NCBI RefSeq assembly: GCF_024204645.1
Contig: NZ_CP100351.1
Location: 930,001-994,000, forward strand
DNA length: 64,000 bases
Origin: Desulfomicrobium sp. ZS1
GTDB taxonomy: Bacteria > Desulfobacterota > Desulfovibrionia > Desulfovibrionales > Desulfomicrobiaceae
Reading direction: 5' to 3'
The stretch's first letter is position 1. Each line of letters begins with the position of its first letter. Of this stretch, positions 1-64,000 are shown piece by piece. The position numbers and the translations under genes were made by a program. Below the pieces are notes generated by a model that had not been told where the DNA came from, made no database searches, and saw only the letters and a program-made list of their open reading frames with translations.

Positions 1-301
1 AGATCTGGCCATCGGCGCGGTCCACGGCCTCCATGGCGCTCTTGTTGCCGTACCAGGCCACCTGCACCTTGTTGAAGCGCATGCCTTCGATGATTCCGGC
101 ATAGTCGGAGGCGAAGAACGCGTTGATTTTAAGTCCGGTGGCCTTTTCCATGTCGGAAAGGAAAGGTTCCCAAATGGTTTTCAGGTTCATGGAGGCTTCG
201 GTGGAAATGATGCCGAAGTTGATCTCTTTCATCTCGGCGGAAGCGGTCTGGACGCCAAAAAACGCCAGAAGGATGAACAGGCCACATAATTTGCGAAACA
301 T
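1..301 (-). CDS. phnD: Phosphonate ABC transporter substrate-binding protein, partial
   Basis: The gene runs off the left edge, so only the first 100 codons are visible. They start with a typical signal peptide (basic MFRK, a hydrophobic stretch, then an AxA-type cleavage site at TASA-EM). The mature start, INFGIISTEA..WEPFLSDMEKATG, is the usual N-terminal fold of PhnD-type periplasmic binding proteins, as is the stretch on tracking a small ligand (IEGMRFNKVQVAWYGNKSA). The product should bind phosphonate, phosphite or a similar oxyanion in the periplasm. It lies 29 bases downstream of phnC in the same direction, so the two are almost certainly cotranscribed. The exact ligand cannot be read from this fragment. 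Confidence 0.85.
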   Translation of the reverse strand, partial: MFRKLCGLFILLAFFGVQTASAEMKEINFGIISTEASMNLKTIWEPFLSDMEKATGLKINAFFASDYAGIIEGMRFNKVQVAWYGNKSAMEAVDRADGQI

Positions 302-330
302 TTTCTACTCCTTTGAAGTGCGGATGGTCG

Positions 331-1173
331 TTATGCCGCGGCAGGTGCCGGGGCGGGTTGGTTCTGGTTGCTTCTGGACTGCTGGCGCATGGCGTTGTCC
401 ACGGCGGGAGAGAAAAGTTCCTCGGTTTCCGATCCGTAGATTTCTTTCAAAAAGGATGGGGTCAGGGCGGTACTGGGGCCGTCATAGACAACGCGGCCCT
501 GCCGCAGGGCGATAGTTCGGGGGCAGTAGCGGATGGCGTATTCGACTTGATGCAGGGAGACGACGACGGTTATTTTGTCTTCGCGGTGGATCTGGGCCAG
601 GATGTCCATGACTATGCGGGATGACTCGGGATCAAGGGAGGCGATGGGTTCGTCGGCGAGCAGGACCTTGGCGCGCTGCGTCAGGGCCCGGGCAATGGCC
701 ACGCGCTGTTGCTGACCGCCGGAAAGGGTCGAGGCGCGCTGCCAGGCCTTGTCCGCCATGCCGACCCGGGCCAGGGACTCCATTCCCAGACGGCGTTCAA
801 CTGGTGGAAAGAGGTTGGAAACGGACCGCCAGGTAGGCACCCGTCCCAGAGTGCCCATGAGCACGTTGGTCATGACCGAGAGGCGGTCCACCAGATTGAA
901 CTGCTGGAAGATGACCCCCACCTCGGTACGGACCTGGCGGGCGTTTCTCGACAGGCGTCCATCGCGCTGCATGATGCGGCTCAAAACCTCGATCTGGCCG
1001 CCGCTGCCCGTGTCGCAGCACATGAGGCCCGAAATGTGGCGCATGAGGGTCGATTTGCCTGAACCGGAAGAGCCGATCAGGGCGACCATCTCGCCGCTCT
1101 CCACGGTGGCGTTGATATTGTCGAGTCCCTTGGTGTTCTTGAATGTCTTGGTCAGCTGCTTGATCTGAATCAT
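331..1173 (-). CDS. phnC: Phosphonate ABC transporter ATP-binding protein
   Basis: This is the ATPase that powers a phosphonate-type importer. It shows Walker A (GSSGSGKST), the Q-loop (FQQFNLV), the signature LSGGQQQR and Walker B (VLLADEP) followed by the switch His (VSLHQV). The family-specific run NVLMGTLGR after the Q-loop is typical of PhnC. The start is the ATG of [11 protein letters not shown], which has an AGGAAA ribosome site; an upstream in-frame ATG at 1251 has none. The product is 280 residues. It ends in a Gln/Asn/Pro/Ala-rich tail of about 25 residues that lies outside the ABC fold and is absent from the second PhnC in this window. phnD follows; phnE would lie beyond the left edge. 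Confidence 0.9.
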
Positions 1174-1248
1174 GATGTTTCCTCGCGTTTCGCTTTTACT
1201 AAGAAACATCTGTGACGGGAGCGTGTCCGGCCCATGACAAGTCTGTCT

Positions 1249-1268
1249 CAAGTGGTCTAGACAACTTG
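1249..1268. promoter_or_regulatory. Near-perfect 20-bp palindrome upstream of phnC
   Basis: CAAGT and ACTTG arms flank a perfect GTCTAGAC core, with one mismatched pair in 20 bases. The centre is about 85 bases upstream of the phnC start, a normal place for an operator. Related CAAGT/GACAAG words recur just beside it (1236-1250). The rest of the 400-base gap 1174-1573 holds no gene that I can support; it must carry the phnC promoter leftward and the promoter of the TPR gene rightward. The binding protein is unknown. Confidence 0.45.
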
Positions 1269-1573
1269 TTGTTTTGTCTTGTGTTTTTAACGTGCGCCGC
1301 GTTGCCTGAACCGCTCGTGGCAGCTGCCGGACTCAGGGTCGGCAACGAAGAGCGAAAAAACGCACGCAACAAGCAGAGCGTCGGCGAAAGTGAGATTGAA
1401 TCCGGAACATGTTGAAATGTTGCGTGTTCTGCTCGGGGTTGCCCGCTCTTGCATATTGCCTTAATTCCCGGACCGGGTGTGTATGTTCGTTTTTTTTCCG
1501 GGTACAGCCGCATTCTTTTATTAAGGAGCGGCAAGGTGCCCGGCTCCACTGTCAATCCCTTTGAGGCCCTGGT

Positions 1574-2941
1574 ATGTCGCACAAGTTGATACGAAAAGAT
1601 GTCGCTCCGGTTTACGACAGGATAGTCGCCAATTTTTTGCAGAACCAGAACGGATCTTTTTTTCTGGTCACCAATGACGAGATATTCGTGCGTACGATGC
1701 GCGGAGCATTGCGCACCATGGGGCTGAATTACGATTCTTTATTCGTGGCCCATGTTTCTTCCGATATATGGAAAAAGTGCAGGGACCTTTTGGAAGAAAG
1801 GTCGCAAGTGGTCATGTTTATCGAATCGAAAATCAATGGAAGATCGAATGTTTTCGACTTTAAGTCATTGAAGGACAGTTTTGGAAACAGGCTGAAGATA
1901 ATATGCATAACACCGGAAGTTTCAGAAGAGCATGTGTCTTTTATTGCGGAAAACGATGTTGATTCAATAATAGTCAAGCCTATTTCAATAAACAACATAA
2001 TACAAAAAATTGCATTTGCTATTAAACCTTCCAATATTTTTCAAACAGAAGTTGAAAATATTAAAATTTTGATAGATCAGGAAGAATATGATCAGGCTCA
2101 ATTAAAAATTGATATTCTTCTTGAAGAGAAACCGAGCAGTTCTATATGTATGATTTTAAAGGGTGATATTGCCAGAAAGAATGGTGATGTTAAGAATGCA
2201 GAAATGTACTATAAAGAGGCTGTTAAGGAGTCCAGGCTTAATCTGAAGCCTTTGCAGAAGCTTGCTGATCTTTATGAAGAAATTGAAGAATCAAAGGAAT
2301 ATATCAAATATCTTTTGCTCATGGATAAGATTTCTCCTTTGAACCATAAACGTAAAATCAATATTGGCGAACAGTACAGCAAGACCGGCGAAGACGAGAA
2401 GGCCAAGAAATTTTATTCTGATGCGGTCAATATCGTGCGCTCGCAGGCCAACGATATGCTGGCTTCCACGCTCATGGATATCGGCGTGAAACTGCGCGAG
2501 GTGAACCCCGAACAGAGCATCCTGTTCATGAATCAGGCCCTTGAGACGAAGGGTGCCGACATGACCCGCGAGGATTTGTGGATGGTCAACGAGATGGGGG
2601 TGTCGCTGCGCAAGAAGGGTGACTGGAAGGGCGCCGTGCAGACCTACCAGCAGGCGCTGAACGTGATTCCCAACGAAGCGGGACTGCACTACAACATGGG
2701 CATGGCCTATGCGCAGGGCAAAGAACATTACAAGGCCGTCTGCGAGTTCGAAAAGGCGATAGCCGCTTCTTCGGAAATTCTGCAGGAATCGCCGATTATC
2801 CCTTTCAATATTGGAATGGTCTATTTCCAGATGAACCGACTTCAGGAAGTGGAGCGGTTCATGAAAGCTGCATTGAAATGCGACCCGAATTTCGAACGCG
2901 CCAAGACGATTCTCGGAAAAATAGGCTCCAAAGCGGAGTGA
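1574..2941 (+). CDS. Receiver-like domain plus TPR-repeat protein
   Basis: The 455-residue protein has an N-terminal part of about 150 residues resembling a response-regulator receiver fold (alternating hydrophobic strands such as GSFFLVTND, QVVMFIESK, LKIICITPE and IIVKPIS). The last has the conserved K-P of receivers, but no convincing phospho-acceptor Asp is visible. From about residue 160 to the end it is helical TPR repeats (KNAEMYYKEAV, GAVQTYQQALNVIP, YKAVCEFEKAI). It is probably a signalling scaffold; function is not assigned. A GAGG site lies nine bases before the start. The middle of the gene (about 1830-2350) is distinctly AT-rich, while the last 500 bases match the GC-rich neighbours, as if the gene were a mosaic. 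Confidence 0.7.
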   Translation: MSHKLIRKDVAPVYDRIVANFLQNQNGSFFLVTNDEIFVRTMRGALRTMGLNYDSLFVAHVSSDIWKKCRDLLEERSQVVMFIESKINGRSNVFDFKSLKDSFGNRLKIICITPEVSEEHVSFIAENDVDSIIVKPISINNIIQKIAFAIKPSNIFQTEVENIKILIDQEEYDQAQLKIDILLEEKPSSSICMILKGDIARKNGDVKNAEMYYKEAVKESRLNLKPLQKLADLYEEIEESKEYIKYLLLMDKISPLNHKRKINIGEQYSKTGEDEKAKKFYSDAVNIVRSQANDMLASTLMDIGVKLREVNPEQSILFMNQALETKGADMTREDLWMVNEMGVSLRKKGDWKGAVQTYQQALNVIPNEAGLHYNMGMAYAQGKEHYKAVCEFEKAIAASSEILQESPIIPFNIGMVYFQMNRLQEVERFMKAALKCDPNFERAKTILGKIGSKAE

Positions 2942-3254
2942 TATCAGGTTTGCCGGCGAGGGTTGCCGAAGCACTTCGGCAGTCGGTGGCGATGCGTTGC
3001 TCGAAAACATGTCGATCACAGTGAACGGGTTAATTTTCAGCCATGGTCAGATTCACCCAGAAAAGAGGTCCAAACGGTCTTTCTCGAATTCCTGCCGGTC
3101 TCGCCATGGTGCATGTTTGTCTCAGGATTTACCGACTTGCGCATACTGCGGTATCTTGTAAGAAAGCGCATCCATCACGAATGGTTTCCGGCACACGTTG
3201 GCCGGACTTTCGTCGCCAAACTGTCATCCTGCATGGCCCTTTGGGGCCTAAACG
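2942..3254. other. Intergenic region without recognised gene
   Basis: The 313 bases between the TPR gene and the histidine kinase contain open frames only of the kind expected by chance in GC-rich DNA. None has a ribosome site or a protein-like composition. I see no clear intrinsic terminator. A promoter for the kinase must lie here but no strong -35/-10 pair stands out. Confidence 0.5.
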
Positions 3255-6200
3255 GTGCACATGCCACTATCACCATCGAGCTTTGAAGACCCCCTTGACC
3301 TGTTGATGGGCGCTCCCATCGGCATATTCACGTCTTCTCCCGAAGGCCGCTACCTGTCCGCGAATCCGGCCATGGCCCGGATCTTTGGCTATGCGTCTCC
3401 CCAGGCCTTGATCGATGCATCCGCAGAGACTGGAACGGGCCGCCATGTCGATCCTGCCGAGGGGGGCTCGTTCCTGCGGCTTCTGGACGTTCAGGACGAA
3501 ATTTTCGATCGGGAAACCCGTCATCTGCGCCGGGACGGTTCCGAGGTATGGGTGTCCACCAGCGCACGGGCCGTGCGCGACAGCTCCGGAAAAACGCTGC
3601 ATTTTTTGGGTTTTGTCACGGAGATCACGCCCCGCAAGCAGGTCGAGGCGGCCCTGGCCCACGAACGGAACCTGTACCGCGATCTTGTCGCCTCGCAGCC
3701 CGCCGGAGTGTACCGGTTGCGCGTCCTGGCCCAAAAGCCGTGGGGTCCGGAAGAGTGGGTCCAAAAGCTGGGATCCAACTATATGCTCGAAATGGTCAGC
3801 GACCGGTTCTGCGAGATCCTGGGCGTGACCCGGGAAGAGTGTGAAGCCAGCGCGACTATCGCGTTTGATTGCATGCATCCCGAGGACAGGGCGGATTTCG
3901 TGGCCAGGAACGTTCTGGCCGTGGAGTCGCTGTCGCGCTTCACCTGGGAGGGACGGATCGAGAGCGCTGATGGGGATCGCTGGGTGCATTTTGAATCCGT
4001 GCCCAGATCCCTGGACAATGGGGACGTACTCTGGACCGGAATTCTGCTGGACATCTCGGGGTTCAAACAGGCCGAGTGGGCATCGCGTCAGAGGGCCCGT
4101 GAGCTGGCCGCCCTGCATGAGTTGAGCATCGTCAGTTCTTCGCTGTCCCTGGATCAGATCGTGGCCGCCTCGGTGCGCGTGGTCCGGGAGACCACGGGTT
4201 CCGACATGGTCTATCTGTTTCTCCGGCAGGGAGAGCGTCTGCTGCTTCAGGCAGTGTGTCCGCAGGACTCGGCAATGCTGCTGAACGACGTTCATGAACA
4301 CCGGGTCGGGGAGTGCTTGTGCGGGCTGGCGGTGCTGGACGGCGAGCCGCAATACTCAAGCGATATTCTCAGCGATGACCGCTGCACCAGGCAGGAATGC
4401 AAGGAGGCCGGAATCCTGTCCTTTGCGGCACTGCCGCTTCGCGACGGCCGGGACGTCATCGGCGTCATGGGCCTGGCTTCCCGCACGACCCGTGATTTTC
4501 ACCCCCAGTCCGAATTTCTGGAAACCCAGGCCCACCAGGTTTCCATCGCCCTGGTCAACGCCGGCCTTTATGAAAAGGCCAACCAGGAGCTGGACAATCG
4601 CATTAAGGCCGAAAAGACCTTGCGGGAGCGCGAGGAATTCATCCGCACCGTGCTGGACAACCTGCCCGTAGGCGTGGCCGTGAACACGGTTTCTCCGGAC
4701 GTCAGGTTCGAGTACATGAATGAGCTCTTCCCCAGGTTTTACGGAACCACCAGGGAGGCTATGACCGCCCCCGAGGGGTTTTGGGAAGCCGCGTATCCCG
4801 AACCGGAATTACGGGGAAAGATTCGTAGCATGGTCGCGGCAGGTTGCGCCAGCGGAAGTCAGGAGCGCATGTGCTGGGCTGACGTGCCCATCATCCGGCA
4901 GGACGAGACCCGCTATGTCACCGCTCGCAACATCCCGCTGCCGGCCACGAACCTGATGATTTCGACGGTCTGGGACGTGACCGAACGCAAAAGGGCCGAA
5001 GAGGAACTACGCACGAGCAATGAACTGCTCTCGCTCTTCATTCGTAACTCCCCCATCTACGCCTTCATTAAAGAGGTGACCCCGGACGAAAGCCGGGTCC
5101 TGGCGGCCAGCGAGAACTATGAGGACATGGTTGGCATTCCCGGATCGCGCATGGTCGGAAAGACCATGGTGGACCTTTTCCCGGCCGATTTCGCAGTCAA
5201 GATCACTGCCGACGACTGGGACGTCGTCTCCCGTGGCGAGATCCTGCGCCTGGACGAGGACTTCCGCGGCCGCCACTACACAACCATCAAGTTTCCCGTC
5301 CAGCTCGGCGAGAAAAAACTCCTGGCCGGCTACACCATCGACATTACTGACCGCAAGCAGGCGGAGCAGGCCATGGCCAGAGCTAAGGAGACGGCCGAAT
5401 CCGCGAGCCAGGCCAAAAATGAATTCCTGGCCAACATGAGCCACGAGTTGCGCACACCGCTTAACGGCGTCATGGCCATGATGCAGCTCCTGGAGATGAC
5501 GCTTTTGAACGGCGAGCAGACGGAGTACGTGCATCTGGCCAGAAAATCGTCCGAGCGGCTGACCCGCCTGCTGAGTGATCTGCTGGACATCTCGCGCATC
5601 GAGGCCGGCAAGGTCGAGATCCGCGAGGAGGCGTTTGCGGTGCAGGAGCTGCTCCAGTCTGTTTCCGAACTGTTCAACACCAACGCGCAGAGCAAAGGCG
5701 TGTCTCTGGAGCTGACGACGGATCCCTCCGTGCCGCCCAGGCTCAAGGGCGACGCGGCTAGGCTCAGGCAGGTGCTTTTCAACTTAGTAGGGAACGCCTT
5801 GAAATTCACGGACCAGGGCTTCGTGCGAGTGGAGCTGACGGCGCTTCCCACTCAAAGCCTGGAACAGTGCCGCATCCTGTTTTCCGTGATGGATACGGGC
5901 ATCGGCATCCCTCTGGAAAAACAGCAAAATCTGTTCAATCCCTTCTTCCAGGTGGAAGGCGCCTACAACCGTAGGTACCAGGGCGCCGGGCTGGGTCTGG
6001 CCATAGTCAGGCGGCTGGTCGAGCTCATGGGCGGACATATCACTCTGGACAGCGTTTTCGGAGAGGGGACGGCGGTCCACGTCGCACTGCCGCTGGGTCT
6101 GACCGAGAGCGAGGCGGACGTTCGGCAGACCGCCGAGGATTTTGAACCCTTGCCCGCCATGCGCGTGTTGCTGGCCGAGGATGAGCCGATCAACGCCTTG

Positions 6201-6551
6201 GCCGCGAGCAGGATGATCAAACGGGATGGGCATGAGGTGATTGTGGCCGAGAACGGGCGGCAGGTCCTTGATCTGCTTGAAAAAAGGGACTTCGACGTCA
6301 TCCTGATGGACATTCAGATGCCGGTCATGGACGGTGAGGAGACAACCAGGGCGATTAGGTCCTCCGGCAAGGACTATGCGAGCATTCCCATCATCGCTCT
6401 AACCGCCTACTCCATGAGCGGAGACCGCGAGAAGTTCCTGGCTGCCGGAATGAATGACTACCTGTCCAAGCCATTCAAGATCGAGGAGCTGCGCAGGACC
6501 TTCAGACGTTGCGCAGGTATTGCTGGCTCACCGGATCTTCGGTCATTCTAA
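3255..6551 (+). CDS. Multi-sensor hybrid histidine kinase
   Basis: The 1098-residue protein has no transmembrane segment, so it is predicted to be a soluble sensor. Domains in order: PAS (about 10-130), PAS/PAC (135-270), GAF (285-440), PAS (460-590), PAS (600-710), HisKA with the phospho-acceptor His at about residue 730 (NMSHELRTPLNG), HATPase_c (about 835-950, with N, G1 and G2 boxes NLVGNALKF, DTGIGIP and GLGLAIV) and a C-terminal receiver (acceptor Asp about 1019, MDIQMPVMDG; Lys in YLSKPF). The start is GTG at 3255, which has GGGG at good spacing; ATG at 3261 is the alternative. No response regulator gene is next to it. The signal sensed cannot be told. Confidence 0.88.
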   Translation: MHMPLSPSSFEDPLDLLMGAPIGIFTSSPEGRYLSANPAMARIFGYASPQALIDASAETGTGRHVDPAEGGSFLRLLDVQDEIFDRETRHLRRDGSEVWVSTSARAVRDSSGKTLHFLGFVTEITPRKQVEAALAHERNLYRDLVASQPAGVYRLRVLAQKPWGPEEWVQKLGSNYMLEMVSDRFCEILGVTREECEASATIAFDCMHPEDRADFVARNVLAVESLSRFTWEGRIESADGDRWVHFESVPRSLDNGDVLWTGILLDISGFKQAEWASRQRARELAALHELSIVSSSLSLDQIVAASVRVVRETTGSDMVYLFLRQGERLLLQAVCPQDSAMLLNDVHEHRVGECLCGLAVLDGEPQYSSDILSDDRCTRQECKEAGILSFAALPLRDGRDVIGVMGLASRTTRDFHPQSEFLETQAHQVSIALVNAGLYEKANQELDNRIKAEKTLREREEFIRTVLDNLPVGVAVNTVSPDVRFEYMNELFPRFYGTTREAMTAPEGFWEAAYPEPELRGKIRSMVAAGCASGSQERMCWADVPIIRQDETRYVTARNIPLPATNLMISTVWDVTERKRAEEELRTSNELLSLFIRNSPIYAFIKEVTPDESRVLAASENYEDMVGIPGSRMVGKTMVDLFPADFAVKITADDWDVVSRGEILRLDEDFRGRHYTTIKFPVQLGEKKLLAGYTIDITDRKQAEQAMARAKETAESASQAKNEFLANMSHELRTPLNGVMAMMQLLEMTLLNGEQTEYVHLARKSSERLTRLLSDLLDISRIEAGKVEIREEAFAVQELLQSVSELFNTNAQSKGVSLELTTDPSVPPRLKGDAARLRQVLFNLVGNALKFTDQGFVRVELTALPTQSLEQCRILFSVMDTGIGIPLEKQQNLFNPFFQVEGAYNRRYQGAGLGLAIVRRLVELMGGHITLDSVFGEGTAVHVALPLGLTESEADVRQTAEDFEPLPAMRVLLAEDEPINALAASRMIKRDGHEVIVAENGRQVLDLLEKRDFDVILMDIQMPVMDGEETTRAIRSSGKDYASIPIIALTAYSMSGDREKFLAAGMNDYLSKPFKIEELRRTFRRCAGIAGSPDLRSF

Positions 6552-6575
6552 TCGCTGCTTTGCATCCCGGCAGTT

Positions 6576-7697
6576 TCAGCAGACCCCGCCGTCCAGGCAT
6601 TTCTGATGCTCGGCCAGGGCCTGCACCTCACCTTGGGTCAACGGGTGGCCCGTGCGGTGGGCGCGTTCGCGGATGGTGTCCACCAAGTTGCCGATGGAGT
6701 GCAGCGGTCCGTCCAGGCCTACCTGGCGCAGCATGGTCCTGACGGCTCCCCGTCCGGCCTTGGCGCCCAGGGCCAGGACGCGCTTGGCTCCTGTCAGGGC
6801 CGGGTCGTAGGGTTCGAACAGGGCCGGGTTTTTCAAAATGCCGTCGACATGCAGGCCTGATTCGGCCGCGAAGATGTCGCCCCCGGACATGGGCCGGTTG
6901 CGGGCCACCGGAATGCGGGCGTATTCGGCCACCAGATCGCACAGGTCACGCACCAGATTCATGTCGTACATGTCGTAGCCCTGCACCAGCCGCAGGTGTC
7001 CGGCCACTTCCTCCAGGGCCGAGATGCCCGAGCGCTCGCCAATCCCCAGCACCGAGACATCCGCCCAGTGTGCGCCCGCCTCCAGGGCCGTGATGGCGTT
7101 GGCCGTGGCCATGCCGAAATCGTTGTGGCAGTGGATGGCGATTTCCATGTCCACGCCTGCGGCAAAGAAGCGCACCAGCTCCGCAATGCGGGTCGGGGTC
7201 ATGACGCCGAGCGTATCGGCCAGGCGGATGCGCGCGGCGCCGAGCTCCCTGGCCATGCGGGCCATGGACAGGGCGAAGTCCTGATCGGCACGGGTCACGT
7301 CCTCAAGGCCGATGCTGATGCGACGGATGCCGCAGGAGTGGGCCAGCCCCACGGTCTCGCGCAGCATGCGGGTCAGGCCTTCCCGGTCCGTGCGCAGCCG
7401 CTCGGCGATATGCAGATCCGAAACAGGCAGGCCGATATTGATCGTGTCGATGCCCAGCCCCGCGGCCCGGTACACATCCAGGGTGCGGCAGGGCGACCAG
7501 ACGCTCAGGTCGCAGGTCACGCCCCGGCCACGTAGCGCCTGCACCATTTCATCCAGCCTTTTTTGTCCCATCCAGCCGATCTCTATCTCTTCCACGCCCA
7601 TGTCCGCGATGCGGCCGGCGATTTCAATCCTGGCTTGCTGCGGGATGCTGGTCCCGAACATTTGCGCCCCTTCCCTGAGTGTCGTGTCGATGAGCAT
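6576..7697 (-). CDS. nifV: Homocitrate synthase
   Basis: The enzyme condenses acetyl-CoA with 2-oxoglutarate to homocitrate, the organic ligand of FeMo-cofactor. The 373-residue protein starts with the LeuA/HMGL-family motif IDTTLREGAQ and carries the metal-binding IHCHNDFGMA and the GERSGISALEEV segment of the homocitrate/isopropylmalate synthase barrel. It is the length of NifV and lacks the regulatory C-terminal domain of LeuA. The start has a perfect AGGAGG site. It is transcribed away from nifH from its own sigma-54-type promoter (7724-7739). It converges on the kinase gene, leaving only 24 bases between the two stops. Confidence 0.93.
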   Translation of the reverse strand: MLIDTTLREGAQMFGTSIPQQARIEIAGRIADMGVEEIEIGWMGQKRLDEMVQALRGRGVTCDLSVWSPCRTLDVYRAAGLGIDTINIGLPVSDLHIAERLRTDREGLTRMLRETVGLAHSCGIRRISIGLEDVTRADQDFALSMARMARELGAARIRLADTLGVMTPTRIAELVRFFAAGVDMEIAIHCHNDFGMATANAITALEAGAHWADVSVLGIGERSGISALEEVAGHLRLVQGYDMYDMNLVRDLCDLVAEYARIPVARNRPMSGGDIFAAESGLHVDGILKNPALFEPYDPALTGAKRVLALGAKAGRGAVRTMLRQVGLDGPLHSIGNLVDTIRERAHRTGHPLTQGEVQALAEHQKCLDGGVC

Positions 7698-7723
7698 GCG
7701 TCCTCCTGTGTTTGCTTCTGCAT

Positions 7724-7739
7724 TGCATGGTCGGTGCCA
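7724..7739 (-). promoter_or_regulatory. Sigma-54 (-24/-12) promoter of nifV
   Basis: Read on the minus strand the bases are TGGCACCGACCATGCA: the invariant GG and GC are exactly ten bases apart, as sigma-54 needs. Transcription would begin near 7713, leaving a short leader that contains the AGGAGG site of nifV. The match, spacing and position are direct observations; use by RpoN is inferred. Confidence 0.75.
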
Positions 7740-7822
7740 CGAAATCGGATCTCTCCATTATCCTGAATTTTATGATTTTGTTCTGTTGGCATGCACGCAC
7801 GCCAGGGCTGACGATAGTGTGG

Positions 7823-7859
7823 CAACCTACATTTTTGTCTTTGTGGTTTGTGTAGGTTG
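7823..7859. promoter_or_regulatory. Inverted repeat midway between nifV and nifH, candidate enhancer
   Basis: CAACCTACA (7823-7831) and TGTAGGTTG (7851-7859) are perfect 9-bp inverted repeats 19 bases apart. The pair lies about 100-135 bases upstream of the nifH start of transcription and about 110-145 upstream of that of nifV, the usual distance for an activator of sigma-54 promoters. It is not the classic NifA site TGT-N10-ACA. The rest of the 313-base gap 7698-8010 contains only the two promoters and the nifH leader. Confidence 0.55.
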
Positions 7860-7875
7860 GTGGGCTTGGAGTTAG

Positions 7876-8841
<966 letters not shown>

Positions 8842-8901
8842 CGCCGGAACCCTGAAAACGAACCCACGTTTCCAAATCACTAATTCAAGGAGAGAAAACA
8901 T

Positions 8902-9258
8902 ATGATCATGGTCAGAGCAATCGTACGCCCCGAAAAGTCCGATGACGTCCTCGCAGCCCTCATGGATGCGGGTTTTCCGGCGGTGACCAAATATTCCGTG
9001 GCCGGTCGTGGCAAGCAGCGCGGCATCAAGATCGGCGAAGTGACCTATGACGAGATCCCCAAGACCATGCTCATGAGCGTGATCAACGCGGCGGACAAGG
9101 ATTACGTCATCAGCGTGATCATGAAGGCCGCCCGCAGCGGCGCCAAGGGCGCTTTCGGCGACGGCAAGATTTTCGTGAGCGAAGTGGGGGATGTCTACAC
9201 CATCAGCTCCGGCATCTGTGACAGCGCCCCCGCAGGAAGCGCCCCCGCAGGAGCATAG
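8902..9258 (+). CDS. nifI1: PII-like nitrogenase regulator NifI1
   Basis: The PII-family protein of 118 residues begins IMVRAIVRPEK and has a T-loop region KYSVAGRGKQRGIKIGEV and the B-loop AARSGAKGAFGDGKIFV. Its place between nifH and nifD, paired with a second PII gene, identifies it as NifI1. In methanogens, NifI1 and NifI2 form a complex that binds NifDK and shuts nitrogenase off when 2-oxoglutarate is low. The C-terminus carries a short repeat (SAPAG twice) encoded by a 15-base tandem duplication. The ribosome site is AAGGAG. The next gene starts two bases after the stop. Confidence 0.93.
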   Translation: MIMVRAIVRPEKSDDVLAALMDAGFPAVTKYSVAGRGKQRGIKIGEVTYDEIPKTMLMSVINAADKDYVISVIMKAARSGAKGAFGDGKIFVSEVGDVYTISSGICDSAPAGSAPAGA

Positions 9259-9260
9259 CC

Positions 9261-9635
9261 ATGAAAGAAGTGATCGCGGTCATCCGCATGAACATGATGA
9301 ACAAGACCAAGAAGGCTCTGCAGGACGCGGGCGTGGTCGCCTTCTTTGCCCACGAGGCTTTCGGTCGCGGTAAGGGTCTGGTCGATCTGAAACCGCTGGA
9401 AGGAGCCAAAAAGGGAATCGAGGAAGCGGTGGCCGTGCTGGGGGAAAAGGGCAAGCTCTATCCCAAACGCATGCTGACCGTCGTGGTCACCGATGATCTG
9501 GTGCCGGAAGTGGTCAAGGTCATCACCGACACCAACAAGACCGGCCAGCCCGGCGATGGCAAGATTTTCGTCCTGCCCATGATCGACGCGGTGCGGGTCA
9601 GGACCGGAGAAAAGGGCGCCAAGTCCATTGAATAG
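9261..9635 (+). CDS. nifI2: PII-like nitrogenase regulator NifI2
   Basis: The 124-residue PII-family protein is the partner of NifI1. It has MKEVIAVIRMNMMNKTKKAL at the start, a longer T-loop region (EAFGRGKGLVDLK...KRMLTVVV) and the conserved PGDGKIFVLPM near the C-terminus. The T-loop differs from GlnB and lacks the uridylylated Tyr context, as expected for NifI2. Its start codon lies two bases beyond the nifI1 stop, which fits translational coupling and a one-to-one complex. It should respond to 2-oxoglutarate and ATP/ADP and act directly on the MoFe protein. Confidence 0.93.
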   Translation: MKEVIAVIRMNMMNKTKKALQDAGVVAFFAHEAFGRGKGLVDLKPLEGAKKGIEEAVAVLGEKGKLYPKRMLTVVVTDDLVPEVVKVITDTNKTGQPGDGKIFVLPMIDAVRVRTGEKGAKSIE

Positions 9636-9680
9636 AAGGGGTTTCATCTTTTGAAACCAGGACACACGAAGGAGAACATC

Positions 9681-11321
9681 ATGTCATCAGCTGCAAAAAA
9701 GCTCGTCAACTGGACACCCACCGACATCAAGGCGGACATGCTCGCCAAGTATCCGCCCAAGGTGGCCAGAAAGCGCGCCTCCCAGATCCTCATCAACGAG
9801 GCGCTCGGCAACGAAACGCCTGAAATAACGGCCAACGTGCGCACCATCCCCGGCATCATCACCATGCGCGGCTGCACCTACGCAGGTTGCAAGGGCGTTA
9901 TCCTCGGGCCCACCCGTGACATCGTCAACATCACCCACGGCCCCATCGGCTGCGGCTTCTATTCCTGGCTGACCCGCCGCAACCAGACCGACGCATCGGC
10001 CGAAGGCGCCGAGAACTTCATGCCGTATTGTTTTTCGACGGACATGCAGGACCAGGACATCATCTTCGGCGGCGAGAAGAAGCTCCAGGCCGCCATCCAG
10101 GAAGCCTACGACCTCTTCCATCCCAAGGCCATCGCGGTCTTCGCCACCTGTCCCGTCGGCCTCATCGGCGACGACATCCACGCCGTGGCGCGCAAGATGA
10201 AGGCCAAGTTCGGCGACTGCAACGTCTTTGCCTTCAGTTGCGAAGGGTACAAGGGCGTCAGCCAGTCCGCCGGCCACCACATCGCCAACAACAAGATCTT
10301 CAGCGAGGTGGTGGGCGAGAACGATGCCGAGAAGCCCGGCCAGTTCAAGATCAACCTTTTGGGCGAATACAACATCGGCGGCGACGGGTTCGAGATCGAC
10401 CGCATCCTCAAAAAATGCGGCATCACCAACATCTCCACCTTCTCCGGCAACTCGACCTACGATCAGTTCGCCTCAGCCCACAAGGCCGACCTGTCCGCGG
10501 TCATGTGCCACCGCTCCATCAACTACGTGGCCGACATGCTCGAAACCAAGTTCGGCATTCCGTGGATCAAAGTCAACTTCATCGGCGCCAAATCCACGGC
10601 CAAGTCCCTGCGCAAGATCGCCGAGTATTTCGGTGATCCGGGCCTGACCGCCCGTGTGGAAGAGGTCATCGCCGAGGAGATGCCCGCCGTGGACGCCGTC
10701 GTCAGCGACGTGCTGCCCCGCACCACGGGCAAGACGGCCATGCTCTTCGTCGGCGGCTCCCGCGCCCATCATTATCAGGACCTCTTTGCCGAGATGGGCA
10801 TGAAGACCGTGGCCGCAGGTTACGAGTTCGCCCACCGCGACGACTATGAAGGCCGCCACGTCATCCCGAATTTGAAGGTCGACGCCGACAGCCGCAACAT
10901 CGAGGAAATCGAGGTCGAGGCGGACGAGAAGCGTTACGCCCCGCGCAAGACCTCCGAAGAGATGGCCAGGCTCGAAGCCGCCGGTCTGAAGTTCAAGGAA
11001 TACGACGGCCTGATCCCGGACATGGACCACCGGACCCTCGTTGTCGATGACCTGAATCAATACGAAGCCGAAAAACTGGTCGAAATCATGAGGCCCGATG
11101 TTTTCTGCGCAGGCATCAAGGAAAAGTTCTCCATCCAGAAGCTGGGCATCCCCATGAAGCAGCTGCACAGCTACGATTCCGGCGGACCCTATGCGGGCTT
11201 TCAGGGTGCGGTCAATTTCTATCACGAAATCGACCGCCTCGTGAACAGCAGGGTCTGGAGCTACATGAAGGCCCCCTGGCAGGAAACCCCGGAACTCTCC
11301 GCTACGTACGTCTGGGAATAA
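9681..11321 (+). CDS. nifD: Nitrogenase molybdenum-iron protein alpha chain
   Basis: This subunit holds FeMo-cofactor and half of the P-cluster. P-cluster ligands are visible in RGCTYAGCKGV (Cys65) and GPIGCGFYSW (Cys91), with the third Cys in ATCPVGLIGDD. Cofactor ligands are Cys276 (AVMCHRSINY) and His496 (QLHSYDSGGPY). The His is about 54 positions later than in Azotobacter NifD, so there is an insertion of about 50 residues, typical of the methanogen/clostridial/Desulfovibrio lineage. The start is the ATG behind AAGGAG; an in-frame TTG at 9651 is ignored. The 546-residue product ends 12 bases before nifK. Confidence 0.97.
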   Translation: MSSAAKKLVNWTPTDIKADMLAKYPPKVARKRASQILINEALGNETPEITANVRTIPGIITMRGCTYAGCKGVILGPTRDIVNITHGPIGCGFYSWLTRRNQTDASAEGAENFMPYCFSTDMQDQDIIFGGEKKLQAAIQEAYDLFHPKAIAVFATCPVGLIGDDIHAVARKMKAKFGDCNVFAFSCEGYKGVSQSAGHHIANNKIFSEVVGENDAEKPGQFKINLLGEYNIGGDGFEIDRILKKCGITNISTFSGNSTYDQFASAHKADLSAVMCHRSINYVADMLETKFGIPWIKVNFIGAKSTAKSLRKIAEYFGDPGLTARVEEVIAEEMPAVDAVVSDVLPRTTGKTAMLFVGGSRAHHYQDLFAEMGMKTVAAGYEFAHRDDYEGRHVIPNLKVDADSRNIEEIEVEADEKRYAPRKTSEEMARLEAAGLKFKEYDGLIPDMDHRTLVVDDLNQYEAEKLVEIMRPDVFCAGIKEKFSIQKLGIPMKQLHSYDSGGPYAGFQGAVNFYHEIDRLVNSRVWSYMKAPWQETPELSATYVWE

Positions 11322-11333
11322 GAGGAAAAAATC

Positions 11334-12710
11334 ATGCTACTTCGACACACCCCCACTGAAATAAAGGACCGCAGCGCCTTGACCATCAATCCGGCCAAGA
11401 CCTGCCAGCCCATCGGGGCCATGTACGCGGCGCTGGGCATTCACGGCTGCCTGCCGCACTCCCATGGCTCCCAGGGCTGCTGCGCCTACCATCGCAGCGC
11501 CCTGACCCGGCATTACAAGGAACCCGTCTCGGCGGCGACCAGCTCTTTTACCGAAGGCGCCTCGGTCTTCGGCGGCGGCGCGAACCTGGTCACGGCCATC
11601 GAGAACATCTTCACGGTCTATGAGCCTGACGTCATCGCCGTGCACACCACCTGCCTGTCCGAGACCATCGGCGACGATCTGCCCCAGATGACCGATAAGG
11701 CCAAAAAGACCGGCAAAGTGCCGGAAGGCAAGCACGTCATCTACGCCAATACCCCCAGCTACGTCGGTTCCCACGTCACGGGTTTCTCCAACATGGTCAA
11801 GGGGATGGCCAAGGGCTTTGCCGTAAACACCGGCAGGAAGAACGGCCGCGTGAACATCATCCCCGGTTGGGTCGAACCTTCCGACATGGAAGAAGTGAAA
11901 CGTTTGGCGACCCTCATGGGCCTTGATATCATCCTCTTCCCCGACACCTCCGGCGTCTTGAACGGCGCGCTGACCGGCGAGTACAAGATGTTCCCCGATG
12001 GTGGCACCCCGGTCGCGGACCTCGTGGCCGCAGGCGACGCCATCGGCACCCTGGCCCTGGGCGAATGGTGCTCGGCCGATGCGGCGCGCTGGCTCGACAC
12101 CCAGTGCAAGGTGCCCTGCACGGTGCTGGACATGCCTTTTGGCCTCAAAGCCACGGACCGCTTCATCGACACCCTGCGCAAGGTGGCGGGGGTGAGCGTG
12201 CCCGACACCGTCGCCTTCGAGCGCGGCCAGCTCGTGGACCTCATCTCCGACATGCACCAGTACTTCTACGGCAAGAAGGTGGCCCTGGTCGGCGACCCTG
12301 ATCAGGTCATCGCCCTGACCGAATTTCTGGTTTCGCTGGACATGAAGCCCGTGCACATCGTTACCGGAACCCCCGGCAACAAGTTCGAGAAGCGCATCGA
12401 CGAGATCACGGGCGAGGCCGGCTACAAGGCCAACGTGAAAGCGGGTGGGGACATGTTTCTGCTGCACCAGTGGATCAAGAACGAGCCCGTCGATCTCATC
12501 ATCGGCAACACCTACTGCAAGTACATCGCCCGCGACGAGGACATCCCGCTGCTGCGTTTCGGCTTTCCCATCCTCGACCGCGTCGGCCACCAGTACTTCC
12601 CGACCGTCGGCTACAAGGGCGGGCTGCATATGCTGACCAGGATTCTGGACCTGATCCTGACCCGCGCGGATCGCGACGCAAGCGAAGAGAAATTCGAACT
12701 CGTCTACTGA
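11334..12710 (+). CDS. nifK: Nitrogenase molybdenum-iron protein beta chain
   Basis: NifK pairs with NifD and supplies the other P-cluster ligands: Cys in the N-terminal KTCQPIGAMYA, in GSQGCCAYHRSAL and in HTTCLSETIGDD. The C-terminal FGFPILDRVGHQYFPTVGYKG is a NifK hallmark. At 458 residues it is shorter than the 520-residue Azotobacter type because it lacks the long N-terminal arm, as in cluster III enzymes. The ribosome site AGAGGAAA precedes the ATG. A 9-bp GC-rich hairpin follows the stop codon. Confidence 0.97.
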   Translation: MLLRHTPTEIKDRSALTINPAKTCQPIGAMYAALGIHGCLPHSHGSQGCCAYHRSALTRHYKEPVSAATSSFTEGASVFGGGANLVTAIENIFTVYEPDVIAVHTTCLSETIGDDLPQMTDKAKKTGKVPEGKHVIYANTPSYVGSHVTGFSNMVKGMAKGFAVNTGRKNGRVNIIPGWVEPSDMEEVKRLATLMGLDIILFPDTSGVLNGALTGEYKMFPDGGTPVADLVAAGDAIGTLALGEWCSADAARWLDTQCKVPCTVLDMPFGLKATDRFIDTLRKVAGVSVPDTVAFERGQLVDLISDMHQYFYGKKVALVGDPDQVIALTEFLVSLDMKPVHIVTGTPGNKFEKRIDEITGEAGYKANVKAGGDMFLLHQWIKNEPVDLIIGNTYCKYIARDEDIPLLRFGFPILDRVGHQYFPTVGYKGGLHMLTRILDLILTRADRDASEEKFELVY

Positions 12711-12716
12711 TTGCCC

Positions 12717-12739
12717 GGCGGCGGGGCTTTCCCGCCGCC
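12717..12739 (+). terminator. GC hairpin after nifK without T-tract
   Basis: GGCGGCGGG and CCCGCCGCC form a perfect 9-bp stem around the loop GCTTT. No run of T follows, so full termination is unlikely. It sits between nifK and the low-demand cofactor genes and is better read as an mRNA stabiliser or partial attenuator that keeps nifHDK transcript levels high. Confidence 0.5.
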
Positions 12740-12756
12740 TCTTCCAGGAGCCTGAT

Positions 12757-13104
12757 ATGACTCTCGCACCTCCTCAAGGATTTCGCCCCCTGGTGGCAGT
12801 GGCCAGCAGCACGGGTTCGACCGTGGACACGCACCTCGGCCAGGCCCGGGAATTTCGGATCTACGGCTGCGACGAAGGCACCGTCGGGTTGATCGGCACC
12901 CGGCCCGCGCCCGCACCGGGCGGCGGGGACATCCGCTGGGAAGGACTGGCCGAAGTTCTTTCGGACTGCGCGTACCTGTTGGTCGCCAGCGTGGGGCGCA
13001 AACCCCTCGAAATTCTGGCCTCCAAGGGTGTGACGGTCATCGAGGCCGAAGGGTGGGTGCAGAGCCTAGTGCGTCAGCTCTATGGTCTGGCTGACTCGAA
13101 TTAA
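12757..13104 (+). CDS. NifX/NifB C-terminal-like FeMo-co precursor binding protein
   Basis: The 115-residue protein is a single DiNase_FeMo-co (NifX/NafY) fold: LVAVASSTGSTVDTHLGQAREFRIYG at the start is the diagnostic strand-loop-His segment. The RWEGLAEVLSDCAYLLVASVGRKPLEIL stretch closely resembles the C-terminal domain of the NifB encoded 4 kb downstream (RWHKLAEVLHDC..LVLAEAVGKQPLQVL). It probably carries NifB-co or a later cofactor intermediate to NifEN. AGGAG lies before the ATG. It could be named nifX, but the closeness to the NifB tail makes a NifB-derived duplicate equally likely. Confidence 0.8.
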   Translation: MTLAPPQGFRPLVAVASSTGSTVDTHLGQAREFRIYGCDEGTVGLIGTRPAPAPGGGDIRWEGLAEVLSDCAYLLVASVGRKPLEILASKGVTVIEAEGWVQSLVRQLYGLADSN

Positions 13105-13131
13105 CATTATTTCAATATGCTGGAGAAGAAA

Positions 13132-13434
13132 ATGGCCATTCCTGAAAGACAGATTCTGGTGTGTCAGAGCTTTCGCGTCGGCGGCGACCCCAAGGGCGTG
13201 TGCTTCAAACAGACCGACGGCTTTCTGCAATACCTCGAAGAAGAGATCCTGGCCCGGGGTCTCGATATTCTGATCACGGCCACGGGCTGCATGAAGCTGT
13301 GCGAAAAGGGCCCGGTCATGGTTGTCCAGCCTGACAACTGGTGGTTCGGAGGCGTTGGCAGCGAAGAAGCCATCGACGCCATCCTGGACGGCATCGAGGC
13401 CGGCGAGCCCTGCGCCGAATACCTGATCGCGTAA
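13132..13434 (+). CDS. Thioredoxin-like [2Fe-2S] ferredoxin
   Basis: This small (100 residues) ferredoxin belongs to the thioredoxin-fold type known from Clostridium pasteurianum and from Azotobacter (Shethna protein I). Cluster ligands are two Cys near the N-terminus (ILVCQSFRVGGDPKGVC) and the pair TGCMKLCEKGP; the family WFGG segment (NWWFGGV) follows. Members in nif clusters are thought to interact with the nitrogenase components or cofactor assembly. The start is the ATG behind GGAG with a six-base gap; an earlier in-frame ATG at 13117 lacks a site. It lies between the NifX-like gene and the GNAT-NifE frame, so it is part of the nif operon. Confidence 0.87.
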   Translation: MAIPERQILVCQSFRVGGDPKGVCFKQTDGFLQYLEEEILARGLDILITATGCMKLCEKGPVMVVQPDNWWFGGVGSEEAIDAILDGIEAGEPCAEYLIA

Positions 13435-13458
13435 CCTCAATTTCGCGTGGAGACGTTC

Positions 13459-15324
13459 ATGCCCATCACCATCCGACACGCCCGGACTGACGACATTGCT
13501 CCCATGGCAGGCCTGCTTGGACAGCTCTTTGCCATCGAAGCCGATTTCGCGGCCGACGGGCAGGCGCAGAGGCGCGGGTTGTCGCTTCTCCTTCGCGCGG
13601 GAGCTTGCCTTCTGGTGGCCGACGAAGATGGCGCGGTGGTGGGCATGATCTCCGTCCAGACGTTGATCTCTACGGCCGAGGGCGGCCTGGTCGGTCTACT
13701 GGAGGATCTGGTGGTGGACGAAGGCTGCCGAGGGCGTGGCATCGGGAGCCGGTTGCTGCATGCCGCCCTGGCCTGGGCCCGGGAGCAGGGGCTGACCCGA
13801 GTGCAGCTTTTGGCCGACAAAAACAACGCCAACGCTCTGCGATTTTATGTCGAACACAGTTTTCAAAAGACGCAGCTCGTCTGCCTGCGCATTTCTTACT
13901 CATCCGCCCCGGCGGTCGCATATCAGGAGCACACCATGAACAAGACCATACTTGAAGAACGGAAAAGCCAGATGCACCGCATCGGCGAAGAGCCCTTCGC
14001 CATGGCCTGCAACCGTCCCAGCCTGGCTGGCGCGGTCAGTCAGCGGGCCTGCGTGTTTTGCGGTTCACGGGTGGTGCTCTACCCCATCGCCGACGCCCTG
14101 CATCTCGTGCACGGGCCCATCGGCTGCGCCACCTACACCTGGGACATCCGGGGCGCCATCTCCTCGGGTCCGCAACTGCATCGCCTCAGCTTTTCCACGG
14201 ATCTGCAGGAAATGGACGTCATCTTCGGCGGCGAGAAGAAGCTCGAAGCATCCCTGCGCGAACTCATAGGTCTGCACAGTCCCAAGGCCGCCTTTGTCTA
14301 TTCGACCTGCATCGTCGGTCTCATCGGCGACGACATGGAGGCCGTGTGCCGTCGCGTCTCCGCCGACACGGGCATAACCGTCCTGCCGGTCATGAGCGAA
14401 GGCTTCAAAGGCAACAAGCGCGAAGGCTACGCCGCCGCCTGCAAGGCCATGTTCCGGCTGGTCGGCACGGGCGACACGGCGGGCATCTCGCCCATGAGCG
14501 TGAACATCCTGGGAGACTTCAACCTGGCGGGTGAGACATGGATCGTGCGCGAATATTTCAAGAAGATGGGAGTGGAGGCCGTGGCCAACATCACCGGCGA
14601 CGGGCGGGTGGACGACATCCGGCGCTGTCACGGCGCGGCGCTCAATCTGGTGCAGTGCTCCGGGGCGACCATGGAGCTCGCGAGGATGATGGAGGAAAAA
14701 TACGGCATTCCCTACCAGCGGGTATCCTACCTTGGCGTGGAGGACATGGCCGATTCCCTCTACAAGGTGGCCGATTTTTTTGCCGACAAGGACCCGCAGA
14801 TAAAGGCCAAGACCGTGGCCCTGGTACGCGAGGAACTCTCCGTGCTGATGCCGAAGCTGGCCGAGCTGCGTCGCGATCTCGAAGGCAAGAAGGTGGCCAT
14901 GTATGTGGGCGGGTCCTTCAAGGCGTTTTCGCTGATCAAGGCCTTCCGGCACCTCGGGATGCGGGTCGTGGTCGTCGGCTCCCAGACCGGAACGGAAGAG
15001 GACTACAAGGAGCTGGCCGCCATCTCCGACCCCGGGACCATCATCGTCGATGACGCCAACCCCCTCGAACTGGCCCAGTTCATCAAAGAGAAGGATGTGG
15101 ACGTGTTCGTCGGCGGGGTCAAGGAGCGGCCCATCGCGTACAAGCTGGGGGTGGGGTTTTGCGACCACAACCACGAGCGCAAGATCGCGCTGGAAGGCTT
15201 TGTCGGCATGTATAATTTTGCAAAAGAAATCCACGCCTCGGTCATGAGTCCGGTCTGGAAGTTCATGCCCCGGCGCGCTGCCGGTCGCGTGACCTGCACC
15301 ACCAAGGAGGCCGTCAATGGCTAA
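13459..15324 (+). CDS. GNAT acetyltransferase continuous in frame with NifE
   Basis: A single uninterrupted reading frame of 621 codons starts at an ATG with GGAGA five bases before it. Residues 1-155 are a GNAT N-acetyltransferase (IRHARTDDIAPMAGLLGQLF at the start, acetyl-CoA motif VDEGCRGRGIGSRLL, then NALRFYVEHSFQKT). A 12-residue stretch follows (SSAPAVAYQEHT) and then full-length NifE. There is no stop codon between the two. That stretch is encoded by what looks like an ordinary spacer carrying AGGAG just before the NifE ATG. Either a fusion protein is made, or both a fusion and a free NifE, or a stop codon has been lost by mutation or sequencing error. No substrate for the GNAT part is evident. 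Confidence 0.75.
   Translation: MPITIRHARTDDIAPMAGLLGQLFAIEADFAADGQAQRRGLSLLLRAGACLLVADEDGAVVGMISVQTLISTAEGGLVGLLEDLVVDEGCRGRGIGSRLLHAALAWAREQGLTRVQLLADKNNANALRFYVEHSFQKTQLVCLRISYSSAPAVAYQEHTMNKTILEERKSQMHRIGEEPFAMACNRPSLAGAVSQRACVFCGSRVVLYPIADALHLVHGPIGCATYTWDIRGAISSGPQLHRLSFSTDLQEMDVIFGGEKKLEASLRELIGLHSPKAAFVYSTCIVGLIGDDMEAVCRRVSADTGITVLPVMSEGFKGNKREGYAAACKAMFRLVGTGDTAGISPMSVNILGDFNLAGETWIVREYFKKMGVEAVANITGDGRVDDIRRCHGAALNLVQCSGATMELARMMEEKYGIPYQRVSYLGVEDMADSLYKVADFFADKDPQIKAKTVALVREELSVLMPKLAELRRDLEGKKVAMYVGGSFKAFSLIKAFRHLGMRVVVVGSQTGTEEDYKELAAISDPGTIIVDDANPLELAQFIKEKDVDVFVGGVKERPIAYKLGVGFCDHNHERKIALEGFVGMYNFAKEIHASVMSPVWKFMPRRAAGRVTCTTKEAVNG
13936..15324 (+). CDS. nifE: NifE, FeMo-cofactor scaffold subunit (internal start)
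   Basis: Read from the internal ATG with AGGAG six bases before it, this is a normal 462-residue NifE. NifEN is the scaffold on which NifB-co matures to FeMo-cofactor. Motifs: RACVFCGSRVVLYPI and GPIGCATYTWD (cluster Cys), YSTCIVGLIGDD, and NLVQCSGATMELARMMEEKYG where NifD has its cofactor Cys. It lacks the NifD His motif, as expected. It overlaps nifN by eight bases, so the two subunits are translationally coupled. See the fused frame starting at 13459 for the alternative product. Confidence 0.92.
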   Translation: MNKTILEERKSQMHRIGEEPFAMACNRPSLAGAVSQRACVFCGSRVVLYPIADALHLVHGPIGCATYTWDIRGAISSGPQLHRLSFSTDLQEMDVIFGGEKKLEASLRELIGLHSPKAAFVYSTCIVGLIGDDMEAVCRRVSADTGITVLPVMSEGFKGNKREGYAAACKAMFRLVGTGDTAGISPMSVNILGDFNLAGETWIVREYFKKMGVEAVANITGDGRVDDIRRCHGAALNLVQCSGATMELARMMEEKYGIPYQRVSYLGVEDMADSLYKVADFFADKDPQIKAKTVALVREELSVLMPKLAELRRDLEGKKVAMYVGGSFKAFSLIKAFRHLGMRVVVVGSQTGTEEDYKELAAISDPGTIIVDDANPLELAQFIKEKDVDVFVGGVKERPIAYKLGVGFCDHNHERKIALEGFVGMYNFAKEIHASVMSPVWKFMPRRAAGRVTCTTKEAVNG

Positions 15325-16669
15325 TACCTACGTTTCCACCACCAATGCCTGCAAGATGTGCACGCCCATGGGCGCGGCCCTGGTCTTCAAGGGCATCGAA
15401 AACGCTGTTCCCTTTCTGCACGGCTCCCAGGGCTGCGCGACCTACATGCGCCGCTACATCATCAGCCACTATCGCGAGCCCGTGGACATCGCCTCCTCGG
15501 CCCTGGGCGAGAAGAGCGCTGTGTACGGCGGCGGGCCGAACCTCAAGAAAGGCATTTTGAATGTCATGCGCAAGTACGACGTGGACCTGGTCGGCGTGGC
15601 CACGACCTGCCTGACCGAGACCATCGGCGATGACGTTGGTCGCTATCTCTACGAATTTCGTGAGGAATTTTCCGATCTGCCGCTGCCTGAGCTGGTTCAT
15701 GTGGCCACGCCCAGCTACTCGGGCACGCACATGGAAGGCTGGCACGCGGCCGTGCGCTCCCTGGCCGATCAGGTGGTCAAGGACAAGGCCCCGGACCACG
15801 GCGGAGTGAACCTGCTGCCCGGCTTCCTGTCCCCGGCGGACTATCGATATCTCGGCTCTTTGGGCGAGAGGGCGGGCGTGCGCTTCACCATGCTCCCGGA
15901 CCTCTCCCGGACCATGGATGGCGTGATCTGGGACGATTACCATTCCCTGCCCGACGGCGGGACGCCCGTGGCCGAGATCCGGGCCATGGGCGGGGCGGCC
16001 GGAAGCATCGAGTTTGGCATGTCCGGTGGACTGGCGGAATCCGCTTCCGGGGTTCTGGAGCGCAAGTTCGGCGTCCCGGCCCGCAAGACCATGATTCCCA
16101 TTGGCCTCAGGGCCACGGACAGGTTCATGGATACTTTGAGCGAACTTACGGGCTGCGACATGCCCGAACAGGACGCCTTTGATCGGGGTCGTCTGCTGGA
16201 CGCCATGGTCGACGGACACAAGTACATTTTCGGCAAGCGGGCCGTGGTTTATGGCGAGGAGGATTTCGTGATCGCGATGTGCTCCTTCCTGGGCGAGATC
16301 GGCATCCAGCCCGTCCTGGCCGCCACGGGCACCCAGAGCGACCGCTTCGGCAAGGCCCTGATCGAAGCTCTGGGCGATGTCTGCCAGGCCATGCCGGTCA
16401 TCAGAAGCGGCGCCGATTTCAAGGACATCGAGGAAGAGGCGGCCGAGCTCGCTCCCGATCTGCTGGTCGGGCACAGCAAGGGCTACAAGCTGGCCCGCGC
16501 GGCGAATATCCCGCTCATCCGGGTCGGCTTTCCCCTCCACGACCGCTTCGGCGGTCAGCGCATCCTGCATGTCGGTTACGAAGGGGCGCTCGCGCTCTAC
16601 GACATGCTGGTCAACGCCGTTCTGGAGAAGAGCCAGGATGAGTGTCCGGTTGGGTATGGGTATTTGTAG
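15317..16669 (+). CDS. nifN: NifN, FeMo-cofactor scaffold subunit
   Basis: The 450-residue partner of NifE starts ATG inside the end of nifE (8-base overlap). It has the NifK-like N-terminal cluster ligands (NACKMCTPMGAALVFKG and HGSQGCATYMRRY), TTCLTETIGDDV and the C-terminal RVGFPLHDRFGGQRILHVGYEG. NifN lacks one of the P-cluster ligand sites found in NifK, consistent with a 4Fe-4S scaffold cluster at the NifEN interface. The preceding GGAGG (CAAGGAGGCCGTCA) is the ribosome site. A 308-base gap with dispersed repeats separates it from nifB. Confidence 0.94.
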   Translation: MANTYVSTTNACKMCTPMGAALVFKGIENAVPFLHGSQGCATYMRRYIISHYREPVDIASSALGEKSAVYGGGPNLKKGILNVMRKYDVDLVGVATTCLTETIGDDVGRYLYEFREEFSDLPLPELVHVATPSYSGTHMEGWHAAVRSLADQVVKDKAPDHGGVNLLPGFLSPADYRYLGSLGERAGVRFTMLPDLSRTMDGVIWDDYHSLPDGGTPVAEIRAMGGAAGSIEFGMSGGLAESASGVLERKFGVPARKTMIPIGLRATDRFMDTLSELTGCDMPEQDAFDRGRLLDAMVDGHKYIFGKRAVVYGEEDFVIAMCSFLGEIGIQPVLAATGTQSDRFGKALIEALGDVCQAMPVIRSGADFKDIEEEAAELAPDLLVGHSKGYKLARAANIPLIRVGFPLHDRFGGQRILHVGYEGALALYDMLVNAVLEKSQDECPVGYGYL

Positions 16670-16700
16670 GCGGGTTATTTTGAACTGCCGGGATTGACAG

Positions 16701-16926
16701 GCATGGATTTACCCTGACGGGCACGAGCACGCCTTCGCGGGAATGACATCGGGGTGAAGCGCAATGCGCATGAATCAATATGAATTGAAAGGCATGGATC
16801 CCCGCCTTCGCGGGGATGACATCGGGGCGAAGCACAACGTGCGCGCAATGATCGGGGATTTGCCGAGGGAACAGGCACAGCCTGCCGCATCTTGTCCGCG
16901 TCATTCCCGCGAAGGCGGGAATCCAT
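16701..16926. repeat. Three copies of a GC-rich REP-like palindrome
   Basis: Two direct copies (about 16701-16755 and 16792-16825) share CATGGAT, then GCCTTCGCGGG, then ATGACATCGGGG and an AAGC tail. A third copy at 16900-16926 is inverted (CATTCCCGCGAAGGCGGGAA). Each core can fold into a CCCGC/GCGGG hairpin. This is the widespread intergenic type of proteobacterial REP element. It fills most of the gap 16670-16977, which otherwise holds only a small ATGCGTC/GACGCAT hairpin (16940-16956) and the nifB ribosome site. No sigma-54 promoter is seen here. Confidence 0.75.
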
Positions 16927-16977
16927 CTTCGGCTTTCATATGCGTCTCAGACGCATCAACATACAAGGGAGGACGCC

Positions 16978-18234
16978 ATGTCCAAAGCAAAAGATAGATC
17001 ACAGCATCCCTGTTTCAATAAGAGTTCCTCCGGTTCCTGCGGGCGGGTGCATCTGCCCGTGGCTCCGGGCTGCAATATCCAGTGCAACTACTGCAACCGC
17101 AAGTACGACTGCGTGAACGAGTCCCGCCCCGGCGTGACCAGCGCCATCCTGCCTCCGGACAGGGCGGTGGAGTATCTGGACGAGGTCCTCAAAAAAGAGC
17201 CGCGCATCACCGTGGTCGGCATCGCCGGACCCGGCGATCCCATGGCCGAGGCGAAGCGCACCCTTGAAACCATTGAGCGGATCAACGCCAAATATCCGAA
17301 CATGCTCTACTGCCTGTCCTCCAACGGGCTGGCCCTGCCCGAACACGTGGATCGTCTGGCCGAGCTGGGCGTGACCCATGTCACCGTGACCATGAACGCC
17401 GTGGACCCCGAGATCGGGGCCAAGATCTATTCCTGGGTGCGGGTCGGCAAGGTGGTCTATCGGGGCGTGGAAGGGGCGAAGATCCTGCTCGAACGTCAGC
17501 TCGAATCCATCCGCCTCTTGAAAGCCAAAGGCATCACCGTGAAGGTGAACAGCATCATCATCCCCGGCGTGAACGATCATCATTTGATCGAGGTAGCCAA
17601 GGTCGCAGCTAGCCTGGGCGCGGACATCCAGAATCTCATCCCGTTGCACCCGACGGCGGACACCCCTTTTGCCGAGATGGAGGAGCCTTCCAAGGAACTC
17701 ATCCACGAGCTACGGGCCAAAGGCGGCGAGCTCGTGCCGCAGATGACCCATTGCAAACGCTGCCGGGCCGATGCCGTGGGCCTCTTGTGTTCGGACCGCT
17801 CCAGCGAACTGATCACGACTCTGAACAACCTGGCCTGCGGGTCCAAAGCGGGAGCCAATCCTTACGTGGCGGTGGCCACGCGTGAAGGCATGCTCGTCAA
17901 TATGCACCTGGGCGAGGCCTTAAACTTTCAGATCTGGGCGCCGCAGGGCAAGAGCGCGCGCATGATCGAGGAGCGGCAGGCGCCGGAAGTGGGCTGTGGG
18001 CCTGAACGCTGGCATAAGCTTGCCGAAGTCCTGCATGACTGTTCCCTGGTCCTGGCCGAAGCGGTCGGAAAACAGCCCCTGCAGGTTTTGGGCGAACATG
18101 GCATTACAGTGCTTGAATGCACTGGGCTCATCGCCGACATTGTGACGGAACATTATCAGGGGGGAGACGTCATGCGGTACAAGATCCGCACCCACAAGGC
18201 CGGTTGCGCAGGTATGGGGGGCGGCTGCGGCTGA
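16978..18234 (+). CDS. nifB: NifB, radical SAM FeMo-co core synthase
   Basis: NifB fuses two 4Fe-4S clusters and inserts carbide to make NifB-co. The 418-residue protein has the radical-SAM motif Cys32-x3-Cys36-x2-Cys39 (CNIQCNYC), the GIAGPGDPMA segment and further Cys near residues 260 and 275 (HCKRCRADAVGLLC). A C-terminal NifX-type domain (about 295-400) is fused to it, as in many bacteria. The final residues HKAGCAGMGGGCG are Cys/Gly-rich. The start has GGGAGG eight bases before the ATG. A good intrinsic terminator follows at 18264, ending the nif region. Confidence 0.97.
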   Translation: MSKAKDRSQHPCFNKSSSGSCGRVHLPVAPGCNIQCNYCNRKYDCVNESRPGVTSAILPPDRAVEYLDEVLKKEPRITVVGIAGPGDPMAEAKRTLETIERINAKYPNMLYCLSSNGLALPEHVDRLAELGVTHVTVTMNAVDPEIGAKIYSWVRVGKVVYRGVEGAKILLERQLESIRLLKAKGITVKVNSIIIPGVNDHHLIEVAKVAASLGADIQNLIPLHPTADTPFAEMEEPSKELIHELRAKGGELVPQMTHCKRCRADAVGLLCSDRSSELITTLNNLACGSKAGANPYVAVATREGMLVNMHLGEALNFQIWAPQGKSARMIEERQAPEVGCGPERWHKLAEVLHDCSLVLAEAVGKQPLQVLGEHGITVLECTGLIADIVTEHYQGGDVMRYKIRTHKAGCAGMGGGCG

Positions 18235-18263
18235 GTGAAGTTTTTGAGATACGTGAACGCTAT

Positions 18264-18295
18264 CGGCGGCAGGGAGTCCTGTCGCCGTTTTTGTT
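18264..18295 (+). terminator. Intrinsic terminator after nifB
   Basis: CGGCGGCAGG and CCTGTCGCCG pair (one G-U) around the loop GAGT and are followed by TTTTTGTTTT. It lies 30 bases past the nifB stop and closes the nif operon. Confidence 0.85.
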
Positions 18296-18686
18296 TTCAG
18301 GCAAGCGGAAGATGGACTTATCTTTTGAAACTTTTTTGATGAAATATGATAATAGAATTTGATTCATGCGGTCCGTAGGTTTGTTTGCAGCTCGTGCAGC
18401 GTGATCCATGGAGCACTGTTGTGTTTCATTATGAGAAGGAGGTGAAGTGTCAGTTTGGCAGAAGCGGCAGCTTCTTAAGCTTTCCTTTGATTTTTATCTG
18501 TTTGTGGTTGAAATATGAGGGTGTTGCATGTATGCTTACATTATATTTGTTACTGATTTGTATTTATCGCTTTAAATCCACGATGCGTTTTGCACTGATA
18601 ACCATCTGAATATATTGTTTTTATTTTGACTTGCTCGCCAAGTCGGTGCTTGACCGCTACGTACTTGAACCGTAAAGGCAAGGCCC
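18296..18686. other. AT-rich intergenic region
   Basis: The region between the nif terminator and the carboxypeptidase gene is much more AT-rich than its surroundings. A strong AAGGAGGTGA site at 18436-18445 precedes a GTG at 18447 that opens a frame of only about 22 codons, which I would not call a gene. GACTTG-N5-CAAGTC (18628-18644) is a short inverted repeat near the expected promoter of the next gene. I see nothing else. Confidence 0.5.
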
Positions 18687-19892
18687 ATGACGAAAAAATA
18701 CGCTGCTAAATTTTTGTTCGTATTGGTAATATATGCCTTGATCAGCGGATTGGCCGGAATCGGTTTTTCCGCTTTTGCGTCTTCGGGGACTCACGTTTTT
18801 CGGGGCGCGGTTGCGCCCAAGCCAAAGACTCAGGCCGTTGCGGCAGACAGTCAGGTTGCGGTTCGGGCTGAACCTGCCACGCCTGCCCAGTCCGTTCCGG
18901 TAACATCCCTCGCAAAGACTGCGGCATCAAAAAAGCAGGCGACCACGCCCACGTCCGACGTGGTCAAGAAAACGGCCAAGACCGCCCCAAAACAAACCGA
19001 CGCCGCGCCAAAGGCTTCGGCAGTAAAAGCCAAGAAATCCACCGCGAACAAGACCAAATCGGCGAAGCCTGCCGCGAAGCCGGGCACGTCCAAGGATCTG
19101 TTTCTGAACGCGCAGGCCGCATTGTTGATCAACATGTCCACCGGCGACGTCTATTATGAGCACAACCCGGACAAGACCATTGCGCCAGCATCGATCACCA
19201 AGCTCTTGACGTTGTACATTATCCGCGAAGCCCTGGCCCAGGGCAGGCTTTCGCAGGCGACCCCCATTCCCGTCAGCGCTGAGGCAGTCAAGACCGGCGG
19301 TTCGCGCATGCGTCTCAAACGCAATGAAAAGGTCCCGCTTGGCGAGCTTATCAAGGGTATCAGCGTGGTTTCGGCCAATAACGCCTGCGTGGCCGTGGCC
19401 GAATATTTCGGCAAGGGCGATCCTTCCAAATTCGTGGCGCAGATGAACGAAAAGGCCAGGAAGATCGGCATGGTCAACAGCCGCTTCAAGAATCCTAACG
19501 GCCTGCCCGCCTCGGGGCAGCTCTCCACCGCTCGGGACATCGCCAAGTTGTCCGTGGCCTATCTGCGTACTTTCCCCGAATCGCTGAAAGTGCATTCCAT
19601 GACGAGTCACACCTATCACGGCGCCACGCATCGCAACGCCAACACGCTGCTGCGTACATACAAGGGCGTGGATGGACTCAAGACCGGCTTTGTTTGCGAG
19701 GCCGGATACAACATCACGGCCACGGCCAAGCGCGGGAAGACCCGGCTTGTCGCCGTGGTGCTCGGCGCCCAGAATTCTGCCGTGCGTCAGCGCGAGACGG
19801 CCAAATTGCTTGATTACGGATTTCGGCGCGCGGCCAATGAAGAGAAACTCGCCAACAAAACCTCGGCCGCAGCCAAGAAACCAAAAGCCTGA
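18687..19892 (+). CDS. D-alanyl-D-alanine carboxypeptidase (peptidase S11)
   Basis: This low-molecular-weight penicillin-binding protein trims the terminal D-Ala of peptidoglycan pentapeptides in the periplasm. The three active-site motifs are present: SITK (Ser169 to Lys172), SAN (Ser229-Asn231) and KTG (from Lys332), plus KNPNGLP. A hydrophobic signal/anchor segment spans residues 8-31. Unusually, about 100 residues rich in Ala, Lys, Pro and Thr (about 45-140) separate it from the catalytic domain. That basic linker could span or bind the cell wall. The product is 401 residues and ends in another Lys/Ala stretch. A long bidirectional terminator follows. Confidence 0.9.
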   Translation: MTKKYAAKFLFVLVIYALISGLAGIGFSAFASSGTHVFRGAVAPKPKTQAVAADSQVAVRAEPATPAQSVPVTSLAKTAASKKQATTPTSDVVKKTAKTAPKQTDAAPKASAVKAKKSTANKTKSAKPAAKPGTSKDLFLNAQAALLINMSTGDVYYEHNPDKTIAPASITKLLTLYIIREALAQGRLSQATPIPVSAEAVKTGGSRMRLKRNEKVPLGELIKGISVVSANNACVAVAEYFGKGDPSKFVAQMNEKARKIGMVNSRFKNPNGLPASGQLSTARDIAKLSVAYLRTFPESLKVHSMTSHTYHGATHRNANTLLRTYKGVDGLKTGFVCEAGYNITATAKRGKTRLVAVVLGAQNSAVRQRETAKLLDYGFRRAANEEKLANKTSAAAKKPKA

Positions 19893-19911
19893 CCAGTCAG
19901 CGGTCTTGCCA

Positions 19912-19956
19912 CACGTAAAAAAAGGGATTTCTTGAAATCCCTTTTTTTTACGTGTG
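19912..19956. terminator. Bidirectional intrinsic terminator
   Basis: CACGTAAAAAAAGGGATTT and its complement form a 19-bp stem around the loop CTTG. A-run and T-run flank the GC part on both sides, so it can stop transcripts of the carboxypeptidase gene rightward and of the PilZ genes leftward. Confidence 0.88.
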
Positions 19957-20010
19957 ATGCCTAGCGTTCGGGCCGGGGCAATTTTGTCCGGAGCGGCTTG
20001 GAATCGAGGG

Positions 20011-20355
20011 TCAGGACTGGCCGTCCACCGCCTGTTTGAGGGGGAGTAAATCGTCGAATTCGACTCCGATGTAATAAAGCCCCATGAGGGAACTGTCGTC
20101 GACTTGCCCCCAACGCACGGTCCCGTGCACTTCTTCAATGGCCTCGAAGCGTTCGAACCCCGTGTCGGCAGCCGCTACGATGACTCTGTCTCCCATCTTG
20201 AAATTATAGTCGGCTTCGATGAGCAAACCGCCGCGGCCGATATTTATGATTCGTGCCGAGACGACCATGTCGGTCTCGGTTTGCGGGATGATCCTGCAGG
20301 GTAGCAGACAGCCGTAGCGCTTCCATTTTCTGTTTTTCTGCATCTCATGAACCAT
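20011..20355 (-). CDS. PilZ-domain protein
   Basis: The 114-residue protein is almost only a PilZ domain, which binds cyclic di-GMP. The RxxxR motif is present as RKWKR near the start. The second motif reads NIGRGG where the consensus has (D/N)xSxxG, with Gly in place of Ser. The ATG of MVHEMQ is chosen because GAGGA precedes it; the frame is open further upstream to 20436 without a site. A second PilZ gene lies 98 bases upstream in the same direction. Both have the VRWxQ-type strand and end with a GVEFDDL/GIALER-type strand. Output partner unknown. Confidence 0.8.
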   Translation of the reverse strand: MVHEMQKNRKWKRYGCLLPCRIIPQTETDMVVSARIINIGRGGLLIEADYNFKMGDRVIVAAADTGFERFEAIEEVHGTVRWGQVDDSSLMGLYYIGVEFDDLLPLKQAVDGQS

Positions 20356-20453
20356 GGGAAGATCCTCGTGTGGGGGGGAAGCTTTTTGCGAAAAGGTAAA
20401 ATTTCTAGCTCCATAGAGGAAGCGCGGAGACAACACAAGGAGAATGGCCGTGA

Positions 20454-20789
20454 TTATTGCTCGGTCAGCACCATCCTGCGCGGCAGCTCGCGTTCCAGGG
20501 CGATCCCTACATGGTAGACGTTTTGACCCGAGGAAGCCGTAGACTGGCTCCAGCGCACCGTACCGATCAGAATTTCCGCGAATTCAAAGAGCAGGGCGTC
20601 GTACTCGTCCTCCAGGGTGATGGCCACGCGTTCGTTGGCGATGAACCCTTGTTCCGTCGCAAGCATGACTCCACCCGGACTCAAGTTGATGATGCTGCCT
20701 AGGGTAGAGTTGCGACTATCGCCTTCATAGCTGATCTTGCACGGCACCGTTATCGGTTCGCGGTCCCAGCGGCGCTTGTTTTGATCCAT
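20454..20789 (-). CDS. PilZ-domain protein
   Basis: This is the upstream member of a tandem PilZ pair, 111 residues. Both cyclic di-GMP binding motifs are canonical: RRWDR (RxxxR) and NLSPGG (NxSxxG). The last strand is YHVGIALERELPRR. A GAGGAA site precedes the ATG. With canonical motifs here and a Ser-to-Gly change in the neighbour, the two may differ in ligand affinity. It lies 174 bases downstream of lplA on the same strand and could be read through from it. Confidence 0.82.
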   Translation of the reverse strand: MDQNKRRWDREPITVPCKISYEGDSRNSTLGSIINLSPGGVMLATEQGFIANERVAITLEDEYDALLFEFAEILIGTVRWSQSTASSGQNVYHVGIALERELPRRMVLTEQ

Positions 20790-20963
20790 TTGTTCCTCTT
20801 CGCGTTGGTTTGGCTTTATGCAACATGAAGGTTCAGGATTGTTCCGTCAAGTATTGTTGATACCAAAATGGCTTGCTTCAATTTATTGCGAATGCTTCTC
20901 AAGTTGATTGTGCACGTGAATTTTGTCTATCTATGCATCGCCAGACTTCCGGAAAAAAGGACG

Positions 20964-21941
20964 TCAGAAAAGACAGTCTATGAATGTCGCAGAATCCACG
21001 TTACGAATGAAGTCACCGATCGGTACATTCTCCAGGAGCCTTGACAGGTCGGTCCGCTCATGACGGCAGCCCGCAAGCAGGGCCTCCAGCTCGCTCACTG
21101 CTCGCGCGCCGAAGAAATCCCCGAAAATTCTGACCTGTTCGATGCGGCCGTGCTGCACATCTAGGTGGACTTCCACAACGCCGCCCTTCGTACGTGTGCT
21201 CCGCGTAAAGCCGTAATTGGGCGATGATCCGAAATTCCAATCCCAGGTGCCGTATTTCGATTCCACGAGTCCGCTTATGGCCGCTTCCTCATCCGCGCGC
21301 AGGCCCGGCAGATTTTCCGATTCATGGCCCGAGATATGGGCCATGACGCGGTGGACAAAGGTCTCCACATCAATGGGTTCAGGCAGGTGGCTTGAGATGT
21401 TGGTGACCCGCTTCGTGACGCTCTTGACCGCCTTGTCCACGTATTTGACCGGGTTGACCTTGAGGGCTCCAGACAGGTCGGCCATCTGGGCCGAGAAGAG
21501 GAGCGTGCCGTGGTGCAGAACCCGGTCCTTTTCCAGGAGCTGGGCGTTGCCGGAAAATTTTTGTCCGTCGATGACCAGATCATTGCGGCCTTCAAACTGA
21601 CAGTTCACGCCCATGGCTTGCAGGGCCTCCATGATAGGAGCCGTGAAGCGATGGAAATCCAGGTGCTTGGATTGCTTCCCGAGTTGGATGAAGGTGAAGT
21701 TGACGTTGCCCAGATCGTGAAAAACCGCCCCTCCACCGGTCAGACGCCGAATGACCGAGATGCCCCGCTCACTCACGAACGCCTCGTCGATCTCGGAAAC
21801 CGTGTTCTGGTTGCGCCCGACGATGACGGCGGGTTCGTTGCGCCAAAGCATGAAGATGTCCGTGTCCGTATTGCGCAGCAGCCATTCCTCGGCCGCAAGG
21901 TTGAAGGCCGGGCTGGTGCGGGTGTTGTGGATGAAACGCAT
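20964..21941 (-). CDS. lplA: Lipoate-protein ligase A
   Basis: The enzyme activates lipoate with ATP and attaches it to a Lys of a lipoyl domain. The 325-residue protein has the family motifs FNLAAEEWLL, the RRLTGGGAVFHD loop and the catalytic Lys region YVDKAVKSV, followed by an LplA C-terminal accessory domain (residues about 245-325). GGGAG precedes the start. No pyruvate dehydrogenase or glycine-cleavage gene set is in the window; the only likely substrate here is the GcvH-like protein at 28113. A strong hairpin separates it from the DASS transporter gene upstream. Confidence 0.9.
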   Translation of the reverse strand: MRFIHNTRTSPAFNLAAEEWLLRNTDTDIFMLWRNEPAVIVGRNQNTVSEIDEAFVSERGISVIRRLTGGGAVFHDLGNVNFTFIQLGKQSKHLDFHRFTAPIMEALQAMGVNCQFEGRNDLVIDGQKFSGNAQLLEKDRVLHHGTLLFSAQMADLSGALKVNPVKYVDKAVKSVTKRVTNISSHLPEPIDVETFVHRVMAHISGHESENLPGLRADEEAAISGLVESKYGTWDWNFGSSPNYGFTRSTRTKGGVVEVHLDVQHGRIEQVRIFGDFFGARAVSELEALLAGCRHERTDLSRLLENVPIGDFIRNVDSATFIDCLF

Positions 21942-21988
21942 GGGCTTGCTCCCTTTGGCGGATGGATGCGGATTTCGCGAAGGATTTG

Positions 21989-22032
21989 TGCGCAGCCCGC
22001 CCGGATTTTGTCGGATTGGGCCGGGCTGCGCA
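21989..22032 (-). terminator. Hairpin between DASS transporter gene and lplA
   Basis: TGCGCAGCCCG and CGGGCTGCGCA are perfect 11-bp inverted repeats with a 22-base loop that can pair further. No T-run follows on the minus strand, so it may be a partial terminator or a processing site rather than a full stop. Confidence 0.45.
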
Positions 22033-22047
22033 GAACGAGGCAGGATG

Positions 22048-23451
22048 CTATAGGATGAATTTCCAGAAGGGAATAGCTATAAAGGCGATGAAAAATCCGG
22101 TCAGAACCATGCGCACGGCAAGCACTTTGACCATGTCCCTGAAGAGCATGTAGCCGGAACTGAAGAAGTAGAGCAGTACCGCGTACTCATAGGGGAAGAT
22201 GTAGTTGTCCAGGCCGTACTGGAAGGCGTAGTACAGGATTCTGGGATTCATCTCCATCTGCACGCCCAACTCGACCAAGGGGGAGGTGAGGGTGGTCGTC
22301 GCGGCCAGTGGAGTCAGCAGGAAGTTGGCCAGAGCGCCGAGAACGTAGGCGGAGGTTCCCGCCGATGTCGGGCCGAGGTCGTGGAAAAAGGGCAGGGTGA
22401 TGCTGGCGATCCACTGCGTGACCTTGAGATTTCCGCCGGCGCTGCCGATGGCCATGCAACCCATGATGAAGAACAGGGGGGCGAAGTTGATCTTGCTGAA
22501 CTTTGCGCCGTTCATGAGATCAAGGCCGGGCAGGAAGGAGACGAAAGCGATCATGATGAGCACCAGACCCGCGTTGACGCCGTGCAGGGTATCCGTGGCC
22601 AGCAGGGCAAGGGTCAGGAGCATGAGCACCCCTGCGGTCTTCTGCTCCCTGGTGATGGGCCCGAGTTCTTTGAGTTTTTCCTCAAGCACCGGCTTCAAGG
22701 TTTTGCGATCCACCTTCGAAGGCAGCAGAAGCATGACCAGGCCGACGGACATGATCGTGTAGATGGTGCCGGGGACAAAATTGTGGAGAGCGTACTCCAT
22801 CCAGGCCGTCTTGGTGTCCATGACCCTGTCCGCCAGTCCCATGCCCAGGACGAGGTCCGCACCGCCCGTCAGGTAGCAGAGTTTCGTGGATGCCACGGCC
22901 AGGCAGGTTCCCAGGATGACAGCAGTGGCTTCACGGCTCTTGGGCCTGAAATCGAGGGCCTCGCACAGGCTGATGGCGATGGCGCAGAAAATGGCAGCTT
23001 TGCCGGTGATGGCCGGGATCAGGGGGGCGACGATGAAGACCGCCAGGGTCAGGCCCCACAAGGCGCCGATGAAGCTCCCACCCATGGCTCGCACGCATGT
23101 CAGGCCGATCCGTTTTCCGAGGCCGCTGTCCTGGAGAATTTTGCCCAGGGTGAAGCCGCCGATGACGATGATGGGCACCTGGGAAGTCCAGGGGCCATAG
23201 GCTACTTTTTGCGGAACGCCGCAGATGACGATGTAGAGCACAGGGAGCAGTATGCCGACAGCCACTTCATTGATGATGTCCGTTGCCCAAACCACGACGG
23301 CCCATGCCGTGATAGCCAGGAAGAGAGCCATGGGCCGGGTCAGCGTTTCGCCGTCCACGGGCAGCATGAAAAAGACGGCGATGGGAACGGCCAGGCTCAA
23401 AGCCCATTTGAACAGGGTTTCTTTCTCCAACATAGACGGGGTTGCGGGCAT
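22048..23451 (-). CDS. DASS-family (SLC13) anion:sodium symporter
   Basis: The 467-residue integral membrane protein has about 12 hydrophobic segments and belongs to the divalent anion:Na+ symporter group, which takes up dicarboxylates, sulfate or organic sulfonates. Typical features are the early AITAWAVVVWATDIINE segment, the loop VPIIVIGGFTLGKIL, TLTSPLVELG in the second half (second SNT-like motif region), and a C-terminal YEYAVLLYFFSSGY. The start is the ATG behind AAGGAG; the frame open to 23526 has no better start. It is divergent from a Crp/Fnr gene, with a shared 226-base control region. The substrate is not identifiable; context hints at an organic anion. Confidence 0.85.
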   Translation of the reverse strand: MPATPSMLEKETLFKWALSLAVPIAVFFMLPVDGETLTRPMALFLAITAWAVVVWATDIINEVAVGILLPVLYIVICGVPQKVAYGPWTSQVPIIVIGGFTLGKILQDSGLGKRIGLTCVRAMGGSFIGALWGLTLAVFIVAPLIPAITGKAAIFCAIAISLCEALDFRPKSREATAVILGTCLAVASTKLCYLTGGADLVLGMGLADRVMDTKTAWMEYALHNFVPGTIYTIMSVGLVMLLLPSKVDRKTLKPVLEEKLKELGPITREQKTAGVLMLLTLALLATDTLHGVNAGLVLIMIAFVSFLPGLDLMNGAKFSKINFAPLFFIMGCMAIGSAGGNLKVTQWIASITLPFFHDLGPTSAGTSAYVLGALANFLLTPLAATTTLTSPLVELGVQMEMNPRILYYAFQYGLDNYIFPYEYAVLLYFFSSGYMLFRDMVKVLAVRMVLTGFFIAFIAIPFWKFIL

Positions 23452-23677
23452 GGGGTATCTCCTTGAGTGAAATTTGATTGGTGGAGAATACGGAGGTCCC
23501 CATGGTCGTGCTGTAACGATTACCACTTTTTTTGCCGTGAAGCACGTGTATTGTCATTTTTTTCACGAATAATGAGGGCTGGGTACTGCCGCGTCGGGCG
23601 CGCCCGAATTCAATCCGGTCCGGGCATGAACCAAGGAAGACCGGCGCATGGCCTGATGCTTGAAACATGGGGGAGCG
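23452..23677. promoter_or_regulatory. Divergent control region, transporter and Crp/Fnr gene
   Basis: The 226 bases must hold promoters in both directions. TGTAACGATTACCA at 23512-23525 is an imperfect 14-base palindrome whose left half equals that of the operator-like sites found ahead of the outer-membrane and arylsulfotransferase genes. Its right half is shorter, so the link is weak. No sigma-54 element is seen. Confidence 0.35.
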
Positions 23678-24394
23678 ATGTCTGCTGATACGTCGGATAT
23701 GGGGTTCAAGGAGCTGGAATTCTCGCGCATTCCGCCCGAGGCGGAGTGTTGGCGCAGTGTCCTTTCGCAGGGCAGGAGGATGAAATTCCTCAAAGGGGCG
23801 CATATCTCCTCGAAGATGACGGACGGAGCCTTTCTCTTTTTTCTGGACTCGGGAGAGATCTGGTTGACTAGGTCGACCCTGGACGGCCGTGAAAAGATCA
23901 TCTGGCGCATCGGACCCGACTCGCTGTTCGGTGAAACGCCGTTTTTCGACGAACTTCCGGCCCGGAGCGCCATTGTCGCGGCCATGGACTGCACGGTCTA
24001 CGCTTTTTCCCGAAAATGCGTCCTGAATGAGATTTTGCCTCAAAACCCGGAACTCATGGCCGCACTCTTTCGTACTTTGGCCATCAAAGTGCGCGTGCTG
24101 ATCAATCAGGCCGTGTCTCTCAGCCTGGACGATCTGCCGGCGCGCATCTGCAAATATCTGAACCTGCGCCGTGAGACGCAGGTCCTTAAGGACGGTCCCC
24201 TTGTCGTCAGTCCGGTTCTCAATCAGCAGGAACTGGCCAATCTGCTCGGCGTGCATCGCGTGACTCTGAACAAATGCCTGCGCGAACTGGAAAAAGCCGG
24301 TGTTCTTGGACCCTACTCGCGTGACGAGGTGTACATTCTCGACCGCGTCCGTTTTGATAAGCTGGTCAGCCAGAACGAATCGCGCCTGTCTTGA
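23678..24394 (+). CDS. Crp/Fnr-family transcription regulator
   Basis: The 238-residue protein has an N-terminal cyclic-nucleotide-binding-like beta-roll (about 25-145; GEIWLTRSTLDGREKIIWRI, DSLFGETPFF) and a C-terminal winged helix (about 165-235) with LNQQELANLLGVHRVTLNKCL as the helix-turn-helix. It lacks the Cys set of FNR near the N-terminus, so it does not look like an oxygen-sensing iron-sulfur protein. The effector is unknown. The start is the ATG behind GGGGAG. It is divergent from the DASS transporter and upstream of the outer-membrane protein gene. It is the obvious candidate to bind the paired 16-bp sites at 24529 and 25642. Confidence 0.87.
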   Translation: MSADTSDMGFKELEFSRIPPEAECWRSVLSQGRRMKFLKGAHISSKMTDGAFLFFLDSGEIWLTRSTLDGREKIIWRIGPDSLFGETPFFDELPARSAIVAAMDCTVYAFSRKCVLNEILPQNPELMAALFRTLAIKVRVLINQAVSLSLDDLPARICKYLNLRRETQVLKDGPLVVSPVLNQQELANLLGVHRVTLNKCLRELEKAGVLGPYSRDEVYILDRVRFDKLVSQNESRLS

Positions 24395-24512
24395 ATGTTC
24401 ATCCGGTCATGACGCGTCGCGTCATCACTCCCCCATGTTTCATCTCCTTGCGCCTTCACATCTTGCGGAAGCTGGGCTCTGCCTTACAGCTTCCTTTTTC
24501 ATCGATTTCATG

Positions 24513-24544
24513 ACGATTTTTCACCAAATGTAACAAACGCAACA
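24513..24544 (+). promoter_or_regulatory. Conserved upstream block with Crp-type site (copy 1)
   Basis: The 16-bp core TGTAACAAACGCAACA (24529-24544) has TGT and ACA ends ten bases apart, the geometry of Crp/Fnr operators. It is preceded by ACGATTTTT. The whole block recurs with few changes ahead of the arylsulfotransferase gene. The core ends 111 bases before the start codon of the outer-membrane protein. Confidence 0.6.
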
Positions 24545-24655
24545 GAGTTTTCAGGCTCAATTCTCCTAGATCGTTCCTGGTTTCACAATCGGCTCGCGCC
24601 GGATTCGTTGTCGCGAGCGCATTTTCGTCAACCTGAACATCGAAGGGAGAATTAC

Positions 24656-25552
24656 ATGCGTTGGAAAATTCTGTCGAACCTGCTGCTGGTCTGCTGTCTC
24701 ATCCTGGCCACCGTTTCAAGCTCTGCTGCGCAAAACGCCACCGCTCCGGTTCCGGCTGGTCCGGTGGGCGTGAACCATGGCGCGGGCGGACTGGGCTTCC
24801 CCGTAGGCAAGTTCTGCGCTGTGGCGAATTACCGCTACGCCCACAAGGATCAGTGGTATCTGCACACCTCCGACGAGGACGGCCCGGACCGCGAAGTGTT
24901 TAGTCACAACATCCTTTTCAAGACCCGCTACGGCATCGCCGAGGGCTGGGATGTGCGCACGGCCACGCCTTTCCTGCTCAATACCATCGAGGCGGACGGA
25001 CGCAACGATGCCTGGTCCGGCGGCCTGGGAGACACCACCGCCATCCTGCACAATCAGTTTGCGTCGCAGAAGAAGGGCGCGCCCCTGAATCTTGCCTGGG
25101 ATCTGGGCATTGTCGTTCCCACGGGCGAGGTTGGGTCCAACAATATCGGCAGCGGCGCCTGGGGTGGCTTGGTCGGACTGGGCGCAACCTGGATCGGCGG
25201 GGGCCATCGTCTCGAAACGGACATGAGTTATCTCGTCTACACCGAAGGCTACAAGGACGTCACCAAAGGTGATCGCCTGCGCATCAACGCCCATTATGCC
25301 TACGCTCTGAGCACGCGCCTCGATCTGGGCCTTGAGGGCTATTATGAATGGACCCAGGAAGACGAGGCCGGCGGCGACGATCTCGGAAACGACGCCAAGA
25401 CTCTCTATGCCGGACCCAAGTTCAATCTGAAATTTCCCGAATACGGCGTGACCTTCGGAGGCGCAGTTCTTGGCGCGGCCTACAGGGAATACGAAAAAAA
25501 GAGCCTGACCGAGGATTGGCGGGCGGAATTCAAGCTAATCAAATTGTTCTGA
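24656..25552 (+). CDS. Outer-membrane beta-barrel transporter-like protein
   Basis: The 298-residue protein has a signal peptide (WKILSNLLLVCCLILATVSSSAAQ) and then amphipathic strands rich in Gly and aromatic residues, ending in a C-terminal Phe (LIKLF), typical of outer-membrane barrels. The pattern RYGIAEGWDVRTATPFLLNT and GLGDTTAILHNQF matches the MetA-pathway of phenol degradation type family, which is often annotated simply as transporter. It probably gives a hydrophobic or organic solute passage across the outer membrane. AGGGAG precedes the start. It shares its upstream control block with the arylsulfotransferase gene 210 bases downstream. Confidence 0.75.
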   Translation: MRWKILSNLLLVCCLILATVSSSAAQNATAPVPAGPVGVNHGAGGLGFPVGKFCAVANYRYAHKDQWYLHTSDEDGPDREVFSHNILFKTRYGIAEGWDVRTATPFLLNTIEADGRNDAWSGGLGDTTAILHNQFASQKKGAPLNLAWDLGIVVPTGEVGSNNIGSGAWGGLVGLGATWIGGGHRLETDMSYLVYTEGYKDVTKGDRLRINAHYAYALSTRLDLGLEGYYEWTQEDEAGGDDLGNDAKTLYAGPKFNLKFPEYGVTFGGAVLGAAYREYEKKSLTEDWRAEFKLIKLF

Positions 25553-25624
25553 TTGTTTGTAGTCCAAATAATTGATCGACTGTAACTTTATCATTTTTTT
25601 GATTTTTTTTGTTCAAAAATAAAA

Positions 25625-25657
25625 ACGATTTTTTACGAAACTGTAAGAAACGCAACA
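25625..25657 (+). promoter_or_regulatory. Conserved upstream block with Crp-type site (copy 2)
   Basis: The core TGTAAGAAACGCAACA (25642-25657) differs from copy 1 at one of 16 bases, and the leading ACGATTTTTT is also shared. The core ends 105 bases before the arylsulfotransferase start, nearly the same distance as in copy 1. The two genes are therefore likely controlled by the same protein. Confidence 0.6.
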
Positions 25658-25762
25658 GCGCCACTGTGTAATTCGTGGAAGAACGTTTCTTGCGTAAGCT
25701 GGATCAAGGATGCTGCCGGGGCTCGCCGGCATGATTTCCATACAACGAAAAAGGAGTACATC

Positions 25763-27211
25763 ATGGGTCACCCAACCATTTATCCCACCGGCGTGACAGT
25801 ATACGATCCCGAGAAATGCTGGAACGGACTCACCATTTTTCAGGCCCAGGAAGTGGGCGCCGTGCTTATGGACATGAACGGGCGCGAACACAATGTCTGG
25901 AAGGGCGTGCTCGGCATGCCCAACAAGATTTTTCCCGGCGGCTACCTCATGACCAGCCGTGGCCGCCGCGACGGCAAGTTCAGCGTCCAGGACGGCATCG
26001 ACGTTGTCCAGGTCGACTGGGACGGCAATGTCGTCTGGAGTTTCGACCAGAACGAGTTCATTGAGGATCCCGGCCATGAAGGTCGCTGGATGGCTCGCTA
26101 TCATCACGATTTCCAGCGCCAGGGCAATCCCGTGGGCTATTACGCTCCGGGCATGGAGCCCAAGACCGATTCCGGCAACACGCTGGTCCTGGCCCATCGC
26201 AACGCCCGCAATTCCGCCATCTCCGACAAGCTCCTTCTCGACGACGTCATCCTGGAGGTGAACTGGGAAGGCGAGATCGTTTGGGAATGGTACTGCCACG
26301 AGCATTTCGAGGAGTTCGGCTTCCGCGAAGGACCCAAGAACACTCTGGCCCGCAACCCCAACTATCGTCCGACCAAGCCCGAGGGCATGGGCGACTGGAT
26401 GCACATCAATTCCATGTCTGCTCTGGGGCCCAACAAATGGTACGACGCGGGCGACGAACGCTTTCATCCGGACAATATCATCGTGGACGGGCGTGAGGCC
26501 AACATAACCTTCATCATCGACAAGAAGAGCGGCAAGGTCGTCTGGAAGCTGGGCCCCGATTATGATTCCACGCCCGAGCTCAAGGCCATCGGCTGGATCA
26601 TCGGCCAGCACCACTGCCACATGATTCCGGCCGGGTTGCCTGGCGCAGGCAATATCCTCATCTTCGACAACGGAGGATGGGGCGGCTACGACGTGCCCAA
26701 CCCCGGCGCACCCACCGGCGTGAAGGCCGCCCTGCGCGACTATTCCCGGGTGCTCGAAATCGACCCGGTGGCCATGAAGATCGTCTGGCAGTACACTCCA
26801 AGCGAAGCCGGCTTCCTCTTCCCCATGGACAGCAACCGTTTCTACAGCCCCTTCATCAGCGGCATGCAGCGACTGCCCAACGGCAATACGCTGATCACCG
26901 AAGGTTCCGACGGCCGCGTGTTCGAGGTCACCCCCGACCACAAGATCGTGTGGGAATTCATCTCTCCCTACAAAGGCACGTTCATTCCCATGAACATGAC
27001 GTACCGCGCCTATCGCGTACCCTACGAGTGGGTGCCGCAGGTCCAGAAGCCCGTCGAGACGCCTGTCGTGCCTCTTGATGTGAATACCTTCCGCGTGCCC
27101 GGCGCCGCCGCTTTCGGCGATCGCGCCAAGGAAGTGAGCGTGGACGGCTGCGTACCTTATGGCGGCAGCAACGCCCTGTGCGTGGCCTCCGTCGAAGACG
27201 ACGAGAAATAA
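25763..27211 (+). CDS. Arylsulfotransferase-like beta-propeller protein
   Basis: The 482-residue protein belongs to the bacterial arylsulfate sulfotransferase (ASST) family, a six-bladed propeller seen as repeated VVWSF, IVWEW, VVWKL, IVWQY and IVWEF blade strands. Candidate catalytic His are present: His214 in DWMHINS, and His283-His284 in GQHHCHMIPAGL, followed by GNILIFDNG. The classical enzyme moves sulfate between phenols in the periplasm. Here there is no signal peptide, so the protein should be cytoplasmic. The C-terminus holds Cys residues (DGCVPYGG, NALCVA). AAGGAG lies before the ATG. A terminator-like hairpin follows directly. Aryl sulfate as substrate is an inference from the family. 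Confidence 0.82.
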   Translation: MGHPTIYPTGVTVYDPEKCWNGLTIFQAQEVGAVLMDMNGREHNVWKGVLGMPNKIFPGGYLMTSRGRRDGKFSVQDGIDVVQVDWDGNVVWSFDQNEFIEDPGHEGRWMARYHHDFQRQGNPVGYYAPGMEPKTDSGNTLVLAHRNARNSAISDKLLLDDVILEVNWEGEIVWEWYCHEHFEEFGFREGPKNTLARNPNYRPTKPEGMGDWMHINSMSALGPNKWYDAGDERFHPDNIIVDGREANITFIIDKKSGKVVWKLGPDYDSTPELKAIGWIIGQHHCHMIPAGLPGAGNILIFDNGGWGGYDVPNPGAPTGVKAALRDYSRVLEIDPVAMKIVWQYTPSEAGFLFPMDSNRFYSPFISGMQRLPNGNTLITEGSDGRVFEVTPDHKIVWEFISPYKGTFIPMNMTYRAYRVPYEWVPQVQKPVETPVVPLDVNTFRVPGAAAFGDRAKEVSVDGCVPYGGSNALCVASVEDDEK

Positions 27212-27217
27212 ACCGAT

Positions 27218-27251
27218 CGCGGGAGAGGCCGGGTGCCTTTCCCGCGTTTTT
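27218..27251 (+). terminator. Intrinsic terminator between ASST and glutaredoxin genes
   Basis: CGCGGGA and TCCCGCG close a stem that contains an inner AGGC/GCCT helix, and TTTTT follows. It lies only 15 bases before the next start codon, so it probably reduces rather than abolishes expression of the genes beyond. Confidence 0.7.
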
Positions 27252-27265
27252 CCGGAGAAAAAATC

Positions 27266-28087
27266 ATGAGCATCACCCTTTACACCGCCCCGGACTGCCA
27301 GCGCTGTAAAATCGTCAAGGAATTCCTGGCCGAACGCGGGCAGGAGTATACGGCCTACGACTTCAAAGACGACAAGGACATCTTCAACGCCTATTACCGG
27401 GCCAACCGCTCCTCCATCTACCGCAACCCCGAAGGCGTGGAGTTTCCGATCTTCGACGACGGCACGGTCATCAAGCAGGGTACGGGCGAGATCCTGGCCT
27501 ATCTGTTGTCGGGCCGCATCCTGGAAGCCTGCGTGACGCGCAGCGAACTGCTGCACGGCTGGATTTCGGGCCTCAACGTTTCGGCCTGTCCCGAAGGCCA
27601 GGAAGATAATTTCGTCACGCTGGTCCGTCTGCTGGCCAAGGGCGGACTGACCGTGGAGCTGCATTCGGACGGACGCCGCGCCGACCTGCTCAAGACCGTG
27701 TTGGACGAAGGACATGTCAGCCGCATGGTCCTCGACGTGGTCGGTCCGGCCGGCCTGTACCCGCCCATCGCGGGCAGCGGGGTTGCCCAGGATGACCTGA
27801 AGCAGAGCATCGCCGCCAGTCGCGCCCATGCCGATCACCTGATCCGCATCCTCGTCTCGGCCTATAAGGGCGATGACGGGGCCATGACGCACGTCACGCC
27901 CATGGAAGCCGCCGAAGCCGCGAAGATGGTTTTCGAAGCCTGCGGGGACCGTATGCTGCCTGTGTTCATCGAGGCGCAGCAGGCCGAGGGCCTGGAAGCC
28001 CTGGAGGGTCAGGCCCTGCTGCCGTATCGCTCCAAGGTGCGCGCGTCTCTGGTCAAGGCCGAGATCCGCAAACCCGAAGCACACTGA
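27266..28087 (+). CDS. Glutaredoxin domain fused to a radical-SAM-activase-like domain lacking its cluster motif
   Basis: Residues 1 to about 85 are a glutaredoxin (ITLYTAPDCQRCKIVKEFL with active-site CQRC, and EFPIFDDGTVIKQG). Residues about 105-273 read like the second half of an anaerobic-RNR/PFL activating-enzyme barrel: GLNVSACPEGQED aligns with the GVTxSGGEPLLQ strand-loop, TVELHSDG with the TxxTNG strand and MVLDVVGP with the D-x-K strand. The CxxxCxxC motif is absent and GGE is changed to CPE, so radical chemistry is not expected. I infer a redox or binding role in handling a thiol-bound intermediate. The lipoyl-carrier gene starts 25 bases after the stop, with its own AAGGAGG. The radical-SAM likeness is by eye only. 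Confidence 0.7.
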   Translation: MSITLYTAPDCQRCKIVKEFLAERGQEYTAYDFKDDKDIFNAYYRANRSSIYRNPEGVEFPIFDDGTVIKQGTGEILAYLLSGRILEACVTRSELLHGWISGLNVSACPEGQEDNFVTLVRLLAKGGLTVELHSDGRRADLLKTVLDEGHVSRMVLDVVGPAGLYPPIAGSGVAQDDLKQSIAASRAHADHLIRILVSAYKGDDGAMTHVTPMEAAEAAKMVFEACGDRMLPVFIEAQQAEGLEALEGQALLPYRSKVRASLVKAEIRKPEAH

Positions 28088-28112
28088 TTTGCCGATACAA
28101 GGAGGACATATC

Positions 28113-28496
28113 ATGGCACTGAATTTTCCCGATGACCGCCGCTATCACGCCGAACATCTTTGGGCCAAGGACGCCGGGGACGGCACGTTTATCGTAGGCA
28201 TCACCGATTTCGCCCAGGAACAGTTGGGTGAGGTTATTTTCATCGATCTTCCGGAAGTCGGCTCGCATTTCGCCCAGGGAGTGTCCTGCGCGGAGATCGA
28301 ATCAGCCAAGGTCGTATCCCCGGCCATTATCCCCCTGTCCGGGACCGTCGCCGAGGTCAATGCGGCCCTGATCGACACTCCGGAGCTGGTCAATTCGGAT
28401 CCTTACGGTCAGGGCTGGCTGGTGCGCATTACCGCCACCGATCCTTCCGAGGCGACCATCACCGCGGCCCAGTACGAGCAGATCGTCTCGGCCTGA
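28113..28496 (+). CDS. GcvH-like lipoyl carrier protein
   Basis: The 127-residue protein has the fold and length of glycine-cleavage H protein: RYHAEHLWAKDAGDGTFIVGITDFAQEQLGEVIFIDLPEVG, then the lipoylation hairpin with Lys66 in EIESAKVVS followed by PLSGTVAEVN. The usual context is ESVKA, so ESAKV is slightly divergent. No gcvT or gcvP is near, so a role in glycine cleavage is doubtful. Orphan H-like proteins serve as lipoate-binding carriers in sulfur metabolism (LbpA of the sHdr pathway), and this gene lies close to hdrCBA. The start has AAGGAGG. Confidence 0.85.
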   Translation: MALNFPDDRRYHAEHLWAKDAGDGTFIVGITDFAQEQLGEVIFIDLPEVGSHFAQGVSCAEIESAKVVSPAIIPLSGTVAEVNAALIDTPELVNSDPYGQGWLVRITATDPSEATITAAQYEQIVSA

Positions 28497-28517
28497 CCGT
28501 TCTTCATTTCCCTCCCT

Positions 28518-28553
28518 GTCTTTGCGCCGACCGTCCGGTCGGCGCAAAGACAG
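28518..28553 (+). terminator. 16-bp perfect hairpin between lipoyl-carrier and lpd genes
   Basis: TGTCTTTGCGCCGACC and its exact complement enclose a four-base loop GTCC. Only GTTTAG follows, so termination may be partial. The stem is among the strongest in the window and would at least stabilise the upstream transcript. Confidence 0.6.
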
Positions 28554-28612
28554 TTTAGCCAAGCCGGGATGGCCCGGTCATCCAGGTTCAATCCACTCAC
28601 GAGGAGGTTGCC

Positions 28613-30025
28613 ATGTCGCAACGCATCACCATTATCGGCGGCGGCCCCGGCGGCTATACCGCCGCATTTTCCGCGGCCAAGGCCGGAGCGCAGGTCACAC
28701 TTGTCGAAGCTGCCCACATGGGCGGGACGTGCCTGAACTGGGGCTGCATTCCGACCAAGACGCTCAAGGCCTCGGCCGATGCCCTGGAGACCGCTCATCG
28801 TCTGAGCGAGTTCGGCATCAGCGGCGCAGGGGAGGCCAAGCCCGACATGCCGGCCATAGTGGCCCGCAAGAACAAGGTTTCGGAGATCCTGCGCGGCGGT
28901 CTGGAGAAGACCTGCGCCAAGCTCAAGGTCACGCTGTTGCGTGGCCGGGGCGAAGTGGTCAATGCCGGACTGGTGCGCGTGCACGCCGCCAACGGATCGG
29001 TACAGGATGTGGTCGGCGACAAAGTCATCATCGCCACGGGCTCCAGCACCTTGAATCTTCCGACCCTGCCCGTGGATCACGCGCACATCATCACCAGCGA
29101 CGATGCGCTGGAACTCCAGACCGTTCCGGGGCGGATGTTGGTGGTCGGCGGCGGGGTCATCGGCTGCGAGCTGGCCTTCATCTTCCAGGCTCTGGGCTCC
29201 AAGGTCACGGTGGTCGAGGGGTTGGACCGGGTGCTGCCTGTGCCGTCCATCGACGCCGACCTGAGCAAGCTGATCCAGCGCGAGATGAAAAAGCGGGGCA
29301 TCGGTTGCGAACTGGCCCGCACGGCAACCAGGGCGGAAGTGACCGAGAGCGGCGTGCAGATCACCTTGGGGCCGTCGCCTTTCGTCAAGGATCTGCCCCT
29401 GTCCGCGCAGAAGGAAAGTGTGCTGGAGGCCGACGTGGTGCTGGTGGCCGTGGGCCGCGTGCCCAACACGGCCGGGCTGGGACTGGCCGAGGCCGGAGTG
29501 GAGACGGACCAGCGCGGCTGGATCAAGGCCGACGCCACGCTTCAGACGAACGTGCCGGGCATTTACGCCGTGGGCGACGTGCTGGGACCGGCGCGGATCA
29601 TGCTAGCCCACGTGGCGTCCATGGAGGGGCTCGTGGCGGTGAGAAACTGTCTGGGCGCGTCCGAGAACATGGATTATGCCACCGTGCCCGCCGCAGTCTT
29701 TACTTCGCCCGAGGTAGCCACCGTGGGGCTGACCGAATCCCAGGCGCGGGAACAGGGCTATAACGTGGCCTGTCCGCAGAGCAACTTTCGCGAACTGGGC
29801 AAGGCCCAGGCCATGGGCGAACTGGCCGGACTGTTCAAGCTGGTGGTGGATGCGGACAGCGGAAAGCTTCTTGGCGCGCACCTGGCCGGTGCCCATGTTT
29901 CAGATATCATCGCCGAACCGACTTTGGCCATGCAGCTCGGAGCCAAGGCCGAGGACCTGGCTCGCACCATCCACGCCCATCCCACCCTTGCTGAAGGCAT
30001 CTTCGAAACGGCACATCTGCTTTGA
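28613..30025 (+). CDS. lpd: Dihydrolipoamide dehydrogenase
   Basis: The flavoprotein reoxidises dihydrolipoyl groups with NAD+. The 470-residue sequence has the N-terminal FAD motif GGGPGGYTAAFSAAKAG, the redox disulfide in GGTCLNWGCIPTK, a second nucleotide-binding motif GGGVIGCELAFIF, and the C-terminal HAHPTLAE that supplies the catalytic His-Glu pair. GAGGAGG precedes the ATG. It follows the lipoyl-carrier gene, which is the likely substrate. NADH formed here could feed the Flx complex encoded downstream. Confidence 0.95.
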   Translation: MSQRITIIGGGPGGYTAAFSAAKAGAQVTLVEAAHMGGTCLNWGCIPTKTLKASADALETAHRLSEFGISGAGEAKPDMPAIVARKNKVSEILRGGLEKTCAKLKVTLLRGRGEVVNAGLVRVHAANGSVQDVVGDKVIIATGSSTLNLPTLPVDHAHIITSDDALELQTVPGRMLVVGGGVIGCELAFIFQALGSKVTVVEGLDRVLPVPSIDADLSKLIQREMKKRGIGCELARTATRAEVTESGVQITLGPSPFVKDLPLSAQKESVLEADVVLVAVGRVPNTAGLGLAEAGVETDQRGWIKADATLQTNVPGIYAVGDVLGPARIMLAHVASMEGLVAVRNCLGASENMDYATVPAAVFTSPEVATVGLTESQAREQGYNVACPQSNFRELGKAQAMGELAGLFKLVVDADSGKLLGAHLAGAHVSDIIAEPTLAMQLGAKAEDLARTIHAHPTLAEGIFETAHLL

Positions 30026-30031
30026 AAAAAA

Positions 30032-30064
30032 CGTCGCGCCGGATTTCTTTGCATCGGCGCGACG
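30032..30064 (+). terminator. Hairpin after lpd
   Basis: CGTCGCGCCG and CGGCGCGACG form a perfect 10-bp stem around 13 bases. An A-run precedes it, but no T-run follows on the plus strand, so it is a weak terminator on this strand. Confidence 0.5.
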
Positions 30065-30185
30065 CATCTCTCCTTCCGGACACGGCGGCCAAGTCATATG
30101 GGCTAGACAATGCCGGGCTCTGGGGACTATGGCACTAAATCTGCTTAAAAGAAACTCCATGTCCCGGAAACAAACGCTCTTAGTG

Positions 30186-30198
30186 GATACATTGTATC
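30186..30198. promoter_or_regulatory. GATACA-T-TGTATC palindrome upstream of hdrC
   Basis: A perfect 13-base palindrome with a single central base lies 121 bases before hdrC in the 293-base gap after lpd. It is placed as an operator of the hdr-flx operon would be. It does not match the Rex consensus that controls some energy genes in sulfate reducers. The regulator is unknown. Confidence 0.4.
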
Positions 30199-30318
30199 AA
30201 TTTGGATCACCCGTCCGTGCGAACGGTGTGTCAAAAAGGTTCATTGTGCGCACGGCGTTTTTTCGGGACGGGATTCATGTCAACCGGACGGTTCGCCGTT
30301 CTTTACCGCAAGTTGGGT

Positions 30319-30885
30319 ATGTCCATGCAAATCTTTGATCTTACCACTGCCGACCTTGAGTTTGTCGCTGAGGTCGAAGCCCGCAGCCACCAGAAAATCA
30401 GCAACTGCTACCAGTGCGGCAATTGTACGGCCGGATGCCCGTATACATTTGCCTACGATTATTCGGTCAGTCAGATCATGCGACTGATTCAGATCGGACA
30501 AAAGGAAGCAGTGCTGAAAAGCAGGTCCCTGTGGCTGTGCGGCTCCTGTCAATCCTGTACCACGCGCTGTCCGAACAAGATCGATGTGGCGCTGATCATG
30601 GATGTCTGTCGGCACATGGCCCGGGAGGCCGGGTACGCCACGGAGCGTTCCGTGAAGATTTTCGTCGACTCGTTTCTGGCCTCGGTCGAGCGCCATGGTC
30701 GCGCCTATGAGCTGGGTCTCATGACTGCGTACATGACGCGCTCCGGCCGCGTATTCACCGATGTCGATTTGGCTCCGCAGGCTCTCATGCGCGGCAAGCT
30801 GCCGTTCAAACCGCACGAGATCCAAGGGCGCGAACAGGTGGCCCGCATTTTCGAGCGGTTCCGTAAAGGAGGCGACAATGTTTAA
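30319..30885 (+). CDS. hdrC: Heterodisulfide reductase subunit C
   Basis: HdrC carries two 4Fe-4S clusters that pass electrons between HdrA and HdrB. Both motifs are present: CYQCGNCTAGCP and CGSCQSCTTRCP, spaced as in HdrC. The 188-residue length fits the soluble type. Two ATGs (30319 and 30325) start the family-like MSMQIFDLTTADLEF; neither has a strong ribosome site, and the frame is open further upstream. The stop overlaps the hdrB start by eight bases. It opens the hdrCBA-flxDCBA operon. Confidence 0.92.
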   Translation: MSMQIFDLTTADLEFVAEVEARSHQKISNCYQCGNCTAGCPYTFAYDYSVSQIMRLIQIGQKEAVLKSRSLWLCGSCQSCTTRCPNKIDVALIMDVCRHMAREAGYATERSVKIFVDSFLASVERHGRAYELGLMTAYMTRSGRVFTDVDLAPQALMRGKLPFKPHEIQGREQVARIFERFRKGGDNV

Positions 30886-31762
30886 AATCGCGTATTATCC
30901 CGGCTGTTCCGGTCAGGGCACGTCCCTGGAATACGACATGTCCACCCGCGCAGTCTGCAAGGCCCTGGACGTGGAACTGGTGGAAATTCCGGACTGGAGC
31001 TGCTGTGGTTCCTCCCCCGCGCACACCGTGAATCATGTTTTGTCCGCAGCCCTGTCCGCCCGCAACCTGGCCCAGGTCGAGGTCATGGGCATGGACAAGG
31101 TCACGACGCCCTGTCCCAGTTGCCTGACCAACCTGCGCACCGCGGCCCACAAGATGGAGTCTCCGGAGTTTCGGGGCAAGGTCAACGCGCTCCTCGACGT
31201 GCCCTGTAATGGGAACGTCGACGCCCAGTCCGTCTTGCAGGTGTTGGCCGAAAACGTGGATCCCGAGCTGATCAAGTCCAAGGTGGTAAGGCCCCTGACC
31301 GGAATCAAGATCGCCTGTTATTATGGCTGCATCATGAACCGTCCTCCGGAGCTGATGCGCTTCGATCACCACGAAAATCCCATGGCCATGGACAACCTGA
31401 TGATCGCGCTCGGGGCGGAGGTCGTGCCGTTCCCGCTCAAAGTGGAGTGCTGCGGCGCTTCGTACGGCATACCGCGGGGCGATATCGTGATGCGGCTGTC
31501 GGGCAAGCTTCTGGACGCCGGACGCGATGTCGGCGCGGACGCTTTCGTGACCGCCTGTCCGCTGTGCCAGATGAACCTGGATCTTAGGCAGGGGCAGATC
31601 AACCGCGCTCTGCACGAGAAATTCAGGATTCCGGTTTTCTATTATACCCAACTCCTTGGCTATGCTCTGGGATTGGACCGCGCCGTGCTTGGCTTTGAAA
31701 AGCTCTGTGTCGATCCGAGACTCGCCCTGGGCAAGATCAAACAACCGGCGCAGGCCAGGTAG
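30878..31762 (+). CDS. hdrB: Heterodisulfide reductase subunit B
   Basis: This catalytic subunit reduces a disulfide at two noncubane 4Fe-4S clusters. The 294-residue protein has two CCG domains: YYPGCSGQGT..SCCGSS..CPSC in the first half and CYYGCIMNRP..ECCGAS..CPLC in the second. In sulfate reducers the natural disulfide is thought to be DsrC or another small thiol rather than CoM-S-S-CoB. The start has AAGGAGG six bases before the ATG, within the end of hdrC. The C-terminal LGKIKQPAQAR is a basic tail. Confidence 0.94.
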   Translation: MFKIAYYPGCSGQGTSLEYDMSTRAVCKALDVELVEIPDWSCCGSSPAHTVNHVLSAALSARNLAQVEVMGMDKVTTPCPSCLTNLRTAAHKMESPEFRGKVNALLDVPCNGNVDAQSVLQVLAENVDPELIKSKVVRPLTGIKIACYYGCIMNRPPELMRFDHHENPMAMDNLMIALGAEVVPFPLKVECCGASYGIPRGDIVMRLSGKLLDAGRDVGADAFVTACPLCQMNLDLRQGQINRALHEKFRIPVFYYTQLLGYALGLDRAVLGFEKLCVDPRLALGKIKQPAQAR

Positions 31763-31772
31763 GGAGGACGCA

Positions 31773-33755
31773 ATGCGAATTGGTGTTTTTATCTGCCATT
31801 GCGGCAGCAATATTGCCGGAACCGTGGACTGTCCGTCCGTTGCGGCGACGGCCCTGACCTATCCGGATGTGGTTTTCTCCACCGACACGATGTACGCCTG
31901 TTCCGAGCCCGGGCAGGACGCCATCATCCAGGCCATCAAGGAAAAGAATCTCGACGGCGTGGTCGTGGCCTCCTGTACTCCGCGCATGCACGAGCCTACT
32001 TTCCGCCGGACCGTGGAGCGTGCGGGCCTGAACCGTTACATGTTCGAAATGGCCAACATCCGCGAGCATGTCTCCTGGATCGGCAAATCAAAGGATTTGA
32101 ACACGGGCAAGGCCGCCGAGCTGGTGCGCATGGCCGTGGAAAAACTGCGTCGCGACAAACCGCTGATCCCCAAACGTTTCGAGACGGTCAAGCGCGTGCT
32201 GGTCATCGGCGGCGGCGTGGCCGGCATCCAGGCGGCCCTGGACTGCGCTGACGGCGGGCAGGAAGTCATCATGGTCGAGCGCGAGCAGACCATCGGCGGC
32301 AAGATGGCCAAACTGGACAAGACCTTTCCCACGGTGGACTGCTCGTCCTGCGTGCTGGGCCCCAAGATGGTCGACATTGCCCAGCATCCGAACATCACCC
32401 TGTATGCCTGTTCCGAGATCGAAGCTGTCGGCGGGTACGTAGGCAACTTCCAGATCACCATCCGCAAGAAGGCGACCTACGTGAATTGGAAGGACTGCAC
32501 GGGCTGCGGCCTGTGCGTGGAGAAATGCCCCAGCCGCAAGTTGCCCGACAAGTTCAACGAAGGGCTCTGCAACGCCCCGTCCATCAACATCCCGTTCCCG
32601 CAGGCCATCCCCAAGAAAGCGGCCATCAACGCCGAGTCCTGCCTGATGTTGACCAAGGGCAAGTGCGGATTGTGCGCCAAGGTCTGCCCGGTCAAGTGCA
32701 TTGATTTCGAGCAAAAGGACGAGCTCATCAACGTGGATGTCGGCGCCATTGTCGTGGCCACGGGTTACGACCTTTTCGATTGGCACAAGTATCCGCAGTA
32801 CGGCGAAGGCCGCTACCCGGATGTGGTTACTTCCATGCAGTACGAGCGCATGCTTTCGGCTTCCGGCCCCACGGGCGGACACGTCAAGCGGCCCTCCGAC
32901 GGCAAGGAGCCCAAGAACGTGGTCTTCATCCAGTGCGTGGGTTCGCGCGACAAGTCCGTGGACCGTCCGTACTGTTCGGGCTTCTGCTGCATGTACACCG
33001 CCAAGCAGACCATCCTGACCAAGGACCATATCCCCGATTCCCAGTCCTACGTTTTCTACATGGATATCCGTTCGCCGGGTAAGCTCTACGACGAGTTCGT
33101 GCGCCGGGCCATGGAAGAATACGGGGCGCAGTATGTGCGCGGTCGCGTGTCCATGATCTATCCCAAGGGCGACAAGCTCATCGTGCGCGGCGCCGACACC
33201 CTGGCCGGCACGCAGGTGGAGGTTCCCGCCGACCTGGTCGTTCTGGCCGTGGGCGCGGAATCGGCCAAGGGCGCGGTGCAACTGGGCGAAAAACTGCGCG
33301 TGGCTCCGGATCAGTACGGATTCTTCGTCGAGAGCCATCCCAAACTCAAGCCCGTCGAGACCAACACCGCCGGCGTGTTTCTGGCCGGTGCCTGTCAGGG
33401 TCCCAAGGACATTCCGGCCTCCGTCAGTCAGGGCAGCGCCGCCGCGTCCAAGGTTCTGGGCCTTCTTTCCAAGAAGGAGCTGGAATCCGATCCGGCCGTG
33501 TCCAGAGTCAATCCGGCGCGCTGCGTGGGTTGCGGCAAGTGCATCCAGACCTGTCCGTTCGGAGCCATCAAGGAAGTGCAGGATCGCTTCGGCAATCCCA
33601 AGGCCGAAGTCATCGACACGGTCTGTCAGGGTTGCGGCATCTGCACAGTGACCTGCCCCCAGGGGGCCATTCAGCTCGAGCATTTCACAGATAACCAGAT
33701 CCTCGCGGAGGTGATCGCCTTATGCCCGCCCAAGATGTTCGCGAATTACGAATAG
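31773..33755 (+). CDS. hdrA: Heterodisulfide reductase subunit A
   Basis: HdrA is the flavin-containing, electron-bifurcating subunit. The 660-residue protein has an N-terminal Cys cluster segment (FICHCGSNIAGTVD), a thioredoxin-reductase-like FAD domain (VLVIGGGVAGIQAALDCA), the HdrA-specific VDCSSCVLGPKM, one 4Fe-4S pair in the middle (CTGCGLCVEKCP, CGLCAKVCP) and a second pair at the C-terminus (CVGCGKCIQTCP, CQGCGICTVTCP). The start is ATG behind GGGAGG. The last 34 bases overlap flxD, whose ribosome site GGAGGTGA lies inside hdrA. With FlxABCD it should bifurcate NADH electrons to ferredoxin and to a disulfide. Confidence 0.95.
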   Translation: MRIGVFICHCGSNIAGTVDCPSVAATALTYPDVVFSTDTMYACSEPGQDAIIQAIKEKNLDGVVVASCTPRMHEPTFRRTVERAGLNRYMFEMANIREHVSWIGKSKDLNTGKAAELVRMAVEKLRRDKPLIPKRFETVKRVLVIGGGVAGIQAALDCADGGQEVIMVEREQTIGGKMAKLDKTFPTVDCSSCVLGPKMVDIAQHPNITLYACSEIEAVGGYVGNFQITIRKKATYVNWKDCTGCGLCVEKCPSRKLPDKFNEGLCNAPSINIPFPQAIPKKAAINAESCLMLTKGKCGLCAKVCPVKCIDFEQKDELINVDVGAIVVATGYDLFDWHKYPQYGEGRYPDVVTSMQYERMLSASGPTGGHVKRPSDGKEPKNVVFIQCVGSRDKSVDRPYCSGFCCMYTAKQTILTKDHIPDSQSYVFYMDIRSPGKLYDEFVRRAMEEYGAQYVRGRVSMIYPKGDKLIVRGADTLAGTQVEVPADLVVLAVGAESAKGAVQLGEKLRVAPDQYGFFVESHPKLKPVETNTAGVFLAGACQGPKDIPASVSQGSAAASKVLGLLSKKELESDPAVSRVNPARCVGCGKCIQTCPFGAIKEVQDRFGNPKAEVIDTVCQGCGICTVTCPQGAIQLEHFTDNQILAEVIALCPPKMFANYE

Positions 33756-34213
33756 TCGGCTTTCTTTGTAACTGGTGCTCCTATGGCGGCGCGGATACCG
33801 CAGGTGTGTCCCGCTTCACTCAGCCCACGGATCTGCGCGTCATCCGCGTACCCTGTTCGGGCCGCATCGACCCGCTCTTCATCGTTCGTTCGCTCATGAA
33901 CGGGGCGGACGGAGTGCTCGTGTCCGGCTGCCACCCGCGTGATTGCCACTACGCTGAAGGCAACTTCTATGCCCGGCGCAGGCTTGAGATGCTCAAGCGC
34001 TTCCTGCCCATCACCGGCATCGACGCGCGGCGTTTCGAATACACCTGGGTTTCGGCTTCGGAAGGGCAGCGCTGGCAGCATGTGGTCACGGAGTTCACGC
34101 GCCGTATCCATGAGCTCGGGCCCGCGCCGACCTTCAACCCGGCTTCCGAGGCGGACTGGAACACGCTGGCCGTACAGGCCGGCCAGGGGCAGACGTGCCC
34201 GTGTCACGGATAG
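33722..34213 (+). CDS. flxD: MvhD-like electron-transfer subunit FlxD
   Basis: The 163-residue protein is of the MvhD family, a [2Fe-2S] adaptor that hands electrons to HdrA. The motifs are FLCNWCSYGGADTAG near the start, VRVPCSGRID-type segment (RVPCSGRIDP) and VSGCHPRDCHY. The start inside hdrA is supported by a perfect GGAGGTGA site, and the 34-base overlap fits tight coupling of the two subunits. A C-terminal CPCHG adds two more Cys. It is the bridge between FlxABC and HdrABC. Confidence 0.93.
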   Translation: MPAQDVRELRIVGFLCNWCSYGGADTAGVSRFTQPTDLRVIRVPCSGRIDPLFIVRSLMNGADGVLVSGCHPRDCHYAEGNFYARRRLEMLKRFLPITGIDARRFEYTWVSASEGQRWQHVVTEFTRRIHELGPAPTFNPASEADWNTLAVQAGQGQTCPCHG

Positions 34214-34235
34214 ATTTGCAATAACAGGAGGACAT

Positions 34236-35192
34236 ATGTCCCAATTGGATGATCTCAAAAATGCCATCAAGAGCCACCTGGGCGAGCTTGAGTGCGTCAT
34301 TGGCTGGGAGCAGGGCTATGACCCGCTTCATGCCACGCCGCTCTTCATCCGCACCGAGGCGGATCTGGACCGGCTTACCATAGGCCCTCTGGCCGTGCAC
34401 AACCTGGCCACCTACCTGACCGGGTTCAAGGGCAAGAAGATCGGAGTGGTGGTCAAGGGCTGCGATAGCAAGAGCGTGATCCAGCTTTTGAATGAAAATC
34501 TGATAAAACGCGACGAGGTCGTCATTTTCGGCCTGTGTTGCGACGGCGTGGTCAGCCAACGCAAGATCCGCGCGGCGCTGCCTGCCGATCCGGGTTTCGT
34601 GGAGTCGGTGGAAATCGGCGCAAGCGACCTCAAGATCACCGTGGCCGGCCAGGCCGCGACCTTGAAGCTTTCTGATGTGCTGGCCGATAAATGCCTGGTC
34701 TGCGCCACGCCCGACGCCATCATTTCCGATGTGCTGATCGGCACGGCGCATACTCCGACCCCTCCCGCGAGCCTGGCCTGCCAGGACGAGTTCGAGGCCA
34801 AGAGCGACGCCGAGAAGCTTGCTTTCTGGCAGGAGAACATGAGCCGCTGCATCCGCTGCTACGCCTGTCGCAACGCCTGTCCCATGTGCGTCTGCCGCGA
34901 CTACTGCATAGCGACCAGCCGCGACCCCTTGTGGCTTAGCCAGGACAATTCTCCGGCCGAGAACATGATGTTCCAGATGGTGCATGTCTCGCATCTGGCC
35001 GGGCGCTGCACGGAGTGCGGTGAATGCGAGCGGGCCTGTCCCGTGGACATTCCGCTGATGCTGCTGCGGCGTTACATGAACAAGCAGGTCAAGGACGTGT
35101 TTGAGCTGCAGGCAGGCACGGCTTTGGAACAGACCCCGCCTCTTTTGACCTTCAAGGTCGAGGAAGAGCGCATCAACGAGCGAGGCTGGTAA
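34236..35192 (+). CDS. flxC: Iron-sulfur subunit FlxC
   Basis: The 318-residue protein has an N-terminal half resembling the CoF420 hydrogenase/dehydrogenase beta-subunit type domain (KIGVVVKGCDSKSVIQLL, FGLCCDGV) and a C-terminal half with two 4Fe-4S motifs (CIRCYACRNACP and CTECGECERACP), in addition to Cys in CVCRDYC. In the Flx complex of sulfate reducers such subunits wire NADH oxidation to HdrA. An AGGAGG site precedes the ATG. Its stop overlaps the flxB start (TAATG). Confidence 0.88.
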   Translation: MSQLDDLKNAIKSHLGELECVIGWEQGYDPLHATPLFIRTEADLDRLTIGPLAVHNLATYLTGFKGKKIGVVVKGCDSKSVIQLLNENLIKRDEVVIFGLCCDGVVSQRKIRAALPADPGFVESVEIGASDLKITVAGQAATLKLSDVLADKCLVCATPDAIISDVLIGTAHTPTPPASLACQDEFEAKSDAEKLAFWQENMSRCIRCYACRNACPMCVCRDYCIATSRDPLWLSQDNSPAENMMFQMVHVSHLAGRCTECGECERACPVDIPLMLLRRYMNKQVKDVFELQAGTALEQTPPLLTFKVEEERINERGW

Positions 35193-36220
35193 TGGAACGA
35201 TTCATAACAAAAGAGAACCTCATCCGTTTGGCCGAGGAACTGTCCGCCACCTGCCGCGTGCTTGCGCCCGTGGCCAGCTGCGGTACCGTGACCTTCCGTC
35301 GTTTTCTGCCGGGGATGGTCCTTGACCTGCACTCGCGCATGGCGGCGGTGTCACCCAAGGCCGCAACCTTCCCGCAGACGGAAACCCTGCTGACTGTCAA
35401 GCGCGAGATCCCGGAGAAGAAGCCGGAAATCACCGAGACCCTGCCCGAGGGCAAGAGCGTGGTCATCGGCTGCCGCCCTTGCGGGGCGCGCGGCAAGCTT
35501 ATCTTCAATCCGGTCTATGAGACGGACAAAACCAAGGACCCTTACTATATCCAGCGTCGGGACAACACGGTCTTCATCTCCCTGGCCTGCGACCGGCCCG
35601 AGACGACCTGCTTCTGTCACAGCGTGGGCAGCGGTCCGGCGGACCCGGATGGCTCCGACGTGCTCCTGACCCTGGTGGGCGAGGGCTATGTGGCGCGTTC
35701 GGTTACTCCCGCTGGGGAAGATGTCCTGAAGTCCGCCCTGTTCACGGACGCCGGCGACAAGGGCAAGGAGGCCGACGCCAAGAACGCCAAGGCGCGCGAG
35801 ATGATGGGCGAGGCCCACGATTACGTCTCCGCCCCGGCCAAGCTGCTGGCCCGTTTCGACGACATGGACTTCTGGGCCGCCCAGTCGGCCAAGTGCATCT
35901 CCTGCGGAGCCTGCACCTACATGTGTCCGACCTGCTACTGCTTCAACATCACCGACGACGATCTGGGACTTGAGAGCCGCCGCATCCGCACTTGGGACAA
36001 CTGCATGTCCCACACCTTCACCCTGGAAGGCAGCGGCCACAACCCGCGTCCGACCAAGGCCCATCGTCTGAAAAACCGTGTCGGGCACAAGTTCAGCTAC
36101 TATCCGGACCTGCATGGGGGCGTCATGGCCTGTTGCGGGTGCGGCCGGTGCATCAAGCAGTGCCCCGCCGGAATCGATATCCGGCAGATCGTGAAAGCAG
36201 CACAGGAGTACTCCGAATGA
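35192..36220 (+). CDS. flxB: Iron-sulfur subunit FlxB
   Basis: The 342-residue protein is like the AsrA/hydrogenase 4Fe-4S subunit family. The N-terminal domain carries GCRPCGARGKL and SLACDRPETTCFCHSVG; the C-terminal domain has two 4Fe-4S motifs, CISCGACTYMCP (followed by TCYCFNI) and CCGCGRCIKQCP. It is expected to sit between the NADH-oxidising FlxA and FlxC/FlxD. The start codon shares a base with the flxC stop and the end overlaps flxA (ATGA), so translation of the operon is coupled throughout. Confidence 0.88.
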   Translation: MERFITKENLIRLAEELSATCRVLAPVASCGTVTFRRFLPGMVLDLHSRMAAVSPKAATFPQTETLLTVKREIPEKKPEITETLPEGKSVVIGCRPCGARGKLIFNPVYETDKTKDPYYIQRRDNTVFISLACDRPETTCFCHSVGSGPADPDGSDVLLTLVGEGYVARSVTPAGEDVLKSALFTDAGDKGKEADAKNAKAREMMGEAHDYVSAPAKLLARFDDMDFWAAQSAKCISCGACTYMCPTCYCFNITDDDLGLESRRIRTWDNCMSHTFTLEGSGHNPRPTKAHRLKNRVGHKFSYYPDLHGGVMACCGCGRCIKQCPAGIDIRQIVKAAQEYSE

Positions 36221-37047
36221 ATGCCAATCCCTATCTCCCGGACATGGCCACCATTGTCGAAGTGATTCAGGAGACGCACAACATCAAGACCTTTCGCATC
36301 GTCATCAACAACGAAGAGCGGATGGCGGCCTTTACTTTCCGGCCCGGTCAGGTTGGGCAGCTCTCGGTCTTCGGCGTCGGCGAGTCGACCTTCGTCATCA
36401 ATTCCTCCCCGACCCGCAAGGACTATCTCCAGTTCAGCGTCATGCGCGTGGGCGAAGTGACCACCCGTCTGCACCAGTTGCAGCCCGGCGACCAGATCGG
36501 CGTGCGTGCCCCCTTGGGCAACTCCTTTCCGGTGGAGGATTTGAAGGGCAAGAACATTGTCTTTGTCGGCGGCGGCATCGGCATGGCGCCGCTCAGAACC
36601 CTGTTCACCTATATGCTCGACAACCGTAAGGATTACGGGGACATCACGCTCCTTTACGGCGCGCGCAGCCCCGCCGACCTGACCTACAAGGCCGAGCTGC
36701 CGGAATGGACGGAGCGCAAGGATGTCAACACTGTACTGACCATCGACAACCCTTTCGACGGCTGGGAGCACAAGGTCGGCCTTATCCCCAACGTGCTGCT
36801 TGAGATCAATCCTTCGCCCAAGAACACGGTGGCCATCACCTGTGGCCCGCCCATCATGATCAAGTTCACCCTGCAGGCGCTTAAAAAACTGGGTTTTGAG
36901 GACGAAAACATCCTCACCACCCTGGAAAAACGCATGAAATGCGGCGTGGGCATCTGCGGGCGTTGCAACATCGGTACGAAATACGTGTGCATGGACGGTC
37001 CCGTCTTCACCTATGCCCAGCTCAAAGAGCTGCCCTCGGAACTGTAG
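36217..37047 (+). CDS. flxA: NAD(H)/FAD oxidoreductase subunit FlxA
   Basis: The 276-residue protein is of the ferredoxin-NADP reductase/dihydroorotate dehydrogenase electron-transfer type. It has an FAD-binding barrel (FRPGQVGQLSVFG, INSSPT), the NAD-binding strand FVGGGIGMAPLRTL and CGPPIMIKF, and a C-terminal Cys cluster in MKCGVGICGRCNIG..YVCMDGPVF for a [2Fe-2S] centre. It oxidises NADH for the Flx-Hdr complex. The ATG overlaps the flxB stop. It ends the operon; the next gene is 163 bases away. Confidence 0.92.
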   Translation: MNANPYLPDMATIVEVIQETHNIKTFRIVINNEERMAAFTFRPGQVGQLSVFGVGESTFVINSSPTRKDYLQFSVMRVGEVTTRLHQLQPGDQIGVRAPLGNSFPVEDLKGKNIVFVGGGIGMAPLRTLFTYMLDNRKDYGDITLLYGARSPADLTYKAELPEWTERKDVNTVLTIDNPFDGWEHKVGLIPNVLLEINPSPKNTVAITCGPPIMIKFTLQALKKLGFEDENILTTLEKRMKCGVGICGRCNIGTKYVCMDGPVFTYAQLKELPSEL

Positions 37048-37210
37048 TTGTTCGTTATAATTACAAATGTTCAGGTTGTTTAAAAATGGTGAGATGCGAG
37101 GAACAAAGAAAATTCAGGCTCGAAGCGTATTGTGCGACATACGTGAGGGTCTGGATTTTCTGCAGTGACGAAGCAGATCGCCGTTTTTGGGCAGCCTGGT
37201 AGGAGGTTTT

Positions 37211-37687
37211 ATGGCAGGAATATTCAAGGCTACCGACATTCTCTTGGCCGCCCAGGAAGTCGAGACCCGTGGGGAAGTCTTTTACAACCGTCTGGTCGAG
37301 ACCACTACCGAACCCAAACTCAAAGACCTGTTCTCCTTTCTGGCGGGGGAAGAGTCCAAACACCGCGAGATCTTCGCCAAGCTCTATGAGCGGATCGGGC
37401 AGGTCGAGCTTCCGGCCTGGGCCGAGGAAGACGAGTATGTGGATTATCTGAAATATCTGCTCGATTCCCACACCTTGTTCCGTCTGGGCGACGTGAGCCA
37501 TCTGAAGACCTTCATGGGCACGGCGAAAGAAGCCATCGAGACGGCCATGGGTTTTGAAAAGGACACCATCATGTTTTTCCTGGAGATGCGCGAATTCGTG
37601 CCCGAAGGGGAAAGAAAATACGTTCAGGCCTGCATCGACGAGGAGCGCTCGCATTTGCGTCTTCTGACCGGAATGCTGCGAAAATAA
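37211..37687 (+). CDS. Rubrerythrin-like ferritin-family diiron protein
   Basis: The 158-residue four-helix protein carries two carboxylate-His motifs of a diiron site: EESKHREIF in helix 2 and DEERSHLRLL in helix 4, with Glu in helices 1 (EVETRGEVFY) and 3. It has no rubredoxin domain, so it is not a full rubrerythrin. Likely roles are peroxide reduction or iron handling in an oxygen-sensitive organism. AGGAGG precedes the start. A TATAAT at 37056-37061 in the upstream gap could be part of its promoter, though no matching -35 is clear. A strong terminator follows. Confidence 0.83.
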   Translation: MAGIFKATDILLAAQEVETRGEVFYNRLVETTTEPKLKDLFSFLAGEESKHREIFAKLYERIGQVELPAWAEEDEYVDYLKYLLDSHTLFRLGDVSHLKTFMGTAKEAIETAMGFEKDTIMFFLEMREFVPEGERKYVQACIDEERSHLRLLTGMLRK

Positions 37688-37707
37688 AAGTACACGGCCA
37701 TCCTCTT

Positions 37708-37747
37708 GGGGGCTTTCGGGTGCGAATCCGAAAGCCCTCTTTTTTTT
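37708..37747 (+). terminator. Intrinsic terminator after diiron protein gene
   Basis: GGGCTTTCGG and CCGAAAGCCC pair perfectly around an eight-base loop and are followed by TCTTTTTTTT. Confidence 0.9.
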
Positions 37748-37789
37748 GAATTTTATACCCCTGAACCTGCTCTGTCGCCAAGACTTCAC

Positions 37790-37822
37790 GTTGCACTAAC
37801 GTTACAATTCGGTTACATTTTT
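37790..37822 (+). promoter_or_regulatory. Three 11-bp direct repeats, PhoB-box-like
   Basis: GTTGCACTAAC, GTTACAATTCG and GTTACATTTTT follow each other without gap, each starting with GTTRCA. Direct repeats with an 11-base period are the hallmark of PhoB/PhoP boxes. The array lies 294 bases before the phnD start. The rest of the gap 37748-38115 holds a 12-base perfect palindrome GGCGCATGCGCC (38073-38084) near the ribosome site and no gene that I can support. Confidence 0.6.
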
Positions 37823-38115
37823 GAAGGACGGAACGAGGGCAGAGGAGGGCTTGGTGGTTCAAGCCGAAACGCCTTTTTTGCGTCGTCGCGATCAGGGGGA
37901 AATCCTTGTTTGGGACGTGATGGCCGGATACCGGCTTTTCCGCACAAAGGCATTTTTTTGTTCGAAAGTGAACAGATCTTTTCTATAGCGAACCTGAATA
38001 TGAAGCGGACGCCCTGTCGCCGGCTCCAGTCGATATGGCCGCTTTTGGGTTGGCTTTGCCCTTGAATTGGCAGGCGCATGCGCCATGAAAACCAACTTGT
38101 AATAAGGAGATGATC

Positions 38116-39132
38116 ATGCGGAAAAGTTTCTTGGGCTTTTTGGCTATGGTGTTCATTCTGGCTTTCGCCGTGCCGGGCTTTGCGGAGGAATGTTCCAATC
38201 GTGGCATACTGGACACCATGTATTGCGACAATGACAAGGATCTGGTTGCCGACAACGCGCTCCCCGGAGAATGCAAGGATCCTTCGACTCTGGTTTTCAC
38301 CTACACCCCGGTGGAAGATCCCGCCGTGTATCAGGACCTGTTTGCCGACTTCCAGGCGCACATCAAGAAGATCACGGGTAAAGACGTGATTTATTACACC
38401 GTGCATTCCAACTCGGCCCAGGTTGAGGCCATGCGCTCCGGCCGCCTGCACATCGCGGGCTATTCCACCGGCCCCACCGGCTTTGCCGTGAATCTGGCCG
38501 GTTATGTGCCCATCGCCGTCAAGGGCGACGAAAAGGAATTTCAGGGCTACAATCTGATCGTCATCGTCAAGAAGGACAGCCCCATCCAGACCATGGCCGA
38601 TCTCAAGGGCAAGAAGGTCGCGCACACCTCCCCCTCGTCCAACTCCGGCAACCTGGCCCCCCGCGCCCTGTTCCCGGCCCAGGGCATCGTGCCCGACGAG
38701 GACTACACCGTGGTCTACTCCGGCAAGCATGACCAGTCCGTGCTGGGCGTGGTGCATGGCGACTATGATGCCGCCCCCGTGGCTTCCGACGTGTACGAGC
38801 GCATGCTGCGCGCCGGCCGTGTCGATGAAGGCGCCGTGCGGATCATCTACACCAGCCCCCGTTTCCCCACATCGTCCTTTGGCTACTCCAGCCAGCTGTG
38901 TCCGGAACTGGTCGAGAAGATCAAGGAAGCGTTCTTCTCCTACCGCTACACCGAAGAGATGAAGAAGGCCTTTGACGGCGCGGATCGTTTCTTCCCCATC
39001 ACCTACCAGAAGGATTGGGCGGTCATTCGCGACATCGCCGAGGCCACGGGCGCAAGCTACAATGAAGAAGGCCTTAACGCCATGATCGCCAAGGAAAAGG
39101 CGGACGCGGAAAAGAAAGCCAAGAAGCAGTAA
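38116..39132 (+). CDS. phnD: Phosphonate ABC transporter substrate-binding protein
   Basis: The 338-residue periplasmic protein has a signal peptide ([24 protein letters not shown]). Its ligand-binding features are those of Phn[36 protein letters not shown], the hinge-side [25 protein letters not shown] and the late [15 protein letters not shown]. Phosphonate, phosphite or phosphate ester are possible ligands. The mature N-terminus carries a Cys-containing stretch ([15 protein letters not shown]) that is not part of the usual core. The ATG at 38116 is chosen because AAGGAG is at best spacing; ATG at 38110 is too close. It begins phnD-phnC-phnE-phnE. Confidence 0.9.
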
Positions 39133-39151
39133 CCACATACAAGGCATTATC

Positions 39152-39946
39152 GTGACGTCACCAAACAATAACGGGAACGGGGGGAATACCTCCCGTTCCC
39201 TGATCGTAAAGGATCTGGTCAAGGCTTACGTGCCGGGCAAACCGGTACTCAAAAACATCTCTTTCGAGGTCCGTGGGCGTTCCACGGTGGCCATCATCGG
39301 CCCTTCCGGAACAGGCAAGAGCACGCTGCTGCGCTGCATCAACCGCCTCATCGATCCGACCAGCGGCACCATCACCGTGGCCGGACACGAAATTACGCGA
39401 CTCTCGGGCAAGGATCTGCGCCTGGCCCGGCATCATGTGGGCATGGTCTTTCAGGAATTCAATCTGGTGGAGCGTCTCTCGGTCATCGAGAACGTGCTCT
39501 GCGGCAGGCTCGGGTTCGTGCCGGTCTGGCGAGCCTGGTTACGCAAGTTCGAGCCGCACGACATCGATCGGGCTTTTGAACTCATCGACATGGTCGGCCT
39601 GACCGAGTTCGCCACGGAGCGGGCCGATGCCCTGTCCGGCGGGCAGCGTCAGCGCGTGGGCATTGCCCGGGCCGTGATGCAGAATCCGGACGTGATCATG
39701 GCCGATGAGCCCACCTCGTCCCTCGATCCCAAAACCTCCGTCGAGATCATGGGCCTTTTGAACGATTTCTCCAAGGCGCACGACATCCCGGTGCTGATCA
39801 ACATTCACGACGTGAATCTGGCCAAGCGCTTTGCGGACCGGGTCATCGGCATGTCGCTGGGGAGCATCGTGTTCGACGGTCCGCCTGCGGAGCTGACCGA
39901 CGCGCATCTCAAGGAGATTTACGGCGGCGAGGAATGGTTGTCATGA
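39152..39946 (+). CDS. phnC: Phosphonate ABC transporter ATP-binding protein
   Basis: The 264-residue ATPase has Walker A (GPSGTGKST), Q-loop (FQEFNLV), signature LSGGQRQR, Walker B (VIMADEP) and switch His (INIHDVN), with the PhnC-type [10 protein letters not shown]-like segment. The start is GTG, followed by a short Asn/Gly-rich leader before [11 protein letters not shown]. Its stop overlaps the first phnE start. It differs from the PhnC at the left edge of the window, so these are separate systems rather than a recent duplicate. Confidence 0.9.
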
Positions 39947-40728
39947 GCGCGGCCATCACCAGAAGAGCCTTCAAGCCCAATTGGCTTGCGCGGCTGGGGT
40001 GGCTCGCCGTGATCGGGTATTGCGTGATCGCATTGGGGTCTCTGGACATCACCTGGGACCGTTTTGTGATCGGTCTTGAGAATGGTGCGAAATTCCTGGG
40101 CAGCATGATTCCGCCCAATTTTGAGCGCTGGAAGCTGTTGCTGGGCAACCTTCTGGAGACACTTGAAATCGCGGTGATTGCCTCGGCTTTCGGCGTGGCG
40201 CTTTCCCTGCCCATCGGCCTGGCCGCGTCGCGCAACCTGATGCCGACCTGGGCGACCTGGCCGGCCCGGATTGTCATTGCGATCTGCCGGTCCTTTCATC
40301 CGGTCATCTTCGCCATCCTGTTTGTGAAGGCGGTGGGATTCGGCCCTCTGGCGGGCATCCTGACCCTGGTTTTCGCGTCCATCGGTTTTATCGGCAAGCT
40401 TTTCGCCGAGGCCATCGAGGAGATTTCCCTCAAGCCGGTGGAGGCCTGCCGGGCGGCCGGAGCCCCGTTCATGAGCGTCATTCTGTATGCCGTGCTGCCG
40501 CAGGTGCTGAACCGTTTCATCGGCTTCGCCACCTACCAGTTCGACGCGAACATCCGCAATTCGACCATGGTCGGCATCGTCGGCGCGGGCGGCATCGGCG
40601 GCACCCTGTTCGCGGCCTTCCAGCGTTTCGACTACGATTTCCTGGCCGCCATTCTTATTTCCATCATTGTCCTCGTCATGCTCGGCGAGTATCTCGCATC
40701 CATAGTCAAGGCGGTGTTCAATGACTAG
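39943..40728 (+). CDS. phnE: Phosphonate ABC transporter permease
   Basis: The 261-residue permease has about six hydrophobic helices and the inner-membrane ABC loop EAx3G as [21 protein letters not shown]. The strongly conserved [23 protein letters not shown] marks the PhnE family. The ATG overlaps the phnC stop; an upstream in-frame ATG (39934) has a worse position. It pairs with the second permease gene, overlapping it by eight bases. Confidence 0.9.
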
Positions 40729-41512
40729 TCGCACTTGGGAACGCTTTACCCCGGCTCAGCGCCTGGCCCGGTTCACGATCTATCTGGTTGCGGTCATTGC
40801 TCTGGTCGTGTCCATGCGCACGGTCCAGATCGTCCCCGAATTCCTGTACGACGCCCCGACCCAGATGGCGGACATGTTCGAAAGGATGTGGCCGCCGGAC
40901 TACGCCTATTATCCGGGCGGCGTGCACGAGGCACTGGTCGAGAGCATGCACATCGCGGGCATGGGAACGATTCTGGCGCTGGTCATGTCTCTGCCCGTGG
41001 CGTTGCTGGCGGCCAAGAACATCACCCCCGTGCCTGCCCTGAACTGGCTGGCCAGGCTGATCCTCGTGTCCTCGCGCTCGGTGAACACGCTGGTCTGGGC
41101 GATCCTGTTCGTGGCGGTCTTCGGCCCCGGCGCCCTGGCCGGAACCATCGCCATCGGATTCAGATCCATCGGCTTTTGCGGCAAGCTCCTGGGCGAGGCC
41201 CTGGAGGAATGCAACAAGGGGCCGGTGGAGGCCCTGAAGGCGGCGGGCGCGCCGTGGCCGAGCATCTTCCTCAAAGCCTACTGGCCGCAGGTTTCCCCGG
41301 CCTTCTGGGGCATCACCCTGTTTCGGTGGGACATCAACGTGCGTGAGTCGGCGGTCATCGGCCTTGTCGGCGCGGGCGGAATCGGCATGGCCCTGGATAC
41401 GGCCATCGACCTGTTCCGCTGGACCCAGGTTTCGCTCATCCTTCTATGCATCTTTGCCGTGGTCATCGTGGCCGAGATCGTGGTCACCAAGATCCGGCAG
41501 AAAATTATCTAG
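40721..41512 (+). CDS. phnE: Phosphonate ABC transporter permease, second subunit
   Basis: The 263-residue permease is related to the gene before it and probably forms a heterodimer with it. The ABC loop is EALKAAGAPWPSIFLKAYWPQ and the family signature is FRWDINVRESAVIGLVGAGGIG. About six membrane helices are evident. Two-permease systems of this kind are known for phosphonates and phosphite. It ends the operon before a long bidirectional terminator. No C-P lyase, phosphonatase or phosphite dehydrogenase gene is in the window. Confidence 0.9.
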   Translation: MTSRTWERFTPAQRLARFTIYLVAVIALVVSMRTVQIVPEFLYDAPTQMADMFERMWPPDYAYYPGGVHEALVESMHIAGMGTILALVMSLPVALLAAKNITPVPALNWLARLILVSSRSVNTLVWAILFVAVFGPGALAGTIAIGFRSIGFCGKLLGEALEECNKGPVEALKAAGAPWPSIFLKAYWPQVSPAFWGITLFRWDINVRESAVIGLVGAGGIGMALDTAIDLFRWTQVSLILLCIFAVVIVAEIVVTKIRQKII

Positions 41513-41532
41513 CAATCCAGCGCATAACTGCG

Positions 41533-41583
41533 AAAAAAACCGCGTCACGGTAAAGCGAGAGCTTTTCGTGACGCGGTTTTTTT
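41533..41583. terminator. Bidirectional intrinsic terminator
   Basis: AAAAAAACCGCGTCACG and CGTGACGCGGTTTTTTT pair, with an inner AAAGC/GCTTT helix around GAGA. It serves phnE rightward and the NERD-domain gene leftward. Confidence 0.9.
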
Positions 41584-41648
41584 GTTTCACGCCGGGCGTG
41601 ACCGCATCTTTTGTATTGTTGCCAAAGGCCGCGTGCATGTGCGCGGGG

Positions 41649-43340
41649 TTAGAAATCGAGTTGTCCCTGATCGCTCAGAAAGCTCATGGTCGTGTGCCTG
41701 CGTTTTCCACTTTCCAGATAAACCACGCTGTAGAAGCCCTTGGGCAGGACAATGTCCCGCACGCTTTTGCCTTTTATCTCAAAGGGGCCGAACTCCTTAT
41801 ACGTCTGCTGGTTTTTGAACCACAAAATAAGGGGGCGCGGAGAGGTGACGACGAGCCTGCCCTGATCGAACGACTCTTTAGTGCTTTGGGGAGGGCTATT
41901 AACCGCAACTTCGGACTTCGGTTTCGGGAGCGTCGCAGTGGACGATGGCGCGCCCTGATTGTTTTCAGCGGAATGCGCATCCGTATCCGGCAAAGTGGCG
42001 TTCGCATCCATATGCGCTGCCACGGTGGCGGAGGAGTTTGTTTCGGGCCCCGGCTTAGGCGTGGATGCCGTATCGTCATTGGACTGGGAGAAGACCGGGG
42101 ACGCGGGTTCGCCTTCAATCGTGTCGGTCCTGGAAGCCCCAATCGGCGGCGTGACGTCCTTTAGCGCAGGATTGGCATGATTGCCGTCTTTTTTGGGTTG
42201 CACCGCCACGGGGGCGGGGAAGTCAGCGGTATTTTTTGCGATTGTCCCGGGCGCTTCGGAGGCCTTGGGTTCGGCACCGTCTGTTTGGCCCGTTTGGATG
42301 TACGTTTGCGCCATCCTCAGCAGGCCTTGCCTGTGAGCAATGTATCCTGTGCAACCGGCGATAAGCAAAACAGTCAGCGCAAGCTGCGGGATGCTCGGTT
42401 TCCAAAGAATCTTATGGGGGTGCTCCGCAGGCGCGGCCTCGGACTCATCCGGAATAAAGGAATAGAGTCGGCCGCATTTGGGGCATTCACCGGGAAAGAG
42501 TTCAAATTCTTCCAGGCTTGGCTGGTGGCCGCACTTGGTGCAGATGGGGCGATTTGAATTCGGTTGCGGGCGAGACATCCCGGAGTCGGCGTGGAGCCCC
42601 TCTGTAGCACAGAGTGGCGACCCGGTTGGGGCGCTTACCAATTCAGACAATTTTTCGATCAGCACATGGATCTTGTCCGGAGGCAGTGGATCGTCGTGGG
42701 CCAGGATGGCCTGCACCAGGTTTCCGGCCTCGACGACCAGCGCTGCGCGAACAGGGCCTGTAATCCCGACGTTGGCCCGGCTGAAGCACAGCACCGGACA
42801 GGGGCGCACTCCGCCTGTGTACTGCAAATCCAGGTATTTGGTCAGTTTTTGTGTCTGGTTCCAGCAATGGGTCAGCATGTCCAGCAGGAATGGCCATCCG
42901 TTGAGGCGCAGAGACTCGCCCGTAGCCGTGATATTTCCGAGATGGCTTCTGGTCTTGATCAGGAACAACCCGTTCGGGCCGATGACGGCGTGGTCGAGCT
43001 GGCTGCCTTGGAAATGCAAATCATGGAAGACATGGTATTCGTCGGGGAGTTGCCGCAACGCTTTGTTTACGATCTGGGCTGCCCGGGCGTTTGTCTGCGA
43101 ATGCGAGAGATAGTGCGAAAGGGTCAGACCAAGCTCTTCGAAACGCAGGATGGCCGCTATGAAAAATACGGCAAAGAAGGCGGTGATCCATGGCTGGTTT
43201 TGGTTGAACGCATAGAGGCCTGCCGCCGCCAGCATCAGGACGAAAAGCAGGGGCAGGACAAGGCGCAGCAGGATGTCTTTGCGCCGGGCACTGGCCCGGG
43301 TGATGCTACTGTGAACCGCGCTGCCGTGTATATGAGCCAT
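41649..43340 (-). CDS. NERD-domain membrane protein with zinc ribbon
   Basis: The 563-residue protein has two N-terminal transmembrane segments (about 24-67), then a NERD (nuclease-related) domain (about 88-200; FHDLHFQGSQLDHAVIGPNGLFLIKTR). A zinc ribbon follows (CTKCGHQP..CPKCGRLYSF), then a third membrane segment (SIPQLALTVLLIAGCTGYIA), a 150-residue Ser/Thr/Pro-rich linker and a C-terminal beta domain. The NERD active-site region reads LIKTRS where an E-x-K is expected, so nuclease activity is doubtful. It converges on phnE. Function unknown; the linker would span the periplasm if the third segment is crossed outward. Confidence 0.75.
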   Translation of the reverse strand: MAHIHGSAVHSSITRASARRKDILLRLVLPLLFVLMLAAAGLYAFNQNQPWITAFFAVFFIAAILRFEELGLTLSHYLSHSQTNARAAQIVNKALRQLPDEYHVFHDLHFQGSQLDHAVIGPNGLFLIKTRSHLGNITATGESLRLNGWPFLLDMLTHCWNQTQKLTKYLDLQYTGGVRPCPVLCFSRANVGITGPVRAALVVEAGNLVQAILAHDDPLPPDKIHVLIEKLSELVSAPTGSPLCATEGLHADSGMSRPQPNSNRPICTKCGHQPSLEEFELFPGECPKCGRLYSFIPDESEAAPAEHPHKILWKPSIPQLALTVLLIAGCTGYIAHRQGLLRMAQTYIQTGQTDGAEPKASEAPGTIAKNTADFPAPVAVQPKKDGNHANPALKDVTPPIGASRTDTIEGEPASPVFSQSNDDTASTPKPGPETNSSATVAAHMDANATLPDTDAHSAENNQGAPSSTATLPKPKSEVAVNSPPQSTKESFDQGRLVVTSPRPLILWFKNQQTYKEFGPFEIKGKSVRDIVLPKGFYSVVYLESGKRRHTTMSFLSDQGQLDF

Positions 43341-43526
43341 GACGCCTCTGCATGATCTTGCGTTACGGGGTGCTGAACGCTCGGACTTTAAGCCCGAGAT
43401 CGGGAATCATGTCAAGCGCTGCGAATGTAAGACAAAATTGTGTAACGCCTCGGAGCGGGCGTCCGTGGCGGCTACGTATGCGAGGCCATGACGCAAACAT
43501 GCGTCATGAATGCAGGAACGATGGGG

Positions 43527-43991
43527 TTATTGCGTGAGCTGGGCGAAATCGCTCCCGGTCATACGGGCCAGATCCGCCGGGGCGATTTCAATGTCCAGGC
43601 CGCGACGGCCGCCGCTGACCAGGATGGTTGCATGGGCAGTGGCCGAGGCGTCGATGAAGGTGCGCAGCCGTTTTTTCTGCCCCAAAGGGCTGACCCCGCC
43701 CAGAACGTACCCCGTGGTCCGTTCCACCAGGGATGTGTCGGCCATGGCCGCCTTCTTGGCCCCGGCGGCCTTGGCCAAATGCTTGAGGCCGAGCATTTTC
43801 TTCACCGGGATGACGGCAACCACCAGTTCGCCGCCGAGATCCGCGACCAAGGTCTTGAAGACCCGCTCTGGATCGACGCCGAGTTTTTCGGCGGCTTCCA
43901 GGCCGTAGGAGTCGCATGCGGGATCATGTGCGTATTCGCGCACGACAATGTCGATTTTCGCTTTTTTAGCGGCGTTTATGGCGGGTGTCAT
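43527..43991 (-). CDS. ybaK: YbaK/EbsC-type Cys-tRNA deacylase
   Basis: The 154-residue protein is a YbaK-type editing hydrolase that removes Cys from Cys-tRNA(Pro). It has the family segments ACDSYGLEAAEKLGVDPERVFKTLVAD, VVAVIPVKKMLGLKHLAKAAGAKKA and TTGYVLGGVSPLGQKKRL with the conserved Lys and GGVSP loop. The start is the ATG of MTPAINAAKKAK, the usual N-terminus; the frame extends upstream to 44066 without a ribosome site. It lies 109 bases downstream of ribB on the same strand and may be read from it. Confidence 0.9.
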   Translation of the reverse strand: MTPAINAAKKAKIDIVVREYAHDPACDSYGLEAAEKLGVDPERVFKTLVADLGGELVVAVIPVKKMLGLKHLAKAAGAKKAAMADTSLVERTTGYVLGGVSPLGQKKRLRTFIDASATAHATILVSGGRRGLDIEIAPADLARMTGSDFAQLTQ

Positions 43992-44100
43992 GGGGGTGCG
44001 GCTACAAAGACGCGCGGCAAAAGTCCAGTCCGAAGAAGCGAAGCGGGCGCGACGCGTCCCGATCAAAGGATGCGCCGCGCCTCATGGTCCGGATCGCGGC

Positions 44101-44757
44101 CTAGATCGCGGCCTGGGCCGAGGCCAGAATGTAGTCCTTGATGTCGTCGATGGTCACTACGGGCAGGTCATGGCGTTTTCCGAATTCCTGGATCTGGGGC
44201 ATGCGGGCCATGGTGCCGTCTTCGTTGGTCACTTCGCACAAGACGCCGCAGGGCTTGAGCCCTGCCAGACGCATGAGGTCCACGGTGGCCTCGGTGTGGC
44301 CTTCGCGTTCCAGCACTCCTCCGGGCCGGGCCCTGAGCGGAAAGATGTGTCCGGGCCGGTGCAGATCCCCCGGCCGGGCGTCATCGGCAATGGCGGCATG
44401 TACTGTGCGCACGCGGTCGGCGGCGGACACGCCGGTGGTCACGCCGCTCGCGGCCTCGATGGAAACGGTGAAGGCAGTCTGATAGCGGCTGGAGTTGTTG
44501 TGGACCATGGGCGGCAGATCGAGCGCGCGCGCTTTGTCTTCGGGCAGGCAGAGGCAGACGATGCCGCTGCATTCGCGGATGAGCATGGCCATTTGGGCCG
44601 TGGTCAGGGACTCGGCGGCGAAGATCAGGTCGCCTTCGTTTTCGCGGTTTTCGTTGTCGGTGACCAGCACCCCACGGCCTTGTTGCAAGGCCGCAAGGGC
44701 GCGTTCGACCCGGACGCGGGGAGGGGTGTTTTCGAAATTCTCTGAAATCTGATTCAC
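44101..44757 (-). CDS. ribB: 3,4-dihydroxy-2-butanone 4-phosphate synthase
   Basis: The enzyme turns ribulose 5-phosphate into the four-carbon unit of riboflavin. The 218-residue sequence has the family motifs [16 protein letters not shown] (acidic metal-binding loop), the [11 protein letters not shown] segment, [27 protein letters not shown] and the C-terminal [12 protein letters not shown]. It starts at GTG with AAGGAGA eight bases upstream, giving the same length as Escherichia coli RibB; no GTP cyclohydrolase II domain is fused. An FMN riboswitch with terminator controls it. Confidence 0.95.
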
Positions 44758-44797
44758 GGTGGTTCTCCTTGGAATTGAGCGTGAATCAGGGCGCGGC

Positions 44798-44823
44798 AAA
44801 AAACCGTTCACGCCCGTGAACGG
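44798..44823 (-). terminator. Riboswitch expression-platform terminator
   Basis: On the minus strand CCGTTCACG and CGTGAACGG pair around GG and are followed by TTTTTT. It lies between the FMN aptamer and ribB, so FMN binding should favour this terminator and stop transcription. Confidence 0.88.
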
Positions 44824-44830
44824 CGGCCGT

Positions 44831-44968
44831 CTTCTCTTTCATCCGGACTGTCACCGTCGGCTCCGGCTTCTCACCGGATCTGCTGACCTTCCGGACCCCC
44901 GGAAGCGCTCGCGGGCTCCCCGCCAAAAACGGGACACCGCCGGTGGGGAATTGCACCCCGCCCTGAGA
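44831..44968 (-). ncRNA. FMN riboswitch (RFN element)
   Basis: Read on the minus strand all conserved RFN blocks appear in order: CAGGGCGGGGTGCAATTCCC, ACCGGCGGT, AGCCCGCGAGC, a variable stem, the GGTGAGA block with CCGGAGCCGACGGT, and AGTCCGGATGAAAGAGAA at the 3' side. It precedes ribB by about 75 bases. The promoter should lie just upstream (about 44980-45060), where I see no clear consensus pair. The rest of the gap 44758-45161 is taken by the two hairpins listed. Confidence 0.95.
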
Positions 44969-45101
44969 AGTGGGCACAATGCGCGGTGAGGCGGGCGCTG
45001 TCAACGGTTCTAAAACCATTGCGGCCCATGTATGACAAAATGGCAAATTCGGTCATTGCCTCGCGCACGGGAAGGGGGTAGGGTGCTTAAATAGAGAACA
45101 T

Positions 45102-45133
45102 GCCACAAGGACTTTCCCTTGTGGCTTTTTTTT
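45102..45133 (+). terminator. Intrinsic terminator or attenuator ahead of the zinc-ribbon gene
   Basis: GCCACAAGG and CCTTGTGGC pair around ACTTTC and are followed by eight T. There is no plus-strand gene upstream for it to terminate, since ribB and its riboswitch face left. It lies 28 bases before the next start codon, so it is either an attenuator in that gene's leader or a block to stray transcripts. Confidence 0.7.
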
Positions 45134-45161
45134 CCCGCAACGTCACTTTAAAGGATCAATC

Positions 45162-45599
45162 ATGACAGAAAATCAAATACAAGCAGGCAGTTCCGTCGAG
45201 TCCCTGTGCAAGAAGTGTAAGACCGTGACCGACCATCACGTGGTCGTCATGGCCGGTGAAAAGATCGCCAAGGTCGAGTGCAAGGTTTGTAACGCACGTC
45301 ACGCTTACGTGTCTCCTACTGCCGAGCCCAAGGTCAAAAAGCCCGCCACCCCGCGCCCCAAGAAGGCAGCCCTGGCCTCCACCAAGCAGGCCCTGGCCTT
45401 GGCTGAGCAGTGGGAAAAGCTGGTCACTCCTTGTGCCAAGCCCTTGACCTACAGCATGGAGCGTACGTTTCAGATCGGTGATGTCATTGATCATCCGACC
45501 TTTGGCCTGGGTTATGTCCAGAAACTCATGAAGCCTTGCACTGCTGAAATCCAGTTCAAGGACGCCATTCGCAATATGCGCTGCGGGACATTCAAATAG
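45162..45599 (+). CDS. Small zinc-ribbon protein with Tudor-like C-terminus
   Basis: The 145-residue protein has four N-terminal Cys in two pairs (LCKKCKTVTDHH and VECKVCNARH), a zinc-ribbon pattern. A Lys/Pro/Ala-rich hinge follows, and the C-terminal segment FQIGDVIDHPTFGLGYVQKL..AEIQFKDAIRNMRC resembles the RNA-polymerase-binding Tudor-like tail of UvrD/PcrA (GDxVxHpxFGxGxV...VxF). A role with nucleic acid or RNA polymerase is likely but not proven. AAAGGA precedes the ATG. A terminator-like hairpin lies in its leader, which suggests regulation by attenuation. Confidence 0.7.
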   Translation: MTENQIQAGSSVESLCKKCKTVTDHHVVVMAGEKIAKVECKVCNARHAYVSPTAEPKVKKPATPRPKKAALASTKQALALAEQWEKLVTPCAKPLTYSMERTFQIGDVIDHPTFGLGYVQKLMKPCTAEIQFKDAIRNMRCGTFK

Positions 45600-45821
45600 G
45601 CTTCAAGGCTTTTCTCTTGCCGCTAGCTGCCTTAAACGGCCGCCTTTCCGGACTTGCGCCCTAAATAAAGATCCGCTTTTTTCGTTTCTTTCCTTCTTGA
45701 CGTCGCACGAAAGGTGCGCGTAATGGAATAATAGTGTCGTGCGTCGTGTGTTGTGCGCCGTGCGACCGCTCCACATCGGCTTCAGTTAAGGAAGCCGTTT
45801 TTTATGCTCTACGAGGAAAAT

Positions 45822-47663
45822 ATGCCCACCATGCAGAAGAATGACAATATCAGAAATATCGCTATCATAGCTCACGTTGACCATGGTAAGACCACCTTGG
45901 TGGACGTCATGTTCCGACAGTCCGGAGTGTTCCGGGACAACCAGGCCGTGGATGACCGCATTATGGATTCCATGGATTTGGAACGCGAACGCGGCATCAC
46001 CATTGCGGCCAAGAATTGTTCCGTGCGCTGGAAGGGCGTGAAGATCAATATCGTCGATACTCCCGGCCATGCCGACTTTGGCGGGGAAGTGGAACGCGCC
46101 CTGTCCATGGTCGACGGCGCGGTGCTGCTGGTGGACTCCTCCGAAGGCCCGCTGCCCCAGACCCGCTTCGTGCTGAAAAAGGCGCTCGATGCGAGCCTGC
46201 CCATTCTGGTGGTCGTGAACAAGATCGACCGTTCCGACGCCCGGCCGCAGGAAGTTCTGGACGAGGTCTACGACCTGTTTATCGATCTTGGCGCCGATGA
46301 GGACCAGCTTGAATTTCCGGTGCTCTATGCCATCGGCCGCGACGGCGTGGCTTCTCCGGTGCTTGAAGAACCGGGCAAGGATCTGTCCTGCCTCTTCGAC
46401 CTGATTCTGGAGCGCATTCCCGGCCCGCGTTTCGATCCCGCCGCGCCGTTTCAGATGCTTGTTTCGGACCTCGGATATTCCGACTACCTTGGCCGACTGG
46501 TCATCGGCAAGATCAAGGCCGGGCTGTTGCAGGAAAAGGCCGACCTTTTATGCGTGGGCGAAAGCGATCAGTACTCCTTCCGGCCGACCAAGGTGCAGGC
46601 CTACGAGGGCATGCAGCTCAAGGATCAGGCCGCCGTCGAGATGGGTGATATCGTGGTCATGGCAGGACTGAACAAGGTCAGCATCGGCGACACCATCTGT
46701 CTCAAAGAGAGCCCGGTGCGCCTGAAGCGCATCGATGTGGACGAGCCTACCGTGTCCATGCGCTTCACCATCAATACCTCGCCCTTTGCCGGTCGCGAGG
46801 GCAAGATCGTGCAGTCGCGCAAGATCAAGGACCGTCTTGAAAAAGAGGCCCTGACCAACGTGGCCATCCAGGTCGAGGAGAGCGAGGACAAGGATTCCAT
46901 GGTCGTCAAGGGGCGCGGCGAATTCCAGTTGGCCATCATCATCGAGACCATGCGCCGCGAAGGCTTCGAGCTCGGCGTCGGCAGGCCCGAGGTCATCTAC
47001 AAGAAAGATGGCGGCAAGCTCCTGGAGCCCATGGAGCACGTCTACGTGGACTGCGACGAGGCCTTCATGGGTGTGGTCACGGAGAAACTGTCCGTCCGTC
47101 GCAGCAAGCTCCTTAATCTGGTCAACAACGGCAGCGGTCGCGTGCGCATGGAGTTTTCCGTGCCGTCGCGCGCGCTTATCGGCTACCGCGACGAATTTTT
47201 GACCGACACCAAGGGCACGGGCATCATGAACTCCCTGTTCGACGGATACGGCGAGTTCCGGGGTGATTTTCCGACCCGTTTTTCAGGCTCCCTGGTCTGC
47301 GACAGACAGGGCCAGGCCGTGCCGTACGCACTCTTCAATCTGGAGCCGCGCGGCCGGATGTTCGTACGTCCGGGCGATGCGGTCTATGAAGGTATGATCG
47401 TCGGCGAACACAACCGCGACAACGACATCGACATCAACCCCTGCAAGGAAAAGAAGCTGACCAACATGCGCGCCTCGGGCAAGGATGAGGCCATCATTCT
47501 CACTCCCGTGCTGCCCATGACGCTTGAAATGGCGCTCAACTTCATTCGCGACGACGAGATGGTCGAAGTGACTCCGCAGAACATCCGCCTGCGCAAGATC
47601 GAGCTTTCGGCTCAGAAGCGGCACTCCATGTCCGCGCGCAAGAAGAAGGTCGAAGGAAAATAG
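45822..47663 (+). CDS. typA: GTP-binding protein TypA/BipA
   Basis: The ribosome-binding translational GTPase is related to EF-G. The 613-residue protein has G1 AHVDHGKTT, G2 region RERGITIAAK, G3 DTPGHADFGGEV, G4 NKIDR, and the TypA-specific C-terminal part (RALIGYRDEFLTDTKGTGIMN, NMRASGKDEAI). It assists ribosome assembly and stress adaptation. The start is the ATG behind GAGGA; ATG at 45804 is possible. The gap before it (45600-45821) holds no gene. The flavoprotein gene starts two bases after the stop. Confidence 0.95.
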   Translation: MPTMQKNDNIRNIAIIAHVDHGKTTLVDVMFRQSGVFRDNQAVDDRIMDSMDLERERGITIAAKNCSVRWKGVKINIVDTPGHADFGGEVERALSMVDGAVLLVDSSEGPLPQTRFVLKKALDASLPILVVVNKIDRSDARPQEVLDEVYDLFIDLGADEDQLEFPVLYAIGRDGVASPVLEEPGKDLSCLFDLILERIPGPRFDPAAPFQMLVSDLGYSDYLGRLVIGKIKAGLLQEKADLLCVGESDQYSFRPTKVQAYEGMQLKDQAAVEMGDIVVMAGLNKVSIGDTICLKESPVRLKRIDVDEPTVSMRFTINTSPFAGREGKIVQSRKIKDRLEKEALTNVAIQVEESEDKDSMVVKGRGEFQLAIIIETMRREGFELGVGRPEVIYKKDGGKLLEPMEHVYVDCDEAFMGVVTEKLSVRRSKLLNLVNNGSGRVRMEFSVPSRALIGYRDEFLTDTKGTGIMNSLFDGYGEFRGDFPTRFSGSLVCDRQGQAVPYALFNLEPRGRMFVRPGDAVYEGMIVGEHNRDNDIDINPCKEKKLTNMRASGKDEAIILTPVLPMTLEMALNFIRDDEMVEVTPQNIRLRKIELSAQKRHSMSARKKKVEGK

Positions 47664-47665
47664 AT

Positions 47666-49051
47666 ATGCCGAAGAAAGTCCATGACGTGATCATTGTCGG
47701 CGGCGGTCCGGCAGGATTGTTCGCGGCCTACCATCTGGCCGAGCAGGCCAGCCTCGATGTGCTTCTGATCGAGAAGGGCCGTGATTCGATTACCCGCAAC
47801 TGCCCCATGACCGGAGAACAGGACTGCATCCATTGCAAGCCCTGTAATATCCTCTCGGGCATGGGCGGCGCGGGGCTTTTTTCCGATGGCAAGCTCAATT
47901 TCATACCCAAGCTGGGCAAGACCGATCTGACCCAGTTCATGAGTCTGGGCAAGGCCACCGCGCTTATCGACGAAACGGAAGGCATCTTCAACCGTTTCGG
48001 CATGGACGGCAAAGTCTATCCGACCAATATCGAGGAAGCCCGCTCCATCCGCAAGGAAGCCAGAAAGTTCGGCATCGATCTTCTGGTCATCAAGCAGAAG
48101 CACCTCGGCAGCGATAATCTGCCCGGTCATATCACCGGCATGGTCGAGTACATCAAGTCCAAGGGCGTGACCGTGCGTACCAAGGAAGAGGTGATCGACA
48201 TTCTGTTGAAGGATGGCCGGGTGCGCGGCGTGACCACGGCCACGGACGAGTATCTGGCGGACAACGTCATCCTTGCGCCGGGCAGGGTCGGGGCGGAGTG
48301 GGTCGGGCAACTCGTGCAGCGTCACGGTCTGGCCGTGACCCAGCGCGGCATCGAGGTTGGCGTGCGCGTGGAAGTGCACAACGAGATCATGCAGGACCTG
48401 TGCTCCATCATCTACGACCCGACCTTTTTCATCCGCACGGCCAAGTACGACGATCTGACCCGGACCTTCTGCACCAATTACGGCGGATTCATCGCCCAGG
48501 AAAATTACCAGGATTTCGTCTGCGTCAACGGCCACGCCTACATGGACAAGAAGAGCGAGAACACCAACTTCGCCTTTCTGTCCAAGGTGGTCTTAAACGA
48601 GCCCGTGACCGACAATCAGGCTTACGGCGAGTCCATCGGCCGCCTGGCGACCCTTATCGGCGGCGGCAAGCCAATCCTGCAGCGCTTCGGGGACTTGAAG
48701 CGCGGCCGGCGGTCCACCTGGAACCGCATCCGCAACAGCTACATTGAGCCGACGCTCAAAAAAGTCGTCTGCGGCGACATCGCCATGGCCCTGCCCGAGC
48801 GCATTCTGGCCAACCTGGTTGAAGGCCTTGAAAAGCTCAATCAGGTCGTGCCGGGCGTGGCCAACGATGAAACGCTGCTGTATGCGCCGGAGATCAAGTT
48901 CTTCGCCACGCAGGTGGAATGCGACGAGAATCTTGAGACGGCCATAAAAGGACTCTACGTGGCCGGTGACGGACCGGGAGTGGCCGGCAATATCGTCTCG
49001 GCCGCGGCCACGGGTCTTATTCCGGCCAAGAGCATTCTGGCCAAGGGATAA
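47666..49051 (+). CDS. FAD-dependent oxidoreductase (FAD-utilising dehydrogenase type)
   Basis: The 461-residue flavoprotein has an N-terminal FAD motif (DVIIVGGGPAGLFAAYHLAE), the segment GGAGLFSDGKLNF and a C-terminal YVAGDGPGVAGNIVSAAATG, as in the COG2509 group. A tight Cys cluster near residues 49-65 (NCPMTGEQDCIHCKPC) could bind metal or an iron-sulfur centre. The substrate is unknown. It follows typA with two bases between, so they are cotranscribed. A near-perfect hairpin with TTTATTTTTT ends the unit. Confidence 0.82.
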   Translation: MPKKVHDVIIVGGGPAGLFAAYHLAEQASLDVLLIEKGRDSITRNCPMTGEQDCIHCKPCNILSGMGGAGLFSDGKLNFIPKLGKTDLTQFMSLGKATALIDETEGIFNRFGMDGKVYPTNIEEARSIRKEARKFGIDLLVIKQKHLGSDNLPGHITGMVEYIKSKGVTVRTKEEVIDILLKDGRVRGVTTATDEYLADNVILAPGRVGAEWVGQLVQRHGLAVTQRGIEVGVRVEVHNEIMQDLCSIIYDPTFFIRTAKYDDLTRTFCTNYGGFIAQENYQDFVCVNGHAYMDKKSENTNFAFLSKVVLNEPVTDNQAYGESIGRLATLIGGGKPILQRFGDLKRGRRSTWNRIRNSYIEPTLKKVVCGDIAMALPERILANLVEGLEKLNQVVPGVANDETLLYAPEIKFFATQVECDENLETAIKGLYVAGDGPGVAGNIVSAAATGLIPAKSILAKG

Positions 49052-49084
49052 TCCGTTTCTTTGGGTCAGGCGATACGAAAGAGG

Positions 49085-49122
49085 GGCGCTGCCGTTACAT
49101 GACGGGAGCGCCTTTATTTTTT
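49085..49122 (+). terminator. Intrinsic terminator of typA-flavoprotein unit
   Basis: GGCGCTGCCGT and ACGGGAGCGCC pair with one mismatch around TACATG and are followed by TTTATTTTTT. It reaches a few bases into the 3' end of the convergent GGDEF/EAL gene. Confidence 0.75.
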
Positions 49123-51219
49123 CAGATGTCGGCTTATGAAGTCGTCGATCTCATCGAGCAGGATTGGCTTTGAAAAATGGAACCCCTGTGCATACTCGCA
49201 GCCCATCTCCTGCAGCGTGAGGCACTGGGCCTCGGTCTCGATGCCCTCGGCCACCACGGACAGGCCCAGGCTGTGGGCCAGGTTGATGATGGTGCGCACG
49301 ATGACGCGGTTGGCGTGCTTGTCCAGCTGGGTCACAAAGCTGCGGTCGATTTTGAGCGTGTCGATGGGAAATCTCTGCAGGTAGCTCATGGACGAATACC
49401 CCGTGCCGAAATCATCCACCAGAATGGCCAGGCCAAGCTCTTTCATCATTCGAAGCTTCTGGATTGTCGCCTCGGGGTTGGTCATGACGTCGCTTTCGGT
49501 GATCTCGAGCTTGAGCTGTGAAGGGTTGATCCGGTTGTGGCGGATGCAGTTGAACAGGTTGTGCACCAGATTGGGATCGGAGAATTGGCGTGCGGACAGG
49601 TTGACGGACACGCTGAACGTATTTTCCGGGTATTTTTCGGCCCAGGAGTGAAGCACCTTGCACGACTGCTCCAGGACCCATTGCCCAATGGGCAGGATGA
49701 GCCCGGTCTGTTCGGCGATGGGGATGAATTCGCTGGGGGGGACCCAGCCTCTGTGCTTGGGGTTCCAGCGCAGCAGGGCTTCAAAACCGCTTAGGGTTGC
49801 GTCCTGAGTGATGGAGAAAATCGGTTGCAGGGCGAGGAAGAACTCGTTTTCGCTGATGGCGTTGCGCAGTCGTGTTTCCGTATCCAGTTTCTTGATGGCC
49901 TTGTCCTGCATCTCCGGCGCGTAAAACCGGAGCTGATCGAGCCCTTGTTCCTGGGCGTGCCGCAGGGCGATGTTGGCTCCCTGCAGAAAGTTTTCGGGTG
50001 AAGTGCATTCGTTGGGGCCGAAGAGCGCTCCGAAACATGCGCTGATGTGGATGGGGTGGCGCTCGATGTCCAGGGTGCGGTTCAGCGCGGACTTGATTCT
50101 CTTTATGGTGGCCGTGCCCGTTTTTTTGGAGGGCAATTCCTCCAGCAGCACCACGAATTCGTCGTCGCCGAGGCGCGCCACCGTGTCCACGGCTGATACG
50201 GTATCGAGCAGGATGTGTCCGACGGACTGAAGCAGCTGGTCGCCGATGAGATGCCCGAGGCTGTCGTTGACGTCCTTGAAACGATCGATGTCGATCTGCA
50301 CGACGGCAAAAAGGTAGTTGTCGCGCACCTGGCTGCGTTCCATGGCCTGCTGGATACGGTCCAGGCAGAGGGCGCGGTTGGGCAGGTTGGTCAGGGCGTC
50401 GTGAAAGGTCCGGTGCTGCAGATGTTTTTCAGCATCCTTGCGTCTGGTGGTGTCCTCGAATATGGCGGCCACCTGGCGAGGCTGGGGACTAAAAGCGACC
50501 ACGGAAAAATGCTTGTCCACAAATCCCGCGAAGTTGTCGAAGCGGATGGACTCGCGGGTCAGGGCGGTCTTGGCGAGGATGTCAATCCAGTACGGTTCGA
50601 CTTTCTCCGAGAGCTGACGCAGGCTGCGTCCGACAATGTTTTTCGCGGGCAGGTCGAAAAAGCTGGCAAAGGCCGGGTTGACGTCGAGAAAAAGAAGATC
50701 CCGGGGTTTGCCCTTGTCATCGGTCACGACCTCGTGCAGGGCGAAACCGTTCAGCATGGAGTCGAAAAGAAGCCTGTACTGCTGTTCGCTTTTTTGCAGC
50801 GCCTGCGCGGCGGCGTGTTTGTAGAGGGCGATCTCGATGGCTACGTGCAAATCCCGGGATTCGGCGGGTTTGATGATGTAGCCGAAGGTTTCCGTGATTT
50901 TGGCCCGGTTCAGGGTTTCTTCGTCGTCATGCCCGGTCAGGTAGATGATGGGAATCTGCGTGTTTTCGAGGATGGCCTTGGCCGCCTCGATGCCGTCGAT
51001 GCCTCCGTCGAGAAAAATATCCATGAGGATGAGCGACGGAGCTTGCCGGGATACGGCTGCTATGGCCTCTTCGCCGGAGGTGATGATGCCCTGGACCTGG
51101 TACCCGAGTTTTTGCAGGCGTTGTTGCATGTCGAAGGCAACAATGGCGTTGTCTTCGACCAGAAGGATGCTGGCCGCAGTGGGAGCGTTGGCGGCTGGCG
51201 CATGGTGGGTGGAGTTCAT
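49114..51219 (-). CDS. Response regulator with PAS, GGDEF and EAL domains
   Basis: The 701-residue protein has a receiver (about 15-135; ILLVEDN, acceptor Asp in LILMDIFLDGG, Lys in YIIKPAE), a PAS domain (about 145-265), GGDEF (about 270-430) and EAL (about 445-695). The GGDEF signature reads RLGDDEF, so cyclase activity is uncertain. The EAL domain keeps FEALLRW, VNLSARQF, LEITES and DDFGTGYSS, so it is probably an active cyclic di-GMP phosphodiesterase. No kinase is adjacent. The two PilZ proteins at 20 kb are possible readers of the same messenger. Confidence 0.88.
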   Translation of the reverse strand: MNSTHHAPAANAPTAASILLVEDNAIVAFDMQQRLQKLGYQVQGIITSGEEAIAAVSRQAPSLILMDIFLDGGIDGIEAAKAILENTQIPIIYLTGHDDEETLNRAKITETFGYIIKPAESRDLHVAIEIALYKHAAAQALQKSEQQYRLLFDSMLNGFALHEVVTDDKGKPRDLLFLDVNPAFASFFDLPAKNIVGRSLRQLSEKVEPYWIDILAKTALTRESIRFDNFAGFVDKHFSVVAFSPQPRQVAAIFEDTTRRKDAEKHLQHRTFHDALTNLPNRALCLDRIQQAMERSQVRDNYLFAVVQIDIDRFKDVNDSLGHLIGDQLLQSVGHILLDTVSAVDTVARLGDDEFVVLLEELPSKKTGTATIKRIKSALNRTLDIERHPIHISACFGALFGPNECTSPENFLQGANIALRHAQEQGLDQLRFYAPEMQDKAIKKLDTETRLRNAISENEFFLALQPIFSITQDATLSGFEALLRWNPKHRGWVPPSEFIPIAEQTGLILPIGQWVLEQSCKVLHSWAEKYPENTFSVSVNLSARQFSDPNLVHNLFNCIRHNRINPSQLKLEITESDVMTNPEATIQKLRMMKELGLAILVDDFGTGYSSMSYLQRFPIDTLKIDRSFVTQLDKHANRVIVRTIINLAHSLGLSVVAEGIETEAQCLTLQEMGCEYAQGFHFSKPILLDEIDDFISRHLKK

Positions 51220-51531
51220 CGGAGCATTTTGTATTGGGTAATGGTTGTGGTGCGTTTACGTTTTTTCGACTGTCAACGGCAAGGCTTTTTACATTTTCCA
51301 GAAATTCATAATGTTGACAAGGATAAAGCGGATATTCTTTGTCCGCGAAAAACGTCTTTTATGTCTGCTGTGTATGACATTATTTAGGCCGACCCGCTTA
51401 CAAATGCGAAAAATCAGGGGCAACGATCAGAATTTGTTGCAAATTTTTGTCAGTGATGTAGATTGATATCGTACGGACCCCTGTGTAAGAAGATCCTCCC
51501 AGCCATGATTTTTTGTTTCAAGGAGTCGCCT
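51220..51531. other. Divergent promoter region
   Basis: The 312 bases lie between the GGDEF/EAL gene (left) and the STAS gene (right) and must contain both promoters. The stretch is AT-rich. A TTGACA at 51314 lacks a correctly spaced -10. No gene or notable repeat is seen. Confidence 0.5.
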
Positions 51532-51834
51532 ATGTCTGCTATCGTCCGCGAAGGGAACAGTGTCACCATCACCCCGGGCCAGGACCTTGTGTCCTCCATG
51601 GTCCCGCAGTTCAAGCAGGAGCTGGCCTCGTTGTTGGCCGAATCGCCGACAGAGCTGCGCCTTGATCTGGCCGGGACGGGGATGATGGACTCCATCGGCA
51701 TCGGAATGATCATCGCCACGCATAATTCGATGAAGAAAAAAGGCGGGAAGCTGATCATTGCCAATGTTCCCGAAAATATAATTAAACTTTTCAAGTCGAT
51801 GCGTCTTGATCAGCATCTGAATTTGGACTCGTAA
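51532..51834 (+). CDS. STAS-domain anti-sigma factor antagonist-like protein
   Basis: The 100-residue single STAS domain has the phosphorylatable Ser54 in GTGMMDSIGIGMI and the strand KLIIANVPENI. Such proteins switch partners with an anti-sigma kinase according to phosphorylation. Here it lies 203 bases upstream of a cheA-cheW-cheB-cheR set. No anti-sigma kinase or PP2C phosphatase gene is near, so its partner may be within the chemosensory complex or elsewhere. AAGGAG precedes the ATG. Confidence 0.85.
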   Translation: MSAIVREGNSVTITPGQDLVSSMVPQFKQELASLLAESPTELRLDLAGTGMMDSIGIGMIIATHNSMKKKGGKLIIANVPENIIKLFKSMRLDQHLNLDS

Positions 51835-52037
51835 CGCAGACAGACGGCAACTGCTCGCCACCAAGGTCGATGAGCATTGTCGTAGGTTTTGACAACGGAG
51901 CAAAGGGGCGAATGATCAAATTGTCCCGATGGCGTTTTTAAGAGCAACAGTGCCGGCGAACGGCTCGGCACTTGGGACCGGTGCCTGTGGGTGCGCAAGA
52001 AGGCCTCATAAATTGAAATCGACATGGAGTTCGCACA

Positions 52038-55000
52038 ATGATGATGGATGACGAAACTCTCCAAATGTACGTGGAAGAAGCAGCTGAACACCTCGGGGAT
52101 ATCGAGAACGATTTGTTGGCCATTGAGCAGGCCGGCGCCGATATCGATGTGGAGTTGGTCAACAAGGTCTTTCGCGCGGCGCATTCCATCAAGGGTGGCG
52201 CGGGGTTTCTGGGGCTGACCAAAATCAAGGACCTCGGGCACAAGATCGAGAACATTCTGGACATGGTCCGCAACCGCGAGCTTGTGCCTGAGCCGGAAGT
52301 GGTCAACATCGTCCTCTTGGCCTTCGACAAGCTGCGCGACCTGATCTCCAACGTGGCCGAGAGCAACGACGCATACATCGACGATCATGTCGCGGCCCTG
52401 ACGGCGGCGGCTTCGGCCAATCTGGAGGGCGAGGAGAAGGCTTCCGTGGATCGCCTGGTCGAGGTCAAGGATCGCCGCGGGCGCGTCGTCTTCGAGGTCG
52501 CGGAGTTTGATCTGCTTCAGAACAAGAAGGGGGGGAAGAATCTCTACCTTCTCGAATTCGACCTGATCCATGACGTGCAGCGCAAGAACAAGACCATCTT
52601 CGATATCCTGAAGGGCATGGACTCCACCGGAGTGATTCTTGATCTGAAAGTCGATTTCGAGGCGGTCGGCACCCTGGAGGATGACGACTTTTCCAATCGC
52701 ATTCCCTTTTTCGTTCTTTTCGGTTCCATTATCGAGGACGACATCATGCCCGCGCTGTTGGATCTTGGCGGCGAGTTCATCACGACGCTCAGCATTGACC
52801 TGCCCTCCGACACCAAGGCTCCGGTAGCCGATTTTGCCCAGGAGCTTCTGGATCAGACCCCGCAAACCCCCGATGAAGACCGCACGGATTCCCTGATCTC
52901 CGAGCTCTTCAGCAGGGAGACGCTGACCTCGTCCTTAAGTTCGCCCGCTGCGGATTCTGTGCCTACGGCCCCGGCTCCTGCCGCCCCCGTCGCGCCGGCT
53001 CCGGCCCCGCAACCTGCGCCACAGTCCGTGGCCGATGACGATGCAATCCGCAAGGCAGATCCCAGAGCGCCCAAATCCGCCATCAGCCAGCCCGACTCCC
53101 TGCGCGTGCATGTCAGCCTGCTGGAGGACCTGATGAACCTGGCCGGGGAGCTGGTCTTAAGCCGCAATCAGCTCATGCAGGCCATTTCCTCGAATGCCAT
53201 CCACCAGATCGAGGTGGCCGGACAGCGCATCGATCTGGTCACGTCCGAGCTGCAGGAAACCATCATGCTGACCCGCATGCAGACCGTGGGTAATATTTTC
53301 AACAAATTCCCGCGCGTGGTCCGGGACCTGGCCCGCACCTTGGGCAAGGAGATCGACCTGCAGCTGGAAGGCAACGATGTCGAACTCGATAAGACCATCA
53401 TCGAAGGTCTGGGCGACCCGTTGACCCATCTGGTGCGCAACTCCGCGGATCACGGCATCGAGATGCCCGACGTGCGCGCCAGAGCCGGCAAGCCGGCGCT
53501 GGGCACCATCGTGCTCAAGGCCTACCACGAGGCGGGACAGGTCATCATTGAGATCGTCGATGACGGTGGGGGGCTCGACACCGAAAAGATCGTGGCCAAG
53601 GCCTTGAGCCGGGGCCTCATCACGCCGGATCAGGCCAAGTCCATGTCCGACAAGGAAAAGGCCAACCTGATTTTCCTGCCCGGCCTGTCCACGGCCGAAC
53701 AGGTGACGGATGTTTCCGGGCGCGGCGTGGGCATGGACGTGGTCAAGTCCAACCTGGACCAGCTTGGCGGTCAGGTCGATATCGAGACCGAGCGGGGCAA
53801 GGGTACGACCATCCGCATCAAGCTGCCGCTGACCCTGGCCATCATCCCCAGCCTCCTGGTCTCCGTGGGTCAGGAGCGTTACGCCATTCCGCAGGTCAAT
53901 GTTGACGAATTGCTGCGCATCCCCGTTGACCAGATCACGGAGCGGGTGGAACTGGTGGGCGACGCCGAGGTGCTGCTGCTGCGCGGGGAGCTCATCCCGC
54001 TTCTCTATCTTTCCAATGTGCTCGGCCTTGACGACGACTCCTGCGAGGCGTCGAAGATGGTCGGCGAGATTTTGCGCGGCGAGAAAAGACTTGATGAAGT
54101 CCAGGAGGCCGGATGCATTTCGGCCGACGTCAACCTCGTCGTGGTTTCGGCCGGGCAGTTCCGTTACGGGCTGGTGGTCGACCAGCTCCATGACTCGGTG
54201 GAGATCGTGGTCAAGCCGCTGGGACGCCATTTCAAGGAGTGTCAGGGGTATGCGGGCGCGACCATCATGGGTGACGGGCATGTCGCGCTGATCCTCGACG
54301 TGGCCGGCCTTGGCCGCCTGGGCGACCTGAGCCTGAGCGTGTCCCGCGAGAAGCAGCAGGTGACCAAGGAAGCCGAGGCCGTCACCGGCCCGGAAAAACT
54401 CTCCCTTTTTGTTTTCCGCAACACGCCGCAGGAATACTGCGCCGTGCCTCTTGATCTTGTGGCCCGGGTGGAGCTCATCGATGCCGCAGAGATTGAAGAG
54501 GTCGGCGGACGCCGGGTCATCAAATACCGGGGCGGAACCCTGCCCGTCTTCTCCCTGGATCAGGCGACCAACGTGGGCCTGCTCGACCTCACGGGCGAAC
54601 TCATCGTCATTGTCTTCCTCATGGCCGGCCATGAGATAGGCCTGCTGGCCAAGCCGCCGGTGGACGCCATCGAGGCGCGGGTGAACCTCGACAGCTTCAC
54701 CTTGAAGCAGCCCGGCATCAGCGGTTCGGCGGTCATCGGCGAGAACACGACCCTCATCGTCGATATTTACGAGCTTATCCAGACTGTCCAGCCCGACTGG
54801 TTCGCCGTGCGCGGCAGCATAGAGATTGCAAGTGACGCGGGCGAGGTCGGGGTGCCGCATCTGCTCCTGGTCGAGGATTCGGATTTCTTCCGCAACCAGG
54901 TCAGGAAGTTCCTCGAGGACGACGGGTATCTGGTCGATGTGGCCGAGGATGGACTGGTGGCCTGGAACATGCTCGACGCAGAGCCCGAAAAGTTTGACCT

Positions 55001-55229
55001 CGTGGTCACGGATATAGAGATGCCGAATATGGACGGATTCGAACTTGCCCGGCTGATCCGCCAGGACAAGCGCTTTTCCATGGTGCCCATCGTGGCCCTG
55101 ACGTCTTTGGCCGGTGATGAGGATGTGGCTAAAGGCAAGTCCGTGGGCATTGACGATTATCAGGTAAAGCTGGACAAGGAGCGCCTCCTGCAGTCCATCT
55201 ACGAGTGGTTGAAGCGTTACGCCTCTTGA
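52038..55229 (+). CDS. cheA: Hybrid chemotaxis histidine kinase CheA
   Basis: The 1063-residue protein has domains in this order: HPt (about 1-105; phospho-acceptor His49 in AAHSIKGGAGF), a P2-like docking domain (about 145-275), a Pro/Ala-rich linker, dimerisation helices and HATPase (about 355-600; HLVRNSADHGIE, DDGGGLD, GRGVGMDVV), CheW-like (about 600-760), a second CheW-like region (about 785-930) and a C-terminal receiver (Asp992 in VVTDIEMPNMDG). The attached receiver and second CheW module depart from classical CheA. It suggests an alternative chemosensory pathway. No cheY or receptor gene is in the window. Confidence 0.93.
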   Translation: MMMDDETLQMYVEEAAEHLGDIENDLLAIEQAGADIDVELVNKVFRAAHSIKGGAGFLGLTKIKDLGHKIENILDMVRNRELVPEPEVVNIVLLAFDKLRDLISNVAESNDAYIDDHVAALTAAASANLEGEEKASVDRLVEVKDRRGRVVFEVAEFDLLQNKKGGKNLYLLEFDLIHDVQRKNKTIFDILKGMDSTGVILDLKVDFEAVGTLEDDDFSNRIPFFVLFGSIIEDDIMPALLDLGGEFITTLSIDLPSDTKAPVADFAQELLDQTPQTPDEDRTDSLISELFSRETLTSSLSSPAADSVPTAPAPAAPVAPAPAPQPAPQSVADDDAIRKADPRAPKSAISQPDSLRVHVSLLEDLMNLAGELVLSRNQLMQAISSNAIHQIEVAGQRIDLVTSELQETIMLTRMQTVGNIFNKFPRVVRDLARTLGKEIDLQLEGNDVELDKTIIEGLGDPLTHLVRNSADHGIEMPDVRARAGKPALGTIVLKAYHEAGQVIIEIVDDGGGLDTEKIVAKALSRGLITPDQAKSMSDKEKANLIFLPGLSTAEQVTDVSGRGVGMDVVKSNLDQLGGQVDIETERGKGTTIRIKLPLTLAIIPSLLVSVGQERYAIPQVNVDELLRIPVDQITERVELVGDAEVLLLRGELIPLLYLSNVLGLDDDSCEASKMVGEILRGEKRLDEVQEAGCISADVNLVVVSAGQFRYGLVVDQLHDSVEIVVKPLGRHFKECQGYAGATIMGDGHVALILDVAGLGRLGDLSLSVSREKQQVTKEAEAVTGPEKLSLFVFRNTPQEYCAVPLDLVARVELIDAAEIEEVGGRRVIKYRGGTLPVFSLDQATNVGLLDLTGELIVIVFLMAGHEIGLLAKPPVDAIEARVNLDSFTLKQPGISGSAVIGENTTLIVDIYELIQTVQPDWFAVRGSIEIASDAGEVGVPHLLLVEDSDFFRNQVRKFLEDDGYLVDVAEDGLVAWNMLDAEPEKFDLVVTDIEMPNMDGFELARLIRQDKRFSMVPIVALTSLAGDEDVAKGKSVGIDDYQVKLDKERLLQSIYEWLKRYAS

Positions 55230-55332
55230 TGGTCGCGGACGTGGGCGCCCCGGAACCCGCGAACCAGCCGGAATCTTTCTCAAGCGTGTACGGTGTACCA
55301 GTGATGCCTAGAGCTTTTTCAAGGAGAAGTGC

Positions 55333-55782
55333 ATGAAACAGCAGGCCAAAGAAAAGACGGGTGCCTTGCAGCTGTCCTGCTTTTACGTAGGTTCGGCCCT
55401 GTGCGGGATTGACATCAATCTCATTCAGGAGATGAACAGACAGATGGAGATGACCAAAGTACCGCAGGCTCCGTCCTATGTACTTGGCATCATGAACCTG
55501 CGCGGCAGGATCGTGACCATTATCGATCTGGGTCGCAAGCTTGGCCTAGCGCCGTCGAAAACTACGGAGACCAGCCGCATCATCATCGTCAATTCCCGCG
55601 ATGAAAACATCGGCTTGCTGGTCGACCGCATTACCGACGTGGTCACATCCAAATGGGAAGACGTGGAGCCGACGCCTTCCAACATCAAGGGTTTGAAGGG
55701 CAAATATTTCCAGGGCGTGCTCAAGTCTTCCCGGGATCTTATCGCCGTGCTCGATGTCGGTGAAGTGCTTTCTGACGATTAG
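55333..55782 (+). CDS. cheW: Chemotaxis adaptor protein CheW
   Basis: The 149-residue adaptor couples receptors to CheA. The typical elements are present: CFYVGSALCGIDINLIQEM, PQAPSYVLGIMNLRGRIVTIIDLGRKLG, and VDRITDVVTSKWEDVEPTPSNI. AAGGAG lies before the ATG. It is encoded between cheA and cheB with short gaps (103 and 23 bases), so one operon. Confidence 0.94.
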   Translation: MKQQAKEKTGALQLSCFYVGSALCGIDINLIQEMNRQMEMTKVPQAPSYVLGIMNLRGRIVTIIDLGRKLGLAPSKTTETSRIIIVNSRDENIGLLVDRITDVVTSKWEDVEPTPSNIKGLKGKYFQGVLKSSRDLIAVLDVGEVLSDD

Positions 55783-55805
55783 GTCTTTTATTTCAAGGAG
55801 TCTGG

Positions 55806-56879
55806 ATGAATCTGCGCGTTTTGGTTGTGGACGATACCATCATGTATCGCAAGGTGGTGGGCGACATTCTCGCCGAGATGTCCGGGGTTGAAGTGGTCGG
55901 CACCGCCAATAACGGCAAAATCGCCTTGACCCGTATTGCGTCCCTGAAGCCGGATCTGATCACGCTGGATGTGGAAATGCCGATTATGAACGGCCTGGAA
56001 ACCCTGCAGGAGATCCAGAAAAGCTACCCTGATGTGGGCGTGATCATGCTCTCCACTCTGACCAAGCGCGGCAGTGATATCACCATGCGGGCCCTGGAAC
56101 TCGGGGCCTTCGATTTTATCGCCAAGCCTGACGCCGATGTCATGCAGGAAAATGTGCAGTTGCTCCGCAACGCCATCGGGCCGAGGGTGAAAGCCTTTGC
56201 CAAGCGGCTTGAGCTTCGGTCCCTGCTCAAGCAAAGACATCGCTCCGTGACTGCGGCCGCGCCGGTTCCGCCCGCGCCGTCAGTGCTGGCTTCGCCCCGG
56301 CGGACAGGCAAGTCGAAGGCTGTGGCCATCGGTATTTCCACCGGAGGACCCAATGCCCTGACCAAGATGCTGCCGCAACTCCCGAAACTTGGGGTGCCCA
56401 TCTTCGTGGTCCAGCACATGCCGCCTGTTTTCACCAAATCTCTGGCCGAGAGCCTGGACTCCAAGTGTCAGTACGAGGTCCGGGAAGCCGAGCACAACGA
56501 GATCGTGCGTCCCGACGTGATCTACATCGCTCCCGGTGGCAGGCACATGCGCGTGGCATCGGGCCCGGGCGGGACCAAGATCATCCAGGTCACCGACGAT
56601 CCGCCCGAGAACAACTGCAAACCGGCGGTGGACTACATGTTCCGCTCCGTGGCCCGCGAGTATGGCGCCTTGTCCACCGGCGTCATCATGACCGGCATGG
56701 GTGGCGACGGGACTCTGGGACTGAAGGTGCTGAAAAGCTTCGGGGCCGTGACCATCGGTCAGGACGAGGAGTCCTGCGTGGTTTACGGCATGCCCAAGAT
56801 CGCAGCCGAGGCCGGTGTCGTGGATGTGGTTTCACCTTTGCAGATGATCGCCTCGGAGATCATCCGCACGGTGAGATAG
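55806..56879 (+). CDS. cheB: Chemotaxis protein-glutamate methylesterase CheB
   Basis: The 357-residue protein has an N-terminal receiver (Asp55 in LITLDVEMPIMNG; switch and Lys in FIAKPD) and a C-terminal methylesterase. The catalytic triad segments are visible: GISTGGPNA (Ser), VQHMPPVFT (His) and GMGGDGTLG (Asp). It removes methyl groups from receptors when phosphorylated by CheA. AAGGAG precedes the ATG; cheR follows after 28 bases. Confidence 0.95.
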   Translation: MNLRVLVVDDTIMYRKVVGDILAEMSGVEVVGTANNGKIALTRIASLKPDLITLDVEMPIMNGLETLQEIQKSYPDVGVIMLSTLTKRGSDITMRALELGAFDFIAKPDADVMQENVQLLRNAIGPRVKAFAKRLELRSLLKQRHRSVTAAAPVPPAPSVLASPRRTGKSKAVAIGISTGGPNALTKMLPQLPKLGVPIFVVQHMPPVFTKSLAESLDSKCQYEVREAEHNEIVRPDVIYIAPGGRHMRVASGPGGTKIIQVTDDPPENNCKPAVDYMFRSVAREYGALSTGVIMTGMGGDGTLGLKVLKSFGAVTIGQDEESCVVYGMPKIAAEAGVVDVVSPLQMIASEIIRTVR

Positions 56880-56907
56880 CTGTGCCAATACCAACAGTGG
56901 CGGCAAA

Positions 56908-58188
56908 ATGACGACCATCACCGCTGACGAGTTCAGCGTCCTGTCCAAGTACATCTACTCCATTTGCGGAGTGGCCCTGGATTCGACCAAGACCTATCTG
57001 GTCGAGACCAGGCTCAAATTCATGATGCAAAAATACGGTTGTGTCTCGTATCTGGATCTGCACACCAAGGCCAAGGCCGATCGCAGCGGAAACATGGAAA
57101 AAGAGATCGTCGACGCCATCACCACCAACGAAACTCTTTTTTTTCGTGACGCGTCTCCCTTTGAAGTCTTCAAGCACAAGATTTTGCCGGACCTGATCGA
57201 CGCCCGCTCCAAATCGGTCTCAGGCCGCAACATCCCCTTGCGCATCTGGAGCGCAGCCTGCTCCACCGGACAGGAAGTCTACAGCATCGCCATTGCCCTG
57301 CGTGAAGCGCTGGGCAACTTGAACAATTTTCAGATTTCCATCCTCGGCACCGACATCTCCGATGAGGCCGTGACCAAGGCAAGTTACGGGAAATACAATA
57401 AATTTGAAATAGAACGCGGCCTGCCGCTGCAGACTTTGAACAAATACTTCACTCTCCAGGGCGACGGGTGGAAGATCAGGGACGAGATCCGGGCCATGAC
57501 CGTCTTCAAGAAGTTCAATCTGATGAAGCCTTTTGCCGGGCTAGGCAAGTTCGACATAGTTTTTTGCCGCAACGTGGCGATTTATTTCACTCCGGCAGAC
57601 AAGAAGATGGTTTTCGAGAAGATTGCCTCCGTGCTTGAACCCGACGGGTCCCTGATCATCGGATCCACCGAGTCCCTGACCGGCGTGACGGGCATGTTCG
57701 AGCCCAAACGCTACATGCGTTCCATTTTTTATCAGCCTGTCCCCGGCTCCTCCCCGCAGACTCCCACGGGTTTCACCTACGCGCAGACACCGGCGCCGGC
57801 GTTTGCAGCGGCGGCTGCCTCCGTCGCGCGGCCGCCCCTTCCGGCGCCACGTCCGGCGCCTGTAGCCGCGCCGGTATCAGCACCGACATTTGGCCAGGCA
57901 TCTGGCCAGGCATCTGGGACACGGCCGGTTCCACGGGCTGTTCCCGCTCCTGTCGTCTCACCCGCGCCGCAGCCGGTTCCGGTCGCGTCCGCGCCGTTGG
58001 AACGGCCGATAGCGCCTGCGCCAGTAGCTGTCGTTGCCCAGCAGGCTCCCCCCCTCGAAGAGGCTCCGCGCCCTGCGGCACTCCGTCCCGCTCCGGTCCG
58101 ATCCCAGCCCGCGCAGGTGTATCGCGCAGGAGACAAATCCGAACTCAAGCGCCTGCTCATGCAAAAAAAACAGAAGGGCCAATCCTGA
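56908..58188 (+). CDS. cheR: Chemotaxis methyltransferase CheR with long Pro/Ala tail
   Basis: Residues 1 to about 275 are a normal CheR: N-terminal helical domain (LSKYIYSICGVALDSTK), the SAM site IWSAACSTGQEVYSIAIAL, and FCRNVAIYF..DGSLIIGSTESL. It methylates receptor Glu residues with SAM. The remaining 150 residues are a low-complexity Pro/Ala/Val tail that ends in a basic helix (SELKRLLMQKKQKGQS). Most CheR proteins stop near 280 residues or carry TPRs. The tail may be a tether. The BirA gene follows 24 bases later. Confidence 0.93.
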   Translation: MTTITADEFSVLSKYIYSICGVALDSTKTYLVETRLKFMMQKYGCVSYLDLHTKAKADRSGNMEKEIVDAITTNETLFFRDASPFEVFKHKILPDLIDARSKSVSGRNIPLRIWSAACSTGQEVYSIAIALREALGNLNNFQISILGTDISDEAVTKASYGKYNKFEIERGLPLQTLNKYFTLQGDGWKIRDEIRAMTVFKKFNLMKPFAGLGKFDIVFCRNVAIYFTPADKKMVFEKIASVLEPDGSLIIGSTESLTGVTGMFEPKRYMRSIFYQPVPGSSPQTPTGFTYAQTPAPAFAAAAASVARPPLPAPRPAPVAAPVSAPTFGQASGQASGTRPVPRAVPAPVVSPAPQPVPVASAPLERPIAPAPVAVVAQQAPPLEEAPRPAALRPAPVRSQPAQVYRAGDKSELKRLLMQKKQKGQS

Positions 58189-58212
58189 CCCGATTCGTAT
58201 CGGTAAAAGCCC

Positions 58213-59043
58213 ATGCCTATTCTCTGGACTCCTGATATCGTCGGCGTCACGGACGCCTTTCACGCCGAGCATGATGACGTGTCCGCGATTCTTGGTGCGG
58301 GAGGGTTTGACCCGCTCCGTCCGGAGGAACGTGTCTATCTCTGCGGGCCATGCTCTTCGGTGCTTGACGTCGCCGGACACCTGGCCGGGCAGGGGGGGCT
58401 TGATCCGTGGGATTCGGTCCTGGCCACACGGCAGTGGGCCGGCAGGGGGCAAATGCGGCGGACCTGGATTTCACGGCCCGGCAACCTTTTCGCGGCCTGG
58501 CGTCTGCCCGTTCCCTCTCTTCCCTGGCAAAACATGATCTCCGTCCTGGTCGGCTGGACCATTTGTCTGGGGCTGGGCGAGCTCGGCCTGCCCGTGCAGC
58601 TCAAATGGCCCAATGATATCCTGCTGCACGGTCGCAAGATCGGCGGAATCCTGATCGAGGAGAGAGGGGATGTGCTCCTGGCCGGGATCGGGATCAACAT
58701 CGTCTCATGCCCCGAGGACGCGGACCTGCGCCGCGATCACGCCTGCGTCGCGGCCAGTCTCGGCGGGCATTTGCGCGGGATGACCATTTTTGACCTGTGG
58801 TTACGGCTTGTGAATTTGGGGCGGCTCCGTTATAGTACTGAACTTTCTGATTCGACCCCTCTGGAGTTTTCCCAGTTAATTGAACCTGTTCTAGCCAATC
58901 TCGGGACCCTGGTGCGCGTTTCGGACAATCGATCATCGGTTTGCGGAACGTATGCGGGGATAAGTCCGGATGGAGGCATCGTCCTTCTCTCCGGCGGCGA
59001 AAGGCGGATCGTGCATTCCGGTTCGCTGCGCCCCGAGGGCTGA
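58213..59043 (+). CDS. birA: Biotin-protein ligase
   Basis: The 276-residue ligase attaches biotin to the Lys of the pyruvate carboxylase encoded next. It lacks the N-terminal DNA-binding domain of the Escherichia coli protein, so it should not be a repressor. Motifs: the GRG loop as WAGRGQMRRTW, LKWPNDILLHGRKIGGILIE and the LLAGIGINI strand; the C-terminal domain is short (LGTLVRVSDN..GTYAGISPDGGIVL). The GRGxxGR loop deviates in its second half (QMRR). The gene ends 35 bases before pyc. The N-terminal 60 residues are not conserved with the family. Confidence 0.87.
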   Translation: MPILWTPDIVGVTDAFHAEHDDVSAILGAGGFDPLRPEERVYLCGPCSSVLDVAGHLAGQGGLDPWDSVLATRQWAGRGQMRRTWISRPGNLFAAWRLPVPSLPWQNMISVLVGWTICLGLGELGLPVQLKWPNDILLHGRKIGGILIEERGDVLLAGIGINIVSCPEDADLRRDHACVAASLGGHLRGMTIFDLWLRLVNLGRLRYSTELSDSTPLEFSQLIEPVLANLGTLVRVSDNRSSVCGTYAGISPDGGIVLLSGGERRIVHSGSLRPEG

Positions 59044-59078
59044 TTGGAAGGTCAAATATAACGCATACGGAGAAATAT

Positions 59079-62000
59079 ATGTGTTCGCAGCTTTCCCGCA
59101 GTTTTGAAGAAGTGGCCCTGGAGTTGAGGGGCAAGAAGATTCTTGTCGCCAATCGCGGCATTCCCGCCAGACGCATTGTCCGCTCCATCAAGGAAGTTTT
59201 CCATGCCGTGCCCATGATCACGGCCACGGATGTGGACAAGACCGCCCCCTTTACCTCCGGCGCGCAGGAACTCCTTCATCTCGGGGAGAACCCGCGGGCG
59301 TACCTGGACATCGATAAAGTAATTTCTTTGGCCAAGGCGCGGGGCGTGGCGGCCATCCATCCCGGATGGGGTTTTGCCTCCGAGGACGACTCCTTTCCGT
59401 TGAAATGCGCCGCTGCCGGCATCATTTTTATCGGTCCCACTTCCGAAGCCATGCGGCTCTTGGGCAACAAGGTGCAGGTCCGCATCCTGGCCCAGAAGCT
59501 GGGCATCCCGGTGGTACCGGGCTCGGAGGGCGCCGTCTCCGTGGAAGAGGCAAAGGTCGTGGCCGCCGAAATAGGATTGCCGGTCATGCTCAAGGCCGAG
59601 GGTGGCGGCGGCGGACGCGGCATTTATGAAGTGTTCAGCGAGGACCAGTTGGCCGACGCCTTCATCAAGGCCTCGACTCTGGCACAGGCTTCCTTTGGCA
59701 ATCCGCGTCTGTATGTGGAGCGATTGTTGACCTCCATCCGGCATATCGAGATCCAGGTCATCGCCGACAAATACGGGAATGTCTTTGCCTTTGACGAACG
59801 CGACTGTACCGTGCAGCGCAATCACCAGAAACTGGTCGAGATCACCCCGTCGCCGTGGCCGGGCATGACCGAGGAACTGCGTGAACAGCTCAAGGAATAT
59901 TCGCGGCAGCTGGTGCGCGCAGTGGGCTACCATTCCCTGTGTACCGTCGAGTTTCTGGTCGATGCCGAGGGCCGTGCCTATCTCATCGAAGTCAATACGC
60001 GCTTGCAGGTCGAACATGGCATCACCGAGTGCAGGTACGGCATCGATCTGGTGGAAGAGCAGATTGCCGTGGCTTTCGGAGCCAAGCTGCGCCTGACCGA
60101 AGCGAACTGCACGCCCAAGAGCCATGCCATCCAGGTCCGAGTCAACTGCGAAGATCCACAGAACAATTTTTCGCCCAATGCCGGCCGCATCACCCGCTAT
60201 ATGTCTCCGGGCGGTCCCGGAGTGCGCGTGGATTCGTGCGTTTGCGGCGGGTACGATTTTCCCTCTCAATACGATTCGGCGGCATCGCTGCTTATCGCCT
60301 ACGGCCCGCAGTGGGACAAGGTGCTTGGGATCATGGAACGGGCCCTGGATGAATATGTCATCGGCGGGATCAAGACCACCATCCATTTCCATCGTCAGAT
60401 CATCGCCCACCCACGGTTCCGCGCCGGCGAGTATGATACCACGTTCGTGTCCAGCGCCCCGGAACTCATGATCTACATGGACAAGGAGTCCGAGGCCGTG
60501 CGTCTTTCACGGCTGGTGGCCGAAATTTCCGCGCATGGGTACAATCCCCACGTCAAGCTCGGGGAGTATCGGACCCGGGACGGCAAGCGCATGGACGCCT
60601 TCAAGCCGTCCTTGCCGGGCGTCGAACCGGAATATTACGAATATCCCTATCCCCGTGGAGACAGGGACGCGATTCTTGCCTATATCCGCGATTCCGACCA
60701 TGTCCATTTTTCGGACACGACCACCCGCGACATCACCCAGTCCAACTCCGGCAACCGTTTTCGGTTGGCCGAAGATCGCATCATCGGGCCCTATCTCGAC
60801 AACTGCGGATTTTTCTCCCTGGAGAACGGCGGCGGGGCGCATTTTCATGTCGCCATGCTGGCCAACATGACTTACCCGTTCAGCGAAGCCCGGGAATGGA
60901 ACGAGTTTGCGCCTAAGACATTAAAGCAGATCCTCATCCGCTCTACCAACGTGCTCGGCTACAAGCCGCAGCCGCGCAATATCATGCGCCGCACCGGCGA
61001 GATGATCTGCGAGCATTACGATGTCATCCGCTGTTTCGACTTTCTGAATCATATCGAAAACATGCGTCCCTTCGCCGAAGTGGCCCTGAATTCAAAGAAG
61101 AACATCTGGGAGCCGGCCATCTCCCTGTCCTGGGCCAAGGGCTTTGACGTGCCCCATTATCTGGGCGTGGTGCAGGAGATCATCGACATGACCGCCCAGG
61201 TCGCGGGCTGCTCCAAGAAGAAGGCCGAGCGCCTCATCATCCTCGGTCTCAAGGATATGGCCGGAGTCTGCCCGCCCGTGTTCATGACCGAGCTGGTCTC
61301 GTCCATCCGCAAAAGCTACCCTGAACTGGTCGTCCATTCGCATCGTCACTACACCGACGGCCTTTTCGTGCCGGCGGTGGCCGCAGCGGCCAAGGCCGGC
61401 GCGCATATCGTGGATACGGCCATCGGCGCTTCCGTGCGCTGGTACGGACAGGGAGAGGTTCTCTCCACGGCGGCCTATATTGAGGAACTGGGGCTCAAGA
61501 CCAATCTCAACAAGGACATGATCCGCACCACCGGTTTCGTGCTCAAGCAGATCATGCCCTATTACGATCGCTACACCGCTCCGCACTTTCAGGGTATCGA
61601 CTACGACGTCATCGAGCATGGCATGCCCGGCGGCGCGACGTCCTCTTCCCAGGAAGGGGCCATGAAGCAGGGCTATATCCATCTTTTGCCTTTCATGCTC
61701 AAATTCTTGGCCGGAATTCGCAAGATCGTGCGTTACCACGACGTGACCCCTGGTTCCCAGATCACCTGGAATACGTCTTTTCTGGCCGTGACCGGTGCCT
61801 ACAAGCGGGGAGGGCGGCGCGGCGTGCGCAAGCTCCTGGCTGTGCTCGATCAGGTCGTGACCCTGCCCGAGGAAATGCTATCGGAAGAGATCCGCGCCGA
61901 GCGCCTCAATATCTACCAGGATGCCAATGATGCTTTCCGTGATCTGCTCCTGGGCAAGTTCGGTCGCCTGCCGCTCGGTTTTCCGCCGGACTGGGTCTAT

Positions 62001-62771
62001 GAATCCGCTTTCGGTCCGGAATACCGGGACGCCATTTCCCGGCGCACCGAGTCTTCTCCCTTGACGACCCTGCTGGACATTGACGTGGTCAAGGAACAGC
62101 AGAGCCTGACCGAGCACATCGGGCGGGTTCCTACGGAAGAAGAATTGATCATGTATCTGAACCATCCGGGCGATGCGCTGAATACCATCAAGTTCGTGGG
62201 CAAATACGGGGACTGCAACCGCCTGCCTCTGCATGTCTGGTTTGAAGGTCTCAAAGCCGGCGACGAGGTCATGTTCAAAGACAGTCAGGGCAAACATCAT
62301 GTCCTTTCCCTGCAGCATATCGCGCGTCCGGACGATCATGGCATGAGCCTTGTTTCTTATTCTCTTGATTCCGAATCCTTTTCCATGCAAATCAAGGTGG
62401 CCGAGGCCTCCGGCAAGGATGATTCCGGCGTGGAAATGGCCGATTCCCGCAATCCGTATCATGTGGGCTCGCCGTCCAGCGGCGACCTCTGGGTCGTGCA
62501 CGTCAAGCCCGGCGATTTGGTCAAGAAAGGTGAGGAGCTTTTCAATATTTCCATCATGAAGCAGGAAAAATCGATTCTTGCGCCAGTGGAAGGCATGGTC
62601 CAGCGCGTGCTCAAATTTGCCGATTACCAGGAAGACAAAAAAATGGTACCGGTCAAGGAAGGGGAGCTTCTGGTCGAGCTTGTACCTGCTCCCCGCAAAT
62701 GCCCGACCTGCGCGGCGCCGGTGACCAGGGATGATTTCAAGTTCTGCCCGTCTTGCGGTCAGAAGGTCTAG
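59079..62771 (+). CDS. pyc: Pyruvate carboxylase with C-terminal zinc ribbon
   Basis: The 1230-residue protein has biotin carboxylase (about 15-490; GGGGRGIYEV ATP loop, ERDCTVQRNHQKLVEI), carboxyltransferase (about 550-1000) and biotin carrier (about 1125-1200) in one chain. The biotinyl Lys is probably Lys1161 in SIMKQEK; the usual AMKM is altered. The last 25 residues add a zinc ribbon (Cys1208, Cys1211, Cys1223, Cys1226), not part of ordinary pyruvate carboxylases. It makes oxaloacetate from pyruvate, ATP and bicarbonate. The start is the ATG behind GGAG; the frame extends 46 codons upstream over birA. birA upstream and ppsA downstream fit carbon assimilation. Confidence 0.9.
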   Translation: MCSQLSRSFEEVALELRGKKILVANRGIPARRIVRSIKEVFHAVPMITATDVDKTAPFTSGAQELLHLGENPRAYLDIDKVISLAKARGVAAIHPGWGFASEDDSFPLKCAAAGIIFIGPTSEAMRLLGNKVQVRILAQKLGIPVVPGSEGAVSVEEAKVVAAEIGLPVMLKAEGGGGGRGIYEVFSEDQLADAFIKASTLAQASFGNPRLYVERLLTSIRHIEIQVIADKYGNVFAFDERDCTVQRNHQKLVEITPSPWPGMTEELREQLKEYSRQLVRAVGYHSLCTVEFLVDAEGRAYLIEVNTRLQVEHGITECRYGIDLVEEQIAVAFGAKLRLTEANCTPKSHAIQVRVNCEDPQNNFSPNAGRITRYMSPGGPGVRVDSCVCGGYDFPSQYDSAASLLIAYGPQWDKVLGIMERALDEYVIGGIKTTIHFHRQIIAHPRFRAGEYDTTFVSSAPELMIYMDKESEAVRLSRLVAEISAHGYNPHVKLGEYRTRDGKRMDAFKPSLPGVEPEYYEYPYPRGDRDAILAYIRDSDHVHFSDTTTRDITQSNSGNRFRLAEDRIIGPYLDNCGFFSLENGGGAHFHVAMLANMTYPFSEAREWNEFAPKTLKQILIRSTNVLGYKPQPRNIMRRTGEMICEHYDVIRCFDFLNHIENMRPFAEVALNSKKNIWEPAISLSWAKGFDVPHYLGVVQEIIDMTAQVAGCSKKKAERLIILGLKDMAGVCPPVFMTELVSSIRKSYPELVVHSHRHYTDGLFVPAVAAAAKAGAHIVDTAIGASVRWYGQGEVLSTAAYIEELGLKTNLNKDMIRTTGFVLKQIMPYYDRYTAPHFQGIDYDVIEHGMPGGATSSSQEGAMKQGYIHLLPFMLKFLAGIRKIVRYHDVTPGSQITWNTSFLAVTGAYKRGGRRGVRKLLAVLDQVVTLPEEMLSEEIRAERLNIYQDANDAFRDLLLGKFGRLPLGFPPDWVYESAFGPEYRDAISRRTESSPLTTLLDIDVVKEQQSLTEHIGRVPTEEELIMYLNHPGDALNTIKFVGKYGDCNRLPLHVWFEGLKAGDEVMFKDSQGKHHVLSLQHIARPDDHGMSLVSYSLDSESFSMQIKVAEASGKDDSGVEMADSRNPYHVGSPSSGDLWVVHVKPGDLVKKGEELFNISIMKQEKSILAPVEGMVQRVLKFADYQEDKKMVPVKEGELLVELVPAPRKCPTCAAPVTRDDFKFCPSCGQKV

Positions 62772-62773
62772 GG

Positions 62774-62798
62774 CAGGCCCGGGGGCCTGTTCTTTTCT
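62774..62798 (+). terminator. Weak intrinsic terminator after pyc
   Basis: CAGGCC and GGCCTG pair around CGGG and are followed by TTCTTTTCT. It begins three bases past the pyc stop. Confidence 0.6.
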
Positions 62799-62942
62799 GT
62801 CAAGAACTTTTGCATATATTTTTTTCGTGTCATGAAGGTCCAGTTTTGTTGACGTACAAACGCGTCTACATGTACCCCAAGCCCAGTTTTTTTTCGGGCG
62901 ATCACATTTGATTTCGATTTGCGCACGAAAGAGGAGGAGAAG

Positions 62943-64000
62943 ATGGCTGAAAGCGACAAGAAGAGTTCCAAAAAGAAAGCCGATACGCCTGCGGAGGCCG
63001 CAACACCTTCTGCCAGGATAGAGCAGATTCAAAAGCAGCTCGTCCTGACCGGAAAGGACATCGTGACCATTGGCGAAGATGCCGAGCTTCTGGTCGGCGG
63101 CAAGAACTACAACACTGCCATCATCAGCACCATTGAAGGCATCCGGGCTCCGCAATTCAGAGCCATCTCCTCCATCGCCTTCCATAAGCTTCTCGATGAA
63201 ACAAAGGTCAACGCCGCCCTGGTCCGCACTTCGGTGGACAGGGCGTACGATTCCATGGACTGGACAGATGCCGAGATCAACAAGGATTCGGAATTTCTGC
63301 AGAAGTTCGTCCGCAAGATCGCCCTCGATGTGAAGGAGGCCGCCAAGAAGCAGGAAGGTACCCTGATCCGCCTGCGCACCTTCATCAACAACGTGGTGGA
63401 AGGGTTCGCCGTTTCCCCCGAGGGCATTGATCAGCTGCGCAAAAGGTCCGTGCTTGTGCAGGCCGCCATCCTGTCCGTGGATCTCCCCAAGGATGTGGCT
63501 GAAGCCGTGCGCGGAGCCTACCTTGAAATCTGCAAGGAAGCGGGCCTGGAGAATGAACCTGTTGCCGTACGCTCTTCCGCAGCCGGCGAGGACAGCCGCA
63601 AGAAGGCTTTTGCCGGACTGCAGGACACGTACCTTAATATTGTCGGCGAGAATTATGTCGTGCAGGCCTATCACTGGGACTGTGCTTCCGCCTACAACCT
63701 GCGCTCCATGACCTACCGGCGCGAGGCCATCCTTGATGCCGTGGCCAAGGCCGAACAGACTGGCGATGACCAGATCGGGATCAAGGCCAAGCAGGAGTGG
63801 GCCATCGAGAACACCTCCCTGTCCGTGTGCATCATGCGCATGATCAATCCGGTCATTTCCGGCACGGCCTTTTCCGCCGACACGTCCACCGGGTGCCGGG
63901 GCACGTCGCGTCAGGATCTCGTGTCCATCGATGCCAGCTACGGCCTGGGCGAGGCCGTGGTCAGCGGCCTTGTGACCCCCGACAAGTTTTACGTGTTCCA
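62943..64000 (+). CDS. ppsA: Phosphoenolpyruvate synthase-like protein, partial
   Basis: The gene runs off the right edge after 352 complete codons. After a Lys/Ala-rich leader of about 25 residues it shows the PEP synthase/PPDK N-terminal ATP-grasp features: VGGKNYNTAIIST, VAVRSSAAGEDSRKKAFAGLQDTYLNI, MRMINPVISGTAFSADTSTG and IDASYGLGEAVVSGLVTPD. The enzyme turns pyruvate plus ATP into PEP, AMP and phosphate. GAGGAGAAG precedes the ATG. Between the Gly-rich start and the RSS motif lies a longer spacer than in Escherichia coli PpsA, so it may belong to the long subfamily seen in sulfate reducers. It lies just after pyc. Confidence 0.87.
   Translation, partial: MAESDKKSSKKKADTPAEAATPSARIEQIQKQLVLTGKDIVTIGEDAELLVGGKNYNTAIISTIEGIRAPQFRAISSIAFHKLLDETKVNAALVRTSVDRAYDSMDWTDAEINKDSEFLQKFVRKIALDVKEAAKKQEGTLIRLRTFINNVVEGFAVSPEGIDQLRKRSVLVQAAILSVDLPKDVAEAVRGAYLEICKEAGLENEPVAVRSSAAGEDSRKKAFAGLQDTYLNIVGENYVVQAYHWDCASAYNLRSMTYRREAILDAVAKAEQTGDDQIGIKAKQEWAIENTSLSVCIMRMINPVISGTAFSADTSTGCRGTSRQDLVSIDASYGLGEAVVSGLVTPDKFYVF

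Follow-up and report, generated by a model that had tools for sequence, protein, structure and literature searches.

What does a glutaredoxin do when it is joined to what looks like the remainder of a radical-SAM activase, and in which pathway would such a protein work when its gene lies between those for an arylsulfotransferase and a lipoyl carrier? The question is raised by a gene in a 64,000-nt stretch of the genome of Desulfomicrobium sp. ZS1 (NZ_CP100351.1, positions 930,001-994,000; GCF_024204645.1), which we call the window and to which all coordinates refer (Table 1). A sequence-only reading had described a glutaredoxin fused to an activase-like domain, and matches to PF00462 and to an NrdG2 profile bear this out for the open reading frame 27266-28087; the strands it quoted (GLNVSACPEG, TVELHSDG and MVLDVVGP) are all present in the 273-aa translation. 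Sequence profiles and structural models show a two-domain architecture, with a predicted NrdH-type dithiol glutaredoxin in front and, at the back, a predicted NrdG2 activase barrel that starts at strand 2. On the opposite strand, an open frame of 833 aa (25613-28114, minus) spans the arylsulfotransferase and fusion genes; it is probably an antisense artefact that reflects the high GC content.

Table 1. Features of the fusion gene and of its surroundings, in window coordinates
Feature	Position	Strand	Basis or remark
DASS-family anion transporter	22048..23526	-	PF00939, 96.7 bits
Crp/Fnr-type regulator	23675..24394	+	PF00027 and PF13545
Outer-membrane protein, Phenol_MetA_deg family	24680..25552	+	PF13557, 58.9 bits
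Protein of the arylsulfotransferase family; by eye, without an apparent signal peptide	25763..27211	+	PF05935, 83.6 bits (cutoff 24.2)
Glutaredoxin / cluster-less NrdG2-derived barrel fusion protein	27266..28087	+	ORF with ATG start, 273 aa plus stop
Complete NrdH-like glutaredoxin domain, residues 1-85	27266..27520	+	PF00462, AF2, Foldseek
CxRC dithiol motif, residues 11-14	27296..27307	+	Alignment of family members
NrdG2-derived partial barrel, residues 86-273 (strand 2 onward, without strand 1 and cluster loop)	27521..28084	+	hhalign, VIA
Former GGE site, now SACPEG, residues 106-111	27581..27598	+	Joint alignment with NrdG2
Former DVK-P site, now DVVGP, residues 157-161	27734..27748	+	Joint alignment with NrdG2
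GcvH-like lipoyl carrier	28113..28496	+	TIGR00527, 128.8 bits (cutoff 115.85)
Dihydrolipoyl dehydrogenase (Lpd)	28613..30025	+	TIGR01350, 477 bits (cutoff 408.8)
HdrC, HdrB, HdrA, FlpD and FrhB-like protein	30322..35192	+	Pfam/NCBIfam scans

The front domain narrowly exceeds the curated glutaredoxin score in the Pfam scan (23.8 bits against a cutoff of 22.9 for PF00462). When modelled alone, the N-terminal domain is predicted by AlphaFold2 and Foldseek to adopt a complete glutaredoxin fold of the order b-a-b-a-b-b-a (residues 1-99; pLDDT 85.1 for the best of five models, 49-59 for the last three); in the full-length model it appears at low confidence, with residues 1-9 below a pLDDT of 50. Foldseek relates the model to NrdH, BC3987 and Spx/ArsC-like chains, and among PDB sequences 3zij is matched by the family profile at E 1.6e-8. 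Residues C11, R13 and C14 are invariant in the 24 aligned members, the two cysteines forming a CxxC where helix 1 begins, and the same holds for P61, presumably the cis-Pro of the glutaredoxin fold, and for R48 and R53, R45 being nearly invariant. CxRC is found in 45 of the 46 distinct members and the sole exception is cut by a contig end. The resemblance to Spx and ArsC-like chains and the conserved arginines at positions 45, 48 and 53 would also suit a redox sensor or regulatory adaptor that controls the arylsulfotransferase instead of relaying thiols in turnover. The company of GcvH and Lpd is, however, better suited to turnover, and a Crp-type regulator is already present at the locus, so that we regard a sensor as unlikely.

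The origin of the second domain can be traced to NrdG2. The NCBIfam model TIGR02495 (NrdG2) matches residues 116-201 (E 3.8e-5), with 23.1 bits against a curated cutoff of 131.15, and no other activase model was matched at E up to 1 in the same scan; Pfam gave no match for residues 91-273 alone, radical SAM being absent at E up to 1. Profile-profile alignment by hhalign of 24 full-length family members with 25 NrdG2 sequences paired residues 86-262 (profile columns 86-268) with positions 60-232 of the 254 of NrdG2 at a probability of 99.7% and a score of 181, while 20 column-shuffled NrdG2 controls stayed at or below 1.4% with scores of 9.5-21.1, on which grounds chance resemblance was rejected. 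Judged by these profiles, residues 86-273 are homologous to the NrdG2 partial barrel. The NrdG/PflA-type activase pattern proposed earlier therefore holds for NrdG2, and by sequence no further activase type is matched. The family profile also matches NrdG2-type genes of other genomes in the barrel part (E 3e-16 to 1e-10). A search of the own genome with the protein returned the gene itself and one other site (position 3758460; residues 98-182, 29% identity), a canonical NrdG2 with CxxxCxxC and SGGEPT. PDB sequence searches yielded nothing significant for the barrel part, for which fold comparison alone gave matches. Positions 1-59 of NrdG2, including the 4Fe-4S loop, are absent from the fusion, as judged from 46 proteins, each read from where the match begins, and from hhalign with full-length members. 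A glutaredoxin has thus indeed taken the place of the cluster-binding part as the sequence-only reading had it, but what is missing amounts to about a quarter of NrdG2 and not to half.

Structure prediction is in line with this assignment. The AlphaFold2 model of the full protein (18 sequences) has a pLDDT of 83.5 overall and of more than 90 across most of residues 100-267, and the predicted elements (E99-104, H113-125, E129-134, H139-147, E151-158, H162-169/H175-187, E191-197, H212-226, E233-237, H248-258) alternate in an order consistent with the part of a radical-SAM barrel that begins at strand 2. The structure search proposed as a check, run on the whole protein, returned a radical-SAM partial barrel as the top match in VIA-align: the pyruvate-formate-lyase-activase domain 3can (Z 10.6, 156 of 161 residues, rmsd 4.2, model residues 97..269), followed by RlmN, NifB, PflA, lipoyl synthase and QueE at Z 7.9-8.9. 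Only the first few matches are clearly separated from the rest, since barrels of aldolase and HMG-CoA lyase reach Z values of up to 7.8. Foldseek gave a mixed and less clean picture, with LeuA first, a designed protein third, the radical-SAM enzymes DesII and BlsE next and other TIM barrels mixed in. With an unrelated TIM barrel at the head of the Foldseek results and aldolase barrels at such Z values, one might argue that the likeness goes back to a widespread alpha/beta pattern and not to a shared ancestor. This we hold to be extremely improbable, because the sequence profiles pick NrdG2 specifically, far above the shuffled controls, and because remote members of the family retain remnants of the activase motifs (SGGx, DTNG and EVKGP).

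These motifs also bear on the question whether the fusion could still act as a radical-SAM enzyme. CxxxCxxC is found neither in the protein nor in any of the 46 distinct family members, which agrees with the earlier statement that the cluster motif is absent; the members' start codons were assigned from match ends. The joint alignment with NrdG2 took family residues from 85 on, and the gap at the cluster columns is there by construction. In this alignment, the glutamate of GGE is present in 0/24 members and in 25/25 NrdG2 sequences, the latter figure being conserved by construction along with the CxxxCxxC columns, as the script that assembled the NrdG2 set required CxxxCxxC and [ST]GGE (all 25 loci opened passed). 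The change of GGE to CPE that had been noted is thus real for the window protein, and SxCP stands at the former GGE site in 36 of the 44 longer members. The lysine of DVK survives in a single member (L097, a remote one) and the asparagine of TNG in two of the 24, both residues being present in 25/25 NrdG2 sequences; the glycine of TNG is retained throughout (24/24). In the FRxT stretch, the threonine (25/25 in NrdG2) is lost in 23 of 24 members and the arginine is kept in 20. Remote members carry SGGD or SGGS at the GGE site, L098 has DTNG and L097 EVKGP, remnants such as would be left if a true activase had decayed. We take the GGE, DVK, TNG and FRxT-type residues to be the SAM-holding sites of known structures. 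With the cluster strand and loop missing and nearly all of these residues gone, it is, as far as sequence and model allow, highly improbable that the fusion is a radical-SAM enzyme of a known kind, and an active enzyme of this kind was rejected. The idea of a pseudo-radical-SAM protein is supported by the NrdG2 homology, the barrel fold and the absent cluster motif alike.

The family occurs in Desulfovibrionales and, elsewhere in the phylum Desulfobacterota, in a few of the genomes searched. Among 101 near genomes, 65 were matched, 24 of which, counting the own genome, contain all or part of the fusion gene and the others NrdG2 only, and a contig scan gave 17 loci, mostly from Desulfomicrobium, Desulfovibrionales, Desulfovibrio, Bilophila and Desulfohalobiaceae. 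A class-wide profile search matched 84 of 348 genomes at E 1e-10, 61 with the fusion (again including the own genome) and 23 with NrdG2 only. In a phylum-wide search, 77 of 395 spread genomes were matched by the profile. Full-length members were present in G000, seven genomes of the same order and G611, G630, G619 and G399; the remaining 65 matched in the barrel part only (best E 3e-16). Plasmid records contained no match. A second piece or a fragment of the fusion gene was seen in G013 (C22:1-372), G176 (C44:8047-8529) and G253 (on two contigs), some of these at contig ends. Both domains are under purifying selection. For five computable pairs dN/dS is 0.04-0.15 over the whole protein, which led us to reject a decaying pseudogene, and 0.02-0.07 for the glutaredoxin and 0.05-0.23 for the barrel; in the sixth pair, with L035, synonymous change is saturated.

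An arrangement next to canonical nrdG2 genes hints at how the fusion may have arisen. A pattern search found a redoxin-like CxxC ORF of 82-92 aa directly upstream of nrdG2 in 13 of 25 loci, namely in 13 of the 18 phylum-wide loci (L079-L096) and in none of the seven near-set loci. There is thus a hint that the fusion derives from such a redoxin-nrdG2 pair, minus the first ~59 residues of NrdG2. In a small set, the best match of the family's glutaredoxin profile to these upstream redoxins was a weak one at E 0.0075, and by this comparison the glutaredoxin of the fusion is not clearly closer to them. It is conceivable that the fusion still serves anaerobic ribonucleotide reduction, with the redoxin supplying electrons and the NrdG2 remnant docking to NrdD: both halves resemble accessory proteins of class III ribonucleotide reductase, redoxin-like ORFs precede nrdG2 as just described, and some class III enzymes use thioredoxin, according to the available part of a published study (PMC4390871). 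The own genome, however, keeps its canonical NrdG2 elsewhere, and the fusion has an arylsulfotransferase, GcvH and Lpd as neighbours and tracks the arylsulfotransferase across genomes, all of which makes a role in ribonucleotide reduction improbable.

The neighbours were sought by tblastn with the window proteins in 20 loci from 20 genomes (L097-L116), hand-chosen for spread and several of them short or cut. Of the 20, 18 have an arylsulfotransferase near the fusion (partial or in pieces in four of these), 16 have GcvH and 14 have Lpd there, and the Crp regulator is found close by in eight and the DASS transporter in five; the Phenol_MetA_deg protein is rarely a neighbour, with three matches in 37 loci. 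In L104 and L107 the arylsulfotransferase is not near the fusion, and the genome of L107 has a copy about 115 kb away. In L032, L033 and L035, conservation of the arylsulfotransferase (94% identity) is much higher than that of the fusion (88, 79 and 70%). The catalytic histidine of EcAST is His436. Two unlike Lpd lineages stand beside the fusion within L099-L116, one with 62-75% identity (6/20 loci) and the other with 33-37% (8/20), which argues that lipoyl redox chemistry is needed. In L101, a gene for LipA, so named from its sequence since Pfam gives radical SAM only, is situated between those for the fusion and Lpd. Among five loci read gene by gene, transporters of other types were seen, TRAP in L098 (Pfam) and L099 (by eye) and MFS in L109. 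In the window itself, a substrate-binding protein, an ATPase and two permeases at 38110-41512 bear a likeness, by eye, to a phosphonate-type (PhnDCE) ABC transporter.

The carrier scores as a true GcvH and Lpd is present, so GcvH and Lpd could belong to a side branch of glycine cleavage or of the reductive glycine pathway, the arylsulfotransferase then being a bystander. There is little likelihood of this, given the near-complete co-occurrence of fusion and arylsulfotransferase, the absence of GcvP and GcvT among the 12 window genes scanned in 22048-35192 and a second GcvH match elsewhere in the own genome, where the window carrier is one of two. Downstream of the lipoyl genes, the region 30322-37047 encodes HdrC-HdrB-HdrA-FlpD, then the FrhB-like protein and then NAD/FAD-type proteins (the last by eye), an arrangement that we take to resemble an electron-bifurcating cluster of the HdrABC-FlxABCD type. 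Hdr gave no match at E 1e-5 in 37 related loci (20 and 17, from overlapping genomes and several with short flanks). The Hdr set is a neighbour in the window and not a conserved part of the gene set, and an Hdr-dependent system was rejected on this basis.

The association with the arylsulfotransferase extends to whole genomes. In the class-wide set of 348 genomes, the fusion was counted in 61, the arylsulfotransferase in 63 and both together in 58 (Fisher 3e-56, relatedness ignored), counted after dropping the 23 NrdG2-only genomes and 12 with an arylsulfotransferase of at most 52% identity. In other words, 58 of 61 fusion genomes contain the arylsulfotransferase as compared with 5 of the 287 other genomes. 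In these searches the fusion alone was matched in G164, G167 and G023, the last of which has part of an arylsulfotransferase gene. Taken together, the conserved dithiol and the lipoyl partners make a role of the fusion in thiol-disulfide exchange likely, in keeping with the reuse for thiol chemistry that the sequence-only reading had proposed. Our preferred reading, which we consider reasonably probable, is that of a radical-SAM scaffold without its cluster, bearing a thiol relay that partners the arylsulfotransferase and lipoyl-GcvH/Lpd and possibly frees sulfite from organosulfur compounds. The degenerate barrel would provide the glutaredoxin with a scaffold for docking or for binding a substrate, and the fusion would relay thiol-disulfide exchange between the cytoplasmic arylsulfotransferase-family enzyme and lipoylated GcvH, which Lpd would keep charged with NAD(H). 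The gene set as a whole may process an imported sulfur-containing organic anion. In the most speculative step, a thiol would receive a sulfuryl group from the arylsulfotransferase, reduction by the dithiols would release it as sulfite, and DsrAB would respire the sulfite.

Such a sulfite-releasing pathway, which we put forward as a hypothesis, would be consistent with the presence of the arylsulfotransferase, of anion transporters and of dithiols as well as with hosts that lack Sat. From the 65 genomes with the fusion, 37 were hand-chosen for spread and tested for Sat and DsrA, absence being weak evidence in incomplete genomes: Sat was found in 20 and DsrA in 33, including 13 of the 17 Sat-less ones. 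DsrA was not found in G258, G259, G260 and G340, all Sat-less and two of them rated 96-100% complete, so sulfite respiration is not a universal outcome. Across the class, Sat is present in 37 of the 61 member genomes and was not found in 24 of the 61 as compared with 44 of the 287 others (odds ratio 3.6, p 6e-5, relatedness ignored). Fifteen of the 24 belong to one genus, which largely accounts for the excess. AprA scored above the cutoff in five of 27 genomes tested, three with Sat and two of the 24 without, leaving 22 member genomes, some of them incomplete, in which neither Sat nor AprA was found. Genomes G247-G265 (genus g51) contain up to 32 sub-cutoff AprA-like flavoprotein matches each, and several have two or three strong arylsulfotransferase-family matches. 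The members without DsrA and those with Sat indicate that sulfite release is not the sole possible use of the gene set. A more far-reaching version would make the operon an unrecorded route of organosulfate respiration, in which a cytoplasmic arylsulfotransferase passes the sulfuryl group of an imported sulfate ester to a thiol of the fusion or of dihydrolipoyl-GcvH, the vicinal thiol frees sulfite for DsrAB, Lpd re-reduces the disulfide and the dead barrel is an adaptor aligning the sulfotransferase with the thiols. We consider this rather unlikely; if true, sulfite would reach DsrAB without ATP-driven activation of sulfate, and organisms lacking Sat and Apr could breathe sulfate esters.

The fusion would represent a clear pseudo-radical-SAM family in which the cluster part has been replaced by a redox domain, selected in dozens of species and with remnants of the old motifs still legible in remote members. 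It is kept by sulfate- and sulfite-reducing bacteria alongside a lipoic-acid system and an enzyme that transfers sulfate. Should the idea of sulfite release prove right, gut sulfite reducers would gain an extra energy source. The physiological roles of aryl sulfotransferases are described as poorly understood in the available part of a review (PMC13426309), and the fusion, which regularly occurs with GcvH, Lpd and a cytoplasmic arylsulfotransferase, offers a concrete setting for such a role. Full-text literature searches, judged on titles and abstract openings of the top results, returned no description of a glutaredoxin/NrdG2-barrel fusion, and the terms 'sulfotransferase' and 'glutaredoxin' had no match in the main text of PMC10507020 as available.

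Each component has known counterparts from which the fusion and its gene set differ in specific ways. The front domain has the fold and the CxxC position in common with NrdH-redoxin and BC3987-type glutaredoxins (4hs1, 1h75, 3zij), and differs from them by its CxRC, extra conserved arginines, a stretch between helix 2 and the cis-Pro that is longer by eye, and the attached barrel remnant. NrdG2 (TIGR02495) is kept from strand 2 onward in residues 86-262, but a glutaredoxin stands where positions 1-59 with the CxxxCxxC loop were. The closest VIA match to the barrel, 3can, has 9% identity to it and is a chain of 161 residues that is not fused to a glutaredoxin. Like the PAPS-independent aryl sulfotransferases covered in the available part of PMC13426309, the neighbouring enzyme belongs to PF05935, yet unlike them it has no apparent signal peptide. 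The combination of a GcvH-like lipoyl carrier, Lpd and Hdr genes in the window is reminiscent of the sHdr-LbpA system of sulfur oxidation, in which hdrC1B1A-hyp-hdrC2B2 genes are linked to a lipoyl carrier gene, as far as described in the available part of PMC6067878. That linkage is not encountered in the window, where a HdrC-HdrB-HdrA-FlpD set that is not a conserved neighbour lies downstream, the carrier scores above the GcvH cutoff, and the lipoyl genes are accompanied instead by the glutaredoxin fusion and the arylsulfotransferase.
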